In this document: positions 1 to 64,000 of the stretch, in pieces
Position numbering within the stretch: position 1 is the first letter of the stretch
How the letters are laid out: each line of letters starts with the position of its first letter
Source: Anaerofustis stercorihominis DSM 17244
Lineage (GTDB): Bacteria > Bacillota > Clostridia > Eubacteriales > Anaerofustaceae
Assembly (NCBI RefSeq): GCF_000154825.1
Contig: NZ_DS560019.1
Span: 1-64,000, forward strand
Length of the DNA: 64,000 bases
Direction: 5' to 3'
Made by a program: the position numbers and the translations under genes
Notes under the pieces: generated by a model
What the model was told of the DNA's origin: nothing
The model's database searches: none
The model's input: the letters and a program-made list of their open reading frames with translations, nothing else

Positions 1-89
1 CTTTTACATTATAATTTATTTTAAATTTATTTATTATAGTAATAAACTTTATATGCTAAAATCTACTAAAAGGAAAGGATGATTATATA

Positions 90-1010
90 ATGTCAATAAA
101 TGATAAGTTTACGGGATTAGATTTTGAAAAATTAATAGGTGCTCCGCTTAAAGCTTCAGTTGACGCTAACGAACAATTGGCAAAATCAACTGCCGATTTT
201 ATTCAAAATGTAAATTTTGATAAAAATGAACAAAGAACAGTATCTTTTAAATATAAAATCAAGGATGATGAAAACAATAAAATAAATATAGATGTACCTT
301 TGTTGGCTCTCGTACCTATACCAAGTCTCAATATGGACGAAATAAATATATTATTTGATATGGAGGTCAAAGATACTACGAAAGATAATTTAAATAATAA
401 AATACCTGAAAATAATGAAAATGCAAAATCTAGTATGATTGATATTAGTATTAACGGCTCTAAATCTTCTCACATCAAAAATACAAAAAGAAATACGAAC
501 GAAAGTAAATATGAAGTAAATTTAAAAACAGTAAATGAAATGGCACCAGAGAGTCTTAAAATATTACTTGAAGATATTAATGAAAGGGTATCTATTAAAA
601 ATAATAAAGAGAACAACGCAGAAAAGGATAAAGTAATACAAGATAATATTTCTTCAGACTACTTAAATCAAGTAGATGAATTAATAAAAAAATCAATAGA
701 AAAGATAGAGCTATGTGCAAAAGCAAAAATAGAATATTATGATAAAATCTATAATAACCTTATCGAAAAAAGCAACACCGAAGAAGAGAAAATCAAATAT
801 AAAAATGCATTGGATATATTTAAAAAAGATATTAATATCCTAGTAAATGATTTTAAAAATATAAATTCTCTGAAATATGAAATGGTAATTGATAATATAG
901 ATAAAGATTTAATAAAAGAACCTTTATCATTAGAAGATGATCCTTTATTTCAGATAATTAATGATGTTATATTGTTAAAAGTCATAAAACATAAATCTGA
1001 AAATAAATAA
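90..1010 (+). CDS. DUF2589 domain-containing protein
   Basis: A 306-residue soluble protein with no signal peptide or membrane segment. The N-terminal ~95 residues (around IGAPLKASVDANEQLAKS, then a VSFKYKI strand and VPLLALVPIPSL) match what I recall of the DUF2589 family, whose function is unknown. Residues ~110-300 are Lys/Asn/Glu-rich and probably partly helical. The ATG is preceded by AAAGGAAAGG at good spacing. The gene is convergent with fba and shares a bidirectional terminator with it. No biochemical role can be assigned. The family call is moderately sure; the CDS itself is certain. Confidence 0.75.
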   Translation: MSINDKFTGLDFEKLIGAPLKASVDANEQLAKSTADFIQNVNFDKNEQRTVSFKYKIKDDENNKINIDVPLLALVPIPSLNMDEINILFDMEVKDTTKDNLNNKIPENNENAKSSMIDISINGSKSSHIKNTKRNTNESKYEVNLKTVNEMAPESLKILLEDINERVSIKNNKENNAEKDKVIQDNISSDYLNQVDELIKKSIEKIELCAKAKIEYYDKIYNNLIEKSNTEEEKIKYKNALDIFKKDINILVNDFKNINSLKYEMVIDNIDKDLIKEPLSLEDDPLFQIINDVILLKVIKHKSENK

Positions 1011-1036
1011 AAAGACCACTTAAATGTGGTCTTTTT
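1009..1036. terminator. Bidirectional terminator between the DUF2589 gene and fba
   Basis: AAAAAGACCAC and GTGGTCTTTTT arms around a 6-nt loop; T-runs follow the stem on both strands, so it serves both convergent genes. Confidence 0.85.
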
Positions 1037-1050
1037 ATTAGCATATAAAA

Positions 1051-1986
1051 CTATTTAAGTCCGCCTTTACCGGCACATCCGAATACTTGCATTTTGTGAG
1101 CAACCATATCTTTAACAGCAGTTCTTGCAGGTTTCAAATATCCTCTTGGATCAAATACTTCAGGTTCTTCTACGAATACTTTTCTGATAGCAGCTGTCAT
1201 TGCTAAACGGATATCTGTATCTACGTTGATTTTAGCAACACCTAATTTAGCAGCTTTTGCCAGCATTTCTTCAGGTACACCTTGAGCTCCCGGAATTTTT
1301 GCACCGTATTTGTTGTTAAGTTCAACAAATTCTTGAGGTACAGATGAAGCACCGTGAAGTACTATTGGGAAGTTTGGTATAAGTTCACAAACTTTTTCAA
1401 GTCTTGCATAATCAAGGCTAGGTTCACCTGAGAATTTATAAGCACCATGTGAAGTACCGATAGCTATAGCAAGTGAGTCAACACCTGTTTTTTCTACGAA
1501 TTCAGCAGCTTCTTCAGGGTCTGTGTAAGTAGCGTCTTTAGCTGCAACTTTAACTGCATCTTCAACACCCGCTAATTTACCAAGTTCAGCTTCAACTGTA
1601 ACACCATGGTCATGAGCATATTCTACAACTTGTTTTGTGATTTCAATATTTTTTTCAAGGTCATATTTACTAGCATCGATCATAACAGATGTAAATCCGT
1701 CATCGATACAAGATTTACAAAGTTCAAAACTGTCACCATGATCAAGATGAAGTACTACATCTACTCCCGTATCTTTGATAGCAGCATCTACTAAAGATGT
1801 TAAATAAACTGATTTAGCGTATTTTCTAGCTCCTGCTGATACTTGTAAGATTACAGGTGCATTTTCTTGTTCAGCTGCTTCAACGATGCCTTGGATAATT
1901 TCCATATTGTTAACATTGAAAGCACCTACTGCATATTTTCCTTCTTTTGCTTTTTGTAAAATTTCTTTGCTTGAGATTAAAGCCAT
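1051..1986 (-). CDS. fba: Class II fructose-1,6-bisphosphate aldolase
   Basis: A 311-residue class II (zinc) aldolase that cleaves fructose-1,6-bisphosphate to DHAP and glyceraldehyde-3-phosphate in glycolysis. Visible family motifs are LHLDHGD near residue 83 (zinc-ligand His and catalytic Asp), AELGKLAGVED near 133, the glycine-rich GTSHGAYKF, LHGASSV with a zinc-ligand His near 210, and KINVDTDIR. Length is normal. The start has AAAGGAG upstream. The upstream relQ stop overlaps this ATG by one base (TAATG), so the two are translationally coupled in one operon ending at the shared terminator. Confidence 0.96.
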   Translation of the reverse strand: MALISSKEILQKAKEGKYAVGAFNVNNMEIIQGIVEAAEQENAPVILQVSAGARKYAKSVYLTSLVDAAIKDTGVDVVLHLDHGDSFELCKSCIDDGFTSVMIDASKYDLEKNIEITKQVVEYAHDHGVTVEAELGKLAGVEDAVKVAAKDATYTDPEEAAEFVEKTGVDSLAIAIGTSHGAYKFSGEPSLDYARLEKVCELIPNFPIVLHGASSVPQEFVELNNKYGAKIPGAQGVPEEMLAKAAKLGVAKINVDTDIRLAMTAAIRKVFVEEPEVFDPRGYLKPARTAVKDMVAHKMQVFGCAGKGGLK

Positions 1987-2804
1987 TATTGTTCTCCTTT
2001 GTTTTCTTTTTTTACTAAATTTTTAACTTTTGCTTCCAGTTCTTTTTCCAAAAGCATAAGCTGTAGGGTGTCATCTTTTTCCGATAACTTTGTAAATATT
2101 TTAACATATTTATTCCCTAATTCCAAATATCCCATCTTATTTAGAAGAGATATATATTGACTTGTCATAAGTGTGGCATTCTTCTTTGCCCTGAATAATT
2201 TTTGTGCATGCATTACTTCATCACGTATTGCACTCATTTCCTGATCTAAATCTTTGACCTTTACAGCAGCTGCTTTGAGTCTTTCGGAAATTTCCTTTGG
2301 TATATCCCCCTCGTATTTATAATTGAGGGAATGTTCTATGGTAGCCCAAAAATTGATTGCCAGTGTCCTTATTTGAATTTCACATAATATATCCTTGACA
2401 CCAAAAGCGGTATGGACTTGATATTCTATTACAAGATGTACCGAACGGTATCCGCTTTCCTTGGGATTGGAAAGATAATCTTTTTTGATGATGATATTCA
2501 TATCATTTCTGCCTGCAATATGGCTTGCAACTTTATTTATATCTTCTTCAAACTGACATACTATCCTAATTCCGGCAAGGTCGGTTATCTTAGTTTCAAT
2601 ATCTTCAATATTATAATCATTTTTATCTAACTTTTCCAGTATACTGCTTACTTTTTTTACTCTTCCGTGAACTTCTTCTATCTCTGAATACTGTCCGGTT
2701 TTTAATTTTTGGTCTCTTATTGTTTCAAACTTTAAAGTAAGCTCGTCTACTGCCTGCTTATATGGGTATAAAAAATCTTCCCAATTTACGCTGTTTTCAA
2801 GCAC
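1986..2804 (-). CDS. relQ: Small alarmone synthetase, RelQ/YjbM-type (p)ppGpp synthase
   Basis: A 272-residue single-domain RelA/SpoT synthetase with no HD hydrolase, TGS or ACT domain, as in small alarmone synthetases; it transfers pyrophosphate from ATP to GDP/GTP. Visible motifs are HGRVKKVSSILEK (ATP-binding basic segment), ITDLAGIRIVCQF, NPKESGYRSVHLV and EIQIRTLAINFWATIEH. The C-terminal helices match the tetramerisation region of the family. The start is GTG with GGAG nine bases upstream; the nearby ATG is out of frame. It is the first gene of a coupled pair with fba. Confidence 0.92.
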   Translation of the reverse strand: MLENSVNWEDFLYPYKQAVDELTLKFETIRDQKLKTGQYSEIEEVHGRVKKVSSILEKLDKNDYNIEDIETKITDLAGIRIVCQFEEDINKVASHIAGRNDMNIIIKKDYLSNPKESGYRSVHLVIEYQVHTAFGVKDILCEIQIRTLAINFWATIEHSLNYKYEGDIPKEISERLKAAAVKVKDLDQEMSAIRDEVMHAQKLFRAKKNATLMTSQYISLLNKMGYLELGNKYVKIFTKLSEKDDTLQLMLLEKELEAKVKNLVKKENKGEQ

Positions 2805-2819
2805 CTTATCATGCTCCTT

Positions 2820-3767
2820 TTACTTAAACTTATCAAGAAGTCCTTTTTCATATGCTTTATACTTTTTACCTTGATAAGTATTTTGTTTTTTCATCTCATC
2901 TATTATCATATCTTGAATGACCCAGTGTGATCTATCCCAGTTTAAAAATAACACATCTTCTTCTTTGGGAACTCTGGAAACCAGTCTTTCAACCGCAATA
3001 TTTTCACTTAAATTCTCCAAGAATAAAACTACTCTTCTTACAAAATCATCAAGTTCTAACATTTCGATTTTTCCTTCTTCATACATTTTACCCAAAATTG
3101 TATTTTTTTCAATATATAAAGAGTGAATTTTTACGCTATTTGTATTTAAAATACTAAGTATTTTTGCCGCTTCCACCAAATCCTCATCACGGTCGTATGG
3201 AATGGAAGCAATTATATGCGTACAAATTTCAAAATCATAACTTTTTATAAGAAGAGCAGCTTTTAAATAATCTGCAAGAGTATGACCTCTATTTAATTTT
3301 TTCAGTGTTTCATTATTTACTGACTGTAATCCAAGTTCGATGATTATATCAAGATGATACATATTTTCTACTTCTTTTAAAAAGTCAAGATAATCGCCGT
3401 CGATGCAGTCAGGTCTGGTAGAAATCGAAATCGCCACCGCATTATCCACTGCGTTTACAGCTTCTATAATGTTATTTTTAAAAGTAGAAAGCTTTATATA
3501 TGTATTAGTAAAATTTTGGAAATATAATATAAACTTTTCAGCCTTATATTTATTAACAAAAATATCTAAATTATCGTTTATTTGTTTGGTTATTGATTCT
3601 TTGCAGTCGCCGTTTTCATAGCCTGCACCTTTTTCACCACAAAATATACATCCGCCTTTAGATATACTCCCATCTCTTACCGGACAGGTCGTATCGATAC
3701 TAATTGGTATTTTATAAACCTTAGAAGAATATTTCTCCTTTAATTTAGTAGAAAATTTAGTATACAA
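2820..3767 (-). CDS. TIGR01212/YtqA-family radical SAM protein
   Basis: A 315-residue radical SAM protein of the YhcC/YtqA family. The cluster-binding region is near residue 29: CPVRDGSISKGGCIFCGEKG, with the family's elongated cysteine spacing. The later LGLQSVNNETLKKLNRGH is typical of the B12-independent Elp3-like fold. The substrate is not settled in my knowledge. The start is TTG with only a weak Shine-Dalgarno, two bases after the stop of the upstream P-loop gene, so translational coupling is the likely initiation route. Part of a dense minus-strand run with relQ and fba. Confidence 0.85.
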   Translation of the reverse strand: MYTKFSTKLKEKYSSKVYKIPISIDTTCPVRDGSISKGGCIFCGEKGAGYENGDCKESITKQINDNLDIFVNKYKAEKFILYFQNFTNTYIKLSTFKNNIIEAVNAVDNAVAISISTRPDCIDGDYLDFLKEVENMYHLDIIIELGLQSVNNETLKKLNRGHTLADYLKAALLIKSYDFEICTHIIASIPYDRDEDLVEAAKILSILNTNSVKIHSLYIEKNTILGKMYEEGKIEMLELDDFVRRVVLFLENLSENIAVERLVSRVPKEEDVLFLNWDRSHWVIQDMIIDEMKKQNTYQGKKYKAYEKGLLDKFK

Positions 3768-3769
3768 TG

Positions 3770-4192
3770 TTACGCTTCTTGATATTCGTATTTTTTAAGA
3801 AGATTTAATTCATCTTCATCTCTCGCGCCAAGAGTTAGAGTAATATCACATTCATATTCTTTGGTAAATGCTTCAAGCTGATCTAAGAAAGCTATTGCAG
3901 TTTCCAAATGTTTTGCATTTATGATTGATAAAATATCGTCTATGTATATTTTTGTTATATCGTAATTTCCCGCGATAAGTCCGCATAAAAATCCGAAGAA
4001 CATTTCAGAAGAAGCGATATGGAATTCAGATGTATTTATAAATCTGATTTGAGTCATAACTTCTCTTGAGTGGTTTAATGATGAATCGATATAGACTTGA
4101 AGCCCTTTCGTTTCTTTGTTTTCATTGTTAGCTAAGTCTATAAGTCTTTTTGTCTTTCCGGTGCCTTCTGCACCACCGATAATTTTAACCAT
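3770..4192 (-). CDS. Small P-loop ATP-binding protein, function unknown
   Basis: About 140 residues. A Walker A motif lies at the very N-terminus (GGAEGTGKT) and a Walker-B-like strand KIYIDDILSII near residue 85. I chose the ATG at 4192 because GAGGTG sits six bases upstream; a GTG nine bases further out overlaps that site. It resembles short uncharacterised Clostridia proteins annotated as PilT-like or ATP-binding, but no specific family can be asserted. It is followed directly by the ytqA-type gene. Confidence 0.7.
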   Translation of the reverse strand: MVKIIGGAEGTGKTKRLIDLANNENKETKGLQVYIDSSLNHSREVMTQIRFINTSEFHIASSEMFFGFLCGLIAGNYDITKIYIDDILSIINAKHLETAIAFLDQLEAFTKEYECDITLTLGARDEDELNLLKKYEYQEA

Positions 4193-4430
4193 TTTAATCA
4201 CCTCGTACGCTTTTTTTATTTATAAGTATTCTACCACAATTTATATAAAATGTGAAGTGCATTTACGATACAAATTATCTTTTCCATAATATCAAAAACT
4301 TTCCTTATCTTTCATTATGCTTCATATAAACGCTTTCAGTAATTTTGACTGTTTTTTCCTATTTTCTTTTTTTATTTATTTTTTATTCAATTTTAAAATC
4401 ATGAGTTAAATTTATTTCTAAAATAAAAAA

Positions 4431-4451
4431 GAGTGCAGTAAATCTGCACTC
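4431..4451 (-). terminator. Terminator of the ABC transporter operon
   Basis: GAGTGCAG-TAAAT-CTGCACTC stem followed on the minus strand by TTTTTTATTTT. It lies just past the ATP-binding protein gene. The rest of 4202-4457 is AT-rich with no other feature seen. Confidence 0.85.
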
Positions 4452-4457
4452 CTGAAT

Positions 4458-5252
4458 TTATGATAATAACATTCTGTCGTTTGCGAATTCTCCGCCCGAA
4501 CACATCTCAAATTTTTCAAGCAAATCTTTCACTTCGAGATTTTTCTTTTCATCTCCGCTAACATCGTATATTATATGACCTTCATACATCATTATAAGTC
4601 TGTTTCCATATTTGATGGCGTCTCTCATGTTGTGAGTTACCATAAGTGCGGTCAAATTATCTTTTTCAATTATCTTATCCGTGATTTTAAGAACTTTAGC
4701 CGCAGTCTTAGGGTCTAGGGCTGCAGTATGTTCGTCCAAAAGAAGCAACTCCGGTTTCTTTAAAGTCGCCATAAGGAGTGTTAAAGCCTGTCTTTGTCCT
4801 CCTGACAAAAGACCTACTTTATCACTTAATCTGTCTTCAAGACCAAGATCAAGAGTTTTAAGAAGCTCTTTGTATTCTTCTCTTTCTTCATTCTTGATTC
4901 CCCAGGCAAAACCTCTCTTATCCCCTCTTCTGTTCGCCATTGCAAGATTTTCTTCTATCATCATATCCGAAGCGGTACCTCTCATAGGGTCCTGGAATAC
5001 TCTTCCTATCCACCTTGCTCTTTTATGTTCGTCGAGATTTGTAATCAAATGGTCCGCAAGAGTGATTTTACCGCTGTCAACGGGATATACGCCGGCTACC
5101 ATATTTAACATTGTAGATTTTCCCGCTCCGTTACCGCCTATAACAGTTACAAAATCCTGAGGGTTCAAGTGTAGATTTATATCTATCAATGCTTTCTTTT
5201 CATTTATTGTACCTTCGTTGAATGTCTTATTTATATTTTGTAATTTAAGCAT
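4458..5252 (-). CDS. ABC transporter ATP-binding protein, TrpYZ-type uptake system
   Basis: A 264-residue ATPase energising the adjacent permease. Walker A GGNGAGKS is near residue 39, the Q-loop is in GRVFQDP, the signature is LLSGGQRQAL, Walker B is LLLLDEHTAALDP and the switch His is in MVTHNMRD. The DEHTAALDP Walker B is characteristic of the ATPases paired with PF04392 binding proteins. The start lies three bases after the permease stop, so they are co-transcribed. Substrate is not known; related systems are predicted to take up tryptophan, but no T-box is present here. Confidence 0.9.
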   Translation of the reverse strand: MLKLQNINKTFNEGTINEKKALIDINLHLNPQDFVTVIGGNGAGKSTMLNMVAGVYPVDSGKITLADHLITNLDEHKRARWIGRVFQDPMRGTASDMMIEENLAMANRRGDKRGFAWGIKNEEREEYKELLKTLDLGLEDRLSDKVGLLSGGQRQALTLLMATLKKPELLLLDEHTAALDPKTAAKVLKITDKIIEKDNLTALMVTHNMRDAIKYGNRLIMMYEGHIIYDVSGDEKKNLEVKDLLEKFEMCSGGEFANDRMLLS

Positions 5253-5255
5253 TTT

Positions 5256-6209
5256 CTACACCTCCCCGCCGTTGATTTCTTTATTTATTTTTATTTTCTT
5301 TCTCATATTAAGCTTTGATTTAATAATAGGAAGAGAAAGAGCAAGTGCAACGATAATAGCAGTTAATAATTTTAAATCGTTAGGGTTCATACCGAGTCTG
5401 AGTACAACCGCTATGATCACTCTGTATATGATACTACCTAAAACCACACTGAAAAGTTTTGTTTTAAAAGAACGTGCGTGAGTTAAAATGACTTCTCCGA
5501 TGATTATCGACGCAAGCCCTATTACGATGGTACCCGTTCCCATTCCTACATCTCCGTATCTCTGAGACTGAGCTACCATGGCTCCTGAAAGAGAAACGAG
5601 TCCGTTTGAAATAACAAGTCCTATGATTTTCATGGTATCGGTATTCACACCCAGTGCTCTTACCATGTCTTCGTTATTACCCGTAGCTCTTATTGCAGAA
5701 CCTATTTCCGTTCCGAAGAACCAATAAAGCACTACCATACATATAACTGCGATTATAATACCGAAAACCAAAGTGGCACTTCTGTTTGAAAGCCCTGTAA
5801 GGTTAGTTATAATATCGATAACAGTCTTAACGTTTCCTCCGCCGATTTGAGGCATAGCTAAATTTGATTTTCCTGCCAACACCTTTAAATTTATGGAATA
5901 AAGTGAAAGCATGGTAAGGATACCTGCCAAGATTGCAGGGATTTTAAGTTTAGTATGTAAAAAACCGGTAACATACCCTGCTATCATACCCGCCAAAGTT
6001 GCCGCAATCAAACTCAAAATAGGATTTACTCCCGATACTACAAGCGTAGCAGTGATACATCCTCCGAGAGCAAAAGTCCCGTCAACTGTAAGATCCGCTA
6101 TATCTAATATTTTAAATGTTATATATACGCCAAGACACATTATTCCCCATAATATACCTAAACTGATGGCATCGGGAAGGTTCTTGAGTATACCCATAAA
6201 TAGTTCCAT
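5256..6209 (-). CDS. ABC transporter permease (LivH-like), TrpYZ-type uptake system
   Basis: A 317-residue polytopic membrane protein with about 8-9 hydrophobic segments and the LivH/RbsC-like permease fold (GIMCLGVYITFKILDIADLT, then AIRATGNNEDMVRALGVN, the EAA-like loop that contacts the ATPase). The tail is Lys-rich and cytoplasmic. AGGGGGTAGAGA precedes the ATG. It pairs with the ATPase 3 bp downstream. The likely binding proteins are the two PF04392 lipoproteins at 7.4-9.6 kb, now separated from it by two plus-strand genes. Confidence 0.9.
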   Translation of the reverse strand: MELFMGILKNLPDAISLGILWGIMCLGVYITFKILDIADLTVDGTFALGGCITATLVVSGVNPILSLIAATLAGMIAGYVTGFLHTKLKIPAILAGILTMLSLYSINLKVLAGKSNLAMPQIGGGNVKTVIDIITNLTGLSNRSATLVFGIIIAVICMVVLYWFFGTEIGSAIRATGNNEDMVRALGVNTDTMKIIGLVISNGLVSLSGAMVAQSQRYGDVGMGTGTIVIGLASIIIGEVILTHARSFKTKLFSVVLGSIIYRVIIAVVLRLGMNPNDLKLLTAIIVALALSLPIIKSKLNMRKKIKINKEINGGEV

Positions 6210-6430
6210 TCTCTACCCCCTGAAATTACTGTTTATAATAAAATAAAAAAAGAAATAAAAATAATATCCATTTCACTATTATTTCTATTCTACTATTATT
6301 TACAAAACTTTTCAATAAAAAAATACTTTTTTATAAGGTTATAGAAGGAATATAAAGCGATTAAAAATGCTTATAAAAAATCAATCGTCTCGAATTTCTT
6401 TCCCAATGATCATTTATAAATAAAATATAG

Positions 6431-6455
6431 TATAATTGTTTAAACTATTGAACAA
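6431..6455 (+). promoter_or_regulatory. -10 box and candidate ArsR operator
   Basis: TATAAT at 6431-6436 directly adjoins TTGTTTAA-ACTA-TTGAACAA at 6436-6455, an inverted repeat with 7 of 8 arm bases matching, just upstream of the ArsR-family gene. The position over the transcription start suggests autorepression. No convincing -35 was found. Confidence 0.5.
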
Positions 6456-6466
6456 AGGAGTTTATA

Positions 6467-6835
6467 ATGGACGATTGTAAAAAACAGAGATTAAGCTTAT
6501 CTAGTAAATTTAAAAATTGTAAAAATGCCTTTGTGGCTTTAGGAGATGAAACGAGGCAAAATATAATCATAGCGCTTTTGGAAAGTGATAAAATAGGCAT
6601 GAGAGTAGGAGAAATAACCAATAAAACTTATCTTTCCCGTCCTGCCGTTTCACATCACTTAAAAATTTTAAAAGAAGCAAATATAATTTCCATGTATAAA
6701 AAAGGAACTATGAATTTTTATTATATAAATGCAAACAAAACGATTTGGAAAGAAATTAAAAATTTAACGGATGACGTATATGACATGATACAAAATGCTT
6801 CGTCATGGGGATATCCCAATGAAAATCAAGAATAA
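6467..6835 (+). CDS. ArsR-family winged-helix regulator
   Basis: A 122-residue HTH_5 repressor-type protein: ALGDETRQNIIIALLE, then the recognition segment LSRPAVSHHLKILKEANII and a wing with MNFYYIN. No obvious paired-cysteine metal site is seen in the recognition helix; the only cysteines are near the N-terminus, so the effector may not be a metal. AAAGGAG is well placed before the ATG. It is followed 20 bp later by the nitroreductase-like gene, which it probably controls. Confidence 0.88.
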   Translation: MDDCKKQRLSLSSKFKNCKNAFVALGDETRQNIIIALLESDKIGMRVGEITNKTYLSRPAVSHHLKILKEANIISMYKKGTMNFYYINANKTIWKEIKNLTDDVYDMIQNASSWGYPNENQE

Positions 6836-6855
6836 AAATTATAGAGGAGATAAAG

Positions 6856-7518
6856 ATGGACATTAAAAAAGCAATAGCACAGAGACATTCCATGAGAAGT
6901 TACACTAATAAAAAAATAGACGGAGACGTAAAAGAAAAATTAATCAATATAATAGAAGAGTGCAATAAAAAATCAGGACTTAATATAAAATTATTCCTAG
7001 ATGAACCGAAGGCTTTTGATACATTTATGGCACACTACGGAAAATTCGAAAATGTGAATAATTATATCGTTCTTATAGGTAAAAAAGATAAAGGTACTGA
7101 TGAAATGTGCGGATATTTCGGAGAAGAAATAGTTTTAAAAGCACAAATGCTGGGACTAAATACATGTTGGGTAGCTCTCACTTACGGTAAAAGAAAAATA
7201 CCTTACGACCTAAAAAAAGATGAAAAAATATACTGCACTATAGCGGTGGGTTACGGGAAAACAAACGGAGTAAAAAGCAAATCGAAATCCATAAAAGAAG
7301 TAGTCAAAAATGATGATCATATGCCGGATTGGTTTAAGGACGGAATAGAAGCCGCTCTTTTGGTACCGACAGCAACAAATCAACAAAAATTTATATTTGA
7401 TATAAATGAAGACAAAGTATCGGTACATGCACTAAAAGGATTTTATTCGAAACTTGACCTAGGAATAGTAAAGTATCATTTTGAAATAGGTTCGAATAGA
7501 AAATGCTTTGACATATAA
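6856..7518 (+). CDS. Nitroreductase-like flavoprotein (TM1586-type)
   Basis: A 220-residue nitroreductase-fold protein. The N-terminus IAQRHSMRSYTNKKID is the FMN-phosphate contact of nitroreductases; GLNTCWVALTY and AVGYGK lie mid-protein; LVPTATNQQKFIFDI and KGFYSKLDLGIVKYHFEIG at the C-terminus fit the internally duplicated TM1586-like NiRdase family. The substrate is unknown; FMN-dependent NAD(P)H oxidoreduction is inferred. GAGGAG lies before the ATG, and the gene is in an operon with the ArsR gene. It is convergent with the binding-protein gene, sharing a terminator. Confidence 0.85.
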   Translation: MDIKKAIAQRHSMRSYTNKKIDGDVKEKLINIIEECNKKSGLNIKLFLDEPKAFDTFMAHYGKFENVNNYIVLIGKKDKGTDEMCGYFGEEIVLKAQMLGLNTCWVALTYGKRKIPYDLKKDEKIYCTIAVGYGKTNGVKSKSKSIKEVVKNDDHMPDWFKDGIEAALLVPTATNQQKFIFDINEDKVSVHALKGFYSKLDLGIVKYHFEIGSNRKCFDI

Positions 7519-8536
7519 ATAACAAAAAAAACAACCCATGTGGGTGTTTTTTTATTTTAACAAAGTTTATTCTTTTTAAATTATCCGGAACTTTCATATT
7601 TAAAGTTTTTAAAGTATCGTTATTAACTACAAGTTTTAAATCATCCCCATTTAAATATTCGATTGGCATGTCGTTAACTTTAGCTTTTCCTTCCAAAACT
7701 TTAATAGCCTGAATACCTGTTTTATAACCAAGGTCATAATAATCTATACCGTAACAAGCAAGACCGCCGTCAGTAGCCATAGCTTGTGCCCCGCAGTAAA
7801 CTGGAACTTTTGCTTCATTCGTAACAAGTGCAACCGTAGCCATACCTGCGGCAAACGTATTGTCCGTTGGAATATAGATCGCATCTACTTTATCTACTAT
7901 TGAAGAAGTGACCTGCTGGATTTCATTTGAACTTGATACTGTACCTTCTACGATTGTAAGTCCTAATTTCTTCGCTTCTTTTTTAGCTATTTTAGCCTGC
8001 AAAACAGAGTTTGCTTCGTTTGACGAATATAAAAGACCTACTTTTTTAGCTTTTGGTGAAAACTCTTTTAATACTTCAAGCTGATCTTTTACAGGAGTTA
8101 AATCACTCGTACCCGATACGTTTGTTTCAGGTTTTTCATTTGATTTAACAAGTCCCGCATCCGCAGGGTCTGTAACTGCAGTTATCAAGATAGGAATATC
8201 TTTTGTTTTGCTTGAGGCAGCTTGAGCGGCAGGTGTACCGATAGCTAAAATCAAATCTTTACCGTCATTCACAAATCCGTCGGAAATGGTTTGACAGTTT
8301 GATTGATCCCCCGCAGCATTTTGGAAATCTATTTTTATTTTATCTCCGTCTTCATATCCGTTTTCTTTTAAAGCAGCAACAAAGCCCTTATAAGAAGCAT
8401 CCAATGAATCATGCTGAATTAATTGTAACACACCTATTTTATATGCTTTATCGGAACCCGATGAGGAACTCCCGCAGCTTGCAAGCCCCATCATCATGCC
8501 GAAACAAAGCATAACAGATAATATTTTCTTTAACAT
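7391..8536 (-). CDS. ABC substrate-binding lipoprotein (PF04392), copy 2, with aberrant C-terminal extension
   Basis: Lipoprotein signal peptide with lipobox LASC (Cys21), then a periplasmic-binding fold (YKIGVLQLIQHDSLD, ILAIGTPAAQAA, AVTDPADAGLV, YGIDYYDLGYKTG). It closely parallels the upstream copy up to VPDN, about residue 326. The frame then runs ~50 residues further through the terminator and antisense into the nitroreductase gene. Adding one A in the AAAAA run near 7579 would end the protein about 8 codons after PDN, as in copy 1. The tail is therefore likely a frameshift or sequencing artefact, with the natural end near 7,558. RBS AAGGGGAG precedes the ATG. Confidence 0.85.
   Translation of the reverse strand: MLKKILSVMLCFGMMMGLASCGSSSSGSDKAYKIGVLQLIQHDSLDASYKGFVAALKENGYEDGDKIKIDFQNAAGDQSNCQTISDGFVNDGKDLILAIGTPAAQAASSKTKDIPILITAVTDPADAGLVKSNEKPETNVSGTSDLTPVKDQLEVLKEFSPKAKKVGLLYSSNEANSVLQAKIAKKEAKKLGLTIVEGTVSSSNEIQQVTSSIVDKVDAIYIPTDNTFAAGMATVALVTNEAKVPVYCGAQAMATDGGLACYGIDYYDLGYKTGIQAIKVLEGKAKVNDMPIEYLNGDDLKLVVNNDTLKTLNMKVPDNLKRINFVKIKKHPHGLFFLLFICQSIFYSNLFQNDTLLFLGQVSNKILLVHVPILCLHLYQI
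7527..7553. terminator. Bidirectional terminator
   Basis: ACAACCCA-TG-TGGGTGT stem flanked by an A-run on the left and T7 on the right. It lies between the convergent nitroreductase and binding-protein genes. Confidence 0.8.
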
Positions 8537-8657
8537 AAAATTTCTCCCCTTATTATAATTAATTAATGTTTACGTTTTAAACTCCTATAATATTATAAAA
8601 ACATGTATTTCTACCCTTAAACAGAGCAGAAATACGAATACTCAATCACTTAATTGA

Positions 8658-9635
8658 TTATTTTTTTACTTTACTCATTACGCTGTCAGGAATTGTAATA
8701 CCTAAAGTTTTAGCAGCATCTTCGTTTACAGCCATTTCCAAATCTTCTTGGTCAAGATAACCGATAGGCATATCGCTGACTTTCATCTTTCCTTCCAATA
8801 TATCTACAGCCTGTAGACCCGTTTTATATCCGAGATTGTAATAGTCGATTCCGTATGTTGCGAGAGCTCCGCCTTTTAACATACCTGATTCACCGCATAT
8901 GATAGGAACTTTCTTTTCGTTTGCAACCATGGAAACAGTAGCGATACCCGCAGAAATCATGTTATCAGTAGGAACATATAAAGCATCTACTTTATCAGAT
9001 ACCGCATCGGTTACCTGCTGAATTTCATTTGAGCTTGATACTGTAGCGTCAACAGCTGTCATACCTTCTGCTTTTATAGCTTCTTTTGCAAGCTTAGCTT
9101 GTAGGATAGAATTAGATTCGTTTGTTGAGTATAAAATACCGACTTTTTTTGCCTTTGGCAATATTTCTTTTAAAAGCTTGATTTGTTCTTTTACAGGAGT
9201 TAAATCACTTGTTCCCGATACGTTTGTTTCAGGTTTTTCATTTGATTTAACAAGTCCCGCATCCGCTGGGTCTGTAACTGCAGTAACCAAAATAGGAATA
9301 TCTTTGGTTTTATTTGCTACAGCTTGTGCGGCAGGAGTACCGATAGCAAGTATCAAATCTTTATTATCATTTATAAAACTATCGGAAATAGTTTGGCAGT
9401 TTGATTGATCCCCTGCAGCATTTTGATAATCCAGCTTGATTTTTTCGCCGTCTTTGTAACCTTTTTCTTCCAAGGCTTTCATAAAACCTTCGTTTGCTTT
9501 ATCCAAAGCATCATGCTGAACGAGTTGAAGTACACCGATTTTGTATACTTTGTCTGAACTTCCGCCTGAACCGCAAGCGGTAAGACCTAGTATTAGTCCC
9601 AAACAAAGCATCATAGATATTATTTTCTTTGTCAT
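8658..9635 (-). CDS. ABC substrate-binding lipoprotein (PF04392, TrpX-like), copy 1
   Basis: About 325 residues. Signal peptide with lipobox LTAC, then the same PF04392 fold as the downstream copy (VYKIGVLQLVQHDALD, GTPAAQAV, TAVTDPADAGLVKSNEKPE, YGIDYYNLGYKTG), ending cleanly in SKVKK. The ATG at 9635 is chosen because GGGGAGAT lies upstream; the outer ATG overlaps that site. The two binding proteins are a tandem duplication. The cognate permease and ATPase are probably those at 4.5-6.2 kb. A CodY-like box lies ~65 bp upstream. Confidence 0.92.
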   Translation of the reverse strand: MTKKIISMMLCLGLILGLTACGSGGSSDKVYKIGVLQLVQHDALDKANEGFMKALEEKGYKDGEKIKLDYQNAAGDQSNCQTISDSFINDNKDLILAIGTPAAQAVANKTKDIPILVTAVTDPADAGLVKSNEKPETNVSGTSDLTPVKEQIKLLKEILPKAKKVGILYSTNESNSILQAKLAKEAIKAEGMTAVDATVSSSNEIQQVTDAVSDKVDALYVPTDNMISAGIATVSMVANEKKVPIICGESGMLKGGALATYGIDYYNLGYKTGLQAVDILEGKMKVSDMPIGYLDQEDLEMAVNEDAAKTLGITIPDSVMSKVKK

Positions 9636-9699
9636 TTTAAATCTCCCCATAATTTTCTATATTGAATTAATTGTAACCAAAATATCAAAAAGTGTCAAG

Positions 9700-9714
9700 A
9701 ATTTTCTGTAAACT
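9700..9714 (-). promoter_or_regulatory. CodY-like box upstream of the binding-protein genes
   Basis: AATTTTCTGTAAACT matches 13 of 15 positions of the CodY consensus AATTTTCWGAAAATT. It sits about 65 bp upstream of the first binding-protein start. Confidence 0.4.
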
Positions 9715-9784
9715 TACCATATGACTTTATATAATAATCATCTATTAATATAATTAAACATAAAAAAATAAATAATAATAAAAA

Positions 9785-9805
9785 CAGATGGATAATATCC
9801 ATCTG
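9785..9805 (-). terminator. Terminator of cls
   Basis: CAGATGGATAATATCCATCTG hairpin followed on the minus strand by TTTTTATTATT, 35 bp past the cls stop. Confidence 0.85.
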
Positions 9806-9839
9806 CAATAAACTTTATATTTTATTTTATTCAGTACTA

Positions 9840-11375
9840 TTACATCAAAGGAGCAAATAATCTTAGCAGGCTTCTGTAAATCTTGAATATAATCGGAAGC
9901 TTGTTTCTCTTGTTATATCGTCTTTCGCTCTTTTCAAATGTTTTAAGCATATCATCCTTGATTTCCATGACACTTTTTGTTTTATACAAATATACTCCGC
10001 ATTCAAAATGAAGATATAGACTTCTGTAATCCATATTTGCAGTCCCGACCGTTCCAACTTTATCATCTGAAACAAAACATTTTCCATGCAGAAATCCCGG
10101 TGTATAATGATAAATTTTCACTCCGCTGTTGATTAGCTCGGGGCAGAAGGACTTTGTAAGCTCAAATGCAGTCTTTTTATCAGGTATCCCAGGAATAACT
10201 ATTCTTACATCAACACCTCTTTTTGCGGCTAAAGTCAAAGCTGTGGTCATTTCATTGTCTATTATCAAGTAAGGAGTATATATATATACATAATCCCTTG
10301 CGGAATTTAATATATTCATATATACATTTTCCGATAACACTTCATTATCCAAAGGAGAATCGCTGTATGGCTGAACATAACCTTCATCTTTATAATCAGC
10401 GGCAAAGCTGTAATCGGGTTTGAACTTTTCATATGCAAGCTCGTTATCGGTAGGTCTTAACCCATTCCACATTTCAAGGAACATTATGGTAAGGTTCCAT
10501 ACACCTTCACCTTCCAGCTTAATGGCGTTATCTTTCCAGTGACCGAACCTTTCTACTTCATTTATATATTCATCGGATAAATTTATACCTCCGGTAAAAC
10601 CTACTTTACCGTCTATGACCGTTATCTTTCTATGGTCACGATTATTCATCACGAGAGATAAAAAAGGTACAAAAGGATTGAATACGATAGTCTTGATACC
10701 TTTCTTCTCAAGTACTCTGTGATACTTGCTAGGAAGTACCGTAAGAGAACCTACATCATCATAGATAAACCTTACATCTACCCCTTCTTTTACTTTTTCT
10801 TCCAAAATATCTAAAATAGTATCCCACATTTTTCCTTCGTGAACGATGAAATACTCGATAAATATATACTTTTCAGCCTTCTTTAGCTCCTCTATCATAT
10901 CTACAAAAGCGTCTTCACCCACAGGGTAAAATTTTGTTTTTGTATTTTTACACATAGGATAAGGACCGTAATTGGATATATACATTGCATTTCCCGCAAC
11001 CATAGGATCTTCTTTTACGATTTCTTCTATCGTATCTGCGTCCTGCGGTAGCATCCTGTGAGCAAATTCACTTGCTCTGCTTAATTTTTTCTTCAGTTTT
11101 CTTGTCGGTTTCTTATTTCCGACAGCCAAATAGAAAAGTATCCCAAAGAAAGGAAAACCCATAATAACTATAGCCCAGCCGAGTTTATACGCAGGGTTCA
11201 TGTTTCTTGTGTTTACATAAGCCACTGTCAGGATACTTGCAAATAAAAGAATTCCGTAAACTTCATTTACACTTTCTCCGAGAGCAAATACTAAATAAAA
11301 CAACATAAATGCTTGAAATAATAATAAAAGTCCGAAAATAACTATTCTGCTAAATATTTTGTCTAAAAATTTCAT
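9840..11375 (-). CDS. cls: Cardiolipin synthase
   Basis: About 511 residues. Two N-terminal transmembrane helices and a PLD-N segment are followed by two phospholipase D HKD motifs: HRKITVIDGKVGFTGGIN near residue 245 and HGKCFVSDDKVGTVGTAN near 425. It condenses two phosphatidylglycerol molecules to cardiolipin at the membrane. The start is placed at the ATG with AGAGGG upstream, giving MKFLDKIFSR; the open frame extends 36 codons further but that part lacks a ribosome site. Monocistronic between two terminators. Confidence 0.94.
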   Translation of the reverse strand: MKFLDKIFSRIVIFGLLLLFQAFMLFYLVFALGESVNEVYGILLFASILTVAYVNTRNMNPAYKLGWAIVIMGFPFFGILFYLAVGNKKPTRKLKKKLSRASEFAHRMLPQDADTIEEIVKEDPMVAGNAMYISNYGPYPMCKNTKTKFYPVGEDAFVDMIEELKKAEKYIFIEYFIVHEGKMWDTILDILEEKVKEGVDVRFIYDDVGSLTVLPSKYHRVLEKKGIKTIVFNPFVPFLSLVMNNRDHRKITVIDGKVGFTGGINLSDEYINEVERFGHWKDNAIKLEGEGVWNLTIMFLEMWNGLRPTDNELAYEKFKPDYSFAADYKDEGYVQPYSDSPLDNEVLSENVYMNILNSARDYVYIYTPYLIIDNEMTTALTLAAKRGVDVRIVIPGIPDKKTAFELTKSFCPELINSGVKIYHYTPGFLHGKCFVSDDKVGTVGTANMDYRSLYLHFECGVYLYKTKSVMEIKDDMLKTFEKSERRYNKRNKLPIIFKIYRSLLRLFAPLM

Positions 11376-11483
11376 TGTTTCCCTCTTAAGTTGTCTTTTA
11401 ATATAATATAGCATTACAAAATTCGAAAGTCCATATTTTCCATAATAATTATTATTTTTATTTTTTATTTCTTTAAACAACAA

Positions 11484-11507
11484 AAAAGACCACTTGAGTG
11501 GTCTTTT
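11484..11507 (-). terminator. Terminator of ilvBNCD
   Basis: AAAAGACCAC-TTGA-GTGGTCTTTT stem, with TTTTTTG following on the minus strand; it lies just beyond ilvD. Confidence 0.85.
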
Positions 11508-11515
11508 AAACTGTT

Positions 11516-13180
11516 TTATTTCATTACCGCGCCTTTATCTGCAGATGAAACGTTTCTTTGATATCTGGCTAACCAGCCGCTTTTAACAGGATCTTTAGGA
11601 CAAACATAAGATTTTCTTCTGTTGTCGAATTCTTCGTCTGTGATTTTTGCATTGATTTTTGAAGCCGGGATATCTATTTCGATGATATCTCCTTCTTCGA
11701 TTAGTCCGATATTTCCTCCGTCGTAAGCTTCCGGAGCAACATGACCTATTGAAGCGCCTCTCGATGCACCTGAAAATCTTCCGTCTGTAATAAGAGCAAC
11801 CGTCTTATCAAGTCCCATTCCAGCAAGTGCTGAAGTAGGATTTAACATTTCTCTCATACCCGGACCGCCTTTCGGTCCTTCATAACGAATGACAACCACG
11901 TCTCCGTCAACTATTTTACCGTTGTAAATAGCGTCAATAGCATCTTCTTCACAGTTGAATACTCTTGCAGGGCCCGTATGTTTGAGCATACTTTTATCAA
12001 CGGCACTTCTCTTTACAACACAGCCGTCTTTAGCTATATTGCCCCAAAGGATAGCAATACCGCCTGTCTCACTGTAAGGACAGCTTACCGGTTTGATTAG
12101 GTTAACATCCTTAATTTCATGACCTTTGATATTTTCTCCTACTGTCTTACCGTTTGCCGTCATAAGAGAAGTATCTATAAGTCCTTTTTTATCAAGTTCA
12201 TTTAAAACAGCTCTAAGTCCGCCTGCTCTGTTCAAGTCATGCATATGAGTGCCGCCTGCAGGAGCCAAATGACAGAGGTTTGGAACCTTTGAACTGAATT
12301 CGTTGAATATTTCAAGGTTAAGTTCAACACCGGCTTCATTTGCAATAGCTAATAAATGAAGTACACTGTTTGATGAACATCCGAGAGCCATATCGCAGGC
12401 AAGTGCATTCCTGATAGACTTTTCATTGATTATATCTCTCGCTTTGATATCTTTTTCAACCAAATTCATTATTGCCATACCGGCTTCTTTGGCAAGTCTT
12501 ATCCTTCCGCTTTCAACAGCGGGTATAGTTCCGTTACCGGGCAGTGCTATACCAACAGCTTCAGAAAGACAATTCATTGAATTTGCAGTATACATTCCGG
12601 AGCATGAACCGCATCCCGGACATGTATTTTCTTCATATTCAAGTAATTCTTCGTCGTTTATCATATCCGCTTTTCTTGCACCTACGGCTTCAAACATCTT
12701 TGAAAGAGAAGTTTCTTCTCCCTTTACAAGTCCAGACATCATAGGCCCGCCCGAACAAACAACTGTAGGAATATTAAGTCTTACAGCAGCCATAATCATT
12801 CCGGGTACGATTTTATCACAGTTAGGAACCAATACCAAACCGTCAAAACAATGAGCGATAGCCATCGTTTCAACGCTGTCTGCAATAACTTCACGGCTAG
12901 GAAGAGAATATTTCATACCGTCATGTCCCATGGCAATACCGTCACAAACACCGATCGAAGGAACTTCTATTGGTGTTCCTCCCGCCATTCTTATTCCCGC
13001 CTTTACGGCTTCGGCAACTTTATCCAAGTGCATATGACCAGGGACAATTTCGCTTTTAGCATTAACAACACCGATGAGAGGTCTGTTTAGCTCTTCTTTT
13101 GTATATCCCATGGCATAGAAAAGACTTCTTGCGGGAGCCTTTTCTACACCCTTAGTAACATTTTCACTTCTTAAGCCCAT
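11516..13180 (-). CDS. ilvD: Dihydroxy-acid dehydratase
   Basis: A 554-residue Fe-S dehydratase for the third step of valine/isoleucine synthesis. Cluster and Mg-site motifs are visible: [10 protein letters not shown] near 122, [18 protein letters not shown] near 190, and [12 protein letters not shown] and [10 protein letters not shown] toward the C-terminus. Normal length. The ATG is preceded by AGGAGATACAT. Last gene of ilvBNCD, 12 bp after ilvC. Confidence 0.97.
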
Positions 13181-13192
13181 TATATGTATCTC

Positions 13193-14188
13193 CTATTTTT
13201 TTAACCAGCTCATCATTTTTCTAAGTTCTGCACCAACTTTACATAATAGATGTTCTGTTTCTTTTCTTCTTGTAGCTAAGAATTTAGCTTTTCCGCCTGA
13301 TTTGAATTCTTGGATGAATTCACTTGCGAATGTACCGTCTTGGATTTCATGAAGAACTTTCTTCATTTCTTTTCTTGTATCTTCTGTTATAAGTCTTGTA
13401 CCTGTTCTGTAATCTCCGTATTCAGCTGTATTTGAAATAGAGTATCTCATCATTTCAAATCCGCCGCTGTTTATAAGGTCAACGATAAGTTTCATTTCAT
13501 GGATACATTCAAAATATGCCATTTCAGGTTCATAACCCGCTTCAACAAGAGTATCGAAACCTGCTTTCATAAGTTCTGTTACACCGCCGCAAAGAACTGC
13601 TTGTTCACCGAATAAATCAGTTTCTGTTTCTTCTTTGAATGATGTTTCCAAAATCCCCGCTCTGCCTGCTCCGATACCCGCAGCATATGCAAGTGCATAA
13701 TCTTTAGCTTTACCTGAAGCATCTTGATATACAGCTATCAAACTAGGAACTCCTCTGCCTTCAACATACTGACTTCTAACAGTATGTCCCGGCCCCTTAG
13801 GAGCAACCATGATAACATCGATGTCTTTGGCAGGTACGATTTGGTTATAATGGATATTAAAACCATGAGCAAACATCAATACGTTGCCTTCTTTCATATG
13901 TTTAGCAACCTGAGTTTTGTAGATATCAGCAGCTAATTCATCAGGAACCAGCATCATTACCAAATCCCCTGCTTCAGCAGCAGCTTCGATATCCATAACT
14001 TTAAGTCCTGCTTCTTCAGCTTTCTTAACGCTTGCAGAGCCTGGTCTTAAACCTACAACAACATCAACACCGCTTTCATGTAAGTTTTGAGCATGAGCAT
14101 GTCCCTGGCTACCATATCCGATGATAGCTACTGTCTTTCCGTCTAATAAACCTAAATTACAATCTTGATCATAATACTTTTTAATCAT
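13193..14188 (-). CDS. ilvC: Ketol-acid reductoisomerase (class I)
   Basis: A 331-residue class I KARI that isomerises and reduces acetolactate with NAD(P)H and Mg2+. The Rossmann motif [13 protein letters not shown] is at residues 25-37, [10 protein letters not shown] near 130, and the KARI knot contains [11 protein letters not shown] and [14 protein letters not shown] with the metal-binding acids. AAAAGGAG lies before the ATG. Co-transcribed with ilvBN upstream and ilvD downstream. Confidence 0.97.
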
Positions 14189-14246
14189 TTTAAATATATC
14201 TCCTTTTGTATGTATAATTTATAATTAATTTTATTAATTAGCTATT

Positions 14247-14744
14247 TTATCTTACAGGTTCAAGTCCTCTTGCAATACCTGTAATACCTGTCCTGCAGAC
14301 CTCTACTACATCGTAGCAGTCTATCATATTCATAAATCCGTCCAGCTTTTCCGGCGCTCCGGTAAGCTCGATGATCATGCTGTCTTTGCATAAATCTATT
14401 ATCTTACCTCTGTAAATATCAACTATTTCCTTAAGAGAAGTTCTCTCGGTCTTATCGGTCTTGATTTTCACAAGCAATAGTTCTCTGTATAAAGAGTTGC
14501 TTGAATCCAGTGTAAATATATCTTTTACGACTTCCAGTTTTTTAGTCTGAGTCATGATTTGATATAAAGACTGATCTGTACCGTTAAAAACAATAGTTAT
14601 CCTTGATATGTCTTTATCATTTGTGGTAGATACTGTAAGAGAATCAATATTAAAACCACGTCTTCCAAACAAACTGACAATCCTTGTTAAGACATTTGAT
14701 TGATTATCAACCAAAATGCTTATAACTTCTTTTCTATAAGCCAT
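14247..14744 (-). CDS. ilvN: Acetolactate synthase small (regulatory) subunit
   Basis: A 165-residue IlvH/IlvN type. An N-terminal ACT domain (ISILVDNQSNVLTRIVSLFGRRGFNIDSL) binds the feedback inhibitor valine, and the C-terminal domain ends GITGIARG. It partners IlvB encoded 16 bp upstream. Confidence 0.95.
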   Translation of the reverse strand: MAYRKEVISILVDNQSNVLTRIVSLFGRRGFNIDSLTVSTTNDKDISRITIVFNGTDQSLYQIMTQTKKLEVVKDIFTLDSSNSLYRELLLVKIKTDKTERTSLKEIVDIYRGKIIDLCKDSMIIELTGAPEKLDGFMNMIDCYDVVEVCRTGITGIARGLEPVR

Positions 14745-14760
14745 GTTAATTCTCCTTTAT

Positions 14761-16422
14761 TTAATTAATTATCATATCATCTACGGTTCCGCCGTTAGGT
14801 ATCATAGGCAGAACTCTTTCAAGTTCTTCTATCCTGCAATCTATCCAAACAGGGCCGTCTATTTTTAGTGCCTTTTCATAAATATCTTCGAATTCTTCCA
14901 AAGTCTCAGCCCTAAAACCCGTTAATCCGAATGCTTCGGCAAGTTTTACAAAGTCTGTTTTTCTGTTTAACACAGTTTGAGAATATCTTTTTTCATAAAA
15001 GACTGTCTGCCACTGATAAACCATTCCGAGAACACCGTTATTCATTATAATGGTTATTATTGGAAGATTTTGACTAACTGCGGTACAAGCTTCATTTAAA
15101 CACATATGGAACGAACCGTCTCCGACAAACTGGATAACTCTTTTATCCGGTGAACCCACTGCTGCACCGATAGCAGCTCCGTAGCTATATCCCATAGTTC
15201 CGAGCCCGCCGCTGGTTAGGAATTTTATCGGCTTCACATTTTTCAGATACTGTGCCGCCCACATTTGGTGCTGTCCTACATCCGTAACGATTATAGGTTC
15301 CTTATCCGCCATTGCACATGCGGTGGTTACGATATCTCCCGGATGCAAATCTCCCTTATAATACTTATCTTCTACGGGAGTTTTCCTCCAAAGTAATGTT
15401 TGGTCTATCCATTCTTTACGGGATCTCTTTTCAATCAAAGGTAATAATTTAACTAAGAAATCCTTTACGTCACTTATAACGCTTTTATGTACAAATACAT
15501 TCTTATTTATTTCACTCATATCAAGATCTACTTGAATTTTTTTAGCATGACTTGCAAATTTGTTCGGATTAAGCGCAACTCTGTCGCTGAATCTCGTTCC
15601 GAGAGCCAAAACCAAATCTGCATTATGTATTGCTTTATTTGCGGCTACGGTACCGTGCATACCTATCATACCGAGCCTTCTTTTGTTGTTGTATCCCAAA
15701 ACACCCGTTGCCATCAAAGTATTGGTTGCGGGTATATCACCTTTTGATAAAAGCTCGTTCAATTCATCCAATGCTTCGGCAGCAACAACACCGCCTCCGA
15801 AATATATGACCGGTTTTTCCGATTCGTTTATAAGTTTTGCGACTTCTTCGATATCTTCTTCTTTTGCAACCGGATTTTTATATAATAAAAGAGGTTCAGA
15901 CTTTTCATATTCAGTCAGTGCGGCGGTCACATCTTTGGTTATATCCACCAAAACAGGACCTTTTCTTCCGCTGTTTGCGATCCTAAAAGCATCTCTGAGG
16001 GCAGGTGCCAGATCTTCAACTTTATTTACAAAGAAATTATGCTTTGTAATGGGAAGTGTCACTCCCGTAATACATATTTCCTGAAAAGAATCTCTTCCTA
16101 TCAAATTATCCGGAACATTCGCCGTAATGGCAATCATTGGGATACTATCCATAAATGCCGTTGCAATCCCGGTTACCAAGTTGGTAGCCCCCGGACCGCT
16201 TGTCGCAATTACAACACCCGTCTTACCTGTCGCTCTGTAATAACCATCGGCAGCATGAGCAGCACCCTGTTCATGTGCCGTAAGGACGTGCTTGATTTTG
16301 TCACTGTACTTGTATAAAACATCGTAGATGTTTAAAGCAGCCCCTCCCGGATAGCCAAAAACGGTATCAACACCATGCTCTAATAATACTTCTGCTAAAA
16401 CTTCAGAACCTGTTAATTTCAT
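14761..16422 (-). CDS. ilvB: Acetolactate synthase large (catalytic) subunit
   Basis: A 553-residue ThDP enzyme, condensing pyruvate with pyruvate or 2-oxobutyrate. The catalytic Glu lies in HEQGAAHAADGYYRATG near 50; the ThDP/Mg motif is GDGSFHMCLNEACTAV...NN near 430-460; the FAD region is RFSDRVALNP. AAAAGGATG upstream of the ATG. First gene of ilvBNCD; no leu or ilvA gene is adjacent, so leucine synthesis must be encoded elsewhere if present. Confidence 0.97.
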   Translation of the reverse strand: MKLTGSEVLAEVLLEHGVDTVFGYPGGAALNIYDVLYKYSDKIKHVLTAHEQGAAHAADGYYRATGKTGVVIATSGPGATNLVTGIATAFMDSIPMIAITANVPDNLIGRDSFQEICITGVTLPITKHNFFVNKVEDLAPALRDAFRIANSGRKGPVLVDITKDVTAALTEYEKSEPLLLYKNPVAKEEDIEEVAKLINESEKPVIYFGGGVVAAEALDELNELLSKGDIPATNTLMATGVLGYNNKRRLGMIGMHGTVAANKAIHNADLVLALGTRFSDRVALNPNKFASHAKKIQVDLDMSEINKNVFVHKSVISDVKDFLVKLLPLIEKRSRKEWIDQTLLWRKTPVEDKYYKGDLHPGDIVTTACAMADKEPIIVTDVGQHQMWAAQYLKNVKPIKFLTSGGLGTMGYSYGAAIGAAVGSPDKRVIQFVGDGSFHMCLNEACTAVSQNLPIITIIMNNGVLGMVYQWQTVFYEKRYSQTVLNRKTDFVKLAEAFGLTGFRAETLEEFEDIYEKALKIDGPVWIDCRIEELERVLPMIPNGGTVDDMIIN

Positions 16423-16460
16423 ATCGCATCATCCTTTTCTAAATTTTTATTGACCTTTCT

Positions 16461-16490
16461 ATTATATACAATTTTGTATACAAAGTACAA
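16461..16490 (-). promoter_or_regulatory. Probable ilvBNCD promoter
   Basis: Minus strand: TTGTAC (16485-16490), 18-bp spacer, TATAAT (16461-16466). The spacer contains TTGTATACAA, a palindrome partly repeated as TTGTATATAA over the -10, which could be an operator. No T-box leader was recognised between here and ilvB. Confidence 0.6.
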
Positions 16491-16513
16491 GACTTTAGAG
16501 TAAATTATTTCAG

Positions 16514-16528
16514 AATTTTCTGAATTTT
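16514..16528 (-). promoter_or_regulatory. CodY-like box upstream of ilvB
   Basis: AATTTTCTGAATTTT matches 13 of 15 CodY consensus positions. It lies about 24 bp upstream of the predicted -35 of ilvBNCD. Confidence 0.45.
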
Positions 16529-16598
16529 TTATATTTCTAAGTCTTTTTATATATTGTAACAAATACTTACATTAATTTCACTTAAATATTTACAAAAA

Positions 16599-16626
16599 CT
16601 TCCCACTAATTAAAATTAATGGGAAG
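16599..16626 (-). terminator. Terminator of the liv operon
   Basis: CTTCCCA...TGGGAAG imperfect 13-bp stem followed on the minus strand by TTTTTG. It lies between livF and the ilvB promoter. Confidence 0.75.
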
Positions 16627-16676
16627 CAATTATTTTTGTTTTATTATTTTTAATTATCTAAAACCAAATAAATTTT

Positions 16677-17384
16677 TTATCCTCCGAGATAAGCTTTTTT
16701 GACATCGTCGGATTCCAAAAGTTCGCCTGCGTTTCCGCTCATGACAACTTCTCCGGTTTCAAGGATATATGCTCTGTTTGAAATCGAAAGAGCCATATTT
16801 GCATTTTGTTCAACAAGGAAGATAGTTGTACCTTCTTCGTTTATTTGCTTAATAAGCTTAAATATATCCTGTACGATAACAGGAGCAAGCCCCATCGAAG
16901 GTTCATCCAAAAGTAAGAACTTAGGCTTAGACATCAAAGCTCTCGAAATGGCAAGCATTTGCTGTTCCCCGCCGCTTAAAGTTCCTGCCAACTGACTTTT
17001 TCTTTCTTTAAGTCTCGGGAACTTATTATATATATCAAGTATATCTTCTTTGATACCATCTTTATCATTTCTCAGGTAAGCACCCATTTCAAGATTTTCA
17101 AGAACTGTCATGTCCGAAAATATCCTTCTTCCTTCGGGAACATGAGAAATACCCATTTTTACTATATCCGTCGCCTTTGTATTTTCAATAGGCTTATCCA
17201 TAAATTCGATAGTGCCGCTTGATTTCGGAACAAGTCCTGAAATAGTTCTGAGAGTGGAGGTCTTTCCTGCACCGTTTGAACCTATTAGGGTAACTATTTC
17301 ACCCTCGTTTACTTGTAAAGAAACATTTTTTAGGGCATGAATAGCACCATAATGCACATTTAAATCTTTTATTTCAAAGAACAT
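16677..17384 (-). CDS. livF: Branched-chain amino acid ABC transporter ATPase LivF
   Basis: A 235-residue ATPase with Walker A GSNGAGKT, the GISHVPEGRRIFSDMTVLENL segment diagnostic of LivF, signature LSGGEQQML, Walker B FLLLDEPSMGL and switch EQNANMAL. Last gene of livK-H-M-G-F, one base after livG. Confidence 0.95.
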   Translation of the reverse strand: MFFEIKDLNVHYGAIHALKNVSLQVNEGEIVTLIGSNGAGKTSTLRTISGLVPKSSGTIEFMDKPIENTKATDIVKMGISHVPEGRRIFSDMTVLENLEMGAYLRNDKDGIKEDILDIYNKFPRLKERKSQLAGTLSGGEQQMLAISRALMSKPKFLLLDEPSMGLAPVIVQDIFKLIKQINEEGTTIFLVEQNANMALSISNRAYILETGEVVMSGNAGELLESDDVKKAYLGG

Positions 17385-17385
17385 A

Positions 17386-18168
17386 TTACGCTTCCTCCCC
17401 TAAATAAGCTTTGATAACTCTATCATTATTTTTGATTTCCTCAGGTGTACCTTCGGCAATTATCGTACCGAAGTCCAAAACATATATCCTTTCGCAGATT
17501 TCCATTACGAATTTCATATCATGTTCGATAAGGATAACCGTAAGCTCATATTTTTTTCTTAAATCTTCAATCAAAACTCTTAGCTCTTCGGTTTCGCTTG
17601 GGTTCATACCTGCGGCAGGTTCGTCAAGAAATATAACGCTTGCTCCGGTGGCAACCGCTCTTGCGATTTCAAGCTTTCTTTGTTCTCCGTAAGGAAGATT
17701 ATCCGCAAGCTCATCTCTTTTATCTGCAAGCCCCACAAAATCCAGTATAGCCATTGCATTTTCATAGAATATTTTTTCGCATTCCCTGTAAGCCTTTGTT
17801 CTGAATATTGCGGAAAACACATTATACTTAACTCTTTTGTGCATAGCTATCCTTAAATTATCAAGAACAGATAAATCTCTGAAAAGCCTGATATTCTGGA
17901 AAGTCCTGCTTATACCGAAACTGCTAGTTATATAAGGTTTAAGCCCGTTTATTAATATGCTGTCTCCCGTTTTATCGTTTTTAAGTTCGATTTTACCGCT
18001 TGTCGGAACATAAACTCCGGTCAAAAGATTGAATATGGTAGTCTTTCCTGCCCCGTTAGGTCCGATAAGACCTATCAATTCACCTTTTTCAACATTTATA
18101 TTTACATGAGAAACAGCTTTTAAGCCGCCAAAGCTTTTACTTAAGTCTTCTATTTTTAATATCGCCAT
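17386..18168 (-). CDS. livG: Branched-chain amino acid ABC transporter ATPase LivG
   Basis: A 260-residue ATPase with Walker A GPNGAGKT, GISRTFQNIRLFRDLSVLDN (LivG signature segment), LPYGEQRKLEIARA and Walker B IFLDEPAAGMNPSE. It pairs with LivF to energise LivHM. It starts three bases after livM. Confidence 0.95.
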   Translation of the reverse strand: MAILKIEDLSKSFGGLKAVSHVNINVEKGELIGLIGPNGAGKTTIFNLLTGVYVPTSGKIELKNDKTGDSILINGLKPYITSSFGISRTFQNIRLFRDLSVLDNLRIAMHKRVKYNVFSAIFRTKAYRECEKIFYENAMAILDFVGLADKRDELADNLPYGEQRKLEIARAVATGASVIFLDEPAAGMNPSETEELRVLIEDLRKKYELTVILIEHDMKFVMEICERIYVLDFGTIIAEGTPEEIKNNDRVIKAYLGEEA

Positions 18169-18171
18169 AAA

Positions 18172-19179
18172 CTATTCCTCCGCTTTCCTGCTATTTAATT
18201 TCTTTTTCATATTTTCAATGGAAAACATTTCTCTTAATTTTACAAAGAAAGGAGTTTCTCCCGATTTAATAAGCATTATTGCAATAAGAAGTAATGAATA
18301 AAGTATCATTCTAAGCTCTGCAAAATCCTGAAGTGCGAATGAAACTATATTCAAAATAAATGCCGCAATTATGGTTCCGTTGATATTTCCGAGTCCGCCC
18401 AATACAACTATCATCAAAATATCGATAGATTTCATAAATCCGAAGTTTTTAGGCTGGATTACACCTACGTAACCTGAGTATAAAGCACCTGCAACACCAG
18501 CAAAGAACGTACCTATTATAAATGCAAGTATCTTTGCCTTTGTGACATTTACACCCATAGATTCTGAAGCTATCTCATCTTCTCTAACCGAAATACAAGC
18601 CCTTCCGAATGAGGATTTAAGCACATTCGTTATTACAAAGTAGCATATGACCATACATATAAAACAAAATTCAAACGAAGAATAAAGAGGTATCGAAGAA
18701 AGACCCGCTGCTCCTCCGAGAATTGTCTGATCTACATTTTGTATTACTATTTTTATTATTTCGCCAAGACCCAAGGTTGCAATTGCAAGGTAGTCTCCCC
18801 TAAGTCTAAGGGTTGGAATACCAATTAGGAAACCTAAGAAACCCGATAATATACCGCCTAAGATCACCGCTAAGATAATCATTACGGGAGAAGATGATAT
18901 CCTAAGCGTCATCAAAGCACTTGTATATGCACCTATAGCCATAAATCCCGCATGCCCTAAAGAAAATTGTCCGGTAATACCGGTAATCAGGTTAAGACCG
19001 AGACCAAGGATTATATCTATACAAAGTTTAAGTACAACAGTTTCATAGAACGGAGAAATTATACCTACGACTATTAAAAGCTTTATTATTACATAAGCGG
19101 CAATAAAGATTAACAATGTCGGTAAATTATCACTGAGTCCCGATATTTTACTTTCATCTTTTTTACTTAAAAAAATCAA
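18172..19179 (-). CDS. livM: Branched-chain amino acid ABC transporter permease LivM (5' end uncertain)
   Basis: About 335 residues with ~9 membrane helices. FSLGHAGFMAIGAY and REDEIASESMGVN (cytoplasmic loop) are typical of LivM. The open frame begins at a TTG (19179) with no ribosome site at workable distance. A GGAGG-N7-ATG site is at 19189, but that ATG reads only eight codons before a TAA. Removing one base from the A7 run (plus strand, 19169-19175) would join it to the long frame, giving MKFFDFLSKKDES. So the 5' end is probably a homopolymer indel, real or technical. Confidence 0.9.
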   Translation of the reverse strand: MIFLSKKDESKISGLSDNLPTLLIFIAAYVIIKLLIVVGIISPFYETVVLKLCIDIILGLGLNLITGITGQFSLGHAGFMAIGAYTSALMTLRISSSPVMIILAVILGGILSGFLGFLIGIPTLRLRGDYLAIATLGLGEIIKIVIQNVDQTILGGAAGLSSIPLYSSFEFCFICMVICYFVITNVLKSSFGRACISVREDEIASESMGVNVTKAKILAFIIGTFFAGVAGALYSGYVGVIQPKNFGFMKSIDILMIVVLGGLGNINGTIIAAFILNIVSFALQDFAELRMILYSLLLIAIMLIKSGETPFFVKLREMFSIENMKKKLNSRKAEE

Positions 19180-19200
19180 AAAATTTCATTATACTGCCTC

Positions 19201-20079
19201 CTATACCTTTTCTTTCCTATTTTTACCTAGTAAACCGGAAGGTTTTACTATAAGGATTATAATCAGTATCGCAAAGGCAACCGCATCTTTATATGCACTC
19301 GACAAGTATCCGCTGACCAAAGTTTCAATAAGTCCGAGAGATACTCCGCCGACTATCGCACCCGGGATACTCCCTATCCCGCCGAATACAGCGGCAATGA
19401 ACGCTTTTAACCCCGGCGTCATACCTGATAAAGGATTTATGGTAAACATAGCCCCGTACATAACTCCCGCAACGGCTGCTAATGCAGAACCGATAAGGAA
19501 AGTAAATGAAATAGCTTTATCTACACTGACACCCATTAACTGAGCCGCATCCGGATCCGAAGAAACGGCTCTCATAGATTTACCTATCTTTGTCTTGCTT
19601 ATCAAGAATTGAAGAGCCACCATTAAAACAAGTGTGATCAATGTAACCATTAATTTATCACTTGAAATAGATAATCCGCCCAAACTTATATAACCAAGCC
19701 CGAAAAATCCTGAAGGATATGTTTTTACATCAGGACCGACGAAATACATCATTGCATACTCAAGCAAGAAACTGACACCTATTGCCGTAATCAAAAGAGT
19801 GATCCTAGGTGCATTTCTAAGAGGTCTGTAAGCAACTTTTTCTATTACCACGCCAAGCAGTGCACAAACGACCATAGCTATCAAAGTAGCGGGAATAAAT
19901 CCAATCCCCAAAGTATATGCACAGAAAAATCCTATGTATCCTCCGACCATTAATATATCACCGTGGGCGAAGTTGATTAAATTGATAATTCCGTATACCA
20001 TGGTATAACCGAGCGCTATCAAAGCATAAATGCTCCCGATGGATATACCATTAATGATTTGCTGAATAAATTGTTCCAA
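19201..20079 (-). CDS. livH: Branched-chain amino acid ABC transporter permease LivH
   Basis: A 292-residue polytopic permease. IYALIALGYTMVYGIINLINFAHGD near the N-terminus and MRAVSSDPDAAQLMGVSVDKAI mid-protein (ATPase contact loop) identify LivH. Ends GLLGKNRKEKV. Co-transcribed with livM 21 bp downstream; separated from livK by a stem-loop. Confidence 0.95.
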   Translation of the reverse strand: MEQFIQQIINGISIGSIYALIALGYTMVYGIINLINFAHGDILMVGGYIGFFCAYTLGIGFIPATLIAMVVCALLGVVIEKVAYRPLRNAPRITLLITAIGVSFLLEYAMMYFVGPDVKTYPSGFFGLGYISLGGLSISSDKLMVTLITLVLMVALQFLISKTKIGKSMRAVSSDPDAAQLMGVSVDKAISFTFLIGSALAAVAGVMYGAMFTINPLSGMTPGLKAFIAAVFGGIGSIPGAIVGGVSLGLIETLVSGYLSSAYKDAVAFAILIIILIVKPSGLLGKNRKEKV

Positions 20080-20156
20080 ATTTTATACCCCCATTGTTTA
20101 TTTAAAGATATTGTAAAACCATATAATATATCGTTTTAATTATAGCCTTAAACTAT

Positions 20157-20189
20157 AGTAAAGTGGTAAGTATCACCTACCACTTTACT
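20157..20189 (-). promoter_or_regulatory. Intercistronic stem-loop between livK and livH
   Basis: A 12-bp stem, AGTAAAGTGGTA and TACCACTTTACT, with a 9-nt loop. No T-run follows on the minus strand, so it is better read as a stabilising or partial-termination hairpin that keeps binding-protein mRNA in excess over permease mRNA. Confidence 0.55.
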
Positions 20190-20230
20190 TAAAATTTATT
20201 TAGTTAAATAATAAATTTCAAAATATTAAA

Positions 20231-21400
20231 TTATAGTTTAGTATTGAATGTTGCCACACCGTCTTTGAATTCAAGTACAACTGTTTCTTTTACAGGGTTA
20301 TGTTGTTTATCGATTGATAATGTACCCGTAACAGCTTTGAAATCTTTTGTAGCTGCTAAAGCTTCAGCAACTTTTTGAGGTTCGGCGCTTCCGGCTCTCT
20401 TGATAGCATCACATGCAAATTTAGCTGCATCGTAACCCAATGTTTCAAAAGCACCAGGGTTTTCATCGTTGTTTGCTGATTTATATGCTTTAACGAAGTT
20501 TTGAACTACATCTGATTTATCATCGGCAGCATAGTGGTTTGTAAAATATACATCTTTTAGAGCATCTTTACCTGCTGTTTCAAGCATTGAAGGAGAGTCG
20601 TATCCGTCAGCACCTAAGATAGGAAGATCTATACCAAGATCTCTTGCTTGTTTGATGATCAATGAACATTCTGTGTAGTAACCAGGTAGGTATATAACAT
20701 CTGCTTTTTTATCTTTGATCTTTGTAAGAACAGGAGCAAAGTCTTTATCTTGAGCTGTAAATGTTTCTGTTGAAACTACTTTTCCGCCGTCCTTTTTAAA
20801 TTTAGCTTCAAATGCTTTTGCAAGACCATTTGAATAGTCATTTGAATTATCAGCTAATACGATAGCAGATTTAGCGTCTAATTTTTTAGCAGCGAATTCT
20901 GCCATTTTGCTTCCTTGAAGTGTATCTGTGTAGCAAAGTCTGTAGATATAATCCTGAACGGAACCATCTTCTTTTACTGTGATATCATCAGAAGTACCTG
21001 AACAAGTTATAGCAGGAACCTTATATTGATTTGCAGCTGAAATAGTAGCTTTGAATGCACCTGATGTAGCAGGTCCTATCATAACACTTACGCCTTCTTT
21101 TGAAGCAAGTTTTGTAGCGGCACTCATAGCTTCGTTGTTATCCGATTTATTATCGATTTTAACTACTTCAACTTGTTTGCCGTTTACTCCGCCGTCTTTA
21201 TTGATTTCAGCAACTGCCATTTCGATACCCTTTGTACAAGCTTGTCCGTAAGTAGCTACGTCTCCTGAAAGTTCGTAGTTGGCACCGATTTTGATAGTGT
21301 CGCCCTTACTTTCAGAATCACTGCCGCCACAGGCGGTAAAACCAACAAGCATCATAGATGCAAGAACTAAAGCTGCTGCTTTTTTCATAGTTTTTTTCAT
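20231..21400 (-). CDS. livK: Branched-chain amino acid-binding lipoprotein LivK
   Basis: About 389 residues. Lipoprotein signal with lipobox VGFTACGG, then a Leu/Ile/Val-binding fold: TIKIGANYELSGDVATYGQACTKGIEMA, GPATSGAFKA, ILADNSNDYSNGLA, and DGYDSPSMLE. It captures substrate outside the cell for LivHMGF. I place the start at 21400, eight bases after AAGGGG; an ATG six bases further out is too close to that site. A perfect CodY-type box lies ~125 bp upstream. Confidence 0.95.
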   Translation of the reverse strand: MKKTMKKAAALVLASMMLVGFTACGGSDSESKGDTIKIGANYELSGDVATYGQACTKGIEMAVAEINKDGGVNGKQVEVVKIDNKSDNNEAMSAATKLASKEGVSVMIGPATSGAFKATISAANQYKVPAITCSGTSDDITVKEDGSVQDYIYRLCYTDTLQGSKMAEFAAKKLDAKSAIVLADNSNDYSNGLAKAFEAKFKKDGGKVVSTETFTAQDKDFAPVLTKIKDKKADVIYLPGYYTECSLIIKQARDLGIDLPILGADGYDSPSMLETAGKDALKDVYFTNHYAADDKSDVVQNFVKAYKSANNDENPGAFETLGYDAAKFACDAIKRAGSAEPQKVAEALAATKDFKAVTGTLSIDKQHNPVKETVVLEFKDGVATFNTKL

Positions 21401-21523
21401 TTTCATTACCCCTTATTTTAATATAATTTTTCCTATATTTTCCCATCTTATCTTTCAAAGAAAATACTAATAATTGTTATTATATTACCCTTACAATTTT
21501 CTTTTGTCAAGTCAAAATGATAC

Positions 21524-21538
21524 AATTTTCAGAAAATT
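21524..21538. promoter_or_regulatory. Perfect CodY box between livK and folC
   Basis: AATTTTCAGAAAATT matches the CodY consensus AATTTTCWGAAAATT at all 15 positions. It lies between the divergent livK (minus) and folC (plus) genes. Regulation of livKHMGF by CodY is inferred from the known role of CodY in branched-chain amino acid transport. Confidence 0.75.
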
Positions 21539-21619
21539 AAAAAAATATTATATATTAAGTATTTTTATTACGAATTATGCTATAATTATCCCTAAGTTTT
21601 TGTAGGAGGATATGATATT

Positions 21620-22921
21620 TTGAATTATAAAGAAGCAATAGAATATATACACATGACAAATAAATTCGGCTCCGTTTTGGGGCTTGATAATATATTGAAT
21701 TTACTGGATAGGCTAGGTAACCCGCAAAAGGATCTAAAAGTCATCCATATAGCAGGAACCAACGGTAAAGGTTCCATTTCCACTATGCTTAACGGAGTAC
21801 TTACACAGGCGGGATATAACGTGGGACTTTATACCTCCCCTTTCCTTGAAAAGTTCAACGAAAGAATAAAAACAAATAACATGGATATACCAGATGAAGA
21901 CATTGCATATTATCTAACCGAAGTAAAAGAGAAAATAAACGAAATGATATCCGAAGGGCTTAATCACCCTACGGAATTCGAAATCATAACCGCAATGGCA
22001 CTTTATTATTTTAAAGAAAAGAATGTGGATATCGTCATTTTGGAAGTGGGGCTTGGAGGAAGGCTGGACGCTACGAATGTAATTGATGATCCGATTTTGG
22101 AGATCATAGCTTCTATAAGCTTTGACCATACCGAATATCTGGGAAATACTTTAAAACAAATAGCTTATGAAAAAGGCGGCATAATAAAAGAAAACAGCAA
22201 GGTTATTTTATACCCCTCTCATAAAGAAGCTTTGGACGAGCTTATCAGGATATCAAAAGAAAAAAATACCTCATATATCATAGGAAATAAAAGAGATATA
22301 GAATTGATCAAAACTGATATTGACGGAAGTGAGCTTTATTACAAAAAGGAAAATGAATTCGGTCTTGAGAAATTCAGATTATCCCTTCTTGGAGAAAATC
22401 AAATATATAATGTACTTACCGTCATAAAAGCACTTGAAACACTAAAAAAAGATGGTTATAAAATAAATAAATGTAATATTGAAAAAGCCTTGACAAATAT
22501 ACATTTTAATGGAAGATTTGAAATATTTAATAAAAAACCTTATATCATACTCGATGGAGGACACAACAAAGAAGGTATTGAAAGCTTTGTAAAAAATATA
22601 AAATTATATTTTAAAGATAAAAAAATAACTCTATTTTTCGGAATGCTGGCTGATAAAGATATCGACAGTGCATTAAAAAAGCTTATACCGCTATCTAAAA
22701 AGATTTATACACTGACTCCGAATAACAACAGAGCATATACAAGCAAAGATATGTATGAAAAAATAAAAAAAGTCGATAATCATATTGAAGCAACTTATTT
22801 GGATGAAAGTGACGAAATAGCGGGCATAATTGATAAAAACAGCGATGAAATATATGCTTTTGTAGGGTCACTCTATTTAATCGGAGAAGTCAGAACAAAG
22901 CTAAAAAATCTTATAAATTAA
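21620..22921 (+). CDS. folC: Folylpolyglutamate synthase/dihydrofolate synthase
   Basis: A 433-residue Mur-ligase-fold enzyme adding glutamate to (dihydro)folates. P-loop GTNGKGSIS is near residue 47, LGLGGRLDATN near 143, SFDHTEYLG near 170, and the C-terminal domain has LDGGHNKEG. The start is TTG with AGGAGG ten bases upstream; the nearer ATG is out of frame and stops after three codons. Monocistronic. Confidence 0.94.
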   Translation: MNYKEAIEYIHMTNKFGSVLGLDNILNLLDRLGNPQKDLKVIHIAGTNGKGSISTMLNGVLTQAGYNVGLYTSPFLEKFNERIKTNNMDIPDEDIAYYLTEVKEKINEMISEGLNHPTEFEIITAMALYYFKEKNVDIVILEVGLGGRLDATNVIDDPILEIIASISFDHTEYLGNTLKQIAYEKGGIIKENSKVILYPSHKEALDELIRISKEKNTSYIIGNKRDIELIKTDIDGSELYYKKENEFGLEKFRLSLLGENQIYNVLTVIKALETLKKDGYKINKCNIEKALTNIHFNGRFEIFNKKPYIILDGGHNKEGIESFVKNIKLYFKDKKITLFFGMLADKDIDSALKKLIPLSKKIYTLTPNNNRAYTSKDMYEKIKKVDNHIEATYLDESDEIAGIIDKNSDEIYAFVGSLYLIGEVRTKLKNLIN

Positions 22922-22946
22922 ATTTAAAATAAAACATTAAAATCTA

Positions 22947-22975
22947 TTGACTTTTATATATAGCAAGATTATAAT
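22947..22975 (+). promoter_or_regulatory. Strong promoter of the marR-ABC exporter operon
   Basis: TTGACT, 17-bp spacer, TATAAT. The predicted start point (~22982) falls at the edge of the inverted repeat that follows. Confidence 0.8.
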
Positions 22976-22978
22976 TAA

Positions 22979-23024
22979 GCAACAAAATAATTAAGTAACT
23001 TAACTATTTGTTGCTTTTTTTTTT
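22979..23024 (+). terminator. folC terminator overlapping a candidate MarR operator
   Basis: Long hairpin with arms GCAACAAAATAATTAAGT and ACTTAACTATTTGTTGC, then T10. The core TTAAGT-A-ACTTAA (22991-23003) is a perfect inverted repeat just downstream of the predicted start point of the marR promoter, where a MarR dimer would block transcription. It thus appears to end folC and regulate the next operon. Confidence 0.6.
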
Positions 23025-23042
23025 AAAGAGAGGAATGATCAA

Positions 23043-23498
23043 ATGAAAGAAGATAATGAAACATTAAAAAAAGAACTAAAAGAATTTGTTTATTATCTGC
23101 ATTCCATTAATAAAATTTTTACTCCTAAAATGGACTGTCATCTTGTTTTACCCAAATCAGAATTTTTTCTGCTTACTATTCTCTTAAGAGAAAAGAAAGA
23201 AAACAAAGTTGATGAAATTTATCCTTCAAAAATAAGCGATAAAAGCAGACTTTCAAGACCCGCAATAACTCAGACTCTGAACAGTCTTGAAAAAAAAGGG
23301 TATATCATAAGGGTACTTGAAGAAAATGACAGAAGGAAATTTAAAGTCAGTATTACAGAGGAAGGTATACAGATTTTAAACGAAGCATTTGAGGACAAAT
23401 TTACTCAATTAATGGAAATAGCCAATAAACTTGGAGAAGAAAAAATAAAACAACTTTTGGACATCTTCAAGGAAATAGTGGAAATTTACAAAAATTAA
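23043..23498 (+). CDS. MarR-family transcriptional regulator
   Basis: A 151-residue winged-helix regulator: ISDKSRLSRPAITQTLNSLEKKGYIIR (recognition helix) and ENDRRKFKVSITEEG (wing) in the middle, with dimerisation helices at both ends. AGAGAGGAATGATCAA precedes the ATG. It is first in an operon with two ABC exporter half-transporters, the usual arrangement for a drug-responsive repressor. Confidence 0.93.
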   Translation: MKEDNETLKKELKEFVYYLHSINKIFTPKMDCHLVLPKSEFFLLTILLREKKENKVDEIYPSKISDKSRLSRPAITQTLNSLEKKGYIIRVLEENDRRKFKVSITEEGIQILNEAFEDKFTQLMEIANKLGEEKIKQLLDIFKEIVEIYKN

Positions 23499-23522
23499 AT
23501 CAGAGAAAGGAAAAGACATAAT

Positions 23523-25787
23523 ATGATAAAATTAAGAAAATACTTAAAACCATTTATTTTCTCGATCATATTTACCATATGTTTCTTACTTGTTCAGGCA
23601 AACTGTGAATTATCACTTCCCGATTACATGTCAAAGATAGTAAACTATGGTATACAAAACGGAGGGATAGAAAACAATATCCCAAACGTAATAAGAGAAG
23701 ACGAATATGAAAAAGTAAAATTCTTCTTGGATGAAAAAGACCAGAAAGACTTAGATAAACTTTACACAAAAGTAACTAAGAAAAGTTCTGATTACAATGA
23801 ATACAAAGAAGATTATCCAGTCCTAAAAAAAGAAAATGTATATGTTTTAAAGGATAACGCCGATAAGGATTTAATAGAAAAACTTGATGCCGCAGTGGGC
23901 AAAAGTGAAATAATAGTAAGTTCTATTGATAATCCTGAAAAGATAAAAGACCAAAACTTATTCAGCTTGGATACCGACGGTGATAAAATGAAACAAATGC
24001 AGGGTATGACATCAGCTAAACCGGATGCTTTTACAATGATAAAGAGCATGCCCGAAAAGAGTTTGAACGAATTCAAGGATAAGATTTATACAAGCCTTGA
24101 TAAGATACCTGAAACGAGCATAAGCCAAGTTGCGGGAACTTTTATAAAAACCGAATATAAAGCTGTCGGTTTAAACCTTGAAAATGTTCAGTCCTCATAT
24201 ATATTCAATATAGGAGCTAAAATGCTTCTTATAGCTTTATTATCAGCGGTATGTGCGATATGCGTCGGCTTCCTTGCTTCAAGAGCAGGTGCCGGAGTTG
24301 CAAAATCACTTAGAAAAGATGTATTCGGAAAAGTAGAAAGCTTTTCAAATGCGGAATTTAATAAATTTGCTGTTTCGTCTTTAATTACAAGGACGACGAA
24401 TGACATCAACCAAGTGCAAATGCTCGTAACTATGGGAATGAGAATGATTTGTTTTGCACCTATCATGGGAGCCATAGCAATATTCAAAGCACTTGAGTTC
24501 AGTGCTTCCATGAGCTGGATAATATTACTTGCGGTCATCCTTATTTTAGGATTTATGATGATAGCTTTTTCAGTAGTTTTGCCAAGATTTAAAATAGTTC
24601 AAAAACTAACGGATAAGCTAAACTTGGTCGCAAGGGAAAACCTATCGGGATTAATGGTTATAAGAGCCTTCGGAACTGAGGATTTTGAAGAAGAAAGATT
24701 TGATGAAACAAACAAAAGCCTTACCAAAACCAATTTATTTGTAAACAGATTTATGATGTTCCTATTTCCTTTCATGATGATAGTTATGAACCTCGTTCAA
24801 TTATTAATAGTATGGGTAGGAGCAAATCAAATAGAAGCAAGCGCACTCCAAGTCGGAGATATGATGGCATTCATACAATATGCAATGCAAATAATCATGT
24901 CATTCTTGATGATTTCCATGATGTTTATAATGGTTCCGAGAGCAAGTGTATCCGCAAACAGAATCAACGAAGTATTGGAAACGGAAGTGGAACTAAAAGA
25001 CCCTAAAGAAGAAAAAGATTTTGATGAATATAAAAAAGGCGTTGTAGAGTTCAATGATGTATCTTTCGCTTATCCGGGTGCTAGCGAATATGTCCTTCAT
25101 CATATAAACTTTACCGCTAACAAAGGTGAGACGACTGCAATCGTAGGTTCTACGGGAAGCGGTAAATCCACACTGATACAGTTGATACCGAGACTTTTTG
25201 AAGCAAGCAAAGGTGAGATACTGATAGACGGAGTAAATGTAAAAGATATAAATCAAGAACATTTAAGAAACAAAATCGGATATATCCCTCAGCAGGGTAT
25301 ATTATTCAAAGGTACGATAAAGTCTAACCTCCAATACGGTAAACAGGATGCAACCGAAGAAGAAATGAAGAGAGCATGCGATATTGCGCAGGCAAGTGAA
25401 TTCATCAATGAAAAACCTGACGGATTTGAAACAGAGATATCTTCAGGAGGCACGAATGTTTCGGGAGGACAAAGACAAAGACTGTCAATTGCAAGAGCTA
25501 TTATAAAAAATGCCGAAATATATATATTTGACGACAGTTTTTCCGCCCTTGACTTTAAGACGGATAAAAATCTTCGTTCAGCATTAAATAAGGAATTATC
25601 TGATGCTACCATGATTATAGTAGCGCAGAGGATCAGTACAATAATACACGCAGAAAAAATCATTGTACTGGACGAAGGCGAAATTGCAGGAATAGGAACA
25701 CATAAAGAGCTTATGGAAAACTGTGATGTATACAAAGAAATAGCCTTATCTCAATTATCAGAAGAGGAGGTTAGAGACAATGAGTAA
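23523..25787 (+). CDS. ABC exporter half-transporter, degenerate-site subunit with extracytoplasmic insert
   Basis: 754 residues, about 150 longer than a typical half-transporter. The extra length is a hydrophilic segment of roughly residues 40-225 between the first and second membrane helices, probably outside the cell. The ATPase domain has Walker A GSTGSGKS, signature VSGGQRQRL and Walker B IYIFDDSFSALD, where the catalytic Glu is Asp. That is the pattern of the degenerate-site partner in heterodimeric exporters such as TM287/288. It overlaps the next gene by 8 bp. Multidrug or peptide export is inferred from family and MarR context. Confidence 0.92.
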   Translation: MIKLRKYLKPFIFSIIFTICFLLVQANCELSLPDYMSKIVNYGIQNGGIENNIPNVIREDEYEKVKFFLDEKDQKDLDKLYTKVTKKSSDYNEYKEDYPVLKKENVYVLKDNADKDLIEKLDAAVGKSEIIVSSIDNPEKIKDQNLFSLDTDGDKMKQMQGMTSAKPDAFTMIKSMPEKSLNEFKDKIYTSLDKIPETSISQVAGTFIKTEYKAVGLNLENVQSSYIFNIGAKMLLIALLSAVCAICVGFLASRAGAGVAKSLRKDVFGKVESFSNAEFNKFAVSSLITRTTNDINQVQMLVTMGMRMICFAPIMGAIAIFKALEFSASMSWIILLAVILILGFMMIAFSVVLPRFKIVQKLTDKLNLVARENLSGLMVIRAFGTEDFEEERFDETNKSLTKTNLFVNRFMMFLFPFMMIVMNLVQLLIVWVGANQIEASALQVGDMMAFIQYAMQIIMSFLMISMMFIMVPRASVSANRINEVLETEVELKDPKEEKDFDEYKKGVVEFNDVSFAYPGASEYVLHHINFTANKGETTAIVGSTGSGKSTLIQLIPRLFEASKGEILIDGVNVKDINQEHLRNKIGYIPQQGILFKGTIKSNLQYGKQDATEEEMKRACDIAQASEFINEKPDGFETEISSGGTNVSGGQRQRLSIARAIIKNAEIYIFDDSFSALDFKTDKNLRSALNKELSDATMIIVAQRISTIIHAEKIIVLDEGEIAGIGTHKELMENCDVYKEIALSQLSEEEVRDNE

Positions 25788-27624
25788 TGAAAACAGACCC
25801 AGAAGAGGTCCTATGGGCAGAGGTCCCGCTATGATGAGAGGCGGAGAAAAAGCCAAAGACTTCAAAGGAACAATAAAAACTCTTCTCAAATATTTAGGTT
25901 CAAAGAAACTCAGTATATTTATAGTATTTATATTTGCGGTCGTATCTACGGTATTCAGTATCGTCGGACCTAAGATCTTAGGTAAAGCAACGACTAAGAT
26001 ATTTGAAGGCGTTATGGGTAAGATCGCAGGAACAGCAACGGGAATCGACTTTACTTATATAGGAAAGATCCTTATCACATTAGTGATACTGTATTTAATA
26101 TCCGCACTTTTCTCATATTTACAAAGTTTTATTATGACAGGAGTTACCACGGATTTAACTTACAGACTAAGAAAAGATATTTCCCATAAAATAAATAAAC
26201 TTCCGCTTAAGTATTATGATAAGCAAACGCATGGTGAAGTATTATCAAGGATAACAAACGATATAGATACCATAAACCAAAACTTAAATCAGGGCTTAAC
26301 GCAAATAATCACCAGTATAACTACTGTAATAGGTATATTATACATGATGGCAACCATAGATTTAACGATGACATTGGTAGCTATACTGATAATACCGGTA
26401 TCAATAATATGTATCATGATAGTCGTTCATTTTTCACAAAGGTATTTCAGAAGTCAACAGGAATATTTGGGACATGTAAACGGGCATATTGAAGAAATGT
26501 ATTCCGGACATATAATCGTTAAAGCTTTCAACAGAGAAAATAAATCTATTGAAGAATTCAACGAATACAATGAAACATTATATAATTCTGCTTGGAAATC
26601 TCAATTCCTATCGGGAATGATGCAGCCTATAATGAACTTTATAAGCAACCTTGGATATGTAGTTATATGTATCATAGGAGGTTACAGAGCAACAAGAGGA
26701 CAGGTAACGGTCGGTGATATACAAGCATTCATACAATATGTAAGAAACTTTACACAGCCGATAACTCAGCTGGCAAACGTATCAAATATCTTACAGCAAA
26801 CTGCTGCATCAGCAGAAAGAGTTTTCGAATTCTTGGATGAAGAAGATGAAAAAGAAACAACAGACGATCCTGTTACGGTAGATGTAGATAAAGTTAAAGG
26901 TTCTGTAGAATTTGAAGATGTATGTTTCGGTTATGAAAAAGATAAACCTATAATCAAACATTTTTCTTCTAAAATCGAACCGGGACAAAAAATAGCAATA
27001 GTCGGTCCTACGGGAGCGGGTAAAACTACCATAGTAAAACTTCTTATGAGATTTTATGATATAAACAGCGGTAAGATCAAAATCGATGGAATAGACATAA
27101 ATGATTATAAACGTAGAGATTTACGACAAATGTTTGGTATGGTTTTACAGGATACATGGCTATATAATGATACCGTAATGAACAATATCAGATACGGCAA
27201 CCTAAATGCCACAGATGAAGAAGTTGAACAGGCAGCAATTGCGGCACATGTGGATCACTTTATCAAGACGAATGTAGACGGATATCAAATGATATTAAAT
27301 GAAGAATCGAGCAATATCTCAAGCGGTCAGAAACAGCTTTTAACTATTGCAAGAGCACTTCTTGCAGATCCTAAGATATTGATTTTGGATGAAGCAACAA
27401 GTTCCGTTGATACAAGAACTGAAAAATTAATCGTAAAAGCTATGGATACATTAGTACAGGGCAGAACAAGTTTTATTATAGCTCATAGATTATCTACCAT
27501 TAAAGATGCAGATTTGATCCTAGTTATGAAAGACGGTAACATTGTAGAACAAGGAACACACGATTCACTTATTGAAGAAAATGGTTTCTATGCAAATCTA
27601 TATAATTCTCAGTTTGAAGAATAA
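25780..27624 (+). CDS. ABC exporter half-transporter, catalytic subunit
   Basis: 614 residues. An Arg/Gly/Met-rich N-terminus (MSNENRPRRGPMGRGPAMMRGG) is followed by six membrane helices and an ATPase domain: Walker A GPTGAGKT, signature ISSGQKQLL, Walker B ILILDEATSSVDT with the canonical catalytic Glu, and switch AHRLSTI. It complements the Asp-bearing partner upstream, forming one active and one degenerate ATP site. The start overlaps the end of the partner by 8 bp, ensuring coupled expression. Confidence 0.94.
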   Translation: MSNENRPRRGPMGRGPAMMRGGEKAKDFKGTIKTLLKYLGSKKLSIFIVFIFAVVSTVFSIVGPKILGKATTKIFEGVMGKIAGTATGIDFTYIGKILITLVILYLISALFSYLQSFIMTGVTTDLTYRLRKDISHKINKLPLKYYDKQTHGEVLSRITNDIDTINQNLNQGLTQIITSITTVIGILYMMATIDLTMTLVAILIIPVSIICIMIVVHFSQRYFRSQQEYLGHVNGHIEEMYSGHIIVKAFNRENKSIEEFNEYNETLYNSAWKSQFLSGMMQPIMNFISNLGYVVICIIGGYRATRGQVTVGDIQAFIQYVRNFTQPITQLANVSNILQQTAASAERVFEFLDEEDEKETTDDPVTVDVDKVKGSVEFEDVCFGYEKDKPIIKHFSSKIEPGQKIAIVGPTGAGKTTIVKLLMRFYDINSGKIKIDGIDINDYKRRDLRQMFGMVLQDTWLYNDTVMNNIRYGNLNATDEEVEQAAIAAHVDHFIKTNVDGYQMILNEESSNISSGQKQLLTIARALLADPKILILDEATSSVDTRTEKLIVKAMDTLVQGRTSFIIAHRLSTIKDADLILVMKDGNIVEQGTHDSLIEENGFYANLYNSQFEE

Positions 27625-27626
27625 TA

Positions 27627-27645
27627 AAAAGGACCTCATTTGAGG
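27627..27645 (+). terminator. Interrupted terminator of the exporter operon; left boundary of the island
   Basis: AAAAAGGACCTCA-TT-TGAGG begins a typical host terminator, but the right arm stops after TGAGG and continues as unrelated sequence (GTGCAAG...) instead of the expected TCC and T-run. This marks the likely left junction of the accessory island at 27645/27646. Confidence 0.5.
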
Positions 27646-27679
27646 GTGCAAGTAAGGGATTTTTATCCTTTAAAAAATT

Positions 27680-27716
27680 CGGCATAGTTTCGGAGAAATC
27701 CAGCTATGCCGTTTTT
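27680..27716. terminator. Bidirectional terminator at the island's left end
   Basis: CGGCATAG and CTATGCCG arms with a 16-nt loop, T5 on the plus side and TTTTTT after AA on the minus side. The recombinase remnant's stop codon lies inside it; on the plus strand it also replaces the lost exporter terminator. Confidence 0.75.
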
Positions 27717-29268
27717 CCTTTGTTTGCAGGCATTTCAACTGCTTCAATGCATTTATAGACGATTTGGATTCTTTGTTGCCTGCGACCATTTACTTTTTCT
27801 GCTTTTAATACGATTATACTATCAACGAACTCTCGTATAATCTATGCATTCAATTCTGTGATTTCTGCATATTTCTTTACTAATGATAAGAATTACTGTG
27901 CATTGAAACTTTCTTCCTTAGCCCTTGATAGGAAGAATTTCAGTTCAATGCTCCTTTCCGAAAGCTACTTCTGTTCACTTTCGTAAGTAGCAGTCATTTT
28001 CATAAATCGTTCATCACTGATTTTCCCATTAATGTTATAATCATAAAGCCTTTGAATGATGATATCCAGCTTTGTGATACGAGCCTGTGACTGTTCATAT
28101 TCTTTCTTGCTTTCACGAAGGTCACGGTCTAATTCTCGTGCTTTGGACTTGGTAACCATCTGTAAGAATTCATCTTCATGTTCTCTAGCAAAGCTGTAAA
28201 TCATCTAGCAGAAGTTCCTCAATAACTACATTGCGTATCTGATGGGATGTACAGATGTGCTTTCCTTTCTTACGATAGGTGGCACATACCATATGTTTCT
28301 TATCATGTTTCCAACCCTTAGACCTTACTTGATATAGTTTGGCTCCGCAGTCTGCACAATAAACCATTCCAGATAGAATAGGCATTTCTCCCATTGGAGT
28401 TCTGCGTCTTCTGGAATCACGGATTTTCTGAACTACATCAAATACTTCCTTATCAATGATAGCTTCCTGTGTACCCTCAAATATCTGCCATTCAGAAGGG
28501 TTATTCTTAATTTGCTTCTTCAGCTTATAGGACTTTCTGTAGGTTTTGAAATTTACAGTATTTCCAATGTATTCTTGTTTTTCAAGAATATGTACTATGT
28601 AGAATCCTTCCAATCATATGGATCATCTGAATCCTTTCTGGCTGCAAGGGGTAATCCTTTTGTCTTAGCGTAATCGACTGGTGTCAATACCTGACGTTCC
28701 CTTAAAATATTGTCTATCTGTGTTGGTCCATTCCCTTGCATGCAAAGATGGAATATTTCCTTTACGACTTCTGCATCAGGTTCATCAATAATCCAATGAT
28801 TCTTATCATCAGGGGCTTTCATATATCCATATGGTTAATTGGTACATAATGGATTTCCTGATTCGCCCTTAGCTTTAAACACTGCTCGGATTTTCTTGCT
28901 TGTATCCTTGGCATAAAATTCATTGAAAATGTTGATGAATGGTGTGAGGTCACTTTCCTGCTGATTATTACTGTCAACACCATTATTAATTGCAATAAAT
29001 CTAACTTCTGCTTCCGGGAAGGCTATCTCGGTATAGTAACCAACCTTAAGGTAGTCTCGCCCAAGAGGTAGTCTCTCCCAAGACGGCTCATGTCCTTTAC
29101 AATGATTGTTCCAATAAGATCTGCGTCCATTTTTGCAATCATACGTTTAAAGTCCGATCTATCGAAGATAGTACCACTCACACCATCGTCAACCAAAAAT
29201 TTTGTGTTAAGGAATCCATTATCATCAGCGTACTTCTGTAATATTAACTTTTGAGATGCGATTTGTCA
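27704..29268 (-). pseudogene. Decayed large serine recombinase (DUF4368-type), 5'-truncated
   Basis: Reading the minus strand from 29268 gives QKLILQKYADDNGF and FLVDDGVSGTIFDRSDF (resolvase catalytic domain), VKDMSRLGRDYL, the recombinase domain (residues decoded by 28,822-28,185, with zinc-ribbon pair CADCG ... CATYRKKGKHIC), and a C-terminal region with REFVDSIIVLKAEKVNGRRQQRIQI. Lesions are a missing N-terminus with the catalytic Ser, an in-frame duplication of LGRDYL, a TAA before PYGYMK near 28,835, frame breaks near 28,600 and 28,200, and stops at 27893-27895 and 27842-27844. It was once an integrase of a transposon or IME; it cannot be functional now. Confidence 0.88.
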
Positions 29269-29295
29269 AGGGTGTTTTCATCTAAAATACGGTGG

Positions 29296-30069
29296 TTACA
29301 TCCCTCGGGCAACCACTACAAACCGCCCATTTTTTGTGTGATAGCTGCAGGTTGATAAGGTCAAAAGAGAATCTCCATGTTTTGCATTGATTCCGGTATC
29401 ATACAGAGCGGCCTCTTGTACCTGCTCCATATATTCTGTAAAAATATCAGGATCACACAAATCCGTATATTGATAGAATCGGAAGACATTGCTGGCATCT
29501 TGTGAATACACCTCTGAATAGAAAGCGGCTATGACTTCATATTCGCCACTGTCAGAAAGCGTATCAAATCGGATTGATGGATGCTGCCCCCCAAAATCGC
29601 GGTCGGCATAGGCGAGGAGCGTGGCAAACATGGAGCCGTTTTTCATGTTATGGCCATAAATGAGATAGTTCCCACAGCCCTCATAGCAGGAGGCCGACAG
29701 AAAGGGAACTCCACTTTGCGAATCCTCACCGTTAAAGTCCCGGCGCAGATAATATTCCTCATCCTTTGGCGTGTGCATCACTGGGTAATTCAGCTCGGTT
29801 CCTTCTATGGAAATCCAACCAAAGAAGTCCGGGTTTTGCTCTTTCAAAGCTGCGTAAGGGGAGGAGGCAGCGTCAGTTTCCGAAGGCTCCTGCGGCTGTA
29901 CCGGATCAGAAGCCGCGGAGGGCTGCTTTATCGTTTCTTCTAGCCGTTCAAAGTTATCCTGCTCTCGGTGAGCCAGCGATATGATCCCATAGACCATATA
30001 TGCGGAGACGAAGAACAAGACACTGAACACAAGGAGCAATATAGAACGCAGTTTGTTTTTTCTTTTCAT
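29296..30069 (-). CDS. Class B sortase
   Basis: A 257-residue membrane-anchored transpeptidase. An N-terminal transmembrane segment (residues ~8-32) is followed by a Ser/Ala-rich linker and a SrtB domain: FFGWISIEGTELNYPVMH, catalytic His in YLIYGHNMKNGSMF, catalytic Cys in LTLSTCSYH, and Arg in GRFVVVAR. It lies directly downstream of the giant LPXTG-like protein, its presumed dedicated substrate (motif TPQTG). Base composition is visibly G+C-richer than the host. A hairpin between the two genes may tune the ratio. Confidence 0.93.
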   Translation of the reverse strand: MKRKNKLRSILLLVFSVLFFVSAYMVYGIISLAHREQDNFERLEETIKQPSAASDPVQPQEPSETDAASSPYAALKEQNPDFFGWISIEGTELNYPVMHTPKDEEYYLRRDFNGEDSQSGVPFLSASCYEGCGNYLIYGHNMKNGSMFATLLAYADRDFGGQHPSIRFDTLSDSGEYEVIAAFYSEVYSQDASNVFRFYQYTDLCDPDIFTEYMEQVQEAALYDTGINAKHGDSLLTLSTCSYHTKNGRFVVVARGM

Positions 30070-30092
30070 GGCGCTTCCCTTTCACAAGAAAA

Positions 30093-30130
30093 GCGGCGAG
30101 ACAGGTGTCTTTCATACCCCGCCTCGCCGC
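30093..30130 (-). terminator. Hairpin between surface protein and sortase genes
   Basis: GCGGCGAG and CTCGCCGC arms followed on the minus strand by TTTTCTT. Probably a leaky terminator within the two-gene operon. Confidence 0.5.
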
Positions 30131-30135
30131 CATCT

Positions 30136-33100
30136 TCACTTTTTCTTACTGTATTTTCCTCTATATTTGCGTTTACTACTCAGCAATGTAATCATTGCAC
30201 CCATGCCAGAAATTCCTAAAAGTACCAGCCACAATGCCAGATTTGTCTCATCCCCTGTTTGAGGGGTATTATCGTTCGACTTATCCGGCTTGCTCGAGGT
30301 TGTTGGATCGGTCGGCCTCGTTGGATCAGTCGGCTCGGTCGGCTTCGTCGGATTCGTTGGATCGGTCGGATTCGTTGGATTGAGGTCTTTCTTCCACTGA
30401 GCCGTCAGCTTCAGATCCGCATCCAGAATGATCACATTATCTCCTGGCTGATGGGTTTCTGTCCCGTCGTACCAGCCGTCAAAGGTATAACCATTCCGGG
30501 TTGGTGCCGCCTTGACCGTAATCGTCTCACCTGGCTTCACGTTCTCCTCATCGTAGGTCTCGCCGTCGACAGCTTTTCCGCCATTCAGTTCATAGGTCAC
30601 GGTATAGGTGGTCTGATAGTCCGGCGTTCCGTCGCCATTGCTGTCAATCGCCCACACGGCGTAGAGGGTCACATCCGCCGTTATGATCCGATACGTCGCT
30701 CCGGTAATCAGGAATTTCTCCACATCCTCCTGTTTATCCTGAGCCGTGAGTGCGGCATCATGCTTTGTCACACTCCATCCCACAAAGATTTCATTAGGAT
30801 TTCTTGTAAATCCCTTCTCCTCTGTCAATTCGACCTCGGTGTTCTTTGCAATGCCCGATACCTTCGCCGGTGCAGCTTCGTTGCCGCCATTGAGGTCATA
30901 GGTGAGGGTATAGGTCTCCAGCACATCGGCTGTTCCGTTGTCATTCTCATCATAACCCCATGCGGCGTAAACCGTCTTGTTGGCACTGCCGAAGGTGACC
31001 TCGGTGACCATTACCGGTGCTGTGTCCGCGCGGCTGAAAATTGAATTCGTCTGCGCTTCAGTCCAGCCGACAAAGACAACCTTCTTGCCGTCCACATTGT
31101 CGTGGGTAGGTATATCTTCGCTTAGCTCTGCCTTGTCTCCAGGGATATAAATGTGGTTATCCGTAGGTACAGTGCTGACAGTACCGCCCTGCTGGGCATT
31201 GTTATTGTAGGTCAGCGTATACTCTTCCAGATAGTCCGCCGTTTTATTCCCGTTTCTGTCAGCCGCCCAGACAGCATAAACATTGGTGTTGCCGTCTGTG
31301 TCGGCGTTTCTGCCGTCAACCTTCGCCTTTTCCATCGTTACTTCTGTCACAATACTGTTCGCCAATCCGTCATAATCCGCCTTGGTTTTGATCACTTTGT
31401 CCAGAATCGGCGATGTGCTCCAGCCGATGAAGATGTGGGCGTTGCCTGTGGTTTTATCGGTGAAGGTAAAGGTATGGGAGGTTACCTCGCCGCTGGCAGC
31501 AGATGCCGGTTGATCATGGCTCAAGCTCTTGCCGGAAACCGTACCGCTGGTGGAGAGCTGCGCCGTTGCGCCTACCACATGGTGGTGGGGGCAGAGAATG
31601 TCCGTATAGTCGCCGTTGTTGCCGTGGTAACGGACATGGACGGCATCATCATTGTAATCCGGGTTGCCGTTGCCGTTGCCGTCCACCGCGTAGACGGCAT
31701 AAAGCGTAACATTTTGGGCGGGCATGATGTGCTCATCATGCGAGATAATCTTGTCGATGTCCGCCTGCGCCGCGTCTTCCGGAAGCGCCTTCTCGATCTG
31801 CGTTTTACTCCAGCCGACAAAAATCGTCTTTTCGCCCTTTTTCAGATTTCCCGTGCCGGTATAATCCGGGCTGACCTTCTCTCCCTGAATATACCAGGTG
31901 GTCGCCGGAGCCGCTGCCCCGCTGCCTCCGTTGAGGTCATAGGTGAGGGAATAGAGCTGTTTTACTTCCGCTTTAACGGTCACGTCACTGGAAATTGCTA
32001 CTTCCTTGAGTTGGTCGGCGGTATATGTGTTGGCTCCGACCGTCCAGTTTCCGGTGAAGCGATAGCCTTTATCGGCGTTGACTGTTGGGATCACGTCCCC
32101 CAGTTTGTCCCCGTGCCACACCTTGGTTGTAGTTCCGCCCTGCCCATTTGGCACGCTGAACGTCACCGTATGAGGCTGCTGGAAGCCGATCAGAAGGGAT
32201 CCTGCATCCTCGATGTCATTGGGCTTCTTGTTCATATCCAGAACAACGCTGGCCGTGGCGGTGTTCTCTCCCGCATCCAACGAGAACTTTCCTCCGCTTT
32301 CCGGCAGGGAGAATTTCAGCGGATTTTTGCCGTTGGCGTCGGTGCTGCCCGGGTTGGTGACAGTCACATGGTAGGTGTCCGCCCGGCGGCCTGTGAATTT
32401 AAATTTTCCATCTGAGGCAGTTGTCTTATGCGCAGCATCCCCCTCCGTACAGTTTTCATTGCCGTTGCTATGGTTCGCTTCTACCGTAACACTGCCTGTG
32501 TAAAGTTCATCCGTGCCTTTGTCATATGTGCCGTTAAAGTTTTTATCGATAAAAAACTCACCGCCAATGATGCCCGTCTGGAACTCCACCTGAATGCGGG
32601 GCAGAGGGTTGTGACCCTGATTCAGCGTATTGCCCACGGAGTAGGGAGATACCCCACATGGTCCGAAGTTGATCTCACTGCCCACCAAATCCGCGTTCTC
32701 ATCAAACATCGGCTCCAAACGCATGTTGACTTTCAGTTCGGCGTTTTTTGGGATTGAATCAATACCAGGTTTCGCCGCAATGCGGATCATTTTGACTTTT
32801 TTCCACCTCGCAGCCTTTTCTTCATCGGTAGCACACCCATCTAACAACTCTTTCTCTGTCTTGTAGTTAGCCGTATTGGTGTAATGCTTCTCTTCACCCG
32901 CCTGCGCATTGGAATCGATCTCCGTGGCGTAGGTGACCAGGATGTGCTCCGCAGAGGTTCCCTGAAGCTCCGGCGCACGGGTCAGACTCATATCAAATTC
33001 AAATGCCTGCTCCTGCATATGGCTATCCCACAAGTCGTCTTTCTCAGGCACCGGAATAAAGTAATAGAAGGCATGGGCGTCCTCCTCGGAAAACTCCCGC

Positions 33101-36100
33101 CCGGTTTCATTCTTCAGGGTGAACAGCATGTCCACCACGTGATTTGCGTCCTTCAGATAGACCGTGTTCTTGTCAACCTCAAAGTTGGAATACTTCGCCG
33201 TATCGAACTCAGCCGTAGAACCCTTTTCCGTTATTCTTGCGCCGAAAGTGAAGGTCAAGCCAAGCCTTGCCGCCACTACAGATAGCTTAGTACCCTTTGC
33301 GTTGACATTGAAGGTGCTGTACCGCACCCCCTCATCCATAACCTGATATTGTGCCAAGGTACCATTGTTTGATGTTGAGGTCAGTGATGCGCTCTTGAAC
33401 CGTACGCAGTCTCTCATATCGAGGGTCATAGCGTCGGCATCCTTGGCGATCTCCATATCAAAGGAAATCCCAACCTGATACTGCCCCAGTTCCGGGCCGA
33501 ACCAGCCGACTTTTACGGGGTTATCTTTGTCCGTGAATGTAATCTTGTACAGCTTGTAACCGGTTGCGGTGGTGTCGTCCGCCGCAGCTGCGGCAGAAGT
33601 CACTTCCCCAAACTTGTATGCGGTGTCGGGTATTTCTGTTCTTGTGGGACCCCGTACCGTCTCCGTGACCGCATCGAGCAGGAATACCTTATCCGCCTTC
33701 CTTCCAACCTCTTGGTACAGCTTGAGGTTTGTGACCGTGATTTTTTCCGGCAGACGGATATAGATTTCCTGATCCGTTGTAATATTGTTGGAGGAATAGG
33801 GATAAGCGGAGGAGCTGAGCAGACCATTGAAGGTAATGGTGTCTCCCGCTGTTGCGGAGGTCTTGCTCAGGACAGGCACTCGCTCCAAAGTTCCTTCTTT
33901 ATACGCTTGCTCCATGGCCAGAGGGATCTCGCCCCTTGTGTTTGTGACCTTTACGGTATAGTTGCCCGATTTGGCCGTGCTATCATCTGAACCGGTATCG
34001 TACATTTTCATGGAAGCAAAGTTGGAATACGTAGCCTCGTCTGCGGTCAGCAGCTTGCCGAAGGTGGTGGCGTATCCCGATGTGGGATCCTGGTCACGAG
34101 AGGACACATAGCCCACGTAATCCTTCTCATAGCTGCCTACGTTGGCCTTGATCTTGGTGAAATACTCGCCCTCGACAAGGTTTGCCATATTAGCGGTAAA
34201 GGTGACAAAGCCGCCGCTGCTGGTGAGGGGGCCGCTATACTTTTGCTCGCTTGGGTTCTTTGTCGTCGTATACCAGACTTCCACAGTATTGCCCGTGGTT
34301 GCAGGAATCTTCTGGGCGGTGACGCCGATTTTATCATTGTTTGCGTAGGTGAATTCCACCGTCTTTGCAGCGCTCTTATCGCCGCCCTGGTTGACCACAT
34401 GGAACTGTCCCAGATAATAGATAATATCGGAATCGCCTGCGTAATTATTATAGATTGGCTGATTGTTGGCTTTTCCCGTCACACTCATGCTCTCTCCTGC
34501 TTGGACCGTGAAGCTGAATGTCGTGCAGTCACCATTATAGAGATACCATGCACTGTCATCCTGCCAGGTGATCGTTCCGCCCACTGCGGAGGCAACGCTG
34601 GTAGTGGGCGTCTTCCCCTCGTAGCATCCGGGGGCTGTCTTACCGGTGTTGAGAATCGAATCGCTGCCCCACTTGACGGCATTTGTAGTTGTGACGTCAC
34701 AATCAGACGTCCACTTAAAGTAGGGCGTAAAGTAGTCCTGGCCATACTCCAGATACAAGTTTTCCCATGTCAGTGTGACGGTATGATCGATATCGTTTTG
34801 CGTCTTCTTGAAGTTAAAGCCGTCCTTATAGCCGCCGTCCGCATCCTTGTGATTTTCCGGATCCAGCAGGTTGGGCCTGGTGGACTGTCCCGCAGGGTCA
34901 TAGGTGACATGGTCGAATTCCGCATAAATATTGCTGCCATTTTTTGTGTAGTATGGCAGGGCAATGGTGATCTCCAGCTTCTTAAAGAACTGGGGCATAT
35001 CGATGTAGTCCTTGTCCGGGTTTATCCAGATTTGCCGCAGGGCAAAGGGCTGGCTCGCCGCCGTGGGCACGCCGGTCTTCACACCAACCCGGGACAGTCT
35101 GGGACCGGTCTGGATGGCTCTGTCGTCACCAGGCGTATCATTGTATTTGCCCGTAATCTTAGGAGTTACGGAGATTGTCTGATATGTTTGATCGTCTGTG
35201 TAGACTTCGATTTTGAACGAAGAATCCTCAAGTTTCTGCTCCGACCTTCTGTTCCACAGGGTGGTGTCCGGAGCCAGAACGATATTAAAGCTGTTCTTTT
35301 CCGCCGTATTTTTGAGGGAATAGGTGATGGTGCCATTAGTAGGACAGTATCCGCCGTAGTTATTCTTACTATGCAGCTCGTCAATGCTTTCAGGCGTTAC
35401 GCTCTCCGCCATACCGCCCCGCTCAGGAATCGGATATTCCACCACGGTCAGCCCATCCGGCACGGTGATCTTCACCTTTTTGTTCGCCAGATTCAACTTG
35501 CTTTCCACCTCAATGTGCAGGGTAAACTGCTTGGAAAAGTCAATGGAGAAGGAACCTCCATCTGACAAAGCCTGATTGTTCACTCCCTCCGCCCGGATCT
35601 CGGCGGTGGCAATCTTCATTCCGTCGACAGCGCTATCGCCATCTTCCAGCGTCTGAACATTCAGGGTCTCCACAAACGCTAAAAGCTTGTCGATCTTGTC
35701 TGCGTCGATCTGGGTCTGTTCTTCCCTCGCCATGCGTTCGTATGCCTGTTTGGCGGCAATGGCCTGCTCTGAAAGGCTAAGCATACCTTCTTCGTCCAAC
35801 TCCTCTGTCTTCTCCAGCAGAGCAAGGACGGCGTCGATCTGCTCTTCCACGGGACAGATGGGGCAGATAAAGCTGCACACGGGGTTCCCCTCTGTATAGC
35901 CGCATGTCTCATCATGCTCCATATGGTGTTTGCACATTTCTGCTCCGACTGTTTCCGGCTGTTCTTCAATATTGGGCAAGGTATCCGTTTCCTCCTGCCC
36001 ATCCACATTGGATGACTCTAACAGCCCCTCCGTGGCATCAGCACCCGGAGAGACACTCTCCGCACTCTGTCTTTCTTCTTCAATGAGCGGCTCATCCCGC

Positions 36101-36213
36101 ATAAGTTCCTCGGCCGCCGATACTTCCATCATATTTGCGCTGAGCAGCACAACACAAAGTGCCACACTGACAGCTCTGCACCAAAAATAAGGCCTGTGTT
36201 TATGTGATTTCAT
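30136..36213 (-). CDS. Giant LPXTG-like multidomain surface protein
   Basis: About 2,025 residues. Signal peptide (cleavage near VSAAEE), then a Cys/His segment (CKHHMEHDETCGY...CSFICPICP) and a helical region around 95-190, a long beta-rich adhesin-like portion, an SdrD-B-like domain near 1215-1290 (FIDKNFNGTYDKGTDELYTG), and four InlB/Listeria-Bacteroides-type repeats separated by Ca-binding-like D-x-N-x-N/DG motifs near 1511, 1651, 1755 and 1855. A Pro-Thr-Asp wall-spanning linker precedes the sorting signal TPQTGDE, a hydrophobic helix and a Lys/Arg tail. The ATG at 36213 has AGGA eight bases upstream. Probably an adhesin anchored by the next-door sortase; expression is likely controlled by the invertible segment upstream. 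Confidence 0.93.
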   Translation of the reverse strand: MKSHKHRPYFWCRAVSVALCVVLLSANMMEVSAAEELMRDEPLIEEERQSAESVSPGADATEGLLESSNVDGQEETDTLPNIEEQPETVGAEMCKHHMEHDETCGYTEGNPVCSFICPICPVEEQIDAVLALLEKTEELDEEGMLSLSEQAIAAKQAYERMAREEQTQIDADKIDKLLAFVETLNVQTLEDGDSAVDGMKIATAEIRAEGVNNQALSDGGSFSIDFSKQFTLHIEVESKLNLANKKVKITVPDGLTVVEYPIPERGGMAESVTPESIDELHSKNNYGGYCPTNGTITYSLKNTAEKNSFNIVLAPDTTLWNRRSEQKLEDSSFKIEVYTDDQTYQTISVTPKITGKYNDTPGDDRAIQTGPRLSRVGVKTGVPTAASQPFALRQIWINPDKDYIDMPQFFKKLEITIALPYYTKNGSNIYAEFDHVTYDPAGQSTRPNLLDPENHKDADGGYKDGFNFKKTQNDIDHTVTLTWENLYLEYGQDYFTPYFKWTSDCDVTTTNAVKWGSDSILNTGKTAPGCYEGKTPTTSVASAVGGTITWQDDSAWYLYNGDCTTFSFTVQAGESMSVTGKANNQPIYNNYAGDSDIIYYLGQFHVVNQGGDKSAAKTVEFTYANNDKIGVTAQKIPATTGNTVEVWYTTTKNPSEQKYSGPLTSSGGFVTFTANMANLVEGEYFTKIKANVGSYEKDYVGYVSSRDQDPTSGYATTFGKLLTADEATYSNFASMKMYDTGSDDSTAKSGNYTVKVTNTRGEIPLAMEQAYKEGTLERVPVLSKTSATAGDTITFNGLLSSSAYPYSSNNITTDQEIYIRLPEKITVTNLKLYQEVGRKADKVFLLDAVTETVRGPTRTEIPDTAYKFGEVTSAAAAADDTTATGYKLYKITFTDKDNPVKVGWFGPELGQYQVGISFDMEIAKDADAMTLDMRDCVRFKSASLTSTSNNGTLAQYQVMDEGVRYSTFNVNAKGTKLSVVAARLGLTFTFGARITEKGSTAEFDTAKYSNFEVDKNTVYLKDANHVVDMLFTLKNETGREFSEEDAHAFYYFIPVPEKDDLWDSHMQEQAFEFDMSLTRAPELQGTSAEHILVTYATEIDSNAQAGEEKHYTNTANYKTEKELLDGCATDEEKAARWKKVKMIRIAAKPGIDSIPKNAELKVNMRLEPMFDENADLVGSEINFGPCGVSPYSVGNTLNQGHNPLPRIQVEFQTGIIGGEFFIDKNFNGTYDKGTDELYTGSVTVEANHSNGNENCTEGDAAHKTTASDGKFKFTGRRADTYHVTVTNPGSTDANGKNPLKFSLPESGGKFSLDAGENTATASVVLDMNKKPNDIEDAGSLLIGFQQPHTVTFSVPNGQGGTTTKVWHGDKLGDVIPTVNADKGYRFTGNWTVGANTYTADQLKEVAISSDVTVKAEVKQLYSLTYDLNGGSGAAAPATTWYIQGEKVSPDYTGTGNLKKGEKTIFVGWSKTQIEKALPEDAAQADIDKIISHDEHIMPAQNVTLYAVYAVDGNGNGNPDYNDDAVHVRYHGNNGDYTDILCPHHHVVGATAQLSTSGTVSGKSLSHDQPASAASGEVTSHTFTFTDKTTGNAHIFIGWSTSPILDKVIKTKADYDGLANSIVTEVTMEKAKVDGRNADTDGNTNVYAVWAADRNGNKTADYLEEYTLTYNNNAQQGGTVSTVPTDNHIYIPGDKAELSEDIPTHDNVDGKKVVFVGWTEAQTNSIFSRADTAPVMVTEVTFGSANKTVYAAWGYDENDNGTADVLETYTLTYDLNGGNEAAPAKVSGIAKNTEVELTEEKGFTRNPNEIFVGWSVTKHDAALTAQDKQEDVEKFLITGATYRIITADVTLYAVWAIDSNGDGTPDYQTTYTVTYELNGGKAVDGETYDEENVKPGETITVKAAPTRNGYTFDGWYDGTETHQPGDNVIILDADLKLTAQWKKDLNPTNPTDPTNPTKPTEPTDPTRPTDPTTSSKPDKSNDNTPQTGDETNLALWLVLLGISGMGAMITLLSSKRKYRGKYSKKK

Positions 36214-36308
36214 TGATATAATCCTCACTCTCCCTATAAATACAAACTATCTCACGATAAAAGAGACCAAAAGCTAAAAAATGAATGTTGTGTTTTGCAT
36301 TAGAGCTA

Positions 36309-36334
36309 TAATCAAAAGGTGTACCTTTTGACAA
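36309..36334 (+). repeat. Inverted recombination site IR-L of the invertible segment
   Basis: 26 bp: 12-bp half sites TAATCAAAAGGT and ACCTTTTGACAA around a central GT. It is near-palindromic and hix-like (TnATCAAAA half-site). Compared with the reverse complement of IR-R it matches 21 of the 23 bases at 36312-36334, including the GT core. Confidence 0.8.
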
Positions 36335-36411
36335 TAGCCCTCCGACAGAATTCCTGCACTTCAGGGGCAAGAAAAACTCCTCTGATACACACTCAAAATC
36401 CTCAAATGCTC

Positions 36412-36440
36412 TTGAATTTCAGGCTGTTTTGTTGTATGAT
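36412..36440 (+). promoter_or_regulatory. Promoter inside the invertible segment
   Basis: TTGAAT (36412-36417), 17-bp spacer, TATGAT (36435-36440). It points right, antisense to the recombinase gene and away from the surface-protein gene. Confidence 0.7.
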
Positions 36441-36456
36441 TTGAAAATGAGAAAGG

Positions 36457-36482
36457 TTGTCAAAAAGTACACCCTTTGACAG
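36457..36482 (-). repeat. Inverted recombination site IR-R of the invertible segment
   Basis: Plus strand TTGTCAAAAAGT-AC-ACCCTTTGACAG; its reverse complement aligns with IR-L with the same GT core. Opposed cores predict inversion rather than deletion for a serine recombinase with a 2-bp overlap. Confidence 0.8.
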
Positions 36483-36493
36483 CTTTATTACTG

Positions 36494-37168
<675 letters not shown>

Positions 37169-38875
37169 TTACCGTTCCTGTTCGGGATGTTTGGGCTTTC
37201 TCTTCGTTTGGTGTTGTTTTTGTTCTCTCTGCTTTGCTCGCAATCGTTCCGTCAAAGACCGCTCATCAGCACTCTCATTCAGCAGATTTGCTATACTACG
37301 CTTGCTGTCATACATACGGAGTATATCATATTTATCTCCGTAGGCTTCCTGTACTCTCTGTGTTGCTCGGCGTTCCTGTTCGGAGCGAATAGTCAGCCGT
37401 GCATCGTGAAGTTCTATCGGGTCAAACTCTGCCGCCTGTTCTTGCAGCTCGGCATACTGCTTTAAGGCGCTGTCAAGCTCGGTAGCGTACTTGGTTTCGC
37501 TGGCTTCCAGCTTTTTCAGACCGTCCTCAAAAGTGCGGATTTCCCTTCGGAGCATATCGGCAGTAGCGTTCTCAGGGTATTGAAGCCGACGGAGCAGCAT
37601 TGCCTTTTCTGTCCGCAGTTCTTCCAAATCCTCAGTCAGCTCTGCTATGCGGCTGGAAAGTTCCCTGTGTTTTAGCACATGAATGACAGGCATAGCTTTT
37701 TTCTCAGTCAACAGCGTTTTGTGCTCTTTGGATTTCGCCTTGATTTTATCCGCAAGGGCGGTGTACTCCGCCATATCCTCCCGATACATTTTCAAGGATT
37801 TGTTGATTGCCTGCTTGCCGCTTCCGATGTGCAATAGCTGATACTTGAAAATAATCATATTCCCACGCAGCTTTTCCATTGCATCTGCGATGGCGGGTAC
37901 TGTGTTCTTAACTGCCTGCATCAGCTTTTTGACCGCCGCTTTCAGTTCACGCAGCAGAGCATTGTCAGCCTTGATTTGACGGTTGAGTTCACATCTGTCA
38001 GAAACAATGCCTTTCCGCTCCAAAGCACGGGCAACCACACCTTCGTGAATCGTTGGCTGTTCGTCCAAACCTCGCTCGGCGTGGCTTCGGTGGTCGATGC
38101 ATTCATCGTGACCGTATCGCTCCAAATAGCGGTTGGTCACATCAGCCCATGCCTTACGCCACGCCACAAGCTGTTCCTCACTGTTCCAACGTTCGGAGAT
38201 AGGATTTTGCCTGCCGAACTTGGTGCTTTTGGGATATTTGTTGACACGCTCATATCCATGCTTCTCAGCTTCGGAGGGTGTCATATACACTTTTTTCCTG
38301 CCTACCTTGTACTGATATTGTTTCTCCCATCCGTCCGTCTGCGCCGCCTTGAACTCGGCGGCGGTAAAGCCCCGTTCCTCACCATTCTTTATGCAAAGAT
38401 ATTCTTTCTCAGTCTTGTATTGCCATCTGCCGTTTTCGTCCAATGGGCGCACGGTCAGCATGATGTGGGCATGGGGATTATGACCGGGCGGGTCAGGATC
38501 GTGAATGGCCACATCCGCACACATTCCGTCTGCAACAAAGCTGGCTTGAATAAAATCGGATAGAAGCTCCTGCCATTGTTCTTTCGTCAACTCCACAGGC
38601 AGAGTCGGAACAAACTCACGGGCAAGTCGGCTGTCCTTGGTTTTCTCATTTTCTTCAACAGCGTTCCATAAAACGGCCCTGTCCTGCCATTCCTGCAGTG
38701 CGTACTCCGGCAGGAACACCTCCCGCCAGACAAGCCCTTTCTTTCGAGTGTAATCGTGCCGTACTCCATCGTAGTCATTTAAAATGTTGGAGCAGCTCAG
38801 ATATGCAGAAGCTGCAACAGCGGATCGTCCTGCACCTCGGCTGATAACCTTTGCTTCCAAGTGATAAATAGCCAT
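37169..38875 (-). CDS. mobL: MobA/MobL-family relaxase
   Basis: 568 residues. The N-terminal ~230 residues are a MobQ-type relaxase: IYHLEAKVISRGAGRSAVAASAYLS, EFVPTLPVELT, and the metal-binding three-His motif GHNPHAHIMLTVRP near residue 133. The C-terminal part is long coiled coil. It nicks oriT and pilots the strand during mobilization by a helper conjugation system; no type IV secretion genes are in the window. An IncQ-like nick sequence lies about 320 bp upstream. G+C-richer than the host. Confidence 0.93.
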   Translation of the reverse strand: MAIYHLEAKVISRGAGRSAVAASAYLSCSNILNDYDGVRHDYTRKKGLVWREVFLPEYALQEWQDRAVLWNAVEENEKTKDSRLAREFVPTLPVELTKEQWQELLSDFIQASFVADGMCADVAIHDPDPPGHNPHAHIMLTVRPLDENGRWQYKTEKEYLCIKNGEERGFTAAEFKAAQTDGWEKQYQYKVGRKKVYMTPSEAEKHGYERVNKYPKSTKFGRQNPISERWNSEEQLVAWRKAWADVTNRYLERYGHDECIDHRSHAERGLDEQPTIHEGVVARALERKGIVSDRCELNRQIKADNALLRELKAAVKKLMQAVKNTVPAIADAMEKLRGNMIIFKYQLLHIGSGKQAINKSLKMYREDMAEYTALADKIKAKSKEHKTLLTEKKAMPVIHVLKHRELSSRIAELTEDLEELRTEKAMLLRRLQYPENATADMLRREIRTFEDGLKKLEASETKYATELDSALKQYAELQEQAAEFDPIELHDARLTIRSEQERRATQRVQEAYGDKYDILRMYDSKRSIANLLNESADERSLTERLRAKQREQKQHQTKRKPKHPEQER

Positions 38876-38930
38876 TCGTTTTCATCGTCCTTTCATTTTT
38901 ATTTTTTCTGTTTCTCTTTTTAAAGAGAAA

Positions 38931-38963
38931 ATGGGTGTGTCGTGTTATTCGGCACACCCATAA
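38931..38963 (-). repeat. Inverted repeat upstream of mobL
   Basis: TGGGTGTG...CACACCCA stem (with CG pairs inside and one mismatch), followed on the minus strand by TTTTCTCTTT. It is terminator- or operator-like between DUF3847 and mobL. Further short palindromes fill 38,975-39,110 (for example GGCGGCAATATGCCGCC). Confidence 0.55.
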
Positions 38964-39165
38964 CTGAGATAAATCTGCCAGTGGCAGGTTTTCGCAGGCA
39001 GACGGCGGGATGGGGCGGCAATATGCCGCCACATCGTTTTGCTGACAGAGCAAAATAAAGAGCCGTCTGCACAGGCGATGTTCGCTTGCGACATTGCCTG
39101 CCCCCTCTGGAGAAGTGTCCGGCGGACGCTTCGGGAAGAGCGCACGGTCCGACCATCGGGAAGGA

Positions 39166-39206
39166 TACCACCGCCTGCTTTACAGGTGGTGAGTAAGTGC
39201 GCCCTT
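39166..39206 (+). other. Candidate origin of transfer (oriT), IncQ/MobQ type
   Basis: TAAGTGCGCCCT at 39194-39205 is identical to the nick-region core I recall for IncQ (RSF1010-type) oriT. It is preceded by an imperfect inverted repeat, ACCACCGCCTG...CAGGTGGT (39167-39190), as in those origins. It lies upstream of mobL in a gene-free palindrome-rich stretch (38,876-39,258). Confidence 0.75.
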
Positions 39207-39258
39207 CGGGATAAAAGAAACGGGACGCTCGATTGCCCGAACGCCCCTCGTCGTAAGT

Positions 39259-39456
39259 TTATCGTCTTAGTCCGCATAGAAAGTCCTCCAATTCGTCAAG
39301 ATTTAAGGAAACAACGCTCGGAAAGACCTTTTCCAGTATCGCTCCCTCCTGGATCAGCCGTCGTGTCCGAGCTTTTCGCTCTTTCTGCCGGTCACGCATT
39401 TCGGTTTCCTCCAATCGGTGCTTGGCTTGCAGTAATTTCTTCTCGTCTGTAGTCAT
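39259..39456 (-). CDS. DUF3847 family small protein
   Basis: 65 residues, highly charged and helical (LLQAKHRLEETEMRDRQKERKARTRR), ending LNLDELEDFLCGLRR. This resembles DUF3847 proteins that sit upstream of MobA/MobL in gut Firmicutes mobile elements; function is unknown, perhaps a relaxosome accessory. I start it at the ATG giving MTTDEKKLL; GGATT lies upstream. Confidence 0.75.
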   Translation of the reverse strand: MTTDEKKLLQAKHRLEETEMRDRQKERKARTRRLIQEGAILEKVFPSVVSLNLDELEDFLCGLRR

Positions 39457-39501
39457 AGAAAATCCTCTTGTTGGTAGTAAAAATAGGGTTATTTGATAGC
39501 A

Positions 39502-39604
39502 GCGTGATACCAAATGTCCGTTTGTTTGGTATTACGCTTTTTCCGAAAATCGTTGTAGTAGCAAAAATGCCCCCGTTTGGTATCGCAGTAATACCAAACG
39601 AGGG
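39502..39604. repeat. Two inverted-repeat hairpins sharing the ATACCAAA motif
   Basis: Four copies of ATACCAAA/TTTGGTAT at 39507, 39525, 39576 and 39591 form two stems. The first (39502-39537) is followed by T5 on the plus strand, the second (39572-39604) by T5 on the minus strand just after parR. They could be terminators, a parC-like centromere bound by the ParR-like protein, or both. Confidence 0.6.
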
Positions 39605-39615
39605 CAAAAGTAATA

Positions 39616-39972
39616 TCAGAAGCTGTCAGCGAAGTCCAATGCCGCCGAAATATTCTCGTCATCCTCGGCAGACAGAGCTTCAACGGCGGCAGGCGGCATG
39701 ACGGTCAGCATACCGACGGGTGCAAACCGCAAGCCCTGTTCAATGGCTTCTGTCACACGCCGAAGAAAAGCATCCTCTTTTTCACGGGTTTCCAGATACG
39801 GGTCATTTTCAAGCCGTTCCTGCCGTTCAAAATAGTCGTTGATGGCAGTAACAATCGCCTTGCTGTACGAGCGATACTGCTTTTTGTTCATCTGCTGTAA
39901 ATGCTCGTAGGCCCGGCGGTCATCTTCATCCGCAAGATTTAAGCGTAGTGTGGTCGTGTAGATCTGCTTCAT
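39616..39972 (-). CDS. ParR-like ribbon-helix-helix protein
   Basis: 118 residues. The N-terminal TTTLRLNLADEDDRRAYEHLQ and RSYSKAIVTAINDYFE fit a ribbon-helix-helix DNA-binding domain; the C-terminus is acidic (SAEDDENISAALDFADSF), as expected of a ParR segment contacting the ParM filament. Its start overlaps the stop of the ParM-like frame by 4 bp (ATGA), the normal coupling of parM-parR. With parM truncated the system is probably non-functional. Confidence 0.75.
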   Translation of the reverse strand: MKQIYTTTLRLNLADEDDRRAYEHLQQMNKKQYRSYSKAIVTAINDYFERQERLENDPYLETREKEDAFLRRVTEAIEQGLRFAPVGMLTVMPPAAVEALSAEDDENISAALDFADSF

Positions 39973-41582
39973 ACGATGCCGCCTTTTCTGCTCTGCTTCT
40001 GCCCAGCAAGCAGCTCATAGCCCTTTGCGGTAGCGCAAATATCATCGTTGATAATCACACGGTCTTTGTCATAGCTGCCGAAGTTTTTGAGAATACAGCT
40101 TCCGCCGCCTACCACATACAGGCGCATCAGTTCGGAATCGTATTCATGCTCACGCAATCTGCGGAAGATGCCCTCCGCATATTCGGTTGCGGTATCACGG
40201 ATGGTGGTCAGATAACGCTGGCTGATGTCTGCTGTGCCGTGACGGATAACACGCTCAAGGACGGTTTCATCCACCGATACGCCAAACTGCTTCATCAGAT
40301 TTTCACGCACGGCAAGCATACACTGATTGGTGCCGTATTTTTCGGTAAAGCACTTTTTCGCAAGAGGGCGGCACTCGTTGATATACATGACATTCATCGT
40401 GCCGTTGCCAATATCGCAGAGCATATTGATGCCCTTGAACTCACGGAGCTTTTCGGCAACAGGTAAGGAACAATATATACACTTCTTAGTCACAGTCCCT
40501 ATTGACGTACAAGTCGCTTTCTCATAAATGATATTATTACTTGAATAATTATGAGATGTACATTTCTTAAACTCTACTTCTACGTTATAATCCACATTAC
40601 CTAAGGTAAACTCATAAGGTTTTTCAAGGTGTACTCCGTTTACAGTTACTTTATATATGTTACCAACATCACTGTTTATATTTAATTTTACTTTACTTCC
40701 GACTTTTACCGATGCCGCTTCCTTTATTATATCACTTCCGCACCTTAATTCCACACTTCCGCCGTCATTATACTTTAGCGTCAAAGAAACATATTTATCA
40801 CTCTGATCCTCCTTAGGATATATATGATCGGTTATTTCCACAACAGAATTATTATATATCTTAAAATCATCTGCCACACCCTTCAGTGCATTTTCACCTA
40901 TACTCGTAACACCTCTCGGTATTGTAATGCTCTTCAAAGAACGGCATCCGCTGAAACAGCTTTCGCCTATAGTTTTCAGATTATCAGGAAGGCATATACT
41001 TTCAAGTTCCTTACATCCATCAAAAACGTAGTCTCCTATGGATGTTATATCATCCGACATCGTTATATTCCTTAAAGATACACACCCTGCAAAAGTATAT
41101 TTTTCTATAGTGCTTATAGAGCAGGACAGATTTACATTTTCAAGAGAAGTACATTTGGAAAAAGCACTTTCACCTATCCTTTTTACCCCCTGAGGTATAT
41201 TTACAGAGGTCAGCCCCCTACAATTAACAAAAGCATTTTCGCCTATTTCTTTTAAATTTTTATTGAATATTACTTCTTTTAAATTTGGCAGAGATGTAAA
41301 TGTATATCTTGATATTTTCACAAGACTTTCATTCAACGTTATTTTTTCTATATCCAACCAGCAAAAAGAATATTCCCCGAGGCTTACAACCTTCTTACCA
41401 TCTATCTCATCGGGAATGACCACTTCCTTCTCACTTCCCGTATAACTTTCTATTTCAATATTACCGTCCTGAAGTTCTTTATATGTATACTCTCCGTTCG
41501 ATGCTTTTACCTTTGCACCTTGAAAAGATAATAATACTACCGCTGAAAATATAATACAAAATAGTCTTACAGATCTCTTCAT
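39969..41582 (-). CDS. Chimeric ORF: BspA-type LRR surface protein fused to the C-terminal half of ParM
   Basis: 537 residues. Residues 1-27 are a signal peptide; ~30-245 are BspA-like leucine-rich repeats (for example ENAFVNCRGLTSVNIPQGVKRIGE); ~250-370 are beta-rich and end in a Cys-x-Cys segment TKKCIYCSLP. From VAEKLREFKGINMLCDIGNG to the end is the C-terminal half of an actin-like ParM/StbA ATPase, including VVGGGSCILKNFG. The AT-rich host half switches to G+C-rich sequence at about 40,450-40,465. Both genes are truncated; the join is in frame. It may be a real insertion junction or an assembly join. Confidence 0.9.
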   Translation of the reverse strand: MKRSVRLFCIIFSAVVLLSFQGAKVKASNGEYTYKELQDGNIEIESYTGSEKEVVIPDEIDGKKVVSLGEYSFCWLDIEKITLNESLVKISRYTFTSLPNLKEVIFNKNLKEIGENAFVNCRGLTSVNIPQGVKRIGESAFSKCTSLENVNLSCSISTIEKYTFAGCVSLRNITMSDDITSIGDYVFDGCKELESICLPDNLKTIGESCFSGCRSLKSITIPRGVTSIGENALKGVADDFKIYNNSVVEITDHIYPKEDQSDKYVSLTLKYNDGGSVELRCGSDIIKEAASVKVGSKVKLNINSDVGNIYKVTVNGVHLEKPYEFTLGNVDYNVEVEFKKCTSHNYSSNNIIYEKATCTSIGTVTKKCIYCSLPVAEKLREFKGINMLCDIGNGTMNVMYINECRPLAKKCFTEKYGTNQCMLAVRENLMKQFGVSVDETVLERVIRHGTADISQRYLTTIRDTATEYAEGIFRRLREHEYDSELMRLYVVGGGSCILKNFGSYDKDRVIINDDICATAKGYELLAGQKQSRKGGIV

Positions 41583-41649
41583 CTCACACTTCCCCTTATT
41601 TCATACTACTTTAATATTCTACTATCCTACTAAATACTTCTTGTACGAA

Positions 41650-41830
41650 TAATAGGGTTATTTATTTTTTTACTTCTTTTTTGTATCTTTTTTGACTCTT
41701 TTTTAACTTCTTTTCCACTCCTTTTTAACTTATTTTATCTGATTTTCTATTTCTTTTTAACTTATCTTTCACCTATTCTGCCTATTACCTTTTTTTACTT
41801 TTGACTTTTATTTCCCCGTTCCTTTCTTTT
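41650..41830 (+). other. Polypyrimidine-rich tract upstream of the LRR gene
   Basis: About 180 bp almost devoid of G on the plus strand, with degenerate repeats of the type CTTTTTAACTT (near 41,700, 41,722, 41,755). It forms the upstream region of the LRR gene on the minus strand. No gene is seen in 41,583-41,842. Confidence 0.5.
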
Positions 41831-41835
41831 TTACA

Positions 41836-41862
41836 ATAAAAAAAGTCCTTATTAAAGGACTT
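41836..41862 (-). terminator. Terminator of the C_GCAxxG_C_C gene
   Basis: AAGTCCTT-ATTA-AAGGACTT-like stem followed on the minus strand by TTTTTTTATTG; it begins right after the stop codon. Confidence 0.8.
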
Positions 41863-41866
41863 CTTA

Positions 41867-42292
41867 TTATTCAAAATATTTTTTTAATAAATACTTTTCT
41901 ATTATTTCAGCACTGTCATGAACACATCCGTCACAGCTTCTTATTGGAGGTCTGTCCATACCTACACTTTTTAATTCTCTGCATCTTACAGTGGTGTTCA
42001 TTTCTTTAAACTTATCTGCTAATTCTTTTCCTAATGTTAGTGATTGGATTTTTGTTTTGGGTTCTTTTAAATTTTTATCGCTGTTTAAAAGTCCGGCTAA
42101 CATGATCATACCACACACACTTCCGCAAGTTTCCTGCATTCTTGCAATACCCGTCCCAAATGCTTCAGACATAGCAAAGGCTGTTTCTTCATCTAGCCCG
42201 AGCAAATCACAATATGTACATACTACAGCTTGAGCACAATTATAACCGCTTTTAAATTTATTTACAGCAATATCGACTCTTGATTTTTCCAT
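41867..42292 (-). CDS. C_GCAxxG_C_C family probable redox protein
   Basis: 141 residues. The family's conserved cysteines are visible: SGYNCAQAVVCTYC near 16-28, QETCGSVCGMIM near 54-63, TVRCREL and SCDGCVHDSAEI toward the C-terminus. Probably metal- or disulphide-active; function unknown. Upstream it faces the LysR regulator on the same strand. A second divergent member lies at 44.4-44.8 kb, on the other side of the LysR/YeiH pair. Confidence 0.85.
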   Translation of the reverse strand: MEKSRVDIAVNKFKSGYNCAQAVVCTYCDLLGLDEETAFAMSEAFGTGIARMQETCGSVCGMIMLAGLLNSDKNLKEPKTKIQSLTLGKELADKFKEMNTTVRCRELKSVGMDRPPIRSCDGCVHDSAEIIEKYLLKKYFE

Positions 42293-42335
42293 AAATTTTT
42301 ACTCCTTTTCAATTACCCTTTTTTATATTCTATAC

Positions 42336-43214
42336 CTATTTTATAAAATCTTCAAATATTTTATAATAATAATTTTTGTATTTGCTGTTTTTTCTCCAAA
42401 TCAAATTAAAATCATGTTCTATTTTAAAGTCCTTGATATGTAATTTAACAAGTTCATTATTCTTAAGTTCCTTTTTGACAGCAGCTTCATACAAAAAAGT
42501 TATACCAATATTACTTTTTACTAATTCTTTTATTGTATTAATGTTATTAATCTCAATCGTATTACTAAAATCATTTATGCTTATACTTCTGTTTCCCAAA
42601 TATTTTTCAATCAGTTCCCTGCTCCCCGAACCTTTTTCTCTTATTATAAGTCTTTGATTTAATAGATCCTCCAAAGATAAATTTTTACTATATAATTCAC
42701 AATTTTTACCGCAAACTCCTATATAATTCTCAGCGGATACCTTTATATAATCAAATTCATTTTTTGGAAAATTTCCTTCTATAATCGCAAAATCAATATT
42801 CCCCATATTAATATAATTTAAAAGTTCATTTGTATTCGCTACGAGGATCTTCATATTTACATTGTAATTATCAGTTAAATATTTGATTATTTTATCCGGG
42901 ATGAGATATTCACCTATAGTAAGAGTTGTTCCGAAGTTTAATTGTAAATTTTTATTATCAATCAAACATATTTCACTCCTTAACTTTAAATCATCATGTT
43001 TAAGAGTAGTTATATAATTTAAGAATATTTCCCCTTCTTTTGTTAACGATAGTTTTTTAGATTTATAGTTAAACAATTTGATATTATAACTGTTTTCCAA
43101 AAATTTAATATGCTGAGTCGCCGCAGGCTGAGTAATATTCAAACTTTTAGCTGCTTTTGTTATATTCATATATTTACAAACTTCCAAAAAAGTATCAATT
43201 CTAAAATCTAACAT
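42336..43214 (-). CDS. LysR-family regulator, likely of the adjacent YeiH transporter
   Basis: 292 residues. N-terminal winged HTH (FLEVCKYMNITKAAKSLNITQPAATQHIKFLE) and a two-lobed effector-binding domain (LNFGTTLTIGEYLIPDKI). It is transcribed divergently from a YeiH-type transporter, the standard arrangement of LysR regulator and target. The ~130-bp gap (43,215-43,343) holds a very AT-rich overlapping promoter region. Confidence 0.92.
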   Translation of the reverse strand: MLDFRIDTFLEVCKYMNITKAAKSLNITQPAATQHIKFLENSYNIKLFNYKSKKLSLTKEGEIFLNYITTLKHDDLKLRSEICLIDNKNLQLNFGTTLTIGEYLIPDKIIKYLTDNYNVNMKILVANTNELLNYINMGNIDFAIIEGNFPKNEFDYIKVSAENYIGVCGKNCELYSKNLSLEDLLNQRLIIREKGSGSRELIEKYLGNRSISINDFSNTIEINNINTIKELVKSNIGITFLYEAAVKKELKNNELVKLHIKDFKIEHDFNLIWRKNSKYKNYYYKIFEDFIK

Positions 43215-43343
43215 TTTACATAATTCTCCTTTGAATTATCATAACATATATTTATATATAAATAAATATTTATAATTTTAAATTATTTATAAATAATGGT
43301 AAAATATCAAAGTAACTTGAAAAAAATACTTAAAGGAGAAAAC

Positions 43344-44351
43344 ATGGCATTTATAAAACAAAACATCAAAGGAATAATTCTATGTCTGCTCATCGCTATT
43401 CCGGCTTGGTTTTTGGGTAAACTGGTTCCGGTAGTCGGAGGTCCGGTATTTGCAATACTTATGGGAATGGTAATAAATTACGTTATAAAAGACAAATCTT
43501 CATATAAGTCGGGAATAACTTTCACATCAAAAAAGATACTTCAATATGCGGTCATACTGCTAGGATTCGGAATGAACTTAACGGATATATTGATGAAAGG
43601 AAAACAATCTCTTCCGATAATTATCGCAACCATTACAACTTCACTTGTAATATCATATGTGATATGCAGACTGCTTAAAATACCTTCAAAAATATCTACA
43701 TTGGTAGGTGTGGGTTCTTCCATATGCGGAGGTTCTGCCATTGCTGCAACGGCACCTGTAATAGATGCAAATGACGAAGAAATCGCTCAGGCTATATCCG
43801 TAATATTCTTATTTAATGTAATAGCCGCATTGATATTCCCTGCACTGGGGTCATTTCTTGGATTATCCAACGAAGGGTTCGGCTTATTCGCAGGTACCGC
43901 AATAAACGATACATCATCGGTAACTGCGGCTGCCGCAGCATGGGACGGGATACATATGAGCAATACGTTGGAAGCCGCAACAATAGTAAAACTAACAAGA
44001 ACTCTTGCGATAATTCCCATAACATTAGTACTTGCTTTTGTGAGAACGAGAAAAGAAGAAAAAGCAGAAGGCGGAAATGTAAGTCTTAAAAAAATATTTC
44101 CATTCTTTATCTTATATTTCGTTTTAGCGGCTGTTATAACCACTGTGTTCAATCTTTCTCCCGTAATAACAACACCTCTGAAAGAATTAAGTAAATTCTT
44201 TATAATCATGGCTATGGCGGCTATAGGGATAAATACAAACATAGTACACCTAATAAAATCAGAAACAAAACCTATTTTTATGGGTGCCTGCTGTTGGGTA
44301 GGAATAGCCGGAGTAAGTTTATTAATGCAGAATATACTGGGGATTTGGTAA
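43344..44351 (+). CDS. YeiH/UPF0324-family membrane transporter (putative sulfate exporter family)
   Basis: 335 residues with about 10 membrane helices. Family hallmarks are [34 protein letters not shown] and [19 protein letters not shown]. The ATG at 43344 is chosen for AAAGGAG at ideal spacing; the frame extends 16 codons upstream without a ribosome site. The substrate is not proven for this family; sulfonate- or sulfur-compound export has been proposed. Controlled by the divergent LysR gene by inference. Confidence 0.9.
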
Positions 44352-44365
44352 AATAAACATAAAAT

Positions 44366-44392
44366 AAAAAAGACGCATTTAGCGTCTTTTTT
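44366..44392. terminator. Bidirectional terminator
   Basis: AAAAAAGACGC-ATTTA-GCGTCTTTTTT between the convergent yeiH-type and C_GCAxxG_C_C genes. Confidence 0.88.
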
Positions 44393-44834
44393 ATATATAA
44401 TCCTTTATAAAATCTTCGAATAATGCCCCTGCTTCTTCTTGAACCTTTAAACAGCCTTTCACAGGATCCATATGATTTGGTCTTATATAATCACAATTAA
44501 TAGAACCAAATTTTTTAATATAAACATCTACCCATTTCCCAACAATCTCTTTCATTTTCTGGTTGGTAGAAGGTTTATCTTCGGTAAACATAATGCCTAT
44601 CGCAGCCACTCCGCTTGCAAACGCTCCACATGTTTTTCCTCTTTGGAGCCCAAAACCATATGGCGCAAGCATTTTAATTGCATTATCATCGATATTTAGC
44701 TCATATTTTATTTTAAGAGCTTCCATTACAGTTTCACCACAATTCTTGTGATACAGTTGTTTTTCATTTTCAGGCTTTAATTCCGACTCATTTCTAATTT
44801 CATCTATTATATTAACAATATCTTTATCTATCAT
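44391..44834 (-). CDS. C_GCAxxG_C_C family protein (second, divergent copy)
   Basis: 147 residues. Conserved cysteines in LYHKNCGETVMEAL, RGKTCGAFASGVAAIG, INCDYI and GCLKVQ fit the C_GCAxxG_C_C redox family. It starts 9 bp after argS, so it is the tail of the pncB-ddl-argS operon. Confidence 0.75.
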   Translation of the reverse strand: MIDKDIVNIIDEIRNESELKPENEKQLYHKNCGETVMEALKIKYELNIDDNAIKMLAPYGFGLQRGKTCGAFASGVAAIGIMFTEDKPSTNQKMKEIVGKWVDVYIKKFGSINCDYIRPNHMDPVKGCLKVQEEAGALFEDFIKDYI

Positions 44835-44843
44835 ATTTAACTC

Positions 44844-46517
44844 CTACATTTTTTCGAGAGCACTTACACCTAATATATCGAGAGTGTTTTTAAGAACGTT
44901 TCTCGTTGCAGTGACTAAGGCAAGTCTGGCGTTCATTAAATCTTCATCATCTACTATGACTCTGTGTGCATTATAGAAAGAATGGAATGAACCAGCCAAA
45001 TCCATGGCATACTTGGTAATCTTGCTTGGGTCTAAATCATTGCTTGCTTTTAAGATTTCATCACTGAAATTAGAAATCACTTTAAGTAAGTTTATTTCTT
45101 CTTTTTTATTGAGAAGTTCAAGATTTTCTGCTTTAACTTCCTTACCGATATTCCTTATTATACTGCAAATCCTTGCATGAGCATACTGTACATAGAAAAC
45201 AGGGTTATCACTTGACTGTTTGATTGCAAGGTCAAGGTCAAAATCCATATGGGTATTTGGTTTATTATAATTAAATACAAATCTTGCAGCATCTTTTCCG
45301 ACTTCACCGACTAAATCAGAAAGTGTATAAATATTTCCTTTTCTCTTTGACATTCTTAAAGCTTCATTGTTTTTAACCAAGTGAACAAGCTGCATTAAAA
45401 TCACATCAAGTCTGTCTTCGTTTACTCCAAGTGCGACCATTGCCTTTTTAAGTCTTGCAACATGACCATGGTGGTCTGCTCCCCAAACATTTATCGCATA
45501 ATCAAAATTCCTCTTTACTAACTTATCATAATGATAAGCTATATCCGCAGCATAATAAGTAGGCACTCCGTTTTGTCTTATAAGAACTTCGTCTTTTTCC
45601 AGCCCGTACTCGGTTCCCTTAAACCATAACGCACCTTCTTTTTTATATACACTGCCGTCATTTTTCATCTTTGAGATTACGTCATCTATGGCTCCCGAAT
45701 TATGAAGAGTTCTTTCGCTGAAGAATACATCGTAATCAATTCCGTAATCCTTAAGGTCATTAACCATGTTCGAAACATTTTTATCAAGAGAATATTCTAC
45801 GAGTTCGGATTGTCTTTCTTCTTCGCTTACATTTAAAAGTTTGTCTCCGTTTTCTTCGATATAGCTCTTGGCAAGGTCTGTGATATCTTCACCTTTATAC
45901 CCGTCTTCAGGAAATTCGACATCTTTACCCAGCTCCTGTAAATATCTTGCTTCCAAAGACTCACCGAATTTGATTATTTGATTTCCCGCATCATTCAAAT
46001 AAAATTCCTTTGTAACGTCACAACCTGCCCAAGTAAGGATATTGCTTATAACATCACCTATAGCCCCTCCTCTGGCATTACCTATATGAAGAGGTCCGGT
46101 AGGATTTGCACTTACATATTCAACATTTACTCTCTTAGGATTTTCTTCCACTATTTTTCCGTACTTATCTTTTAAAGTGATAACTTTCTTTAATTCGTCA
46201 TAAAGCCATTTATTATCCAAAGTAAAATTAATGAAACCGGCACCTGCAATAGAAATATCTTTTACATAAGAATTTTTTGTATCGATATTTTTGATTATAT
46301 TTTCTGCAATAATTCTTGGGTTGCATCTGGCAGCTTTTGCGAGCTGCATAGCAGTATTTACACTAAAATCCCCAAACTTTTCTTCCCTTGGTACTTCGAC
46401 TCTGATTTGAGGAACATCTTCTTTTTTTATTTCAAGCAGACCCTGTTCGATACATTTATCTATAGCATTATCGACTAATTTAATTATTTCTTTTTCTCTT
46501 GTTATTTTCCCGAACAT
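44844..46517 (-). CDS. argS: Arginyl-tRNA synthetase
   Basis: 557 residues, class I. HIGH-type motif NPTGPLHIGNARGGAIGD near 121, KMSK-equivalent MSKRKGN near 367, N-terminal Add-1 domain, and C-terminal DALR anticodon-binding helices ending LDILGVSALEKM. GGGAG precedes the ATG. In operon pncB-ddl-argS-C_GCAxxG. Confidence 0.97.
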   Translation of the reverse strand: MFGKITREKEIIKLVDNAIDKCIEQGLLEIKKEDVPQIRVEVPREEKFGDFSVNTAMQLAKAARCNPRIIAENIIKNIDTKNSYVKDISIAGAGFINFTLDNKWLYDELKKVITLKDKYGKIVEENPKRVNVEYVSANPTGPLHIGNARGGAIGDVISNILTWAGCDVTKEFYLNDAGNQIIKFGESLEARYLQELGKDVEFPEDGYKGEDITDLAKSYIEENGDKLLNVSEEERQSELVEYSLDKNVSNMVNDLKDYGIDYDVFFSERTLHNSGAIDDVISKMKNDGSVYKKEGALWFKGTEYGLEKDEVLIRQNGVPTYYAADIAYHYDKLVKRNFDYAINVWGADHHGHVARLKKAMVALGVNEDRLDVILMQLVHLVKNNEALRMSKRKGNIYTLSDLVGEVGKDAARFVFNYNKPNTHMDFDLDLAIKQSSDNPVFYVQYAHARICSIIRNIGKEVKAENLELLNKKEEINLLKVISNFSDEILKASNDLDPSKITKYAMDLAGSFHSFYNAHRVIVDDEDLMNARLALVTATRNVLKNTLDILGVSALEKM

Positions 46518-46531
46518 TATTTTCTCCCATA

Positions 46532-47608
46532 TTATTCTTTTATAGTTAATCTATGTTTTATTTCATATCTTTCAAAACCTAAGTCAATCAGTTTTTCAAT
46601 CAAATCGGAATATCCGATCCCCATGTAATCCCACATTTTAGCATACATACTTATATTTGTAAAACCCGGGAGCGTATTCGCTTCATTCAAATATATGTCT
46701 TTGCTGTCTTTATCAAGGAAAAAATCAACCCTTGATAACCCGCTTCCTCCTACGGCTTTAAATGCTTTTACTGCATAAGTCCTTATTTTTTCGATTATCT
46801 TATCATCTATTTTTGCAGGAATATCTATCCTGCTTCCATCCCCTGAAAGATATTTAGCTTCATAATCATAAAATTCCTTACATGAAACGATTTCTCCGGG
46901 ATAAGAAGCTTCGGGGTGAGAATTACCCAGTACAGCAACTTCGATTTCTCTGGCATTTATTCCTTTTTCGACTAATATTTTAGTATCGAACTTAACAGCT
47001 TTGAGAAGTGCCTCTTTAAGGCTATCTCTGTCTTTAGCTTTTGATATACCGACACTTGAGCCCATGTTAACGGGCTTTACGAACATTGGATAAGGAAGAT
47101 TTTCTTCACATCTATCAAGAGTAGCTTCAAGAAGTTTATCCGTTTCTATATCCGTATTAAAAACCAAAACATCGTCTACGACGGGAATACCGACGCTTCT
47201 GAATATCCTTTTGGCTATATCTTTATCCATACATACGCTTGAAGCCAAAACTTCACAGCCCACATAAGGTTTATCCATCATTTCAAAAAGACCTTGTATC
47301 CTTCCGTCTTCTCCATTTTGCCCATGTAAAACAGGGAAAATAATATCTACGTTATTTATTATATCTCCGTCAAACAATGAAAAATCACTGATCAGATTTT
47401 TACTGTCATTTATCCATTCGTTTGTTTTTATTTTTTCTACATCGCCTTTATAAATATAGAATTTACCTTCTAAAGTAATTCCAATCATAGTTATATCAAA
47501 TTTTTCTTTGTTGATACCGTTTATCACATTATAGGCAGACAAAAGCGAAACGTCATATTCTCCGGATTTGCCTCCGAATACAACGCCTACATTTTTTTTC
47601 TCACTCAT
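46532..47608 (-). CDS. ddl: D-alanine--D-alanine ligase
   Basis: 358 residues, ATP-grasp. N-terminal VGVVFGGKSGEYDVSLLSA; VKPVNMGSSVGISKA (ATP loop); FYDYEAKYLSG (omega loop with the Tyr/Lys pair typical of D-Ala rather than D-Lac ligases); SRVDFFLD and LNEANTLPGFTNISMYAKMW at the C-terminus. It supplies the dipeptide for peptidoglycan. The ATG giving MSEKKNVGV has AGGAG at 8 bp; the frame runs 13 codons further upstream, overlapping pncB. Confidence 0.95.
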   Translation of the reverse strand: MSEKKNVGVVFGGKSGEYDVSLLSAYNVINGINKEKFDITMIGITLEGKFYIYKGDVEKIKTNEWINDSKNLISDFSLFDGDIINNVDIIFPVLHGQNGEDGRIQGLFEMMDKPYVGCEVLASSVCMDKDIAKRIFRSVGIPVVDDVLVFNTDIETDKLLEATLDRCEENLPYPMFVKPVNMGSSVGISKAKDRDSLKEALLKAVKFDTKILVEKGINAREIEVAVLGNSHPEASYPGEIVSCKEFYDYEAKYLSGDGSRIDIPAKIDDKIIEKIRTYAVKAFKAVGGSGLSRVDFFLDKDSKDIYLNEANTLPGFTNISMYAKMWDYMGIGYSDLIEKLIDLGFERYEIKHRLTIKE

Positions 47609-47627
47609 AAAACGTTCTCCTCTTAAA

Positions 47628-49079
47628 TTATTTTTGTACCGATGCAAGTAAATCTTTCTTTATATCAAATAATTTATCAGAAACATCTACATGATATTCA
47701 CTTGGATTTATTAGCCTTAAGAATTCCGGCCAGAAAGTACTTCTGGCAACCATATGGTTTTCTCTTATTTCAGAAAGCTTAGGTGAATTATATACTTGTT
47801 TTCCATCTACAAATATAGGTTTTAACAATTCTTTTACATGAAAATTTTCAATCGTTCTCTTTTTCCAAGTATGAACAGGATGATATATCGTAAGCGGTTT
47901 CGTATCGTCGATTACTTCATCATTTAATGTTATTAAATCCGCGATGGCAACATTCGTAAGATTATCATAAAATCTTAAAACTTTTTTATATCCGGGGTTT
48001 GTAATTTTTATTGGATCATTGGAAACTTTGATTTTAGGAGATAATTTTCCGTCTCGCTCTATTGCTGCAAGCTTATATACTCCGCCTAAAGCGCTGGTAC
48101 CATCGGCAGTAATCATCTTTGTACCAACTCCGTACATACCTATCTTTGCCCCCTGATTTCTAAGGTCTGAGATAATAAACTCATCAAGGTCGTTTGAAGC
48201 GCTTATAACAGCACTTTCAAATCCTGCTTCGTCAAACATTTCTCTGGCTTTTACTGATAAGTAAGTAAGATCTCCGCTGTCAAGACGTATACCGTAACTG
48301 CCTTTCAGTCTTCCCGCTTCTCTTTCTTCGTTAAATACTTTTATGGCATTTTTGATACCGCTGCCTAAAGTATCGTAAGTATCCGCTAGTAGTATTAGGT
48401 TATCGGGATTATACTTTGCATATGCTCTGAAAGCTTCAAGCTCACTGTCAAAGGCCATAATAAAAGCATGAGAAATCGTACCTTTAGATACGGTATCCCA
48501 TTTATATTCCGCTTCCACATTACTTGTACCTACACATCCGCCTATGATACATGCTCTTGAACCGTAAAGTCCGGCTTCCGTGCCGTGTGCTCTTCTAAGC
48601 CCGAAGTCAAGTACAGGTGCATAAGTTCCTGCTGCGGAAACTATCCTCGAAGCCTTTGTTGCAATAAGACTTTGATGATTTATTATTGCAAGTATCGCAG
48701 TTTCGATTATCTGTGCTTCTATCAAATTCGTCTTTACTCTAAGTACAGGTTCCGTAGGAAAAAATATTTCTCCTTCTTCCATTGCGTATATTTCACCGCT
48801 GAATTTAAATTCTCTTAAATAGTCTAAAAATCCGTCGGTAAGTTCGGGATGATTTTCTTTTAATAAAGCTATATCATCTTCTTCAAATCTTAAATTATTT
48901 ATATATTCTATTACCTGCTCGAGTCCCGCAAAAACAGAATATCCTCCTTCAAAAGGATTTCTTCTGATAAAGACATCAAAAACAGCTTTTCTATCTTTAA
49001 ATCCTTTTTCGAAATATACATTACTTACGCTCAACTGATAGAAATCAGTAGCTAATTGAAGTTTCCTTTGTTCTTCCAT
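47628..49079 (-). CDS. pncB: Nicotinate phosphoribosyltransferase
   Basis: 483 residues. TDFYQLSVSNVYFEKGF at the start, DFGLRRAHGTEAGLYGSRACIIGGCVGTSN near 158, and SGDLTYLSVKAREMFDEAGF near 268 mark the family. It converts nicotinate and PRPP to NaMN for NAD salvage. GGGAG lies before the ATG. First gene of the pncB-ddl-argS operon. Confidence 0.95.
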   Translation of the reverse strand: MEEQRKLQLATDFYQLSVSNVYFEKGFKDRKAVFDVFIRRNPFEGGYSVFAGLEQVIEYINNLRFEEDDIALLKENHPELTDGFLDYLREFKFSGEIYAMEEGEIFFPTEPVLRVKTNLIEAQIIETAILAIINHQSLIATKASRIVSAAGTYAPVLDFGLRRAHGTEAGLYGSRACIIGGCVGTSNVEAEYKWDTVSKGTISHAFIMAFDSELEAFRAYAKYNPDNLILLADTYDTLGSGIKNAIKVFNEEREAGRLKGSYGIRLDSGDLTYLSVKAREMFDEAGFESAVISASNDLDEFIISDLRNQGAKIGMYGVGTKMITADGTSALGGVYKLAAIERDGKLSPKIKVSNDPIKITNPGYKKVLRFYDNLTNVAIADLITLNDEVIDDTKPLTIYHPVHTWKKRTIENFHVKELLKPIFVDGKQVYNSPKLSEIRENHMVARSTFWPEFLRLINPSEYHVDVSDKLFDIKKDLLASVQK

Positions 49080-49194
49080 TTGTTACTCCCAATCATTACT
49101 TTTAAATGTTATATTCAATTTATTATTATAACACTTTTTACAGAAAAATCACTAAAAATAGTATATTTTTCCTCATTATACCAATACTTATAAT

Positions 49195-50703
49195 ATGTTT
49201 AGAGATACTTTAGAAAAAAGAATTAAAATGTTATCTATTTTTATAATATTTCTATTTATATTACTTACAGCTTTTGTAGTAAAAGCATTCATGTTTCAAG
49301 ACGAGGATAACATAAAAAAACTTGCATCACAATATGAAAAGACCATACAGACTTATTATCCGAGAGGAGCAATACTGGACAGGAACGGCATAAACTTTGC
49401 GGATAATTCCGCAAATAAAAAGCTAAATGTAAGTCTACAGAATAATACTTCTTTTAATGTGGGAAAAACCTTCATAGGAAACATAAGAATAAATGAAGAT
49501 ACTACTACAAAAGATGCAGTGGAAGGGCTTAGCGGTCTTGAATTATATTATAATGAACTTCTGAACGGAGGTACACCGATCAATATAATTTCAAGCATAG
49601 ACGCTACAGGCAGCATAATAAACGAAGAAAATTATACTGCTGTAAATGACCATTTAAATGAAGGCAATACGATAAATACTACTGTGGATTATCATCTTCA
49701 AAAATATACCGAAGAATACTTAAAGAAATTTTTAAAGGAAAATAACTTTAAAGGAGGAAGCGTGGTCGTGACCGATGTTAAAACCGGAGAGATATTAACA
49801 ATGGTCTCAAGCGATGAAACGCTCAATAAAAATGTTTTATCTTATCAGCCGGGAAGCGTATTTAAAATACTTACTTTAGCACAGGCACTTGAAAACAACG
49901 CAGTAGACTTAAAAGAGGAATTTAACTGTACGGGAAAGATAAAAATCGACGGAGTAACAAGATATTGTCATGAGGGAGAAGGTCACGGAAAGATAACAGC
50001 TCTCGAAGGACTCAGCAAATCATGCAATGAAGTTTTTTACAGACTTGCAAAAAGACTTAACATCAAAGATGATAAAGGAAATATAATTTCAAACAAAGTG
50101 ATCGATTATGCCAAAGAACTCGGATTTGGAAGTATTAATGATAAAACCAATAAAAACAAAAAATTTATTTTGGAATATGACGATTATTATTCCTTTGTTC
50201 CCGATAACATCTATAATAATTTAGATACATTTAACTTAGCTTTGGGACAGGGAAAAGTTCAGGCGACACCTTTAATGTTAAACACCATAATGAGTGCAAT
50301 AGCAAACGGAGGGATAGGTTATCAGCCATATATAGTTGAAAGTGTAAAAAATACGAGTGAGGATATAGTTGATATAAAACAAAACCAAATATTTGATTTG
50401 AAGCTTAAAGAAAGTACGATAAAAAATCTTCAAAAGGCACTTAGAATGGTTTGCGTCGACGGTACTGCAAAAAGTAATTCTATGGATAGCTACGGCGGTA
50501 TTGCGGGTAAGACGGGAACAGCTGAAAATCATGAAAAAGAATCTCCTCATGCATGGTTTTCCGGATACTTCCCATATAACGACCCTAAATATGCAATGAC
50601 GGTATTCATTGAAAACGGAGGATACGGTTCCGGACCGGCACTTAAAGTGTTTGATAGTATCGCCCTTGAAATGATGAATATGGAAAATGACAAAGGAATA
50701 TAA
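49195..50703 (+). CDS. Class B penicillin-binding protein (PbpA/FtsI-type transpeptidase)
   Basis: Up to 502 residues. One N-terminal membrane helix (~12-32), YPRGAILDRNGINFAD (pedestal start) and a transpeptidase domain with SVFK (SxxK), SCN (SxN) and KTGTAE (KTG). It cross-links peptidoglycan. The start is uncertain: the first ATG immediately follows TATAAT (49189-49194) and lacks a ribosome site, so if that is the -10 the message begins inside the frame and translation would start at the ATG at 49228, giving MLSIFIIFL. Monocistronic. Confidence 0.92.
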   Translation: MFRDTLEKRIKMLSIFIIFLFILLTAFVVKAFMFQDEDNIKKLASQYEKTIQTYYPRGAILDRNGINFADNSANKKLNVSLQNNTSFNVGKTFIGNIRINEDTTTKDAVEGLSGLELYYNELLNGGTPINIISSIDATGSIINEENYTAVNDHLNEGNTINTTVDYHLQKYTEEYLKKFLKENNFKGGSVVVTDVKTGEILTMVSSDETLNKNVLSYQPGSVFKILTLAQALENNAVDLKEEFNCTGKIKIDGVTRYCHEGEGHGKITALEGLSKSCNEVFYRLAKRLNIKDDKGNIISNKVIDYAKELGFGSINDKTNKNKKFILEYDDYYSFVPDNIYNNLDTFNLALGQGKVQATPLMLNTIMSAIANGGIGYQPYIVESVKNTSEDIVDIKQNQIFDLKLKESTIKNLQKALRMVCVDGTAKSNSMDSYGGIAGKTGTAENHEKESPHAWFSGYFPYNDPKYAMTVFIENGGYGSGPALKVFDSIALEMMNMENDKGI

Positions 50704-50712
50704 ATATACGAA

Positions 50713-50738
50713 AAAAAGAAGGGATATCCCTTCTTTTT
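50713..50738. terminator. Bidirectional terminator
   Basis: AAAAAGAAGGG-ATAT-CCCTTCTTTTT between the PBP gene and the convergent helix-turn-helix gene. Confidence 0.88.
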
Positions 50739-51072
50739 AATCTTCTTTGATACCGGTCATTAAATACATAAGATTTTTAACGGCTTTTACTTTTTTTCTT
50801 GAACAAACACTTGTGGCATAATTAGTTTCTTCAGCTATTTTCACCATACTGATTTTTTCTAAATAATTAGATTCAATAATATTCTTATCCATATCTTCAA
50901 GTGAATCTAATGCTCTTTCAAAAAAAGAAAGCTCTTTGGAAATCCTGTCTCTTTCAGTCAAGATTTCTTCATCTAAAGAATCCAATTGCTCAAGAAGAGA
51001 CAACCTTTTCTTTTTATAATTTACATCTTTTAATTTTCGTTCAAAAATCTTATAATTTTCACTCTTTGCCAT
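50737..51072 (-). CDS. Sigma-70 region 4-like / phage-type HTH protein
   Basis: 111 residues. An N-terminal charged helical region is followed by LEKISMVKIAEETNYATSVCSRKKVKAVKNL, which resembles a sigma region 4 helix-turn-helix as in phage ArpU/DUF1492-type regulators. No region 2 is present. Likely a small DNA-binding regulator; target unknown. Confidence 0.65.
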   Translation of the reverse strand: MAKSENYKIFERKLKDVNYKKKRLSLLEQLDSLDEEILTERDRISKELSFFERALDSLEDMDKNIIESNYLEKISMVKIAEETNYATSVCSRKKVKAVKNLMYLMTGIKED

Positions 51073-51474
51073 AAAACCAATCTCCCCTTAAAAATTAAAA
51101 AGATCAAGTAAGAATATTAAAGATAAATACTTTTAAATTCCTTATGTATCCCATAAAAAGTTACTTTTTAATCAGGTCCCATTCCCCGTCATATACCCTT
51201 TAATATCCCTACTATGAAAAAAAGGATATTTTTATAGTTAAGGCAACTTATTTATCAAAAAACAAATAATAACAAATATAGTCACAATAGTTAAAAAAAT
51301 ATTCTTTTTCTACATAATCCTGTAACTACTATTATATAGAATAATAAGAAAAATACAAGGGTATATTTCCATAATTTTCATACTATTTAATGCGACATTA
51401 TATTATATTTATGATATATAACATATGCTAATTTGCATATTATGTTATTTAATGTTTTATTTTTAAATAAAACA
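51073..51474. other. 402-bp intergenic region with an inverted repeat
   Basis: Very AT-rich. It contains the upstream region of the HTH gene and an inverted repeat, ATAACATATGC-TAATTT-GCATATTATGTTAT (51418-51448), next to a second stem AATGTTTTAT...ATAAAACATT (51451-51476) at the end of the activase-like gene. No gene or RNA family was recognised. Confidence 0.5.
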
Positions 51475-52359
51475 TTAAGAGAGGATTTTTACATCATCAC
51501 ATATTCTTTTAAATAGATTTGATATATTTAATAGTGTTTTTTTATTCGGAGCTTTGAACTTATATTCTCTGTTTTTACCAAGCAGACTGTACATATGTTC
51601 ATTGGTGTTATTATATACCTTAATAATTATGCCCTCAAGTTCAAGTTTCGAAAGAAGAGATACGATAAGTTTAAGTTCGTCCATATTACAGTTTACTTCG
51701 CTTACGAATGTAACATTTACGATCACTTTAGACATACTGAAAGATACCTTTTTCAAATTTTCTATTATAAGTTCATTACTGACACCGGTAAATTTTTTAT
51801 GTATATCATCATTTACCAAATCCAAATTATATAAAAAATAATCTGTGTAAGGTATCAATTTTTCAAATATCTTATAATCGACAAATCCATCGGTTTCTAT
51901 AGCGACATTGACATCATTTTCTTTTAAGATTTTAATCACTTCAAGTAAAAAATCCGACTGCATCAAAGGCTCGCCGCCTGAAAAAGTAACGCCGCCACCG
52001 CTTGTTTTATAATATTCCATTTCAGGCATTATCCTATCAACCAGTTCTTTTGGAGTTATATATTCACCAATGAGCTCTCTTGCTCCGTTTGGACAAGCTT
52101 CTACACATTTACCGCACTTTGTACATTCAAACACCTGATGCTCAGCCTCTGCTACGATCCTTTGGTTACATGCTTCCGTACATTTGTAGCATAATTTACA
52201 CTTTTCTTTATCAAAAAGCATCTCTATATCATTTTCCTGTGCTTCGGGAAATTCGCACCATGGATATTCAAGAGGTGTACCTTTCATATATACTACAGTC
52301 CTAAATCCGGGACCGCACTGAGTGGTATATTTCTCGATCTTATATATTAACCCTTCCAT
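51475..52359 (-). CDS. Glycyl-radical-enzyme activase-like protein with degenerate radical SAM motif
   Basis: 294 residues. It is colinear with GRE activases: CGPGFRTVVYMKGTPLEYPWCEFPE, then two ferredoxin clusters (CKLCYKCTEACNQ and CTKCGKCVEACPNGA), then GGGVTFSGGEPLMQ (SAM-binding GGE). In active enzymes the first segment is GCPLRCLWC; here CxxxCxxC is TxxxYxxC, so two of three cluster-ligating cysteines are missing. No glycyl radical enzyme is adjacent. It probably cannot do radical SAM chemistry; an electron-transfer or binding role is possible. Confidence 0.85.
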   Translation of the reverse strand: MEGLIYKIEKYTTQCGPGFRTVVYMKGTPLEYPWCEFPEAQENDIEMLFDKEKCKLCYKCTEACNQRIVAEAEHQVFECTKCGKCVEACPNGARELIGEYITPKELVDRIMPEMEYYKTSGGGVTFSGGEPLMQSDFLLEVIKILKENDVNVAIETDGFVDYKIFEKLIPYTDYFLYNLDLVNDDIHKKFTGVSNELIIENLKKVSFSMSKVIVNVTFVSEVNCNMDELKLIVSLLSKLELEGIIIKVYNNTNEHMYSLLGKNREYKFKAPNKKTLLNISNLFKRICDDVKILS

Positions 52360-52524
52360 TTTATCTCCTCACAGTATTATATTGATTTAATGACTATTAT
52401 TCTTATTATCAATATCAATTATTAAACATAAACTATTGTTAAATTCATTATTTTTTTATGATTATATAGCATATTCCATATTATTATAATACATTTCGGG
52501 AAAATATCAAATAAATTAGGAAAA

Positions 52525-53532
52525 CTACTTATTTATGGCAAAAAAATGTTTTAAAATATATTCCATTTCAAAAAATCTATTACCGCAACTATAAAGTAAT
52601 AAATGTCTAAAGTCCATATCATATAAATACCTCACTTTTTCTATAATGTCCAAAATATCTTCATTTCCAGCATTATTTAAATTAAATCCCGCCACTACTT
52701 TATTTTTATCAAAAACAGAGATTTTATTTAAAAATGTAAGATATTCTTCTTTTGAAGTATATAAAACATCACTTATAAAATTTGGCAAAACAAATACTTT
52801 ATTTGCATTTTTATTTATAATTTCTATTATTTCTTCATTATTTGAAATGCCGGAAAATAAATATTCATCGAGAAATATATTCGTTTTTATATTTCTGCTG
52901 TTCAATATATCAAAAAGCGAAATCAAATCTACTCCCATTAAATCATAATATAAAGTAACATCATCATAATAAATACTCTCGGTTATATTCTTAGTTATAT
53001 AATCCGCCAAAAATTCATAAGTATCACATTTTATACTGTTAATAATCAGACCGGTAGATACTTTATCCACATCATGTATCTTCTTTAAATAATAATCCTC
53101 TACATACAAAGGATCATCCTTATTCCCTATCCCGTTATATCCAAGAACGGAATTCACATATCTACTTTCCAAATCAGCCTCTATAAAAGCGTTGCTCTTT
53201 AAGTTTAAATCTACAAGAGAATATACTTTAATGTCTTTTTTATGTGTATCTATCCTAAGCCTTATACTACCGTCATTAAAACACATAGGATTAATATTCT
53301 TTTTATAAATTTCCTCCTTTGAAATATTAAATTTATTTTCTATATCTTCCAAACTTTCTTCCTTTCTTTTAAAATAATAAAAATCATCTATGGGGATTAA
53401 TACTTTCTGACCTGATTTCATTTTACTGTTCTCATTCATTCGATTTATATTTAAAATACTTTTCTTGCTTACTGAATACAATTTACATAAATCTTCTATA
53501 TTTTCATTTTCTCTAAGTATATGAACTAACAT
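52525..53532 (-). CDS. LysM-domain protein with YaaH/SleL-like C-terminal domain
   Basis: 335 residues, no signal peptide. Two N-terminal LysM-like units (VHILRENENIEDLCKLYSV...GQKVLIPI and ESLEDIENKFNISKEEIYKKN) followed by ~220 residues with the spacing of spore-cortex GH18 hydrolases (YaaH/SleL). The GH18 catalytic D-x-x-D-x-D-x-E is not seen; the equivalent position may be YYDDVTLYYDLMG. It may be a non-catalytic peptidoglycan-binding protein. The ATG at 53532 has AGGAGGG upstream. Confidence 0.65.
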   Translation of the reverse strand: MLVHILRENENIEDLCKLYSVSKKSILNINRMNENSKMKSGQKVLIPIDDFYYFKRKEESLEDIENKFNISKEEIYKKNINPMCFNDGSIRLRIDTHKKDIKVYSLVDLNLKSNAFIEADLESRYVNSVLGYNGIGNKDDPLYVEDYYLKKIHDVDKVSTGLIINSIKCDTYEFLADYITKNITESIYYDDVTLYYDLMGVDLISLFDILNSRNIKTNIFLDEYLFSGISNNEEIIEIINKNANKVFVLPNFISDVLYTSKEEYLTFLNKISVFDKNKVVAGFNLNNAGNEDILDIIEKVRYLYDMDFRHLLLYSCGNRFFEMEYILKHFFAINK

Positions 53533-53550
53533 GTTCCCTCCTAAATAAAA

Positions 53551-53582
53551 AAGACTACTCATAAATACTTATGAATAGTCTT
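53551..53582 (-). terminator. Terminator of the NuoE/NuoF/HydA-like operon
   Basis: AAGACTA-C-TCATAA...TTATGA-A-TAGTCTT stem, then TTTTTTATTT on the minus strand, immediately before the LysM gene's ribosome site. Confidence 0.8.
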
Positions 53583-53597
53583 GGTATTTTATTTAAC

Positions 53598-55058
53598 TTA
53601 TTTGGTTATGACAGGTCTTCCTCCGCCGAATTCACACCCGCCTTCACAAGGAATGACACAAAGGAAATTATATTCACTTTCACCATCCAAAATTTTCTTA
53701 ACTTCTTCTTTCGAAGCTTTAAGCCCGTTTACAACAGCGCATTTGATTTCCTTGCCATCGGATAAATCGAATGAAAATTCTTTGATATTTCCTTTATCAT
53801 TCTTTATTGAAGCTTTTTCTCCAAGTCTTATTATAGCGTATGCAGTGTTTACGCTCAAGAAATAAGGATTGAATACCCCTGTATAATCAAGGTTATCAAG
53901 AGGTTTGTTATCAGCCTTGTTTAAATCGATACCGCTTGTTTTTATCAGTTTTGCAAGCTGTCTTGTGGTTATTGAAATATCTATCCCCGATGTCTCATTG
54001 GTTTCAGGGAGAAAAGCAGTGCAGTTCTCAACTCTGGTTAAATGAACATCTTTATCTATATTCCTGTCAAGATAACCTTCTTTAAACCTAGTATTTATAT
54101 CTTTCCTTATTTTAGAAAGATTGACAAAAAGATCATCAGCTTCAGGGTAAACATCTTCTATTTCTCTACGTATACCCGATGAACAAGAATAAATCAACGG
54201 CTTTCCTTCAAGCATATTCTCCTTAAGTAAATATGCAACGGCATTCATTTCCTTTATTAAATACTCTTCATAATCTATTACTTCGGAAAATCCCAGCTTG
54301 TTTAAAACATCTACGACCTTTGCCTTCATAAGAGCATTATCTACCCCTACACCTTCAGCTAAAGTTTCATATGTACCATGTGATAATAAGCAGATATTAT
54401 AATATGTATCTTCACCCAGTAAATCGTATATTTCTTCCGTAGTACCTCTTTCAATCAAAGCCCCCGTAGGACAAACCGTTATACACTGCCCGCATCCTAT
54501 ACAGTCGCTGTGAATGATAGGTATATTAAAAGGAGTAGCAACAGTAGTTTCTTCGCTTCTGTTAATAAGGGAAATGGCTGAAGCACCTACTTTATCACTG
54601 CACATACTTACACATCTATTGCATTTTATGCACTTGCTTAAATCTCTCGTAACAGCACTGAAACTGTTATCTATTCCCTTTTCGAACTCTACTTCGAATT
54701 CACCGGGACCTGTGAGATATTTATTTGCCATAGTCTGAAGTTTGCAGTTCCCGCTTTTTTCACATGTCGTACACTCACAGTTATGATTGGCAAGAGTAAG
54801 TTCAAGAATTGTCTTTCTTATATTTCTAAGTCTTTTTGTGTGAGTCTTTACTTCCATTCCTTCAGAAGCATGTGTTACACATGCTGGAAGCAACTTCCCG
54901 CCCACATCTACCATACACATCCTGCATGACGCAGGTCTGTTTAAATCTTTTAAATAGCAAAGTGTAGGGATTTCGATCTTTGCTTTTTTTGCAGCCTCTA
55001 AAATCGTCGTACCTTCCTTTACTTTTACTTCTATATTATCAACAGTTAAATTAATCAC
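53598..55058 (-). CDS. HydA-like iron-sulfur protein with degenerate [FeFe] hydrogenase domain
   Basis: 486 residues, shorter than typical HydA. N-terminal [2Fe-2S] cysteines (LCYLKD...SCRMCMVD...ACVT), a His-Cys3 site (HNCECTTCEKSGNC) and two [4Fe-4S] motifs (CIKCNRCVSMC, CIGCGQCITVCPTG). From ~240 it is homologous to the H-cluster domain: L1 is YSCSSG instead of TSCCPGW, L2 is ENCTAFLPE instead of MPCTAKKFE, L3 is IPCEGGCEFGGGRP. The H-cluster ligand Cys of L1 and the L2 Lys are lost, though four cysteines remain. SITTRQLAKLIKTSGIDL confirms homology. Likely an electron-transfer subunit with NuoEF-like partners rather than a working hydrogenase. Confidence 0.85.
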   Translation of the reverse strand: MINLTVDNIEVKVKEGTTILEAAKKAKIEIPTLCYLKDLNRPASCRMCMVDVGGKLLPACVTHASEGMEVKTHTKRLRNIRKTILELTLANHNCECTTCEKSGNCKLQTMANKYLTGPGEFEVEFEKGIDNSFSAVTRDLSKCIKCNRCVSMCSDKVGASAISLINRSEETTVATPFNIPIIHSDCIGCGQCITVCPTGALIERGTTEEIYDLLGEDTYYNICLLSHGTYETLAEGVGVDNALMKAKVVDVLNKLGFSEVIDYEEYLIKEMNAVAYLLKENMLEGKPLIYSCSSGIRREIEDVYPEADDLFVNLSKIRKDINTRFKEGYLDRNIDKDVHLTRVENCTAFLPETNETSGIDISITTRQLAKLIKTSGIDLNKADNKPLDNLDYTGVFNPYFLSVNTAYAIIRLGEKASIKNDKGNIKEFSFDLSDGKEIKCAVVNGLKASKEEVKKILDGESEYNFLCVIPCEGGCEFGGGRPVITK

Positions 55059-55060
55059 TT

Positions 55061-56311
55061 TTATTCCTCCCTCTTAAGTGCATTCTTAAATTCTTGTGAA
55101 AAATTTGTATATGCACTGATAAACGGAATGATTTGAGCTTTTCCGCTGCCGCATAAAGAAGCGTCAAGGGCATTTACTATTCTTACATAATTTTTAAGAT
55201 CTGTTAAAGTACCTTGTTTTATCTTAAATCTATCCATTATTTTCTTAAGTTGTCTGTTACCTTCTCTGCATGGAACGCATTTACCGCAGCATTCGTGAAA
55301 GAAAAAATCTTCAACGACAGATAAATAATCAATTACGCTGTCATCTTCGTCAGCTACTACTATAGCTCCCGAACCGATATTTCCTTTGACCTTTTTCATA
55401 CCGCTGTAAGTATAAGGGATATTTAATTTTTCATATGGGACGATTACTCCGCTCGCCCCTCCGATTTGCACAAATTTAGCTTTTTTACCGCCTTTTATAC
55501 CGCCTGCGATTTTTATTATATTTTGTACTGTAGTACCGAATTCAACTTCGTAAACCCCGGGATGTTTGACTTTTCCGCTTACACATACCATTTTTGTCCC
55601 CGGACAATCTTCCACTCCGTATTTGAGTACGGTCTTAAAACCGTTTTGCATCATAGTCGCTATGACACTTACGGTTTCGACATTTATAACAAGAGTAGGT
55701 TTATTATGAAGCCCGCATTCTTTTACATAAGGAGGTTTACTCCTAGGTCTTCCGCTCTTGCCTTCGATACTTTCACACATGGCAAAGCCTTCACCGCATA
55801 CATAAGACCCGCCTCCGGAAAATAAAGATAAGTCAAAATCAAAACCGCTTGATAGAATATCCTCACCCAAAAAGCCTTTGTCATAAACCTGCTTAATTGC
55901 AAATTCGATGTCTTTATGCATGAAAGTATATTCTTCTCTTACATATATATAGCCTTTATTTGCTCCCGCACAAAATGCAGAGATTATTATACCTTCTATA
56001 ACCTTATATATCCCGTTTTGAAGAAGATATTTATCTTTAAATGTACCCGGTTCACCCTCGTCGGCATTACATAATATATATCTGTCTCCGTTTCCTTTGG
56101 CTTCTCTTGCCTGAGTAAGTTTTCTTCCTGTAGGATAATTTGCACCGCCTCTTCCCTGAAGTCCACTATCTGAAACATCTTTAACTGTTTTTTCATATCC
56201 TTGGAGTATTGATTTTTTAAGCCCTTTGAAACCGCCTCTTTTTATGTATTCATCTATATTAAAACCGTCGTAGGTACCATAATCTTTCGTGATATATTTT
56301 ACCGTTCCCAT
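55061..56311 (-). CDS. NuoF/HydB-like NADH-binding flavoprotein subunit
   Basis: 416 residues. GRGGANYPTGRK (FMN/NADH loop), NADEGEPGTFKDKYLL (NADH site), SGGGSYVCGEG, and the C-terminal [4Fe-4S] site with CCGKCVPCREG and SLCGSG. It lacks the N-terminal thioredoxin-like and C-terminal ferredoxin extensions of full HydB. It oxidises or reduces NAD(H) via FMN and passes electrons to the HydA-like partner, 2 bp downstream. Its start overlaps the NuoE-like stop by one base. Confidence 0.93.
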   Translation of the reverse strand: MGTVKYITKDYGTYDGFNIDEYIKRGGFKGLKKSILQGYEKTVKDVSDSGLQGRGGANYPTGRKLTQAREAKGNGDRYILCNADEGEPGTFKDKYLLQNGIYKVIEGIIISAFCAGANKGYIYVREEYTFMHKDIEFAIKQVYDKGFLGEDILSSGFDFDLSLFSGGGSYVCGEGFAMCESIEGKSGRPRSKPPYVKECGLHNKPTLVINVETVSVIATMMQNGFKTVLKYGVEDCPGTKMVCVSGKVKHPGVYEVEFGTTVQNIIKIAGGIKGGKKAKFVQIGGASGVIVPYEKLNIPYTYSGMKKVKGNIGSGAIVVADEDDSVIDYLSVVEDFFFHECCGKCVPCREGNRQLKKIMDRFKIKQGTLTDLKNYVRIVNALDASLCGSGKAQIIPFISAYTNFSQEFKNALKREE

Positions 56312-56793
56312 TACTTAGCCCCCTTAAGCTTTGCTATCAAAGCCTTTATTTTTTCTTCATTCAATCTTCCAACCACATTATCATTCACTCTTACCGCGGG
56401 AGCTACATCACATGCACCGAAACAAGGCACAAGTTCAAGAGTAAACAGCCCGTCTTCTGTGGTTTCGCCTTCTTTTATTCCAAGTTCTCTTTCAAAAATT
56501 TCTTTTATTTTGTCTTTTCCGTTTAAACTGCATGCTGTCGCATTACAAAGACCAAGAATATATTTTCCTCTTTTTTTTGTACTTAAAGCGTCAAAATAAG
56601 TAACGACTTCGGAAACCTTACTCAAAGGGATTTGCATTTCATCCGCTATATATTTTGCAATATCAAAATTTATAAATTTCCCCGGGATTTGTCTTTGTAT
56701 CTTTAGAACTATCTGCAGTAAATCAGATGGATTATTGTCATAATATTCAATGATATTTTTACATACCTTCTTAATTTCTTCTGGTAACTTCAA
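56311..56793 (-). CDS. NuoE/HydC-like [2Fe-2S] subunit
   Basis: 160 residues, thioredoxin-like ferredoxin. Cluster cysteines are in GLCNATACSLNGKD near 83-88 and CFGACDVAPAVRVN near 124-128. The N-terminal helical bundle starts KKVCKNIIEYYDNNPSDLLQIV. First gene of the E-F-HydA-like operon; AGGAGG lies upstream. Confidence 0.93.
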   Translation of the reverse strand: MKLPEEIKKVCKNIIEYYDNNPSDLLQIVLKIQRQIPGKFINFDIAKYIADEMQIPLSKVSEVVTYFDALSTKKRGKYILGLCNATACSLNGKDKIKEIFERELGIKEGETTEDGLFTLELVPCFGACDVAPAVRVNDNVVGRLNEEKIKALIAKLKGAK

Positions 56794-56984
56794 AATAGTA
56801 TACCTCCTAGTATATAGTTTAAGTATTATATCAAAAAAGTATCAATTATTCAATTAAATACAATTTACTAATAAATTATTTTTACTTATAAAATATGCTT
56901 TAAAAAACAAAATACTTAATATAACATTGATTTTTGATTAATTTTACTTATACTTAATATATAAAACAGTTAGGAGAAATATAT

Positions 56985-57818
56985 ATGTTAAATATTGGAG
57001 CACACATGTCCATAGCAAAAGGCTATGAGGCAGCGGGAAAAGACGCACTCTCAATCGGAGCAAATACATTTCAGTTTTTTACACGTAATCCAAGAGGCGG
57101 AAAAGCAAAGGATTTAAGTGAGAAAGATATAGACAGACTGAGAAAAATAATGGAAGAAAATAACTTTTCGGATATACTTGCTCATGCACCATATACTCTT
57201 AATATGGCATCGGCAAAAAAAGACACAAGAGAATTCGCCAAAGAATTATTCAGAAAAGATCTTGATATAATGAACCAAATCCCCTCACATTTATATAACT
57301 TTCATCCCGGAAGTCATACTACCGATTCTATTGAAGAAGGTATATCAAGAATACAGGAAACATTGAATGAATGTATAAAAGAAGATGACGACACCTTCAT
57401 TCTTTTGGAGACAATGTCCGGTAAGGGAAGTGAAATAGGAAAAACATTTGAAGAACTCAGAGAAATTTTAGACAGGGTAAAGTTAAAAGATAAAATGGGA
57501 GTATGCATTGATACATGCCATGTTTTCTGTGCGGGATACGATATAGTAAATGATTTGGACGGAGTCCTTACAAAATTCGATAAAGTAATTGGACTTGATA
57601 AATTAAAAGCTGTTCATTTAAATGATACAATGAACGATTTTAACACAAATAAAGACAGACATGCAAAAATAGGAGAAGGATTTTTAAAGACAGAACCTCT
57701 TATCAATTTTATAAACCACCCCGCAATAAAAGATTTACCGATTTTTCTTGAAACACCAAACGAGCTGGAAGGATATAAAAAAGAAATAAAGCTGCTTAGA
57801 GAAAATTATAAATATTAG
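56985..57818 (+). CDS. nfo: Endonuclease IV (AP endonuclease)
   Basis: 277 residues, TIM barrel with a trinuclear zinc site. Motifs in order: IGAHMSIAKG, HAPYTLNMAS, FHPGSH, LLETMSGKGSE, CIDTCHVFCAGYD, AVHLNDTMNDF, RHAKIGEGF, LETPNE. It cleaves 5' of abasic sites in base-excision repair. AGGAG precedes the ATG. In an operon with the cyclo-ligase gene 8 bp downstream. Confidence 0.96.
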   Translation: MLNIGAHMSIAKGYEAAGKDALSIGANTFQFFTRNPRGGKAKDLSEKDIDRLRKIMEENNFSDILAHAPYTLNMASAKKDTREFAKELFRKDLDIMNQIPSHLYNFHPGSHTTDSIEEGISRIQETLNECIKEDDDTFILLETMSGKGSEIGKTFEELREILDRVKLKDKMGVCIDTCHVFCAGYDIVNDLDGVLTKFDKVIGLDKLKAVHLNDTMNDFNTNKDRHAKIGEGFLKTEPLINFINHPAIKDLPIFLETPNELEGYKKEIKLLRENYKY

Positions 57819-57826
57819 AGGATAAA

Positions 57827-58375
57827 ATGGATAAAACAAAACTTAGGAATGATATTTTGAAAATACTTAATAATATTGATATAAATATCAAAAATAACAA
57901 AGATAATAAAATTTACGATAAATTGATTTCAAACAAAGATATAAAACACGCAAAAAATATCATGTGCTTCGTAAGTTTCAAAGACGAAGTTAATACTCAT
58001 AAATTTATCAAACATTTATTAAAAAATGACATAAACGTTTATATTCCAATCATAGACAGTAAAAATAAAGTAATGAATATCTCTAAGCTTAACTCTTTTG
58101 ATGAACTTGAAACAGGTTTTTATAATATCTTAGAACCTAAAAAAGAATATATAAGGATTTGCAGCCCGGAAATATTGGATGTGATAATCACGCCGGGAGT
58201 TGTCTTCGATAAAGATAATTACAGAGTCGGTTACGGAGGAGGTTTTTATGATAAATTTTTTTCTATTAAAAATCTCAAAGCCAAAAAAATCGGAGTTTGT
58301 TATAAAGAACAGATTATGGATAAAGTTCCGAGAGAAGATTATGATATTCCCGTGGATTATATAATTCATGATTAG
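57827..58375 (+). CDS. 5-formyltetrahydrofolate cyclo-ligase
   Basis: 182 residues. The C-terminal GVVFDKDNYRVGYGGGFYDKFF is the ATP/folate signature and DVIITPG precedes it; the N-terminus is basic. It converts 5-formyl-THF to 5,10-methenyl-THF with ATP. Downstream of nfo with an 8-bp gap (AGAGGAT as ribosome site). Confidence 0.92.
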   Translation: MDKTKLRNDILKILNNIDINIKNNKDNKIYDKLISNKDIKHAKNIMCFVSFKDEVNTHKFIKHLLKNDINVYIPIIDSKNKVMNISKLNSFDELETGFYNILEPKKEYIRICSPEILDVIITPGVVFDKDNYRVGYGGGFYDKFFSIKNLKAKKIGVCYKEQIMDKVPREDYDIPVDYIIHD

Positions 58376-58401
58376 CAAGTAAGCATTTTAAACCAATAAA
58401 C

Positions 58402-58437
58402 AAAAAACTCTGAAGTATATATACTTCAGAGTTTTTT
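58402..58437. terminator. Bidirectional terminator
   Basis: AAAAAACTCTGAAGTAT-AT-ATACTTCAGAGTTTTTT between the cyclo-ligase gene and the convergent surface-protein gene. Confidence 0.9.
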
Positions 58438-58446
58438 ATCATAAGT

Positions 58447-59460
58447 TTATTTTATGTATCTTCTTTTTTTGCAAAAAATTACTGTTATACCCATTGCTAC
58501 TATACTACAAACAGCTAACAGACTCCAAATAATTACATTATTGTTATCTGATGTATCAGGAGAATTAGGTTTAGATATATTCGTATCATTTGATGTTGAA
58601 TTATTTTCATTACTTGAATTTCCGGTTGAATTATAATTTGGATCTACAGCACCGCAGACAGCACATTTACCATTTTTATAATCATGTGCTTTTTTAGCAA
58701 TCACTTTTCCTTTTTCTATTGTTTGATTGCATATTTCACAAACCTTATCTCCGGTATAACCTTCAGATGTACAAGTTGCTTTCTTTGCACCTTTTGTTAC
58801 AAGTTTATGAGCATGTGTTAAAATTTCACTGCCGGAATCAACTTTTGAACCATTTACAACTACATCTCCTAAGCCCTCATTCTTTACTGTAATACCGTTA
58901 TCCAATTCGGATAAATCAATATCACCGGATAAAATTACTATTGTATCACCTTCATCAGCATTTTTAGCAGCTTCTTTAATCTTATCTTTTCCTAATACCC
59001 ATACTTCCGTTCCCTCGGATGAAGTAAATTTAGCAAAAGATGTACCATCAGGTACGAATTCACCTGGATCGGCAGAATGAATACCACCTGTTACATTAAG
59101 GACAGAAGATTTATCAACGCCATCTCCAATAGTTCCTAGAACTTTAGATGATGTAAATGTACCTCCTTTAACATTGATGATACCTGCGGAATCTGCATTT
59201 CCGCTTGATACAAATGCTATCTGATCCGCATTTACGATAGCCGTTGAATTTTCAGGGAAAGTTATACTTCCAACCTTACCCTCACTATTTACCTGAGCAA
59301 CAACTCCATACTTACCTTCAAAATTACCGCCATTAATTACCGTTTCACCATATGTTTTTATCGCACCCGCACTATCGCAAGTAAAATTACCGCCGTTAAT
59401 GACAGTTTTTACTCCGCCTGCTGTACTTATAGCAGCATTATAACTCCCGCACCCGCACAT
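58447..59460 (-). pseudogene. 3' part of a frameshifted surface protein (repeat, Cys-ribbon and sorting-like tail)
   Basis: The reading frame continuing the gene whose 5' part is at 59427-59930. It encodes repeated INGGNF-type beta-helix segments (TVINGGNFTCD, TVINGGNFEGK, INVKGGTF, LNVTGG), a segment with CTSEGYTGDKVCEICNQTIEKG and CAVCGAVD, a Ser/Asn linker, then SPDTSDNNN, a hydrophobic helix and KKRRYIK. The tail resembles a cell-wall sorting signal with PDTSD in place of LPXTG. The apparent ATG start is probably only the point where the frame opens. Confidence 0.8.
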
Positions 59461-59930
59461 GAAAAATTACCGCCTTCGATTGTCATTTTATTACCTACAT
59501 TATTTATGGCAACAAAATATCCGTTTCCGGTATAAGAAATACCTCCGGTTTTATCAGCAGAACTGTCTTTTATAGTCAAATTCGCATAATTTGCAACAGG
59601 AATAGACGTTCCCTCAATAGTTTTACCGTTTAAATCCAAAACAATGAGCGGATCCGCTTCCCCTCCAAACTGCTTACCGAAACTAACTGTTTTACTATTA
59701 GCCAAAGAAATATTCTTTAGTAATTTTACAGTATAAGAACCGTCTTCATTTGCTTTAATCGTTGCTGCATCTTCCCCCCATGCTGATATAATATCATCAT
59801 TGGTAGTTTCACTTGTAATCCATAAACTATTAGCATCTGTTACTGTATCTCCACTAGCAAAAGCAGTAGCAGGAAATATTGTTATAAACATAAATGCACT
59901 TATAAGAATGGATAACATTTTTCTTTTCAT
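59427..59930 (-). pseudogene. 5' part of the frameshifted surface protein (signal peptide and beta-helix start)
   Basis: The ATG at 59930 follows GGAGG at 7 bp and starts a signal peptide, MKRKMLSILISAFMFITIFP. Then come LDLNGKTIEGTSIPVANYANLTIKD and TIEGGNFSCAGAG, after which the frame ends in VIMLL. The matching continuation SYNAAISTAGGVKTVINGGNF lies in the next frame, so a single-base indel in the G-rich GCGGGTGCGGGAG (59,440-59,455) splits the gene. Real decay, phase variation or sequencing error are all possible. Confidence 0.8.
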
Positions 59931-59953
59931 ATTATATCCTCCAAAATTATTGT

Positions 59954-60044
59954 AACATTTTGACACTTTTCCAATTAATATAATATTATATAAATAAACA
60001 AATAACTATTCTAAATTTATTTTAAAACCATTATAATTAACCTT
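59954..60044 (-). repeat. Direct repeat copy A (promoter region of the surface-protein gene)
   Basis: About 90 bp very similar to 60451-60541; the first 42 bases are identical, the rest diverged. It includes TATAATATTATAT-type sequences upstream of the 59930 start. Confidence 0.75.
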
Positions 60045-60266
60045 AAAGCATATATTTTGTAACATGAAGTTATATTACATTTACAGTAAAAGTTTGTTGT
60101 GGTTTAAATAATAATATATTATATTATGTCAAAATAATGATATTATTAATTATATCATACTTGTTTCAAAATGTATACAAAAATATACAAGATTTATATA
60201 ATTATCACATTTTAATATACTACTATATGCTACCAATCACAAATCAAAAAGATATTATAGCTAAAT

Positions 60267-60428
60267 TTATATACCTATTTTTAATAACTCAACAAACTGC
60301 TTTGCAGTCCTTGCACTTCTTCCGTTGTTTCTTATGGCAAAAGCTTCTGCCTTTATATATAAGTCTTTTTCATCGATTTCCACTTCATATTGCTTTGCGA
60401 GATTTTTTACGATATTTAAATATTCATC
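60267..60428 (-). pseudogene. 3' remnant of an ATP-binding protein gene (DUF815-like C-terminus)
   Basis: Minus-strand frame without a start: DEYLNIVKNLAKQYEVEIDE then KAEAFAIRNNGRSARTAKQFVE, ending LLKIGI and a stop. The RNNGRSARTAKQF segment resembles the C-terminal end of DUF815 AAA-type proteins. A stop directly precedes the fragment. It sits between the two direct repeats in the 59,931-60,617 gap. Confidence 0.6.
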
Positions 60429-60450
60429 TTATATTTTCCATAACTATTAG

Positions 60451-60541
60451 AACATTTTGACACTTTTCCAATTAATATAATATTATATAAATCAACACAA
60501 AAATAATTCTAAATTTACTTTAAAAGTCAGTGTATTTAACC
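60451..60541 (-). repeat. Direct repeat copy B
   Basis: The second copy of the ~90-bp sequence at 59954-60044, located upstream (minus sense) of the DUF815-like remnant. It suggests duplication of an upstream region and loss of the gene it once served. Confidence 0.75.
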
Positions 60542-60573
60542 TGAACGAATAACATTTTTACAAAAATAATAAT

Positions 60574-60600
60574 AAAAAAAGCGATTTTATCGCCTTTTTT
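60574..60600 (-). terminator. Terminator of the repeat surface-protein gene
   Basis: AAAAAAAGCGAT-TTT-ATCGCCTTTTTT, just past the stop at 60618 on the minus strand. Confidence 0.85.
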
Positions 60601-60617
60601 CTAAAGTTAAATATATA

Positions 60618-61151
60618 TTATTCATTTTTCTTTTTAACATATATAATAACCGAACCGATACCTATTATACAAACGACCAAAAGACCTACATACAAATACA
60701 TATTGGAATTATCCGAAGTATTCGGAGTTTCGGGTTTTGATTTTTCATTATCTTTTACTTCTAATTTGGGAATAGACTTCGTAAATTTTTCCCCGCATCT
60801 TTTGCATTTTGCTTCTTCGAGACCTTCCTTATTCTTAGTAGGATCTTTGATTATTTCATAATTATCTAAATCATGACCTAAGGCATCAGTATACTTATCT
60901 ACATAAGTATCATTACATCTCGTACAGGTATAAGTTGTATATCCTTTTTCGGTACAGGTTGGAAGAGTAACGATTTCTTTATATTCATGTCCGAGTTCAG
61001 CTACATAATCTTTTTTTATATCTGCATTACAGCCATTACAATGATACTCTGTATATCCCTGTTCCATACAGGTTGGGTCAATAGTATCTCCCTTAACAAG
61101 ATCTGCATGATTATCGGCATTTACGGCAACGTAATTATCTTTTATATCATT
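60618..61151 (-). pseudogene. 3' part of a decayed surface protein (Cys-pair repeats and sorting-like tail)
   Basis: Continuation of the gene starting at 62422, after an in-frame TGA (61152-61154) in the second repeat. It encodes the rest of the repeats (MEQGYTEYHCNGC, CTEKGYTTYTCTRCNDTYVDKY, CKRCGEKFTKS), then KPETPNTSDNSN, a membrane helix and VKKKNE. An ATG at 61067 (MEQGYTEY) opens a 149-residue frame, but it lacks a signal peptide. Confidence 0.75.
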
Positions 61152-61400
61152 TCAGCAGTCATTACAGTGATAATTTGTATATCCCTGTGCTACACAAGTT
61201 GGAGCTATAGTATCTCCCTTAACGAGATCTGTATGATTATCGGCATTTACGGCTACGTAATCATCTTTTATATCATTTCCGCAGTCATTACAGTGATAAT
61301 TTGTATATCCCTGTGCTACACAAGTTGGAGCTATAGTATCTCCATTAACAAGATTAACATGATTATTTGCATTTATTTCTCCGTATTCATCGCTGCATAT
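61010..61400 (-). repeat. Tandem 126-bp (42-residue) repeats
   Basis: Nearly three copies with a 126-bp period, encoding a DTIxPTCxxQGYTxYHCNxC unit and a DIKxDYVAVNADNH unit. The two right-hand copies are almost identical; the leftmost is diverged. One copy has GGA changed to TGA at 61152-61154. Confidence 0.85.
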
Positions 61401-61417
61401 TTTGCACTCTGCTTTTT

Positions 61418-62422
61418 TTAAGCACGTAGCTGTACCGCTTTATGATTAGTACAATTAATGGTTCCGTTATTGGTAAAGAGAGAACCTGCAACCAAATCAG
61501 TATCTCCGTTATTATTAAAAACTCTGTTATTGATTAAAGTTCCTTTATCGGTTAAAGTTCCGTTATTGGTTAGAATTCCATTATTGATAAGGCTGGTTCC
61601 CGAAGGGATTTCCAGCTTATTGGTACTTTCTATTTCAAAAGTATTTCCGTTTTTTATCTCATATGTCCCATAAACTGTTCCTTTAGAGTTAGTGACCTTA
61701 CCATCACTATTTACATCATAACAATTTAAGTTGATATTAGCGTCATTGTATATAATCGAATTTGTAATAATTTTGTTGCCGGAAATTCGATTTGCATACA
61801 AAACTGCATTCTCAATATTTATGTTCGTAGCACATAAACCAAAAGATAAATGTGTGTTTGAACCACTTACAACGACCTGTACTCCTGTAATATTAACAGT
61901 ACCGCCTCTTCCATTGTAAAATGAACGACCTATACCTGCTCCCGTATCACCGCCGGCAGCTTTACTACCACCAACAGCATAAACATATCCGCTTTCAATA
62001 TTTATGGTACCACAACTGTCTTCATCAGCACGTGCACCGATTGCAGCACTCCCGCCATTATAATAAGAACCTCCGGTAGCATAAAGCTTTCCGTCTCCTT
62101 TTATTGTAAGTACAGCACCCTCGGGAACATGGATCCCGCAGCCTATACCATCGATAGTAGCGGCAAGCCTATTTACCCCTTTAATGATTAATGTTAAATT
62201 TGACCCAGGCTTAATATCTATACAAGTGCCTCCCGATATGCTGACATCCGTCAATGTTATAGTTGCGTTAACATTCTCAGCCACGGAAATACTTCCCGGG
62301 GATCCAGTAAACTCATAGGATCCGTCAGTAGTAATCGGGCTTGCCGAAAATATATAGTTAGGCATAAAAAACAATGAAATCAAACAACAGAATATAAATC
62401 CCAATATTTTTCTTTTACACAT
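61418..62422 (-). pseudogene. 5' part of a decayed beta-helix surface protein
   Basis: 334 residues ending at a frameshift. Signal peptide (MCKRKILGFIFCCLISLFFMP), then carbohydrate-binding/beta-helix-like repeats (GGSYYNGGSAAIGARADEDSCGTINIESG) and NNGTLTDKGTLINN-type repeats. After NCTNHKA the correct continuation (GTATCLKKAECKICSDEYGE) is one frame over near 61,433, then the tandem repeats and, further on, a nonsense codon. Two independent lesions make this a true pseudogene more likely than a sequencing slip. Confidence 0.8.
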
Positions 62423-62550
62423 AAAAACCTCTTAATTCTTTTCCCATACAAAAACAAAAACTGGTTACTTTACCTTTATATTAGATATTATAGCATAAAT
62501 ATTCAACTGTGCAATTATTTTACCACAATACTCAAATGCTCATTTAAATA

Positions 62551-62579
62551 AAAAAATGACCTAGAACAGGTCATTTTTT
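62551..62579 (-). terminator. Terminator of argH
   Basis: AAAAAATGACC-TAGAAC-AGGTCATTTTTT right after the argH stop. Confidence 0.9.
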
Positions 62580-62588
62580 GTCTTATTT

Positions 62589-63959
62589 CTACTTTATTTC
62601 ATCCAATATCTCGTCTATATATCTCTTAACTATTTCTTCTTTGGGAGAAGCCGTCATATTCTTTTTATTCATTCCCGTTGTAACATGAAGCACTTCGTAT
62701 ATATCATCTTCGAAAAGTCCGCTTTGCTCTTTAAATTCACTTAAAGTTAAATCCTGCAGGAATTTATCCTCATTCACGCATTTGCCAACAAGGTTACCGA
62801 CTATAAAATGAGCATCTCTGAAGGGACATCCTTTTTTAACGAGGTATTCCGCAACGTCCGTAGCATTCATAAAACTATTTACACAGGCTTCTTTTAAAAC
62901 ATCTTCGTTTACAGTAATAGTCGATATCATTCCCGTAAATATACTTATACATTGTTTTACGGTATTTACACTGTCGAATGTAGCTTCCTTATCTTCCTGC
63001 ATATCTTTATTGTAAGCAAGAGGTATACCTTTCATAACGGTAAGCATTGCCATCAAATTTCCGTAAACCCTACCGGTCTTACCCCTGATAAGTTCCGCAA
63101 CATCGGGATTTTTCTTTTGAGGCATCATAGACGAACCAGTGGAATATTTATCGGAAACCACAATGAATTTGAATTCATCACTTGCCCAGTAAATGATTTC
63201 TTCGCTGAAACGAGATAAATGCATCATTATTATGGCTAAATCATTTAAAAGCTCTATTACATAATCTCTATCTGAAACCGTATCGAGAGAATTTAGAGTT
63301 ATATTATCAAAATCAAGAAGCTCGGCTACATAGTCCCTGTCTATATCAAATGTAGAGCAGGCAAGGGCTCCCGCACCGAGAGGCATAACGTTTGTTCTTT
63401 TATATGTATCTTTAAGTCTATCTACATCTCTTCTAAACATCTCAGAGTAAGCACATAAATGATGTGCAAAAGTGACCGTCTGTGCTCTTTGCATATGAGT
63501 ATATCCGGGCATTATGGTTTTCGTATTATCCTTCGCAATTTCAAGTAGTGTGTATAAAAGATTTTTAATAAGTGAGATGACTTCTTTGATTTCCGCTTTA
63601 ACATACATCTTCATATCCAGCGCGACCTGATCGTTCCTGCTTCTGCATGTATGTATCCTCTTTGCACTGTCCCCTATCCTGTCGGTCAATATACTTTCGA
63701 CTGCCATATGGATATCTTCATATTCTTCATCAAAAGTTACTTTTCCCTCATCAATATCTTTCATCAAATCATTTAATGATTTAACAAGTTTTTCTTCATC
63801 ATCCTTGGAAATGATATTTTGCTTAGAAAGCATTTTTACATGTGCTATACTCCCTAAAATATCATATTTATATAAAACCTTATCAAAGTGAAGAGAATTA
63901 TTAAAAATATCCACTTCCTTTGCATTTTGTTCGGAAAATCTTCCTGCCCACATCTTCAT
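62589..63959 (-). CDS. argH: Argininosuccinate lyase
   Basis: 456 residues, fumarase/aspartase superfamily. MWAGRFSEQN start, HTCRSRNDQVALD near 107, MPGYTHMQRAQTVTFAHH near 157, and the signature GSSMMPQKKNPDVAEL near 278 with the mobile-loop catalytic Ser. It splits argininosuccinate to arginine and fumarate. AGGAG nine bases before the ATG. argG is not in the window; 63,960-64,000 shows nothing further. Confidence 0.97.
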   Translation of the reverse strand: MKMWAGRFSEQNAKEVDIFNNSLHFDKVLYKYDILGSIAHVKMLSKQNIISKDDEEKLVKSLNDLMKDIDEGKVTFDEEYEDIHMAVESILTDRIGDSAKRIHTCRSRNDQVALDMKMYVKAEIKEVISLIKNLLYTLLEIAKDNTKTIMPGYTHMQRAQTVTFAHHLCAYSEMFRRDVDRLKDTYKRTNVMPLGAGALACSTFDIDRDYVAELLDFDNITLNSLDTVSDRDYVIELLNDLAIIMMHLSRFSEEIIYWASDEFKFIVVSDKYSTGSSMMPQKKNPDVAELIRGKTGRVYGNLMAMLTVMKGIPLAYNKDMQEDKEATFDSVNTVKQCISIFTGMISTITVNEDVLKEACVNSFMNATDVAEYLVKKGCPFRDAHFIVGNLVGKCVNEDKFLQDLTLSEFKEQSGLFEDDIYEVLHVTTGMNKKNMTASPKEEIVKRYIDEILDEIK

Positions 63960-64000
63960 AATAAATTACTCCTATATCTTAAACATTTATTCTACGTCTT

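Follow-up and report, generated by a model that had tools for sequence, protein, structure and literature searches.

A putative promoter-inversion switch beside a small serine recombinase in Anaerofustis stercorihominis, and a family of similar loci in Clostridia

The invertases Hin, Gin and Pin act on inverted sites of about 26 bp with a 2-bp core. Hin is under the control of a remote Fis-bound enhancer, within which earlier phasing experiments have been described, and the relevance of helical phase in invertase complexes is already known (PMC3798978). In gut bacteria, invertons with an adjacent invertase have been reported, some of them carried by Bacteroidales ICEs, where they precede a highly variable region (PMC8748976), and several accounts describe invertible promoters with neighboring invertases, including promoters on conjugative elements whose downstream genes vary (PMC8748976, PMC11892184, PMC5903667). 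Clostridia-like bacteria have been counted as carrying fewer invertons, with a median of 3 per genome in Firmicutes_A (PMC11892184). Here, we describe a locus of Anaerofustis stercorihominis DSM 17244 that is very probably a dedicated site-specific inversion switch run by the small serine recombinase next to it. It lies in the window, by which we mean the whole 64,000-nucleotide stretch that was analyzed (positions 1 to 64,000 of contig NZ_DS560019.1, assembly GCF_000154825.1). We favor this reading because the segment between the sites is inverted in a relative, the promoter geometry is mirrored between orientations, and the site cores covary.

On the minus strand, the order is MobQ relaxase, recombinase, a pair of sites with 128 bp between them, surface protein and sortase (Table 1); the proximal site begins 14 bp beyond the recombinase stop codon. 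The first-pass annotation had claimed that two inverted sites share one core, and both claims are confirmed. The arms at 36312-36334 and 36457-36479 are complementary at 21 of 23 nucleotides (91%), and the cores are reverse complements of each other, so recombination between them would invert the interior and not delete it. The distal 20-mer reads TCAAAAGGT-GT-ACCTTTTGA and the proximal 20-mer, on the plus strand, TCAAAAAGT-AC-ACCCTTTGA; both are palindromic, with half-sites that the first-pass annotation had likened to hix sites. A scan of the window allowing up to 3 mismatches gave three matches, all at these two sites, the palindromic distal site being counted on both strands, compared to a mean of 0.02 chance matches per shuffled window (100 shuffles). 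The degenerate 20-mer TCAAANRGTNNACYNTTTGA was found at only two places, both at the switch, in the whole assembly of 2,284,703 bases (five contigs, 99% complete). Unlike a shufflon, with its several sites and alternative coding ends, this genome has two such sites only, both intergenic.

Table 1. Features of the switch locus and its neighbors, in window coordinates.
Feature	Position	Strand	Remarks
Sortase	29296..30069	-	Pfam Sortase
Surface protein (cargo), ~2,025 residues	30136..36213	-	List_Bact repeat; putative sorting signal
Distal (adhesin-side) recombination site	36312..36331	.	core GT at 36321-36322
Putative invertible interior, 128 bp	36332..36459	.	inverted with 96% identity in L034
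Predicted promoter	36412..36440	+	-35 TTGAAT, 17-nt spacer, -10 TATGAT; directed away from adhesin (OFF)
Proximal (recombinase-side) recombination site	36460..36479	.	core AC (+ strand) at 36469-36470
Small serine recombinase, 215 aa, presumed invertase of the switch	36494..37141	-	Pfam Resolvase
Terminator-like hairpin	36578..36603	+	inside recombinase 3' end; positioned to stop OFF-state transcript
Terminator-like hairpin	37153..37183	-	between relaxase and recombinase
MobQ relaxase, upstream of recombinase	37169..38875	-	not a general neighbor of the switch family

The recombinase has the features of a small serine recombinase, namely a match to Pfam Resolvase (PF00239; 5e-28) and the catalytic Arg, Ser and Asp. 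R18, S20, R55 and D77, which we take to be the catalytic Arg, Ser, Arg and Asp from alignment with PDB relatives, are identical in 122 of 122 aligned recombinase rows (the window copy being counted twice). Among solved structures, Sin (2r0q, E 3.5e-29) and not Hin is nearest to it in sequence; the gamma-delta and Tn3 resolvases follow, together with 4m6f and 3uj3, both titled "DNA-invertase", while a second Sin entry bears the title "putative plasmid resolvase dimer". The protein falls outside the Mpi family, scoring 42.7 bits with NF009949 against a cut-off of 272. The same genome encodes another member of the family (G000:C1:721-1314), which is 57% identical and lacks the site pattern downstream.

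The layout recurs beside related recombinases. Fetching 256 loci gave 227 distinct recombinase ends after repeats with an identical last 200 nt were dropped, and a site pair was present at 126 of the 208 recombinase loci having at least 250 bp downstream. By recombinase identity, pairs were found at 19/22 loci at 80% or more, 65/79 at 70-80%, 23/44 at 65-70%, 12/32 at 60-65% and 7/31 below 60%. The 82 of 208 loci without a pair of this pattern include 3 of the 22 at 80% or more and 14 of the 79 at 70-80%; several have one recognizable site or none. When 87 patternless loci were searched more loosely, other half-site pairs appeared in 6, at distances of 115, 115, 137, 138, 138 and 157 bp, compared to 0 in 261 shuffles. 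As judged from these pairs, the half-site changes beside more distant recombinases while the layout stays.

The cores of paired sites change together. Complementary core dinucleotides were present in 121 of the 126 pairs, where 50.5 would be expected if the cores were independent; we drew this statistic from the 126-pair count because an earlier set of loci had been preselected by an inverted-repeat search. The proximal core is neither GT nor AC in 23 pairs. Thirteen of these are AA/TT, TT/AA, AG/CT or CT/AG, and therefore the overlap sequence covaries; 8 are AT/AT, which is palindromic and uninformative about direction, and 2 are not complementary. The window's GT/AC cores are directional, compared to the palindromic AT in those 8 of 126 family pairs. 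All five non-complementary pairs among the 126 occur at recombinase identities of 65% or less, and two more come from loci where less DNA was available downstream, L092 among them at 77%.

The first-pass annotation had proposed searching related genomes for both orientations and had held that orthologous loci fixed in one orientation, with diverged repeats, would count against a switch. The search gave the opposite outcome. In L034 (NZ_JALIFO010000003.1, Cuneatibacter sp. NSJ-177), the best of 80 named-genome loci kept from 511 relatives, the interior is flipped and the flanks are colinear. Its recombinase is 95% identical to that of the window (93.8% in DNA, with 28 of 40 differences at third codon positions), and the same relaxase-recombinase stretch is present, in a different species and with different cargo. 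The two switches align at 95.8% over 168 bp only when one is inverted, with colinear DNA on either side; the interiors reach a global score of 266 when one is inverted, compared to 31 without inversion. In the window, the inner half-site with ACTTTTTGA is the one nearer the recombinase; in L034, it is the one nearer the cargo. The inner variants have thus traveled with the interior while both outer half-sites stayed, which places the exchange at the core. Genome G906 supplies a second inverted pair, L242 and L195, whose interiors are 81% identical when inverted and whose recombinases are 71% identical. Here, a flagellin gene (Pfam Flagellin_N) lies beyond the distal core by 574 bp in L242 and 415 bp in L195, distances that make control by the switch less certain. 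Both orientations, as expected of an inverton, are therefore seen between related loci (window and L034, L242 and L195); of 21 interior pairs scoring at least 50, 2 are inverted and 19 have the same orientation. Complete cassettes were also found on two contigs of a viral collection (L257 and L267), in the same orientation.

The promoter claimed for the interior is present on the plus strand (TTGAAT at 36412-36417, 17 nt, TATGAT at 36435-36440), and the locus has the short inverted repeats around a promoter that mark an inverton, the promoter being assigned by motif. Scored by consensus only, it is at chance level, with 3 promoter-like sites in 36000-39300 compared to 3.8 expected, and a rival minus-strand match, TTGACA-16-AATCAT, which partly overlaps the proximal site, scores equally well. 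Because consensus sigma-70 scoring proved too noisy for calling orientation, we adopted a motif learned from 118 interiors (one N-filled interior was left out), TTGAAA-17-TGGTATAAT, that is, TTGAAA, 17 nt and a TATAAT preceded by TGG. In the window, the score of this motif is 12.8 in the direction of the recombinase and 1.7 in that of the adhesin; in L034, it scores 10.3 in the ON direction and 3.1 in the other.

Across the 118 loci, the motif points toward the recombinase (OFF) in 91 and toward the next gene (ON) in 17, with 10 undecided. In 78 of the 108 decided loci, 26-32 bp separate the end of the motif from the core of its exit site (67/91 OFF and 11/17 ON; 28 bp in the window), compared to 0-6 of 58-68 decided in five shuffles of the interiors. 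Such a mirrored geometry is what inversion would predict. In 6 of the 17 ON calls, the -10 falls outside the 26-32 bp range, and some ON calls may be miscalled. The excess of OFF in assemblies (91 of 108 decided) may reflect either enzyme bias or selection. Family promoter geometry and the inverted relative both support the OFF orientation originally assigned to the window, and they support reading the L034 assembly as ON. Inversion would place the -10 about 136 bp ahead of the start of the adhesin.

Terminator-like hairpins antisense to the recombinase were found in 10 of 121 loci, compared to 0-4 in ten synonymous-shuffle sets. The window's hairpin, within the recombinase coding region, is shared with L034. 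An antisense terminator is thus enriched, yet it occurs in too few loci to be a family-wide feature.

Distances between cores follow the helical repeat, with clusters near 115, 125, 136-137, 147, 157, 167 and 177 bp; the 148 bp of the window are about 14 turns. The first set suggested the period (resultant length R=0.71 at 10.5 bp, n=77), and later-fetched loci therefore served as the test. These loci, less than 90% identical to the first set and less than 85% to each other, gave R=0.745 (n=35), and R=0.80 once the main peak was removed (n=22). Within 5-16 bp, the best period was 10.4 in the first set and 10.45 in the later one. When distances were jittered by up to 7 bp, 0 of 20,000 trials reached this value (p ~5e-5), and representatives below 70% identity gave p=0.0099 (n=10) and p=0.0066 (n=11). 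In all, 99 of 119 pairs deviate from whole turns by at most 2 bp, where 45.6 would be expected, and a deviation above 3.2 bp is seen in 2 pairs, compared to 46.1 expected. The interiors of these 119 pairs measure 85-167 bp, and the count omits two further pairs with complementary cores, at 209 and 257 bp. DNA has a persistence length of about 150 bp. The natural reading is that the two recombinase dimers would need to lie face to face over a loop of roughly this short length, with a twist too stiff for half-turn compensation. We found no natural spacing rule between two recombination sites in the literature we searched, which mostly excluded subscription journals.

In the window, the presumed target of the switch ends in PQTGDE, a hydrophobic stretch and KKK, assigned by inspection as a sorting signal. 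Its ATG at 36213 is 96 bp to the left of 36309, and the listed reading frame starts from a GTG at 36228 (2,030 aa). The first-pass annotation had placed the adhesin on "the opposite strand". This holds relative to the promoter only; the recombinase and the adhesin are both on the minus strand. The closest NCBIfam model to the sortase is a class B sortase, at 141.9 bits and below the cut-off of 153.75. Next to the sortase, at 27965-29290, lies a large serine recombinase gene split into several reading frames, one piece of which holds both Recombinase and zinc-ribbon domains; in L034, a 478-residue frame with these domains lies beyond the sortase. On the relaxase side, a single frame at 39969-41582 has a leucine-rich-repeat protein at its N-terminus and an actin-like part at its C-terminus. 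The 90% match of L035 to the window extends only to 40460, about where the actin-like part starts, and therefore the edge of an element may here have joined two genes in frame. A coupled relaxase-recombinase operon was also considered and is weakened by the terminator-like hairpin that separates the two genes.

The first-pass annotation had treated recombinase, switch, adhesin and sortase on a MobQ element as one self-contained cassette. Its invertible promoter, adjacent recombinase and OFF state are supported; that unit is not, as other loci carry other cargo. The recurring and widespread unit, as delimited by comparison among loci, is the recombinase with its switch, about 830 bp, and the cargo varies. 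Against L034, the window DNA is 79-99% identical from 39205 through most of the relaxase, 67-74% at the relaxase 3' end, 93-98% over the recombinase, and at chance level from 10-40 bp past the distal site. The gene directly past that site in L034 is unrelated, although a sortase and a Cna_B-type protein resembling a sortase substrate follow further on. L042 and L044 share recombinases (98%) and interiors (96%) and become unrelated just past the distal site. Similar breaks occur in L102/L103, L037/L056, L072/L085, L078/L112 and L186/L188; across these pairs and L042/L044, recombinase identities run from 98 down to 68%. In the other 10 of 17 pairs, similarity continues past the distal site to a variable extent (for example, L070/L179, L061/L071 and L250/L252). 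A match to the window's MobQ relaxase lies directly upstream in 4 of 76 listed loci (window, L034, L035 and L039; 77 examined, some with no more than about 1.5 kb of flanking DNA).

Pfam scans covered the first gene past the switch in 40 loci, drawn from 88 candidates, and 5 of the 40 genes had no family; we chose the longest open frame near the switch as cargo, so some assignments may be wrong. The matches span leucine-rich-repeat, dockerin, SHIRT and collagen-like proteins, a VWA/GBS104-type pilin, a GH16 enzyme, a polysaccharide deacetylase, acyltransferases, AMP-binding and TPR-TIR proteins, a radical-SAM protein, a PP2C phosphatase, a kinase and a protein whose N-terminus resembles that of type IV pilins. 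In L066, the switch precedes an apparent restriction-modification operon (10809-16470), possibly a phase-variable defense, whose products include Eco57I-type and MmeI-like methylases and a T5orf172/ResIII protein. Of 89 nearby frames of at least 100 residues, 46 satisfied a crude rule for signal peptides. Among ten cargo proteins run through PADLOC, 5 matched models, as single proteins (methyltransferase, PglW, kinase, viperin and a few others). DNA searches of plasmid and phage records gave 8 and 3 partial matches, respectively, at 60-80% identity. Counting recombinases and not proven switches, the family occurs in 20 of 391 genomes across the class (E <=1e-75), in 36/398, 2/18, 12/58, 38/250 and 2/9 genomes of five families (E <=1e-80), and in 39 of 198 relatives at a looser E of 1e-30.

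We propose that the neighboring recombinase probably flips the promoter and so sets the giant surface protein on or off. By analogy with known serine recombinases, dimers would bind both palindromic sites, which would synapse across the short loop formed by the interior; the tetramer would then cut at the 2-bp cores, and subunit exchange would religate the interior inverted. In the OFF state, the promoter, if active, would fire toward the recombinase 3' end, giving an antisense RNA that would meet the terminator-like hairpin present in the window and L034. In the ON state, it would drive the next gene, here the adhesin, through a leader containing the site palindrome, and the adhesin would be phase-variable.

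Alternatively, the sites could be res subsites at which a Sin-like recombinase resolves multimers of the MobQ element, the promoter being incidental. The Sin-type PDB matches, including the entry titled as a plasmid resolvase, and the adjoining relaxase agree with this, yet we find it barely credible: res subsites of the Sin type are directly oriented, whereas the cores here are inverted and covary in nearly every pair, the interior is inverted in L034, the promoter geometry is mirrored, and the MobQ relaxase is rarely a neighbor. Site-like matches near the cassette beyond the pair are also few (47 with up to 4 mismatches in 1.31 Mb, compared to 36 in shuffled loci). A third site upstream of the recombinase, which would allow excision as a circle, was considered and is not supported, such matches having no fixed place; L072, L119 and L173 have one close extra match each. 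That the segment inverts through another recombinase acting in trans is very improbable to us. Master invertases of this kind exist, such as Mpi in Bacteroides (PMC5903667), and the second, 57% identical recombinase of this genome could be a candidate. Against this, the site pattern is unique to the switch locus in the assembly, in locus after locus the paired sites come just after the stop codon of a recombinase of this family, and the altered half-sites beside more distant recombinases keep the same place.

A less remote, still unlikely interpretation is that the switch was formerly active and is now locked OFF in this strain. The site arms differ at 2 of 23 bases, the element looks degraded, with the neighboring large serine recombinase in pieces, and OFF is the commoner state. 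The small recombinase frame is nevertheless intact and keeps the catalytic residues that were checked, its differences from L034 fall mostly at third codon positions, the window cores are complementary, and mismatches between paired sites like those of the window also occur in many other loci. We therefore regard a switch operated by the adjacent recombinase, and presumably still inverting in this strain, as the best explanation.

More speculatively, a cargo-independent cassette of about 0.8 kb, made of recombinase and promoter, might spread among Clostridia, flip by an enhancer-free, same-face synapsis across a short loop, and exchange cargo when the same recombinase joins the distal sites of two coexisting cassettes. 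We consider this possible but doubtful as a whole; it is raised because both the spacing in whole turns and the sharp end of homology past the distal site, as in L042 and L044, fit it. Homologous recombination or another insertion could produce the same picture of exchanged cargo. The whole-turn rule itself predicts that adding 5 bp to an interior would inactivate a switch and that adding 10-11 bp would leave it active. The enzyme-site family can be found by sequence, and the likely target gene and its ON or OFF state can be read from an assembly. Cargo can thereby be listed, from surface proteins, pilin, flagellin and envelope enzymes to a restriction-modification operon, TIR-domain proteins and a kinase, and the cassette could perhaps serve as a very small genetic switch for anaerobes.

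Each known system resembles this family in part. The window recombinase is, like Hin, Gin and Pin, a serine recombinase with inverted sites that have a 2-bp core, and it has "DNA-invertase" chains among its PDB matches; Hin is regulated by a remote Fis-bound enhancer, whereas the interiors here are short and the sequence is closer to Sin. Sin and the gamma-delta and Tn3 resolvases are the best PDB sequence matches; unlike in those systems, the sites here are inverted, the cores covary and the interior appears to invert. Mpi is likewise a serine recombinase controlling invertible regions, at least 13 of them and scattered (PMC5903667), compared to one local pair in this genome. The flagellar and cwpV switches of C. 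difficile are also short invertible segments in Clostridia that control surface features, but RecV is a tyrosine recombinase (PMC5903667). The Bacteroidales ICE invertons have a promoter between inverted repeats, a nearby recombinase, variable downstream genes and mobile elements in common with the loci described here; their invertase tree is rooted on tyrosine integrases (PMC8748976), whereas here a small serine recombinase is paired with palindromic sites that have a 2-bp core and whole-turn spacing. Within the literature searched, what is new is a family of serine-recombinase switches in Clostridia with a fixed layout, covarying cores, a mirrored promoter and sites spaced by whole helical turns.
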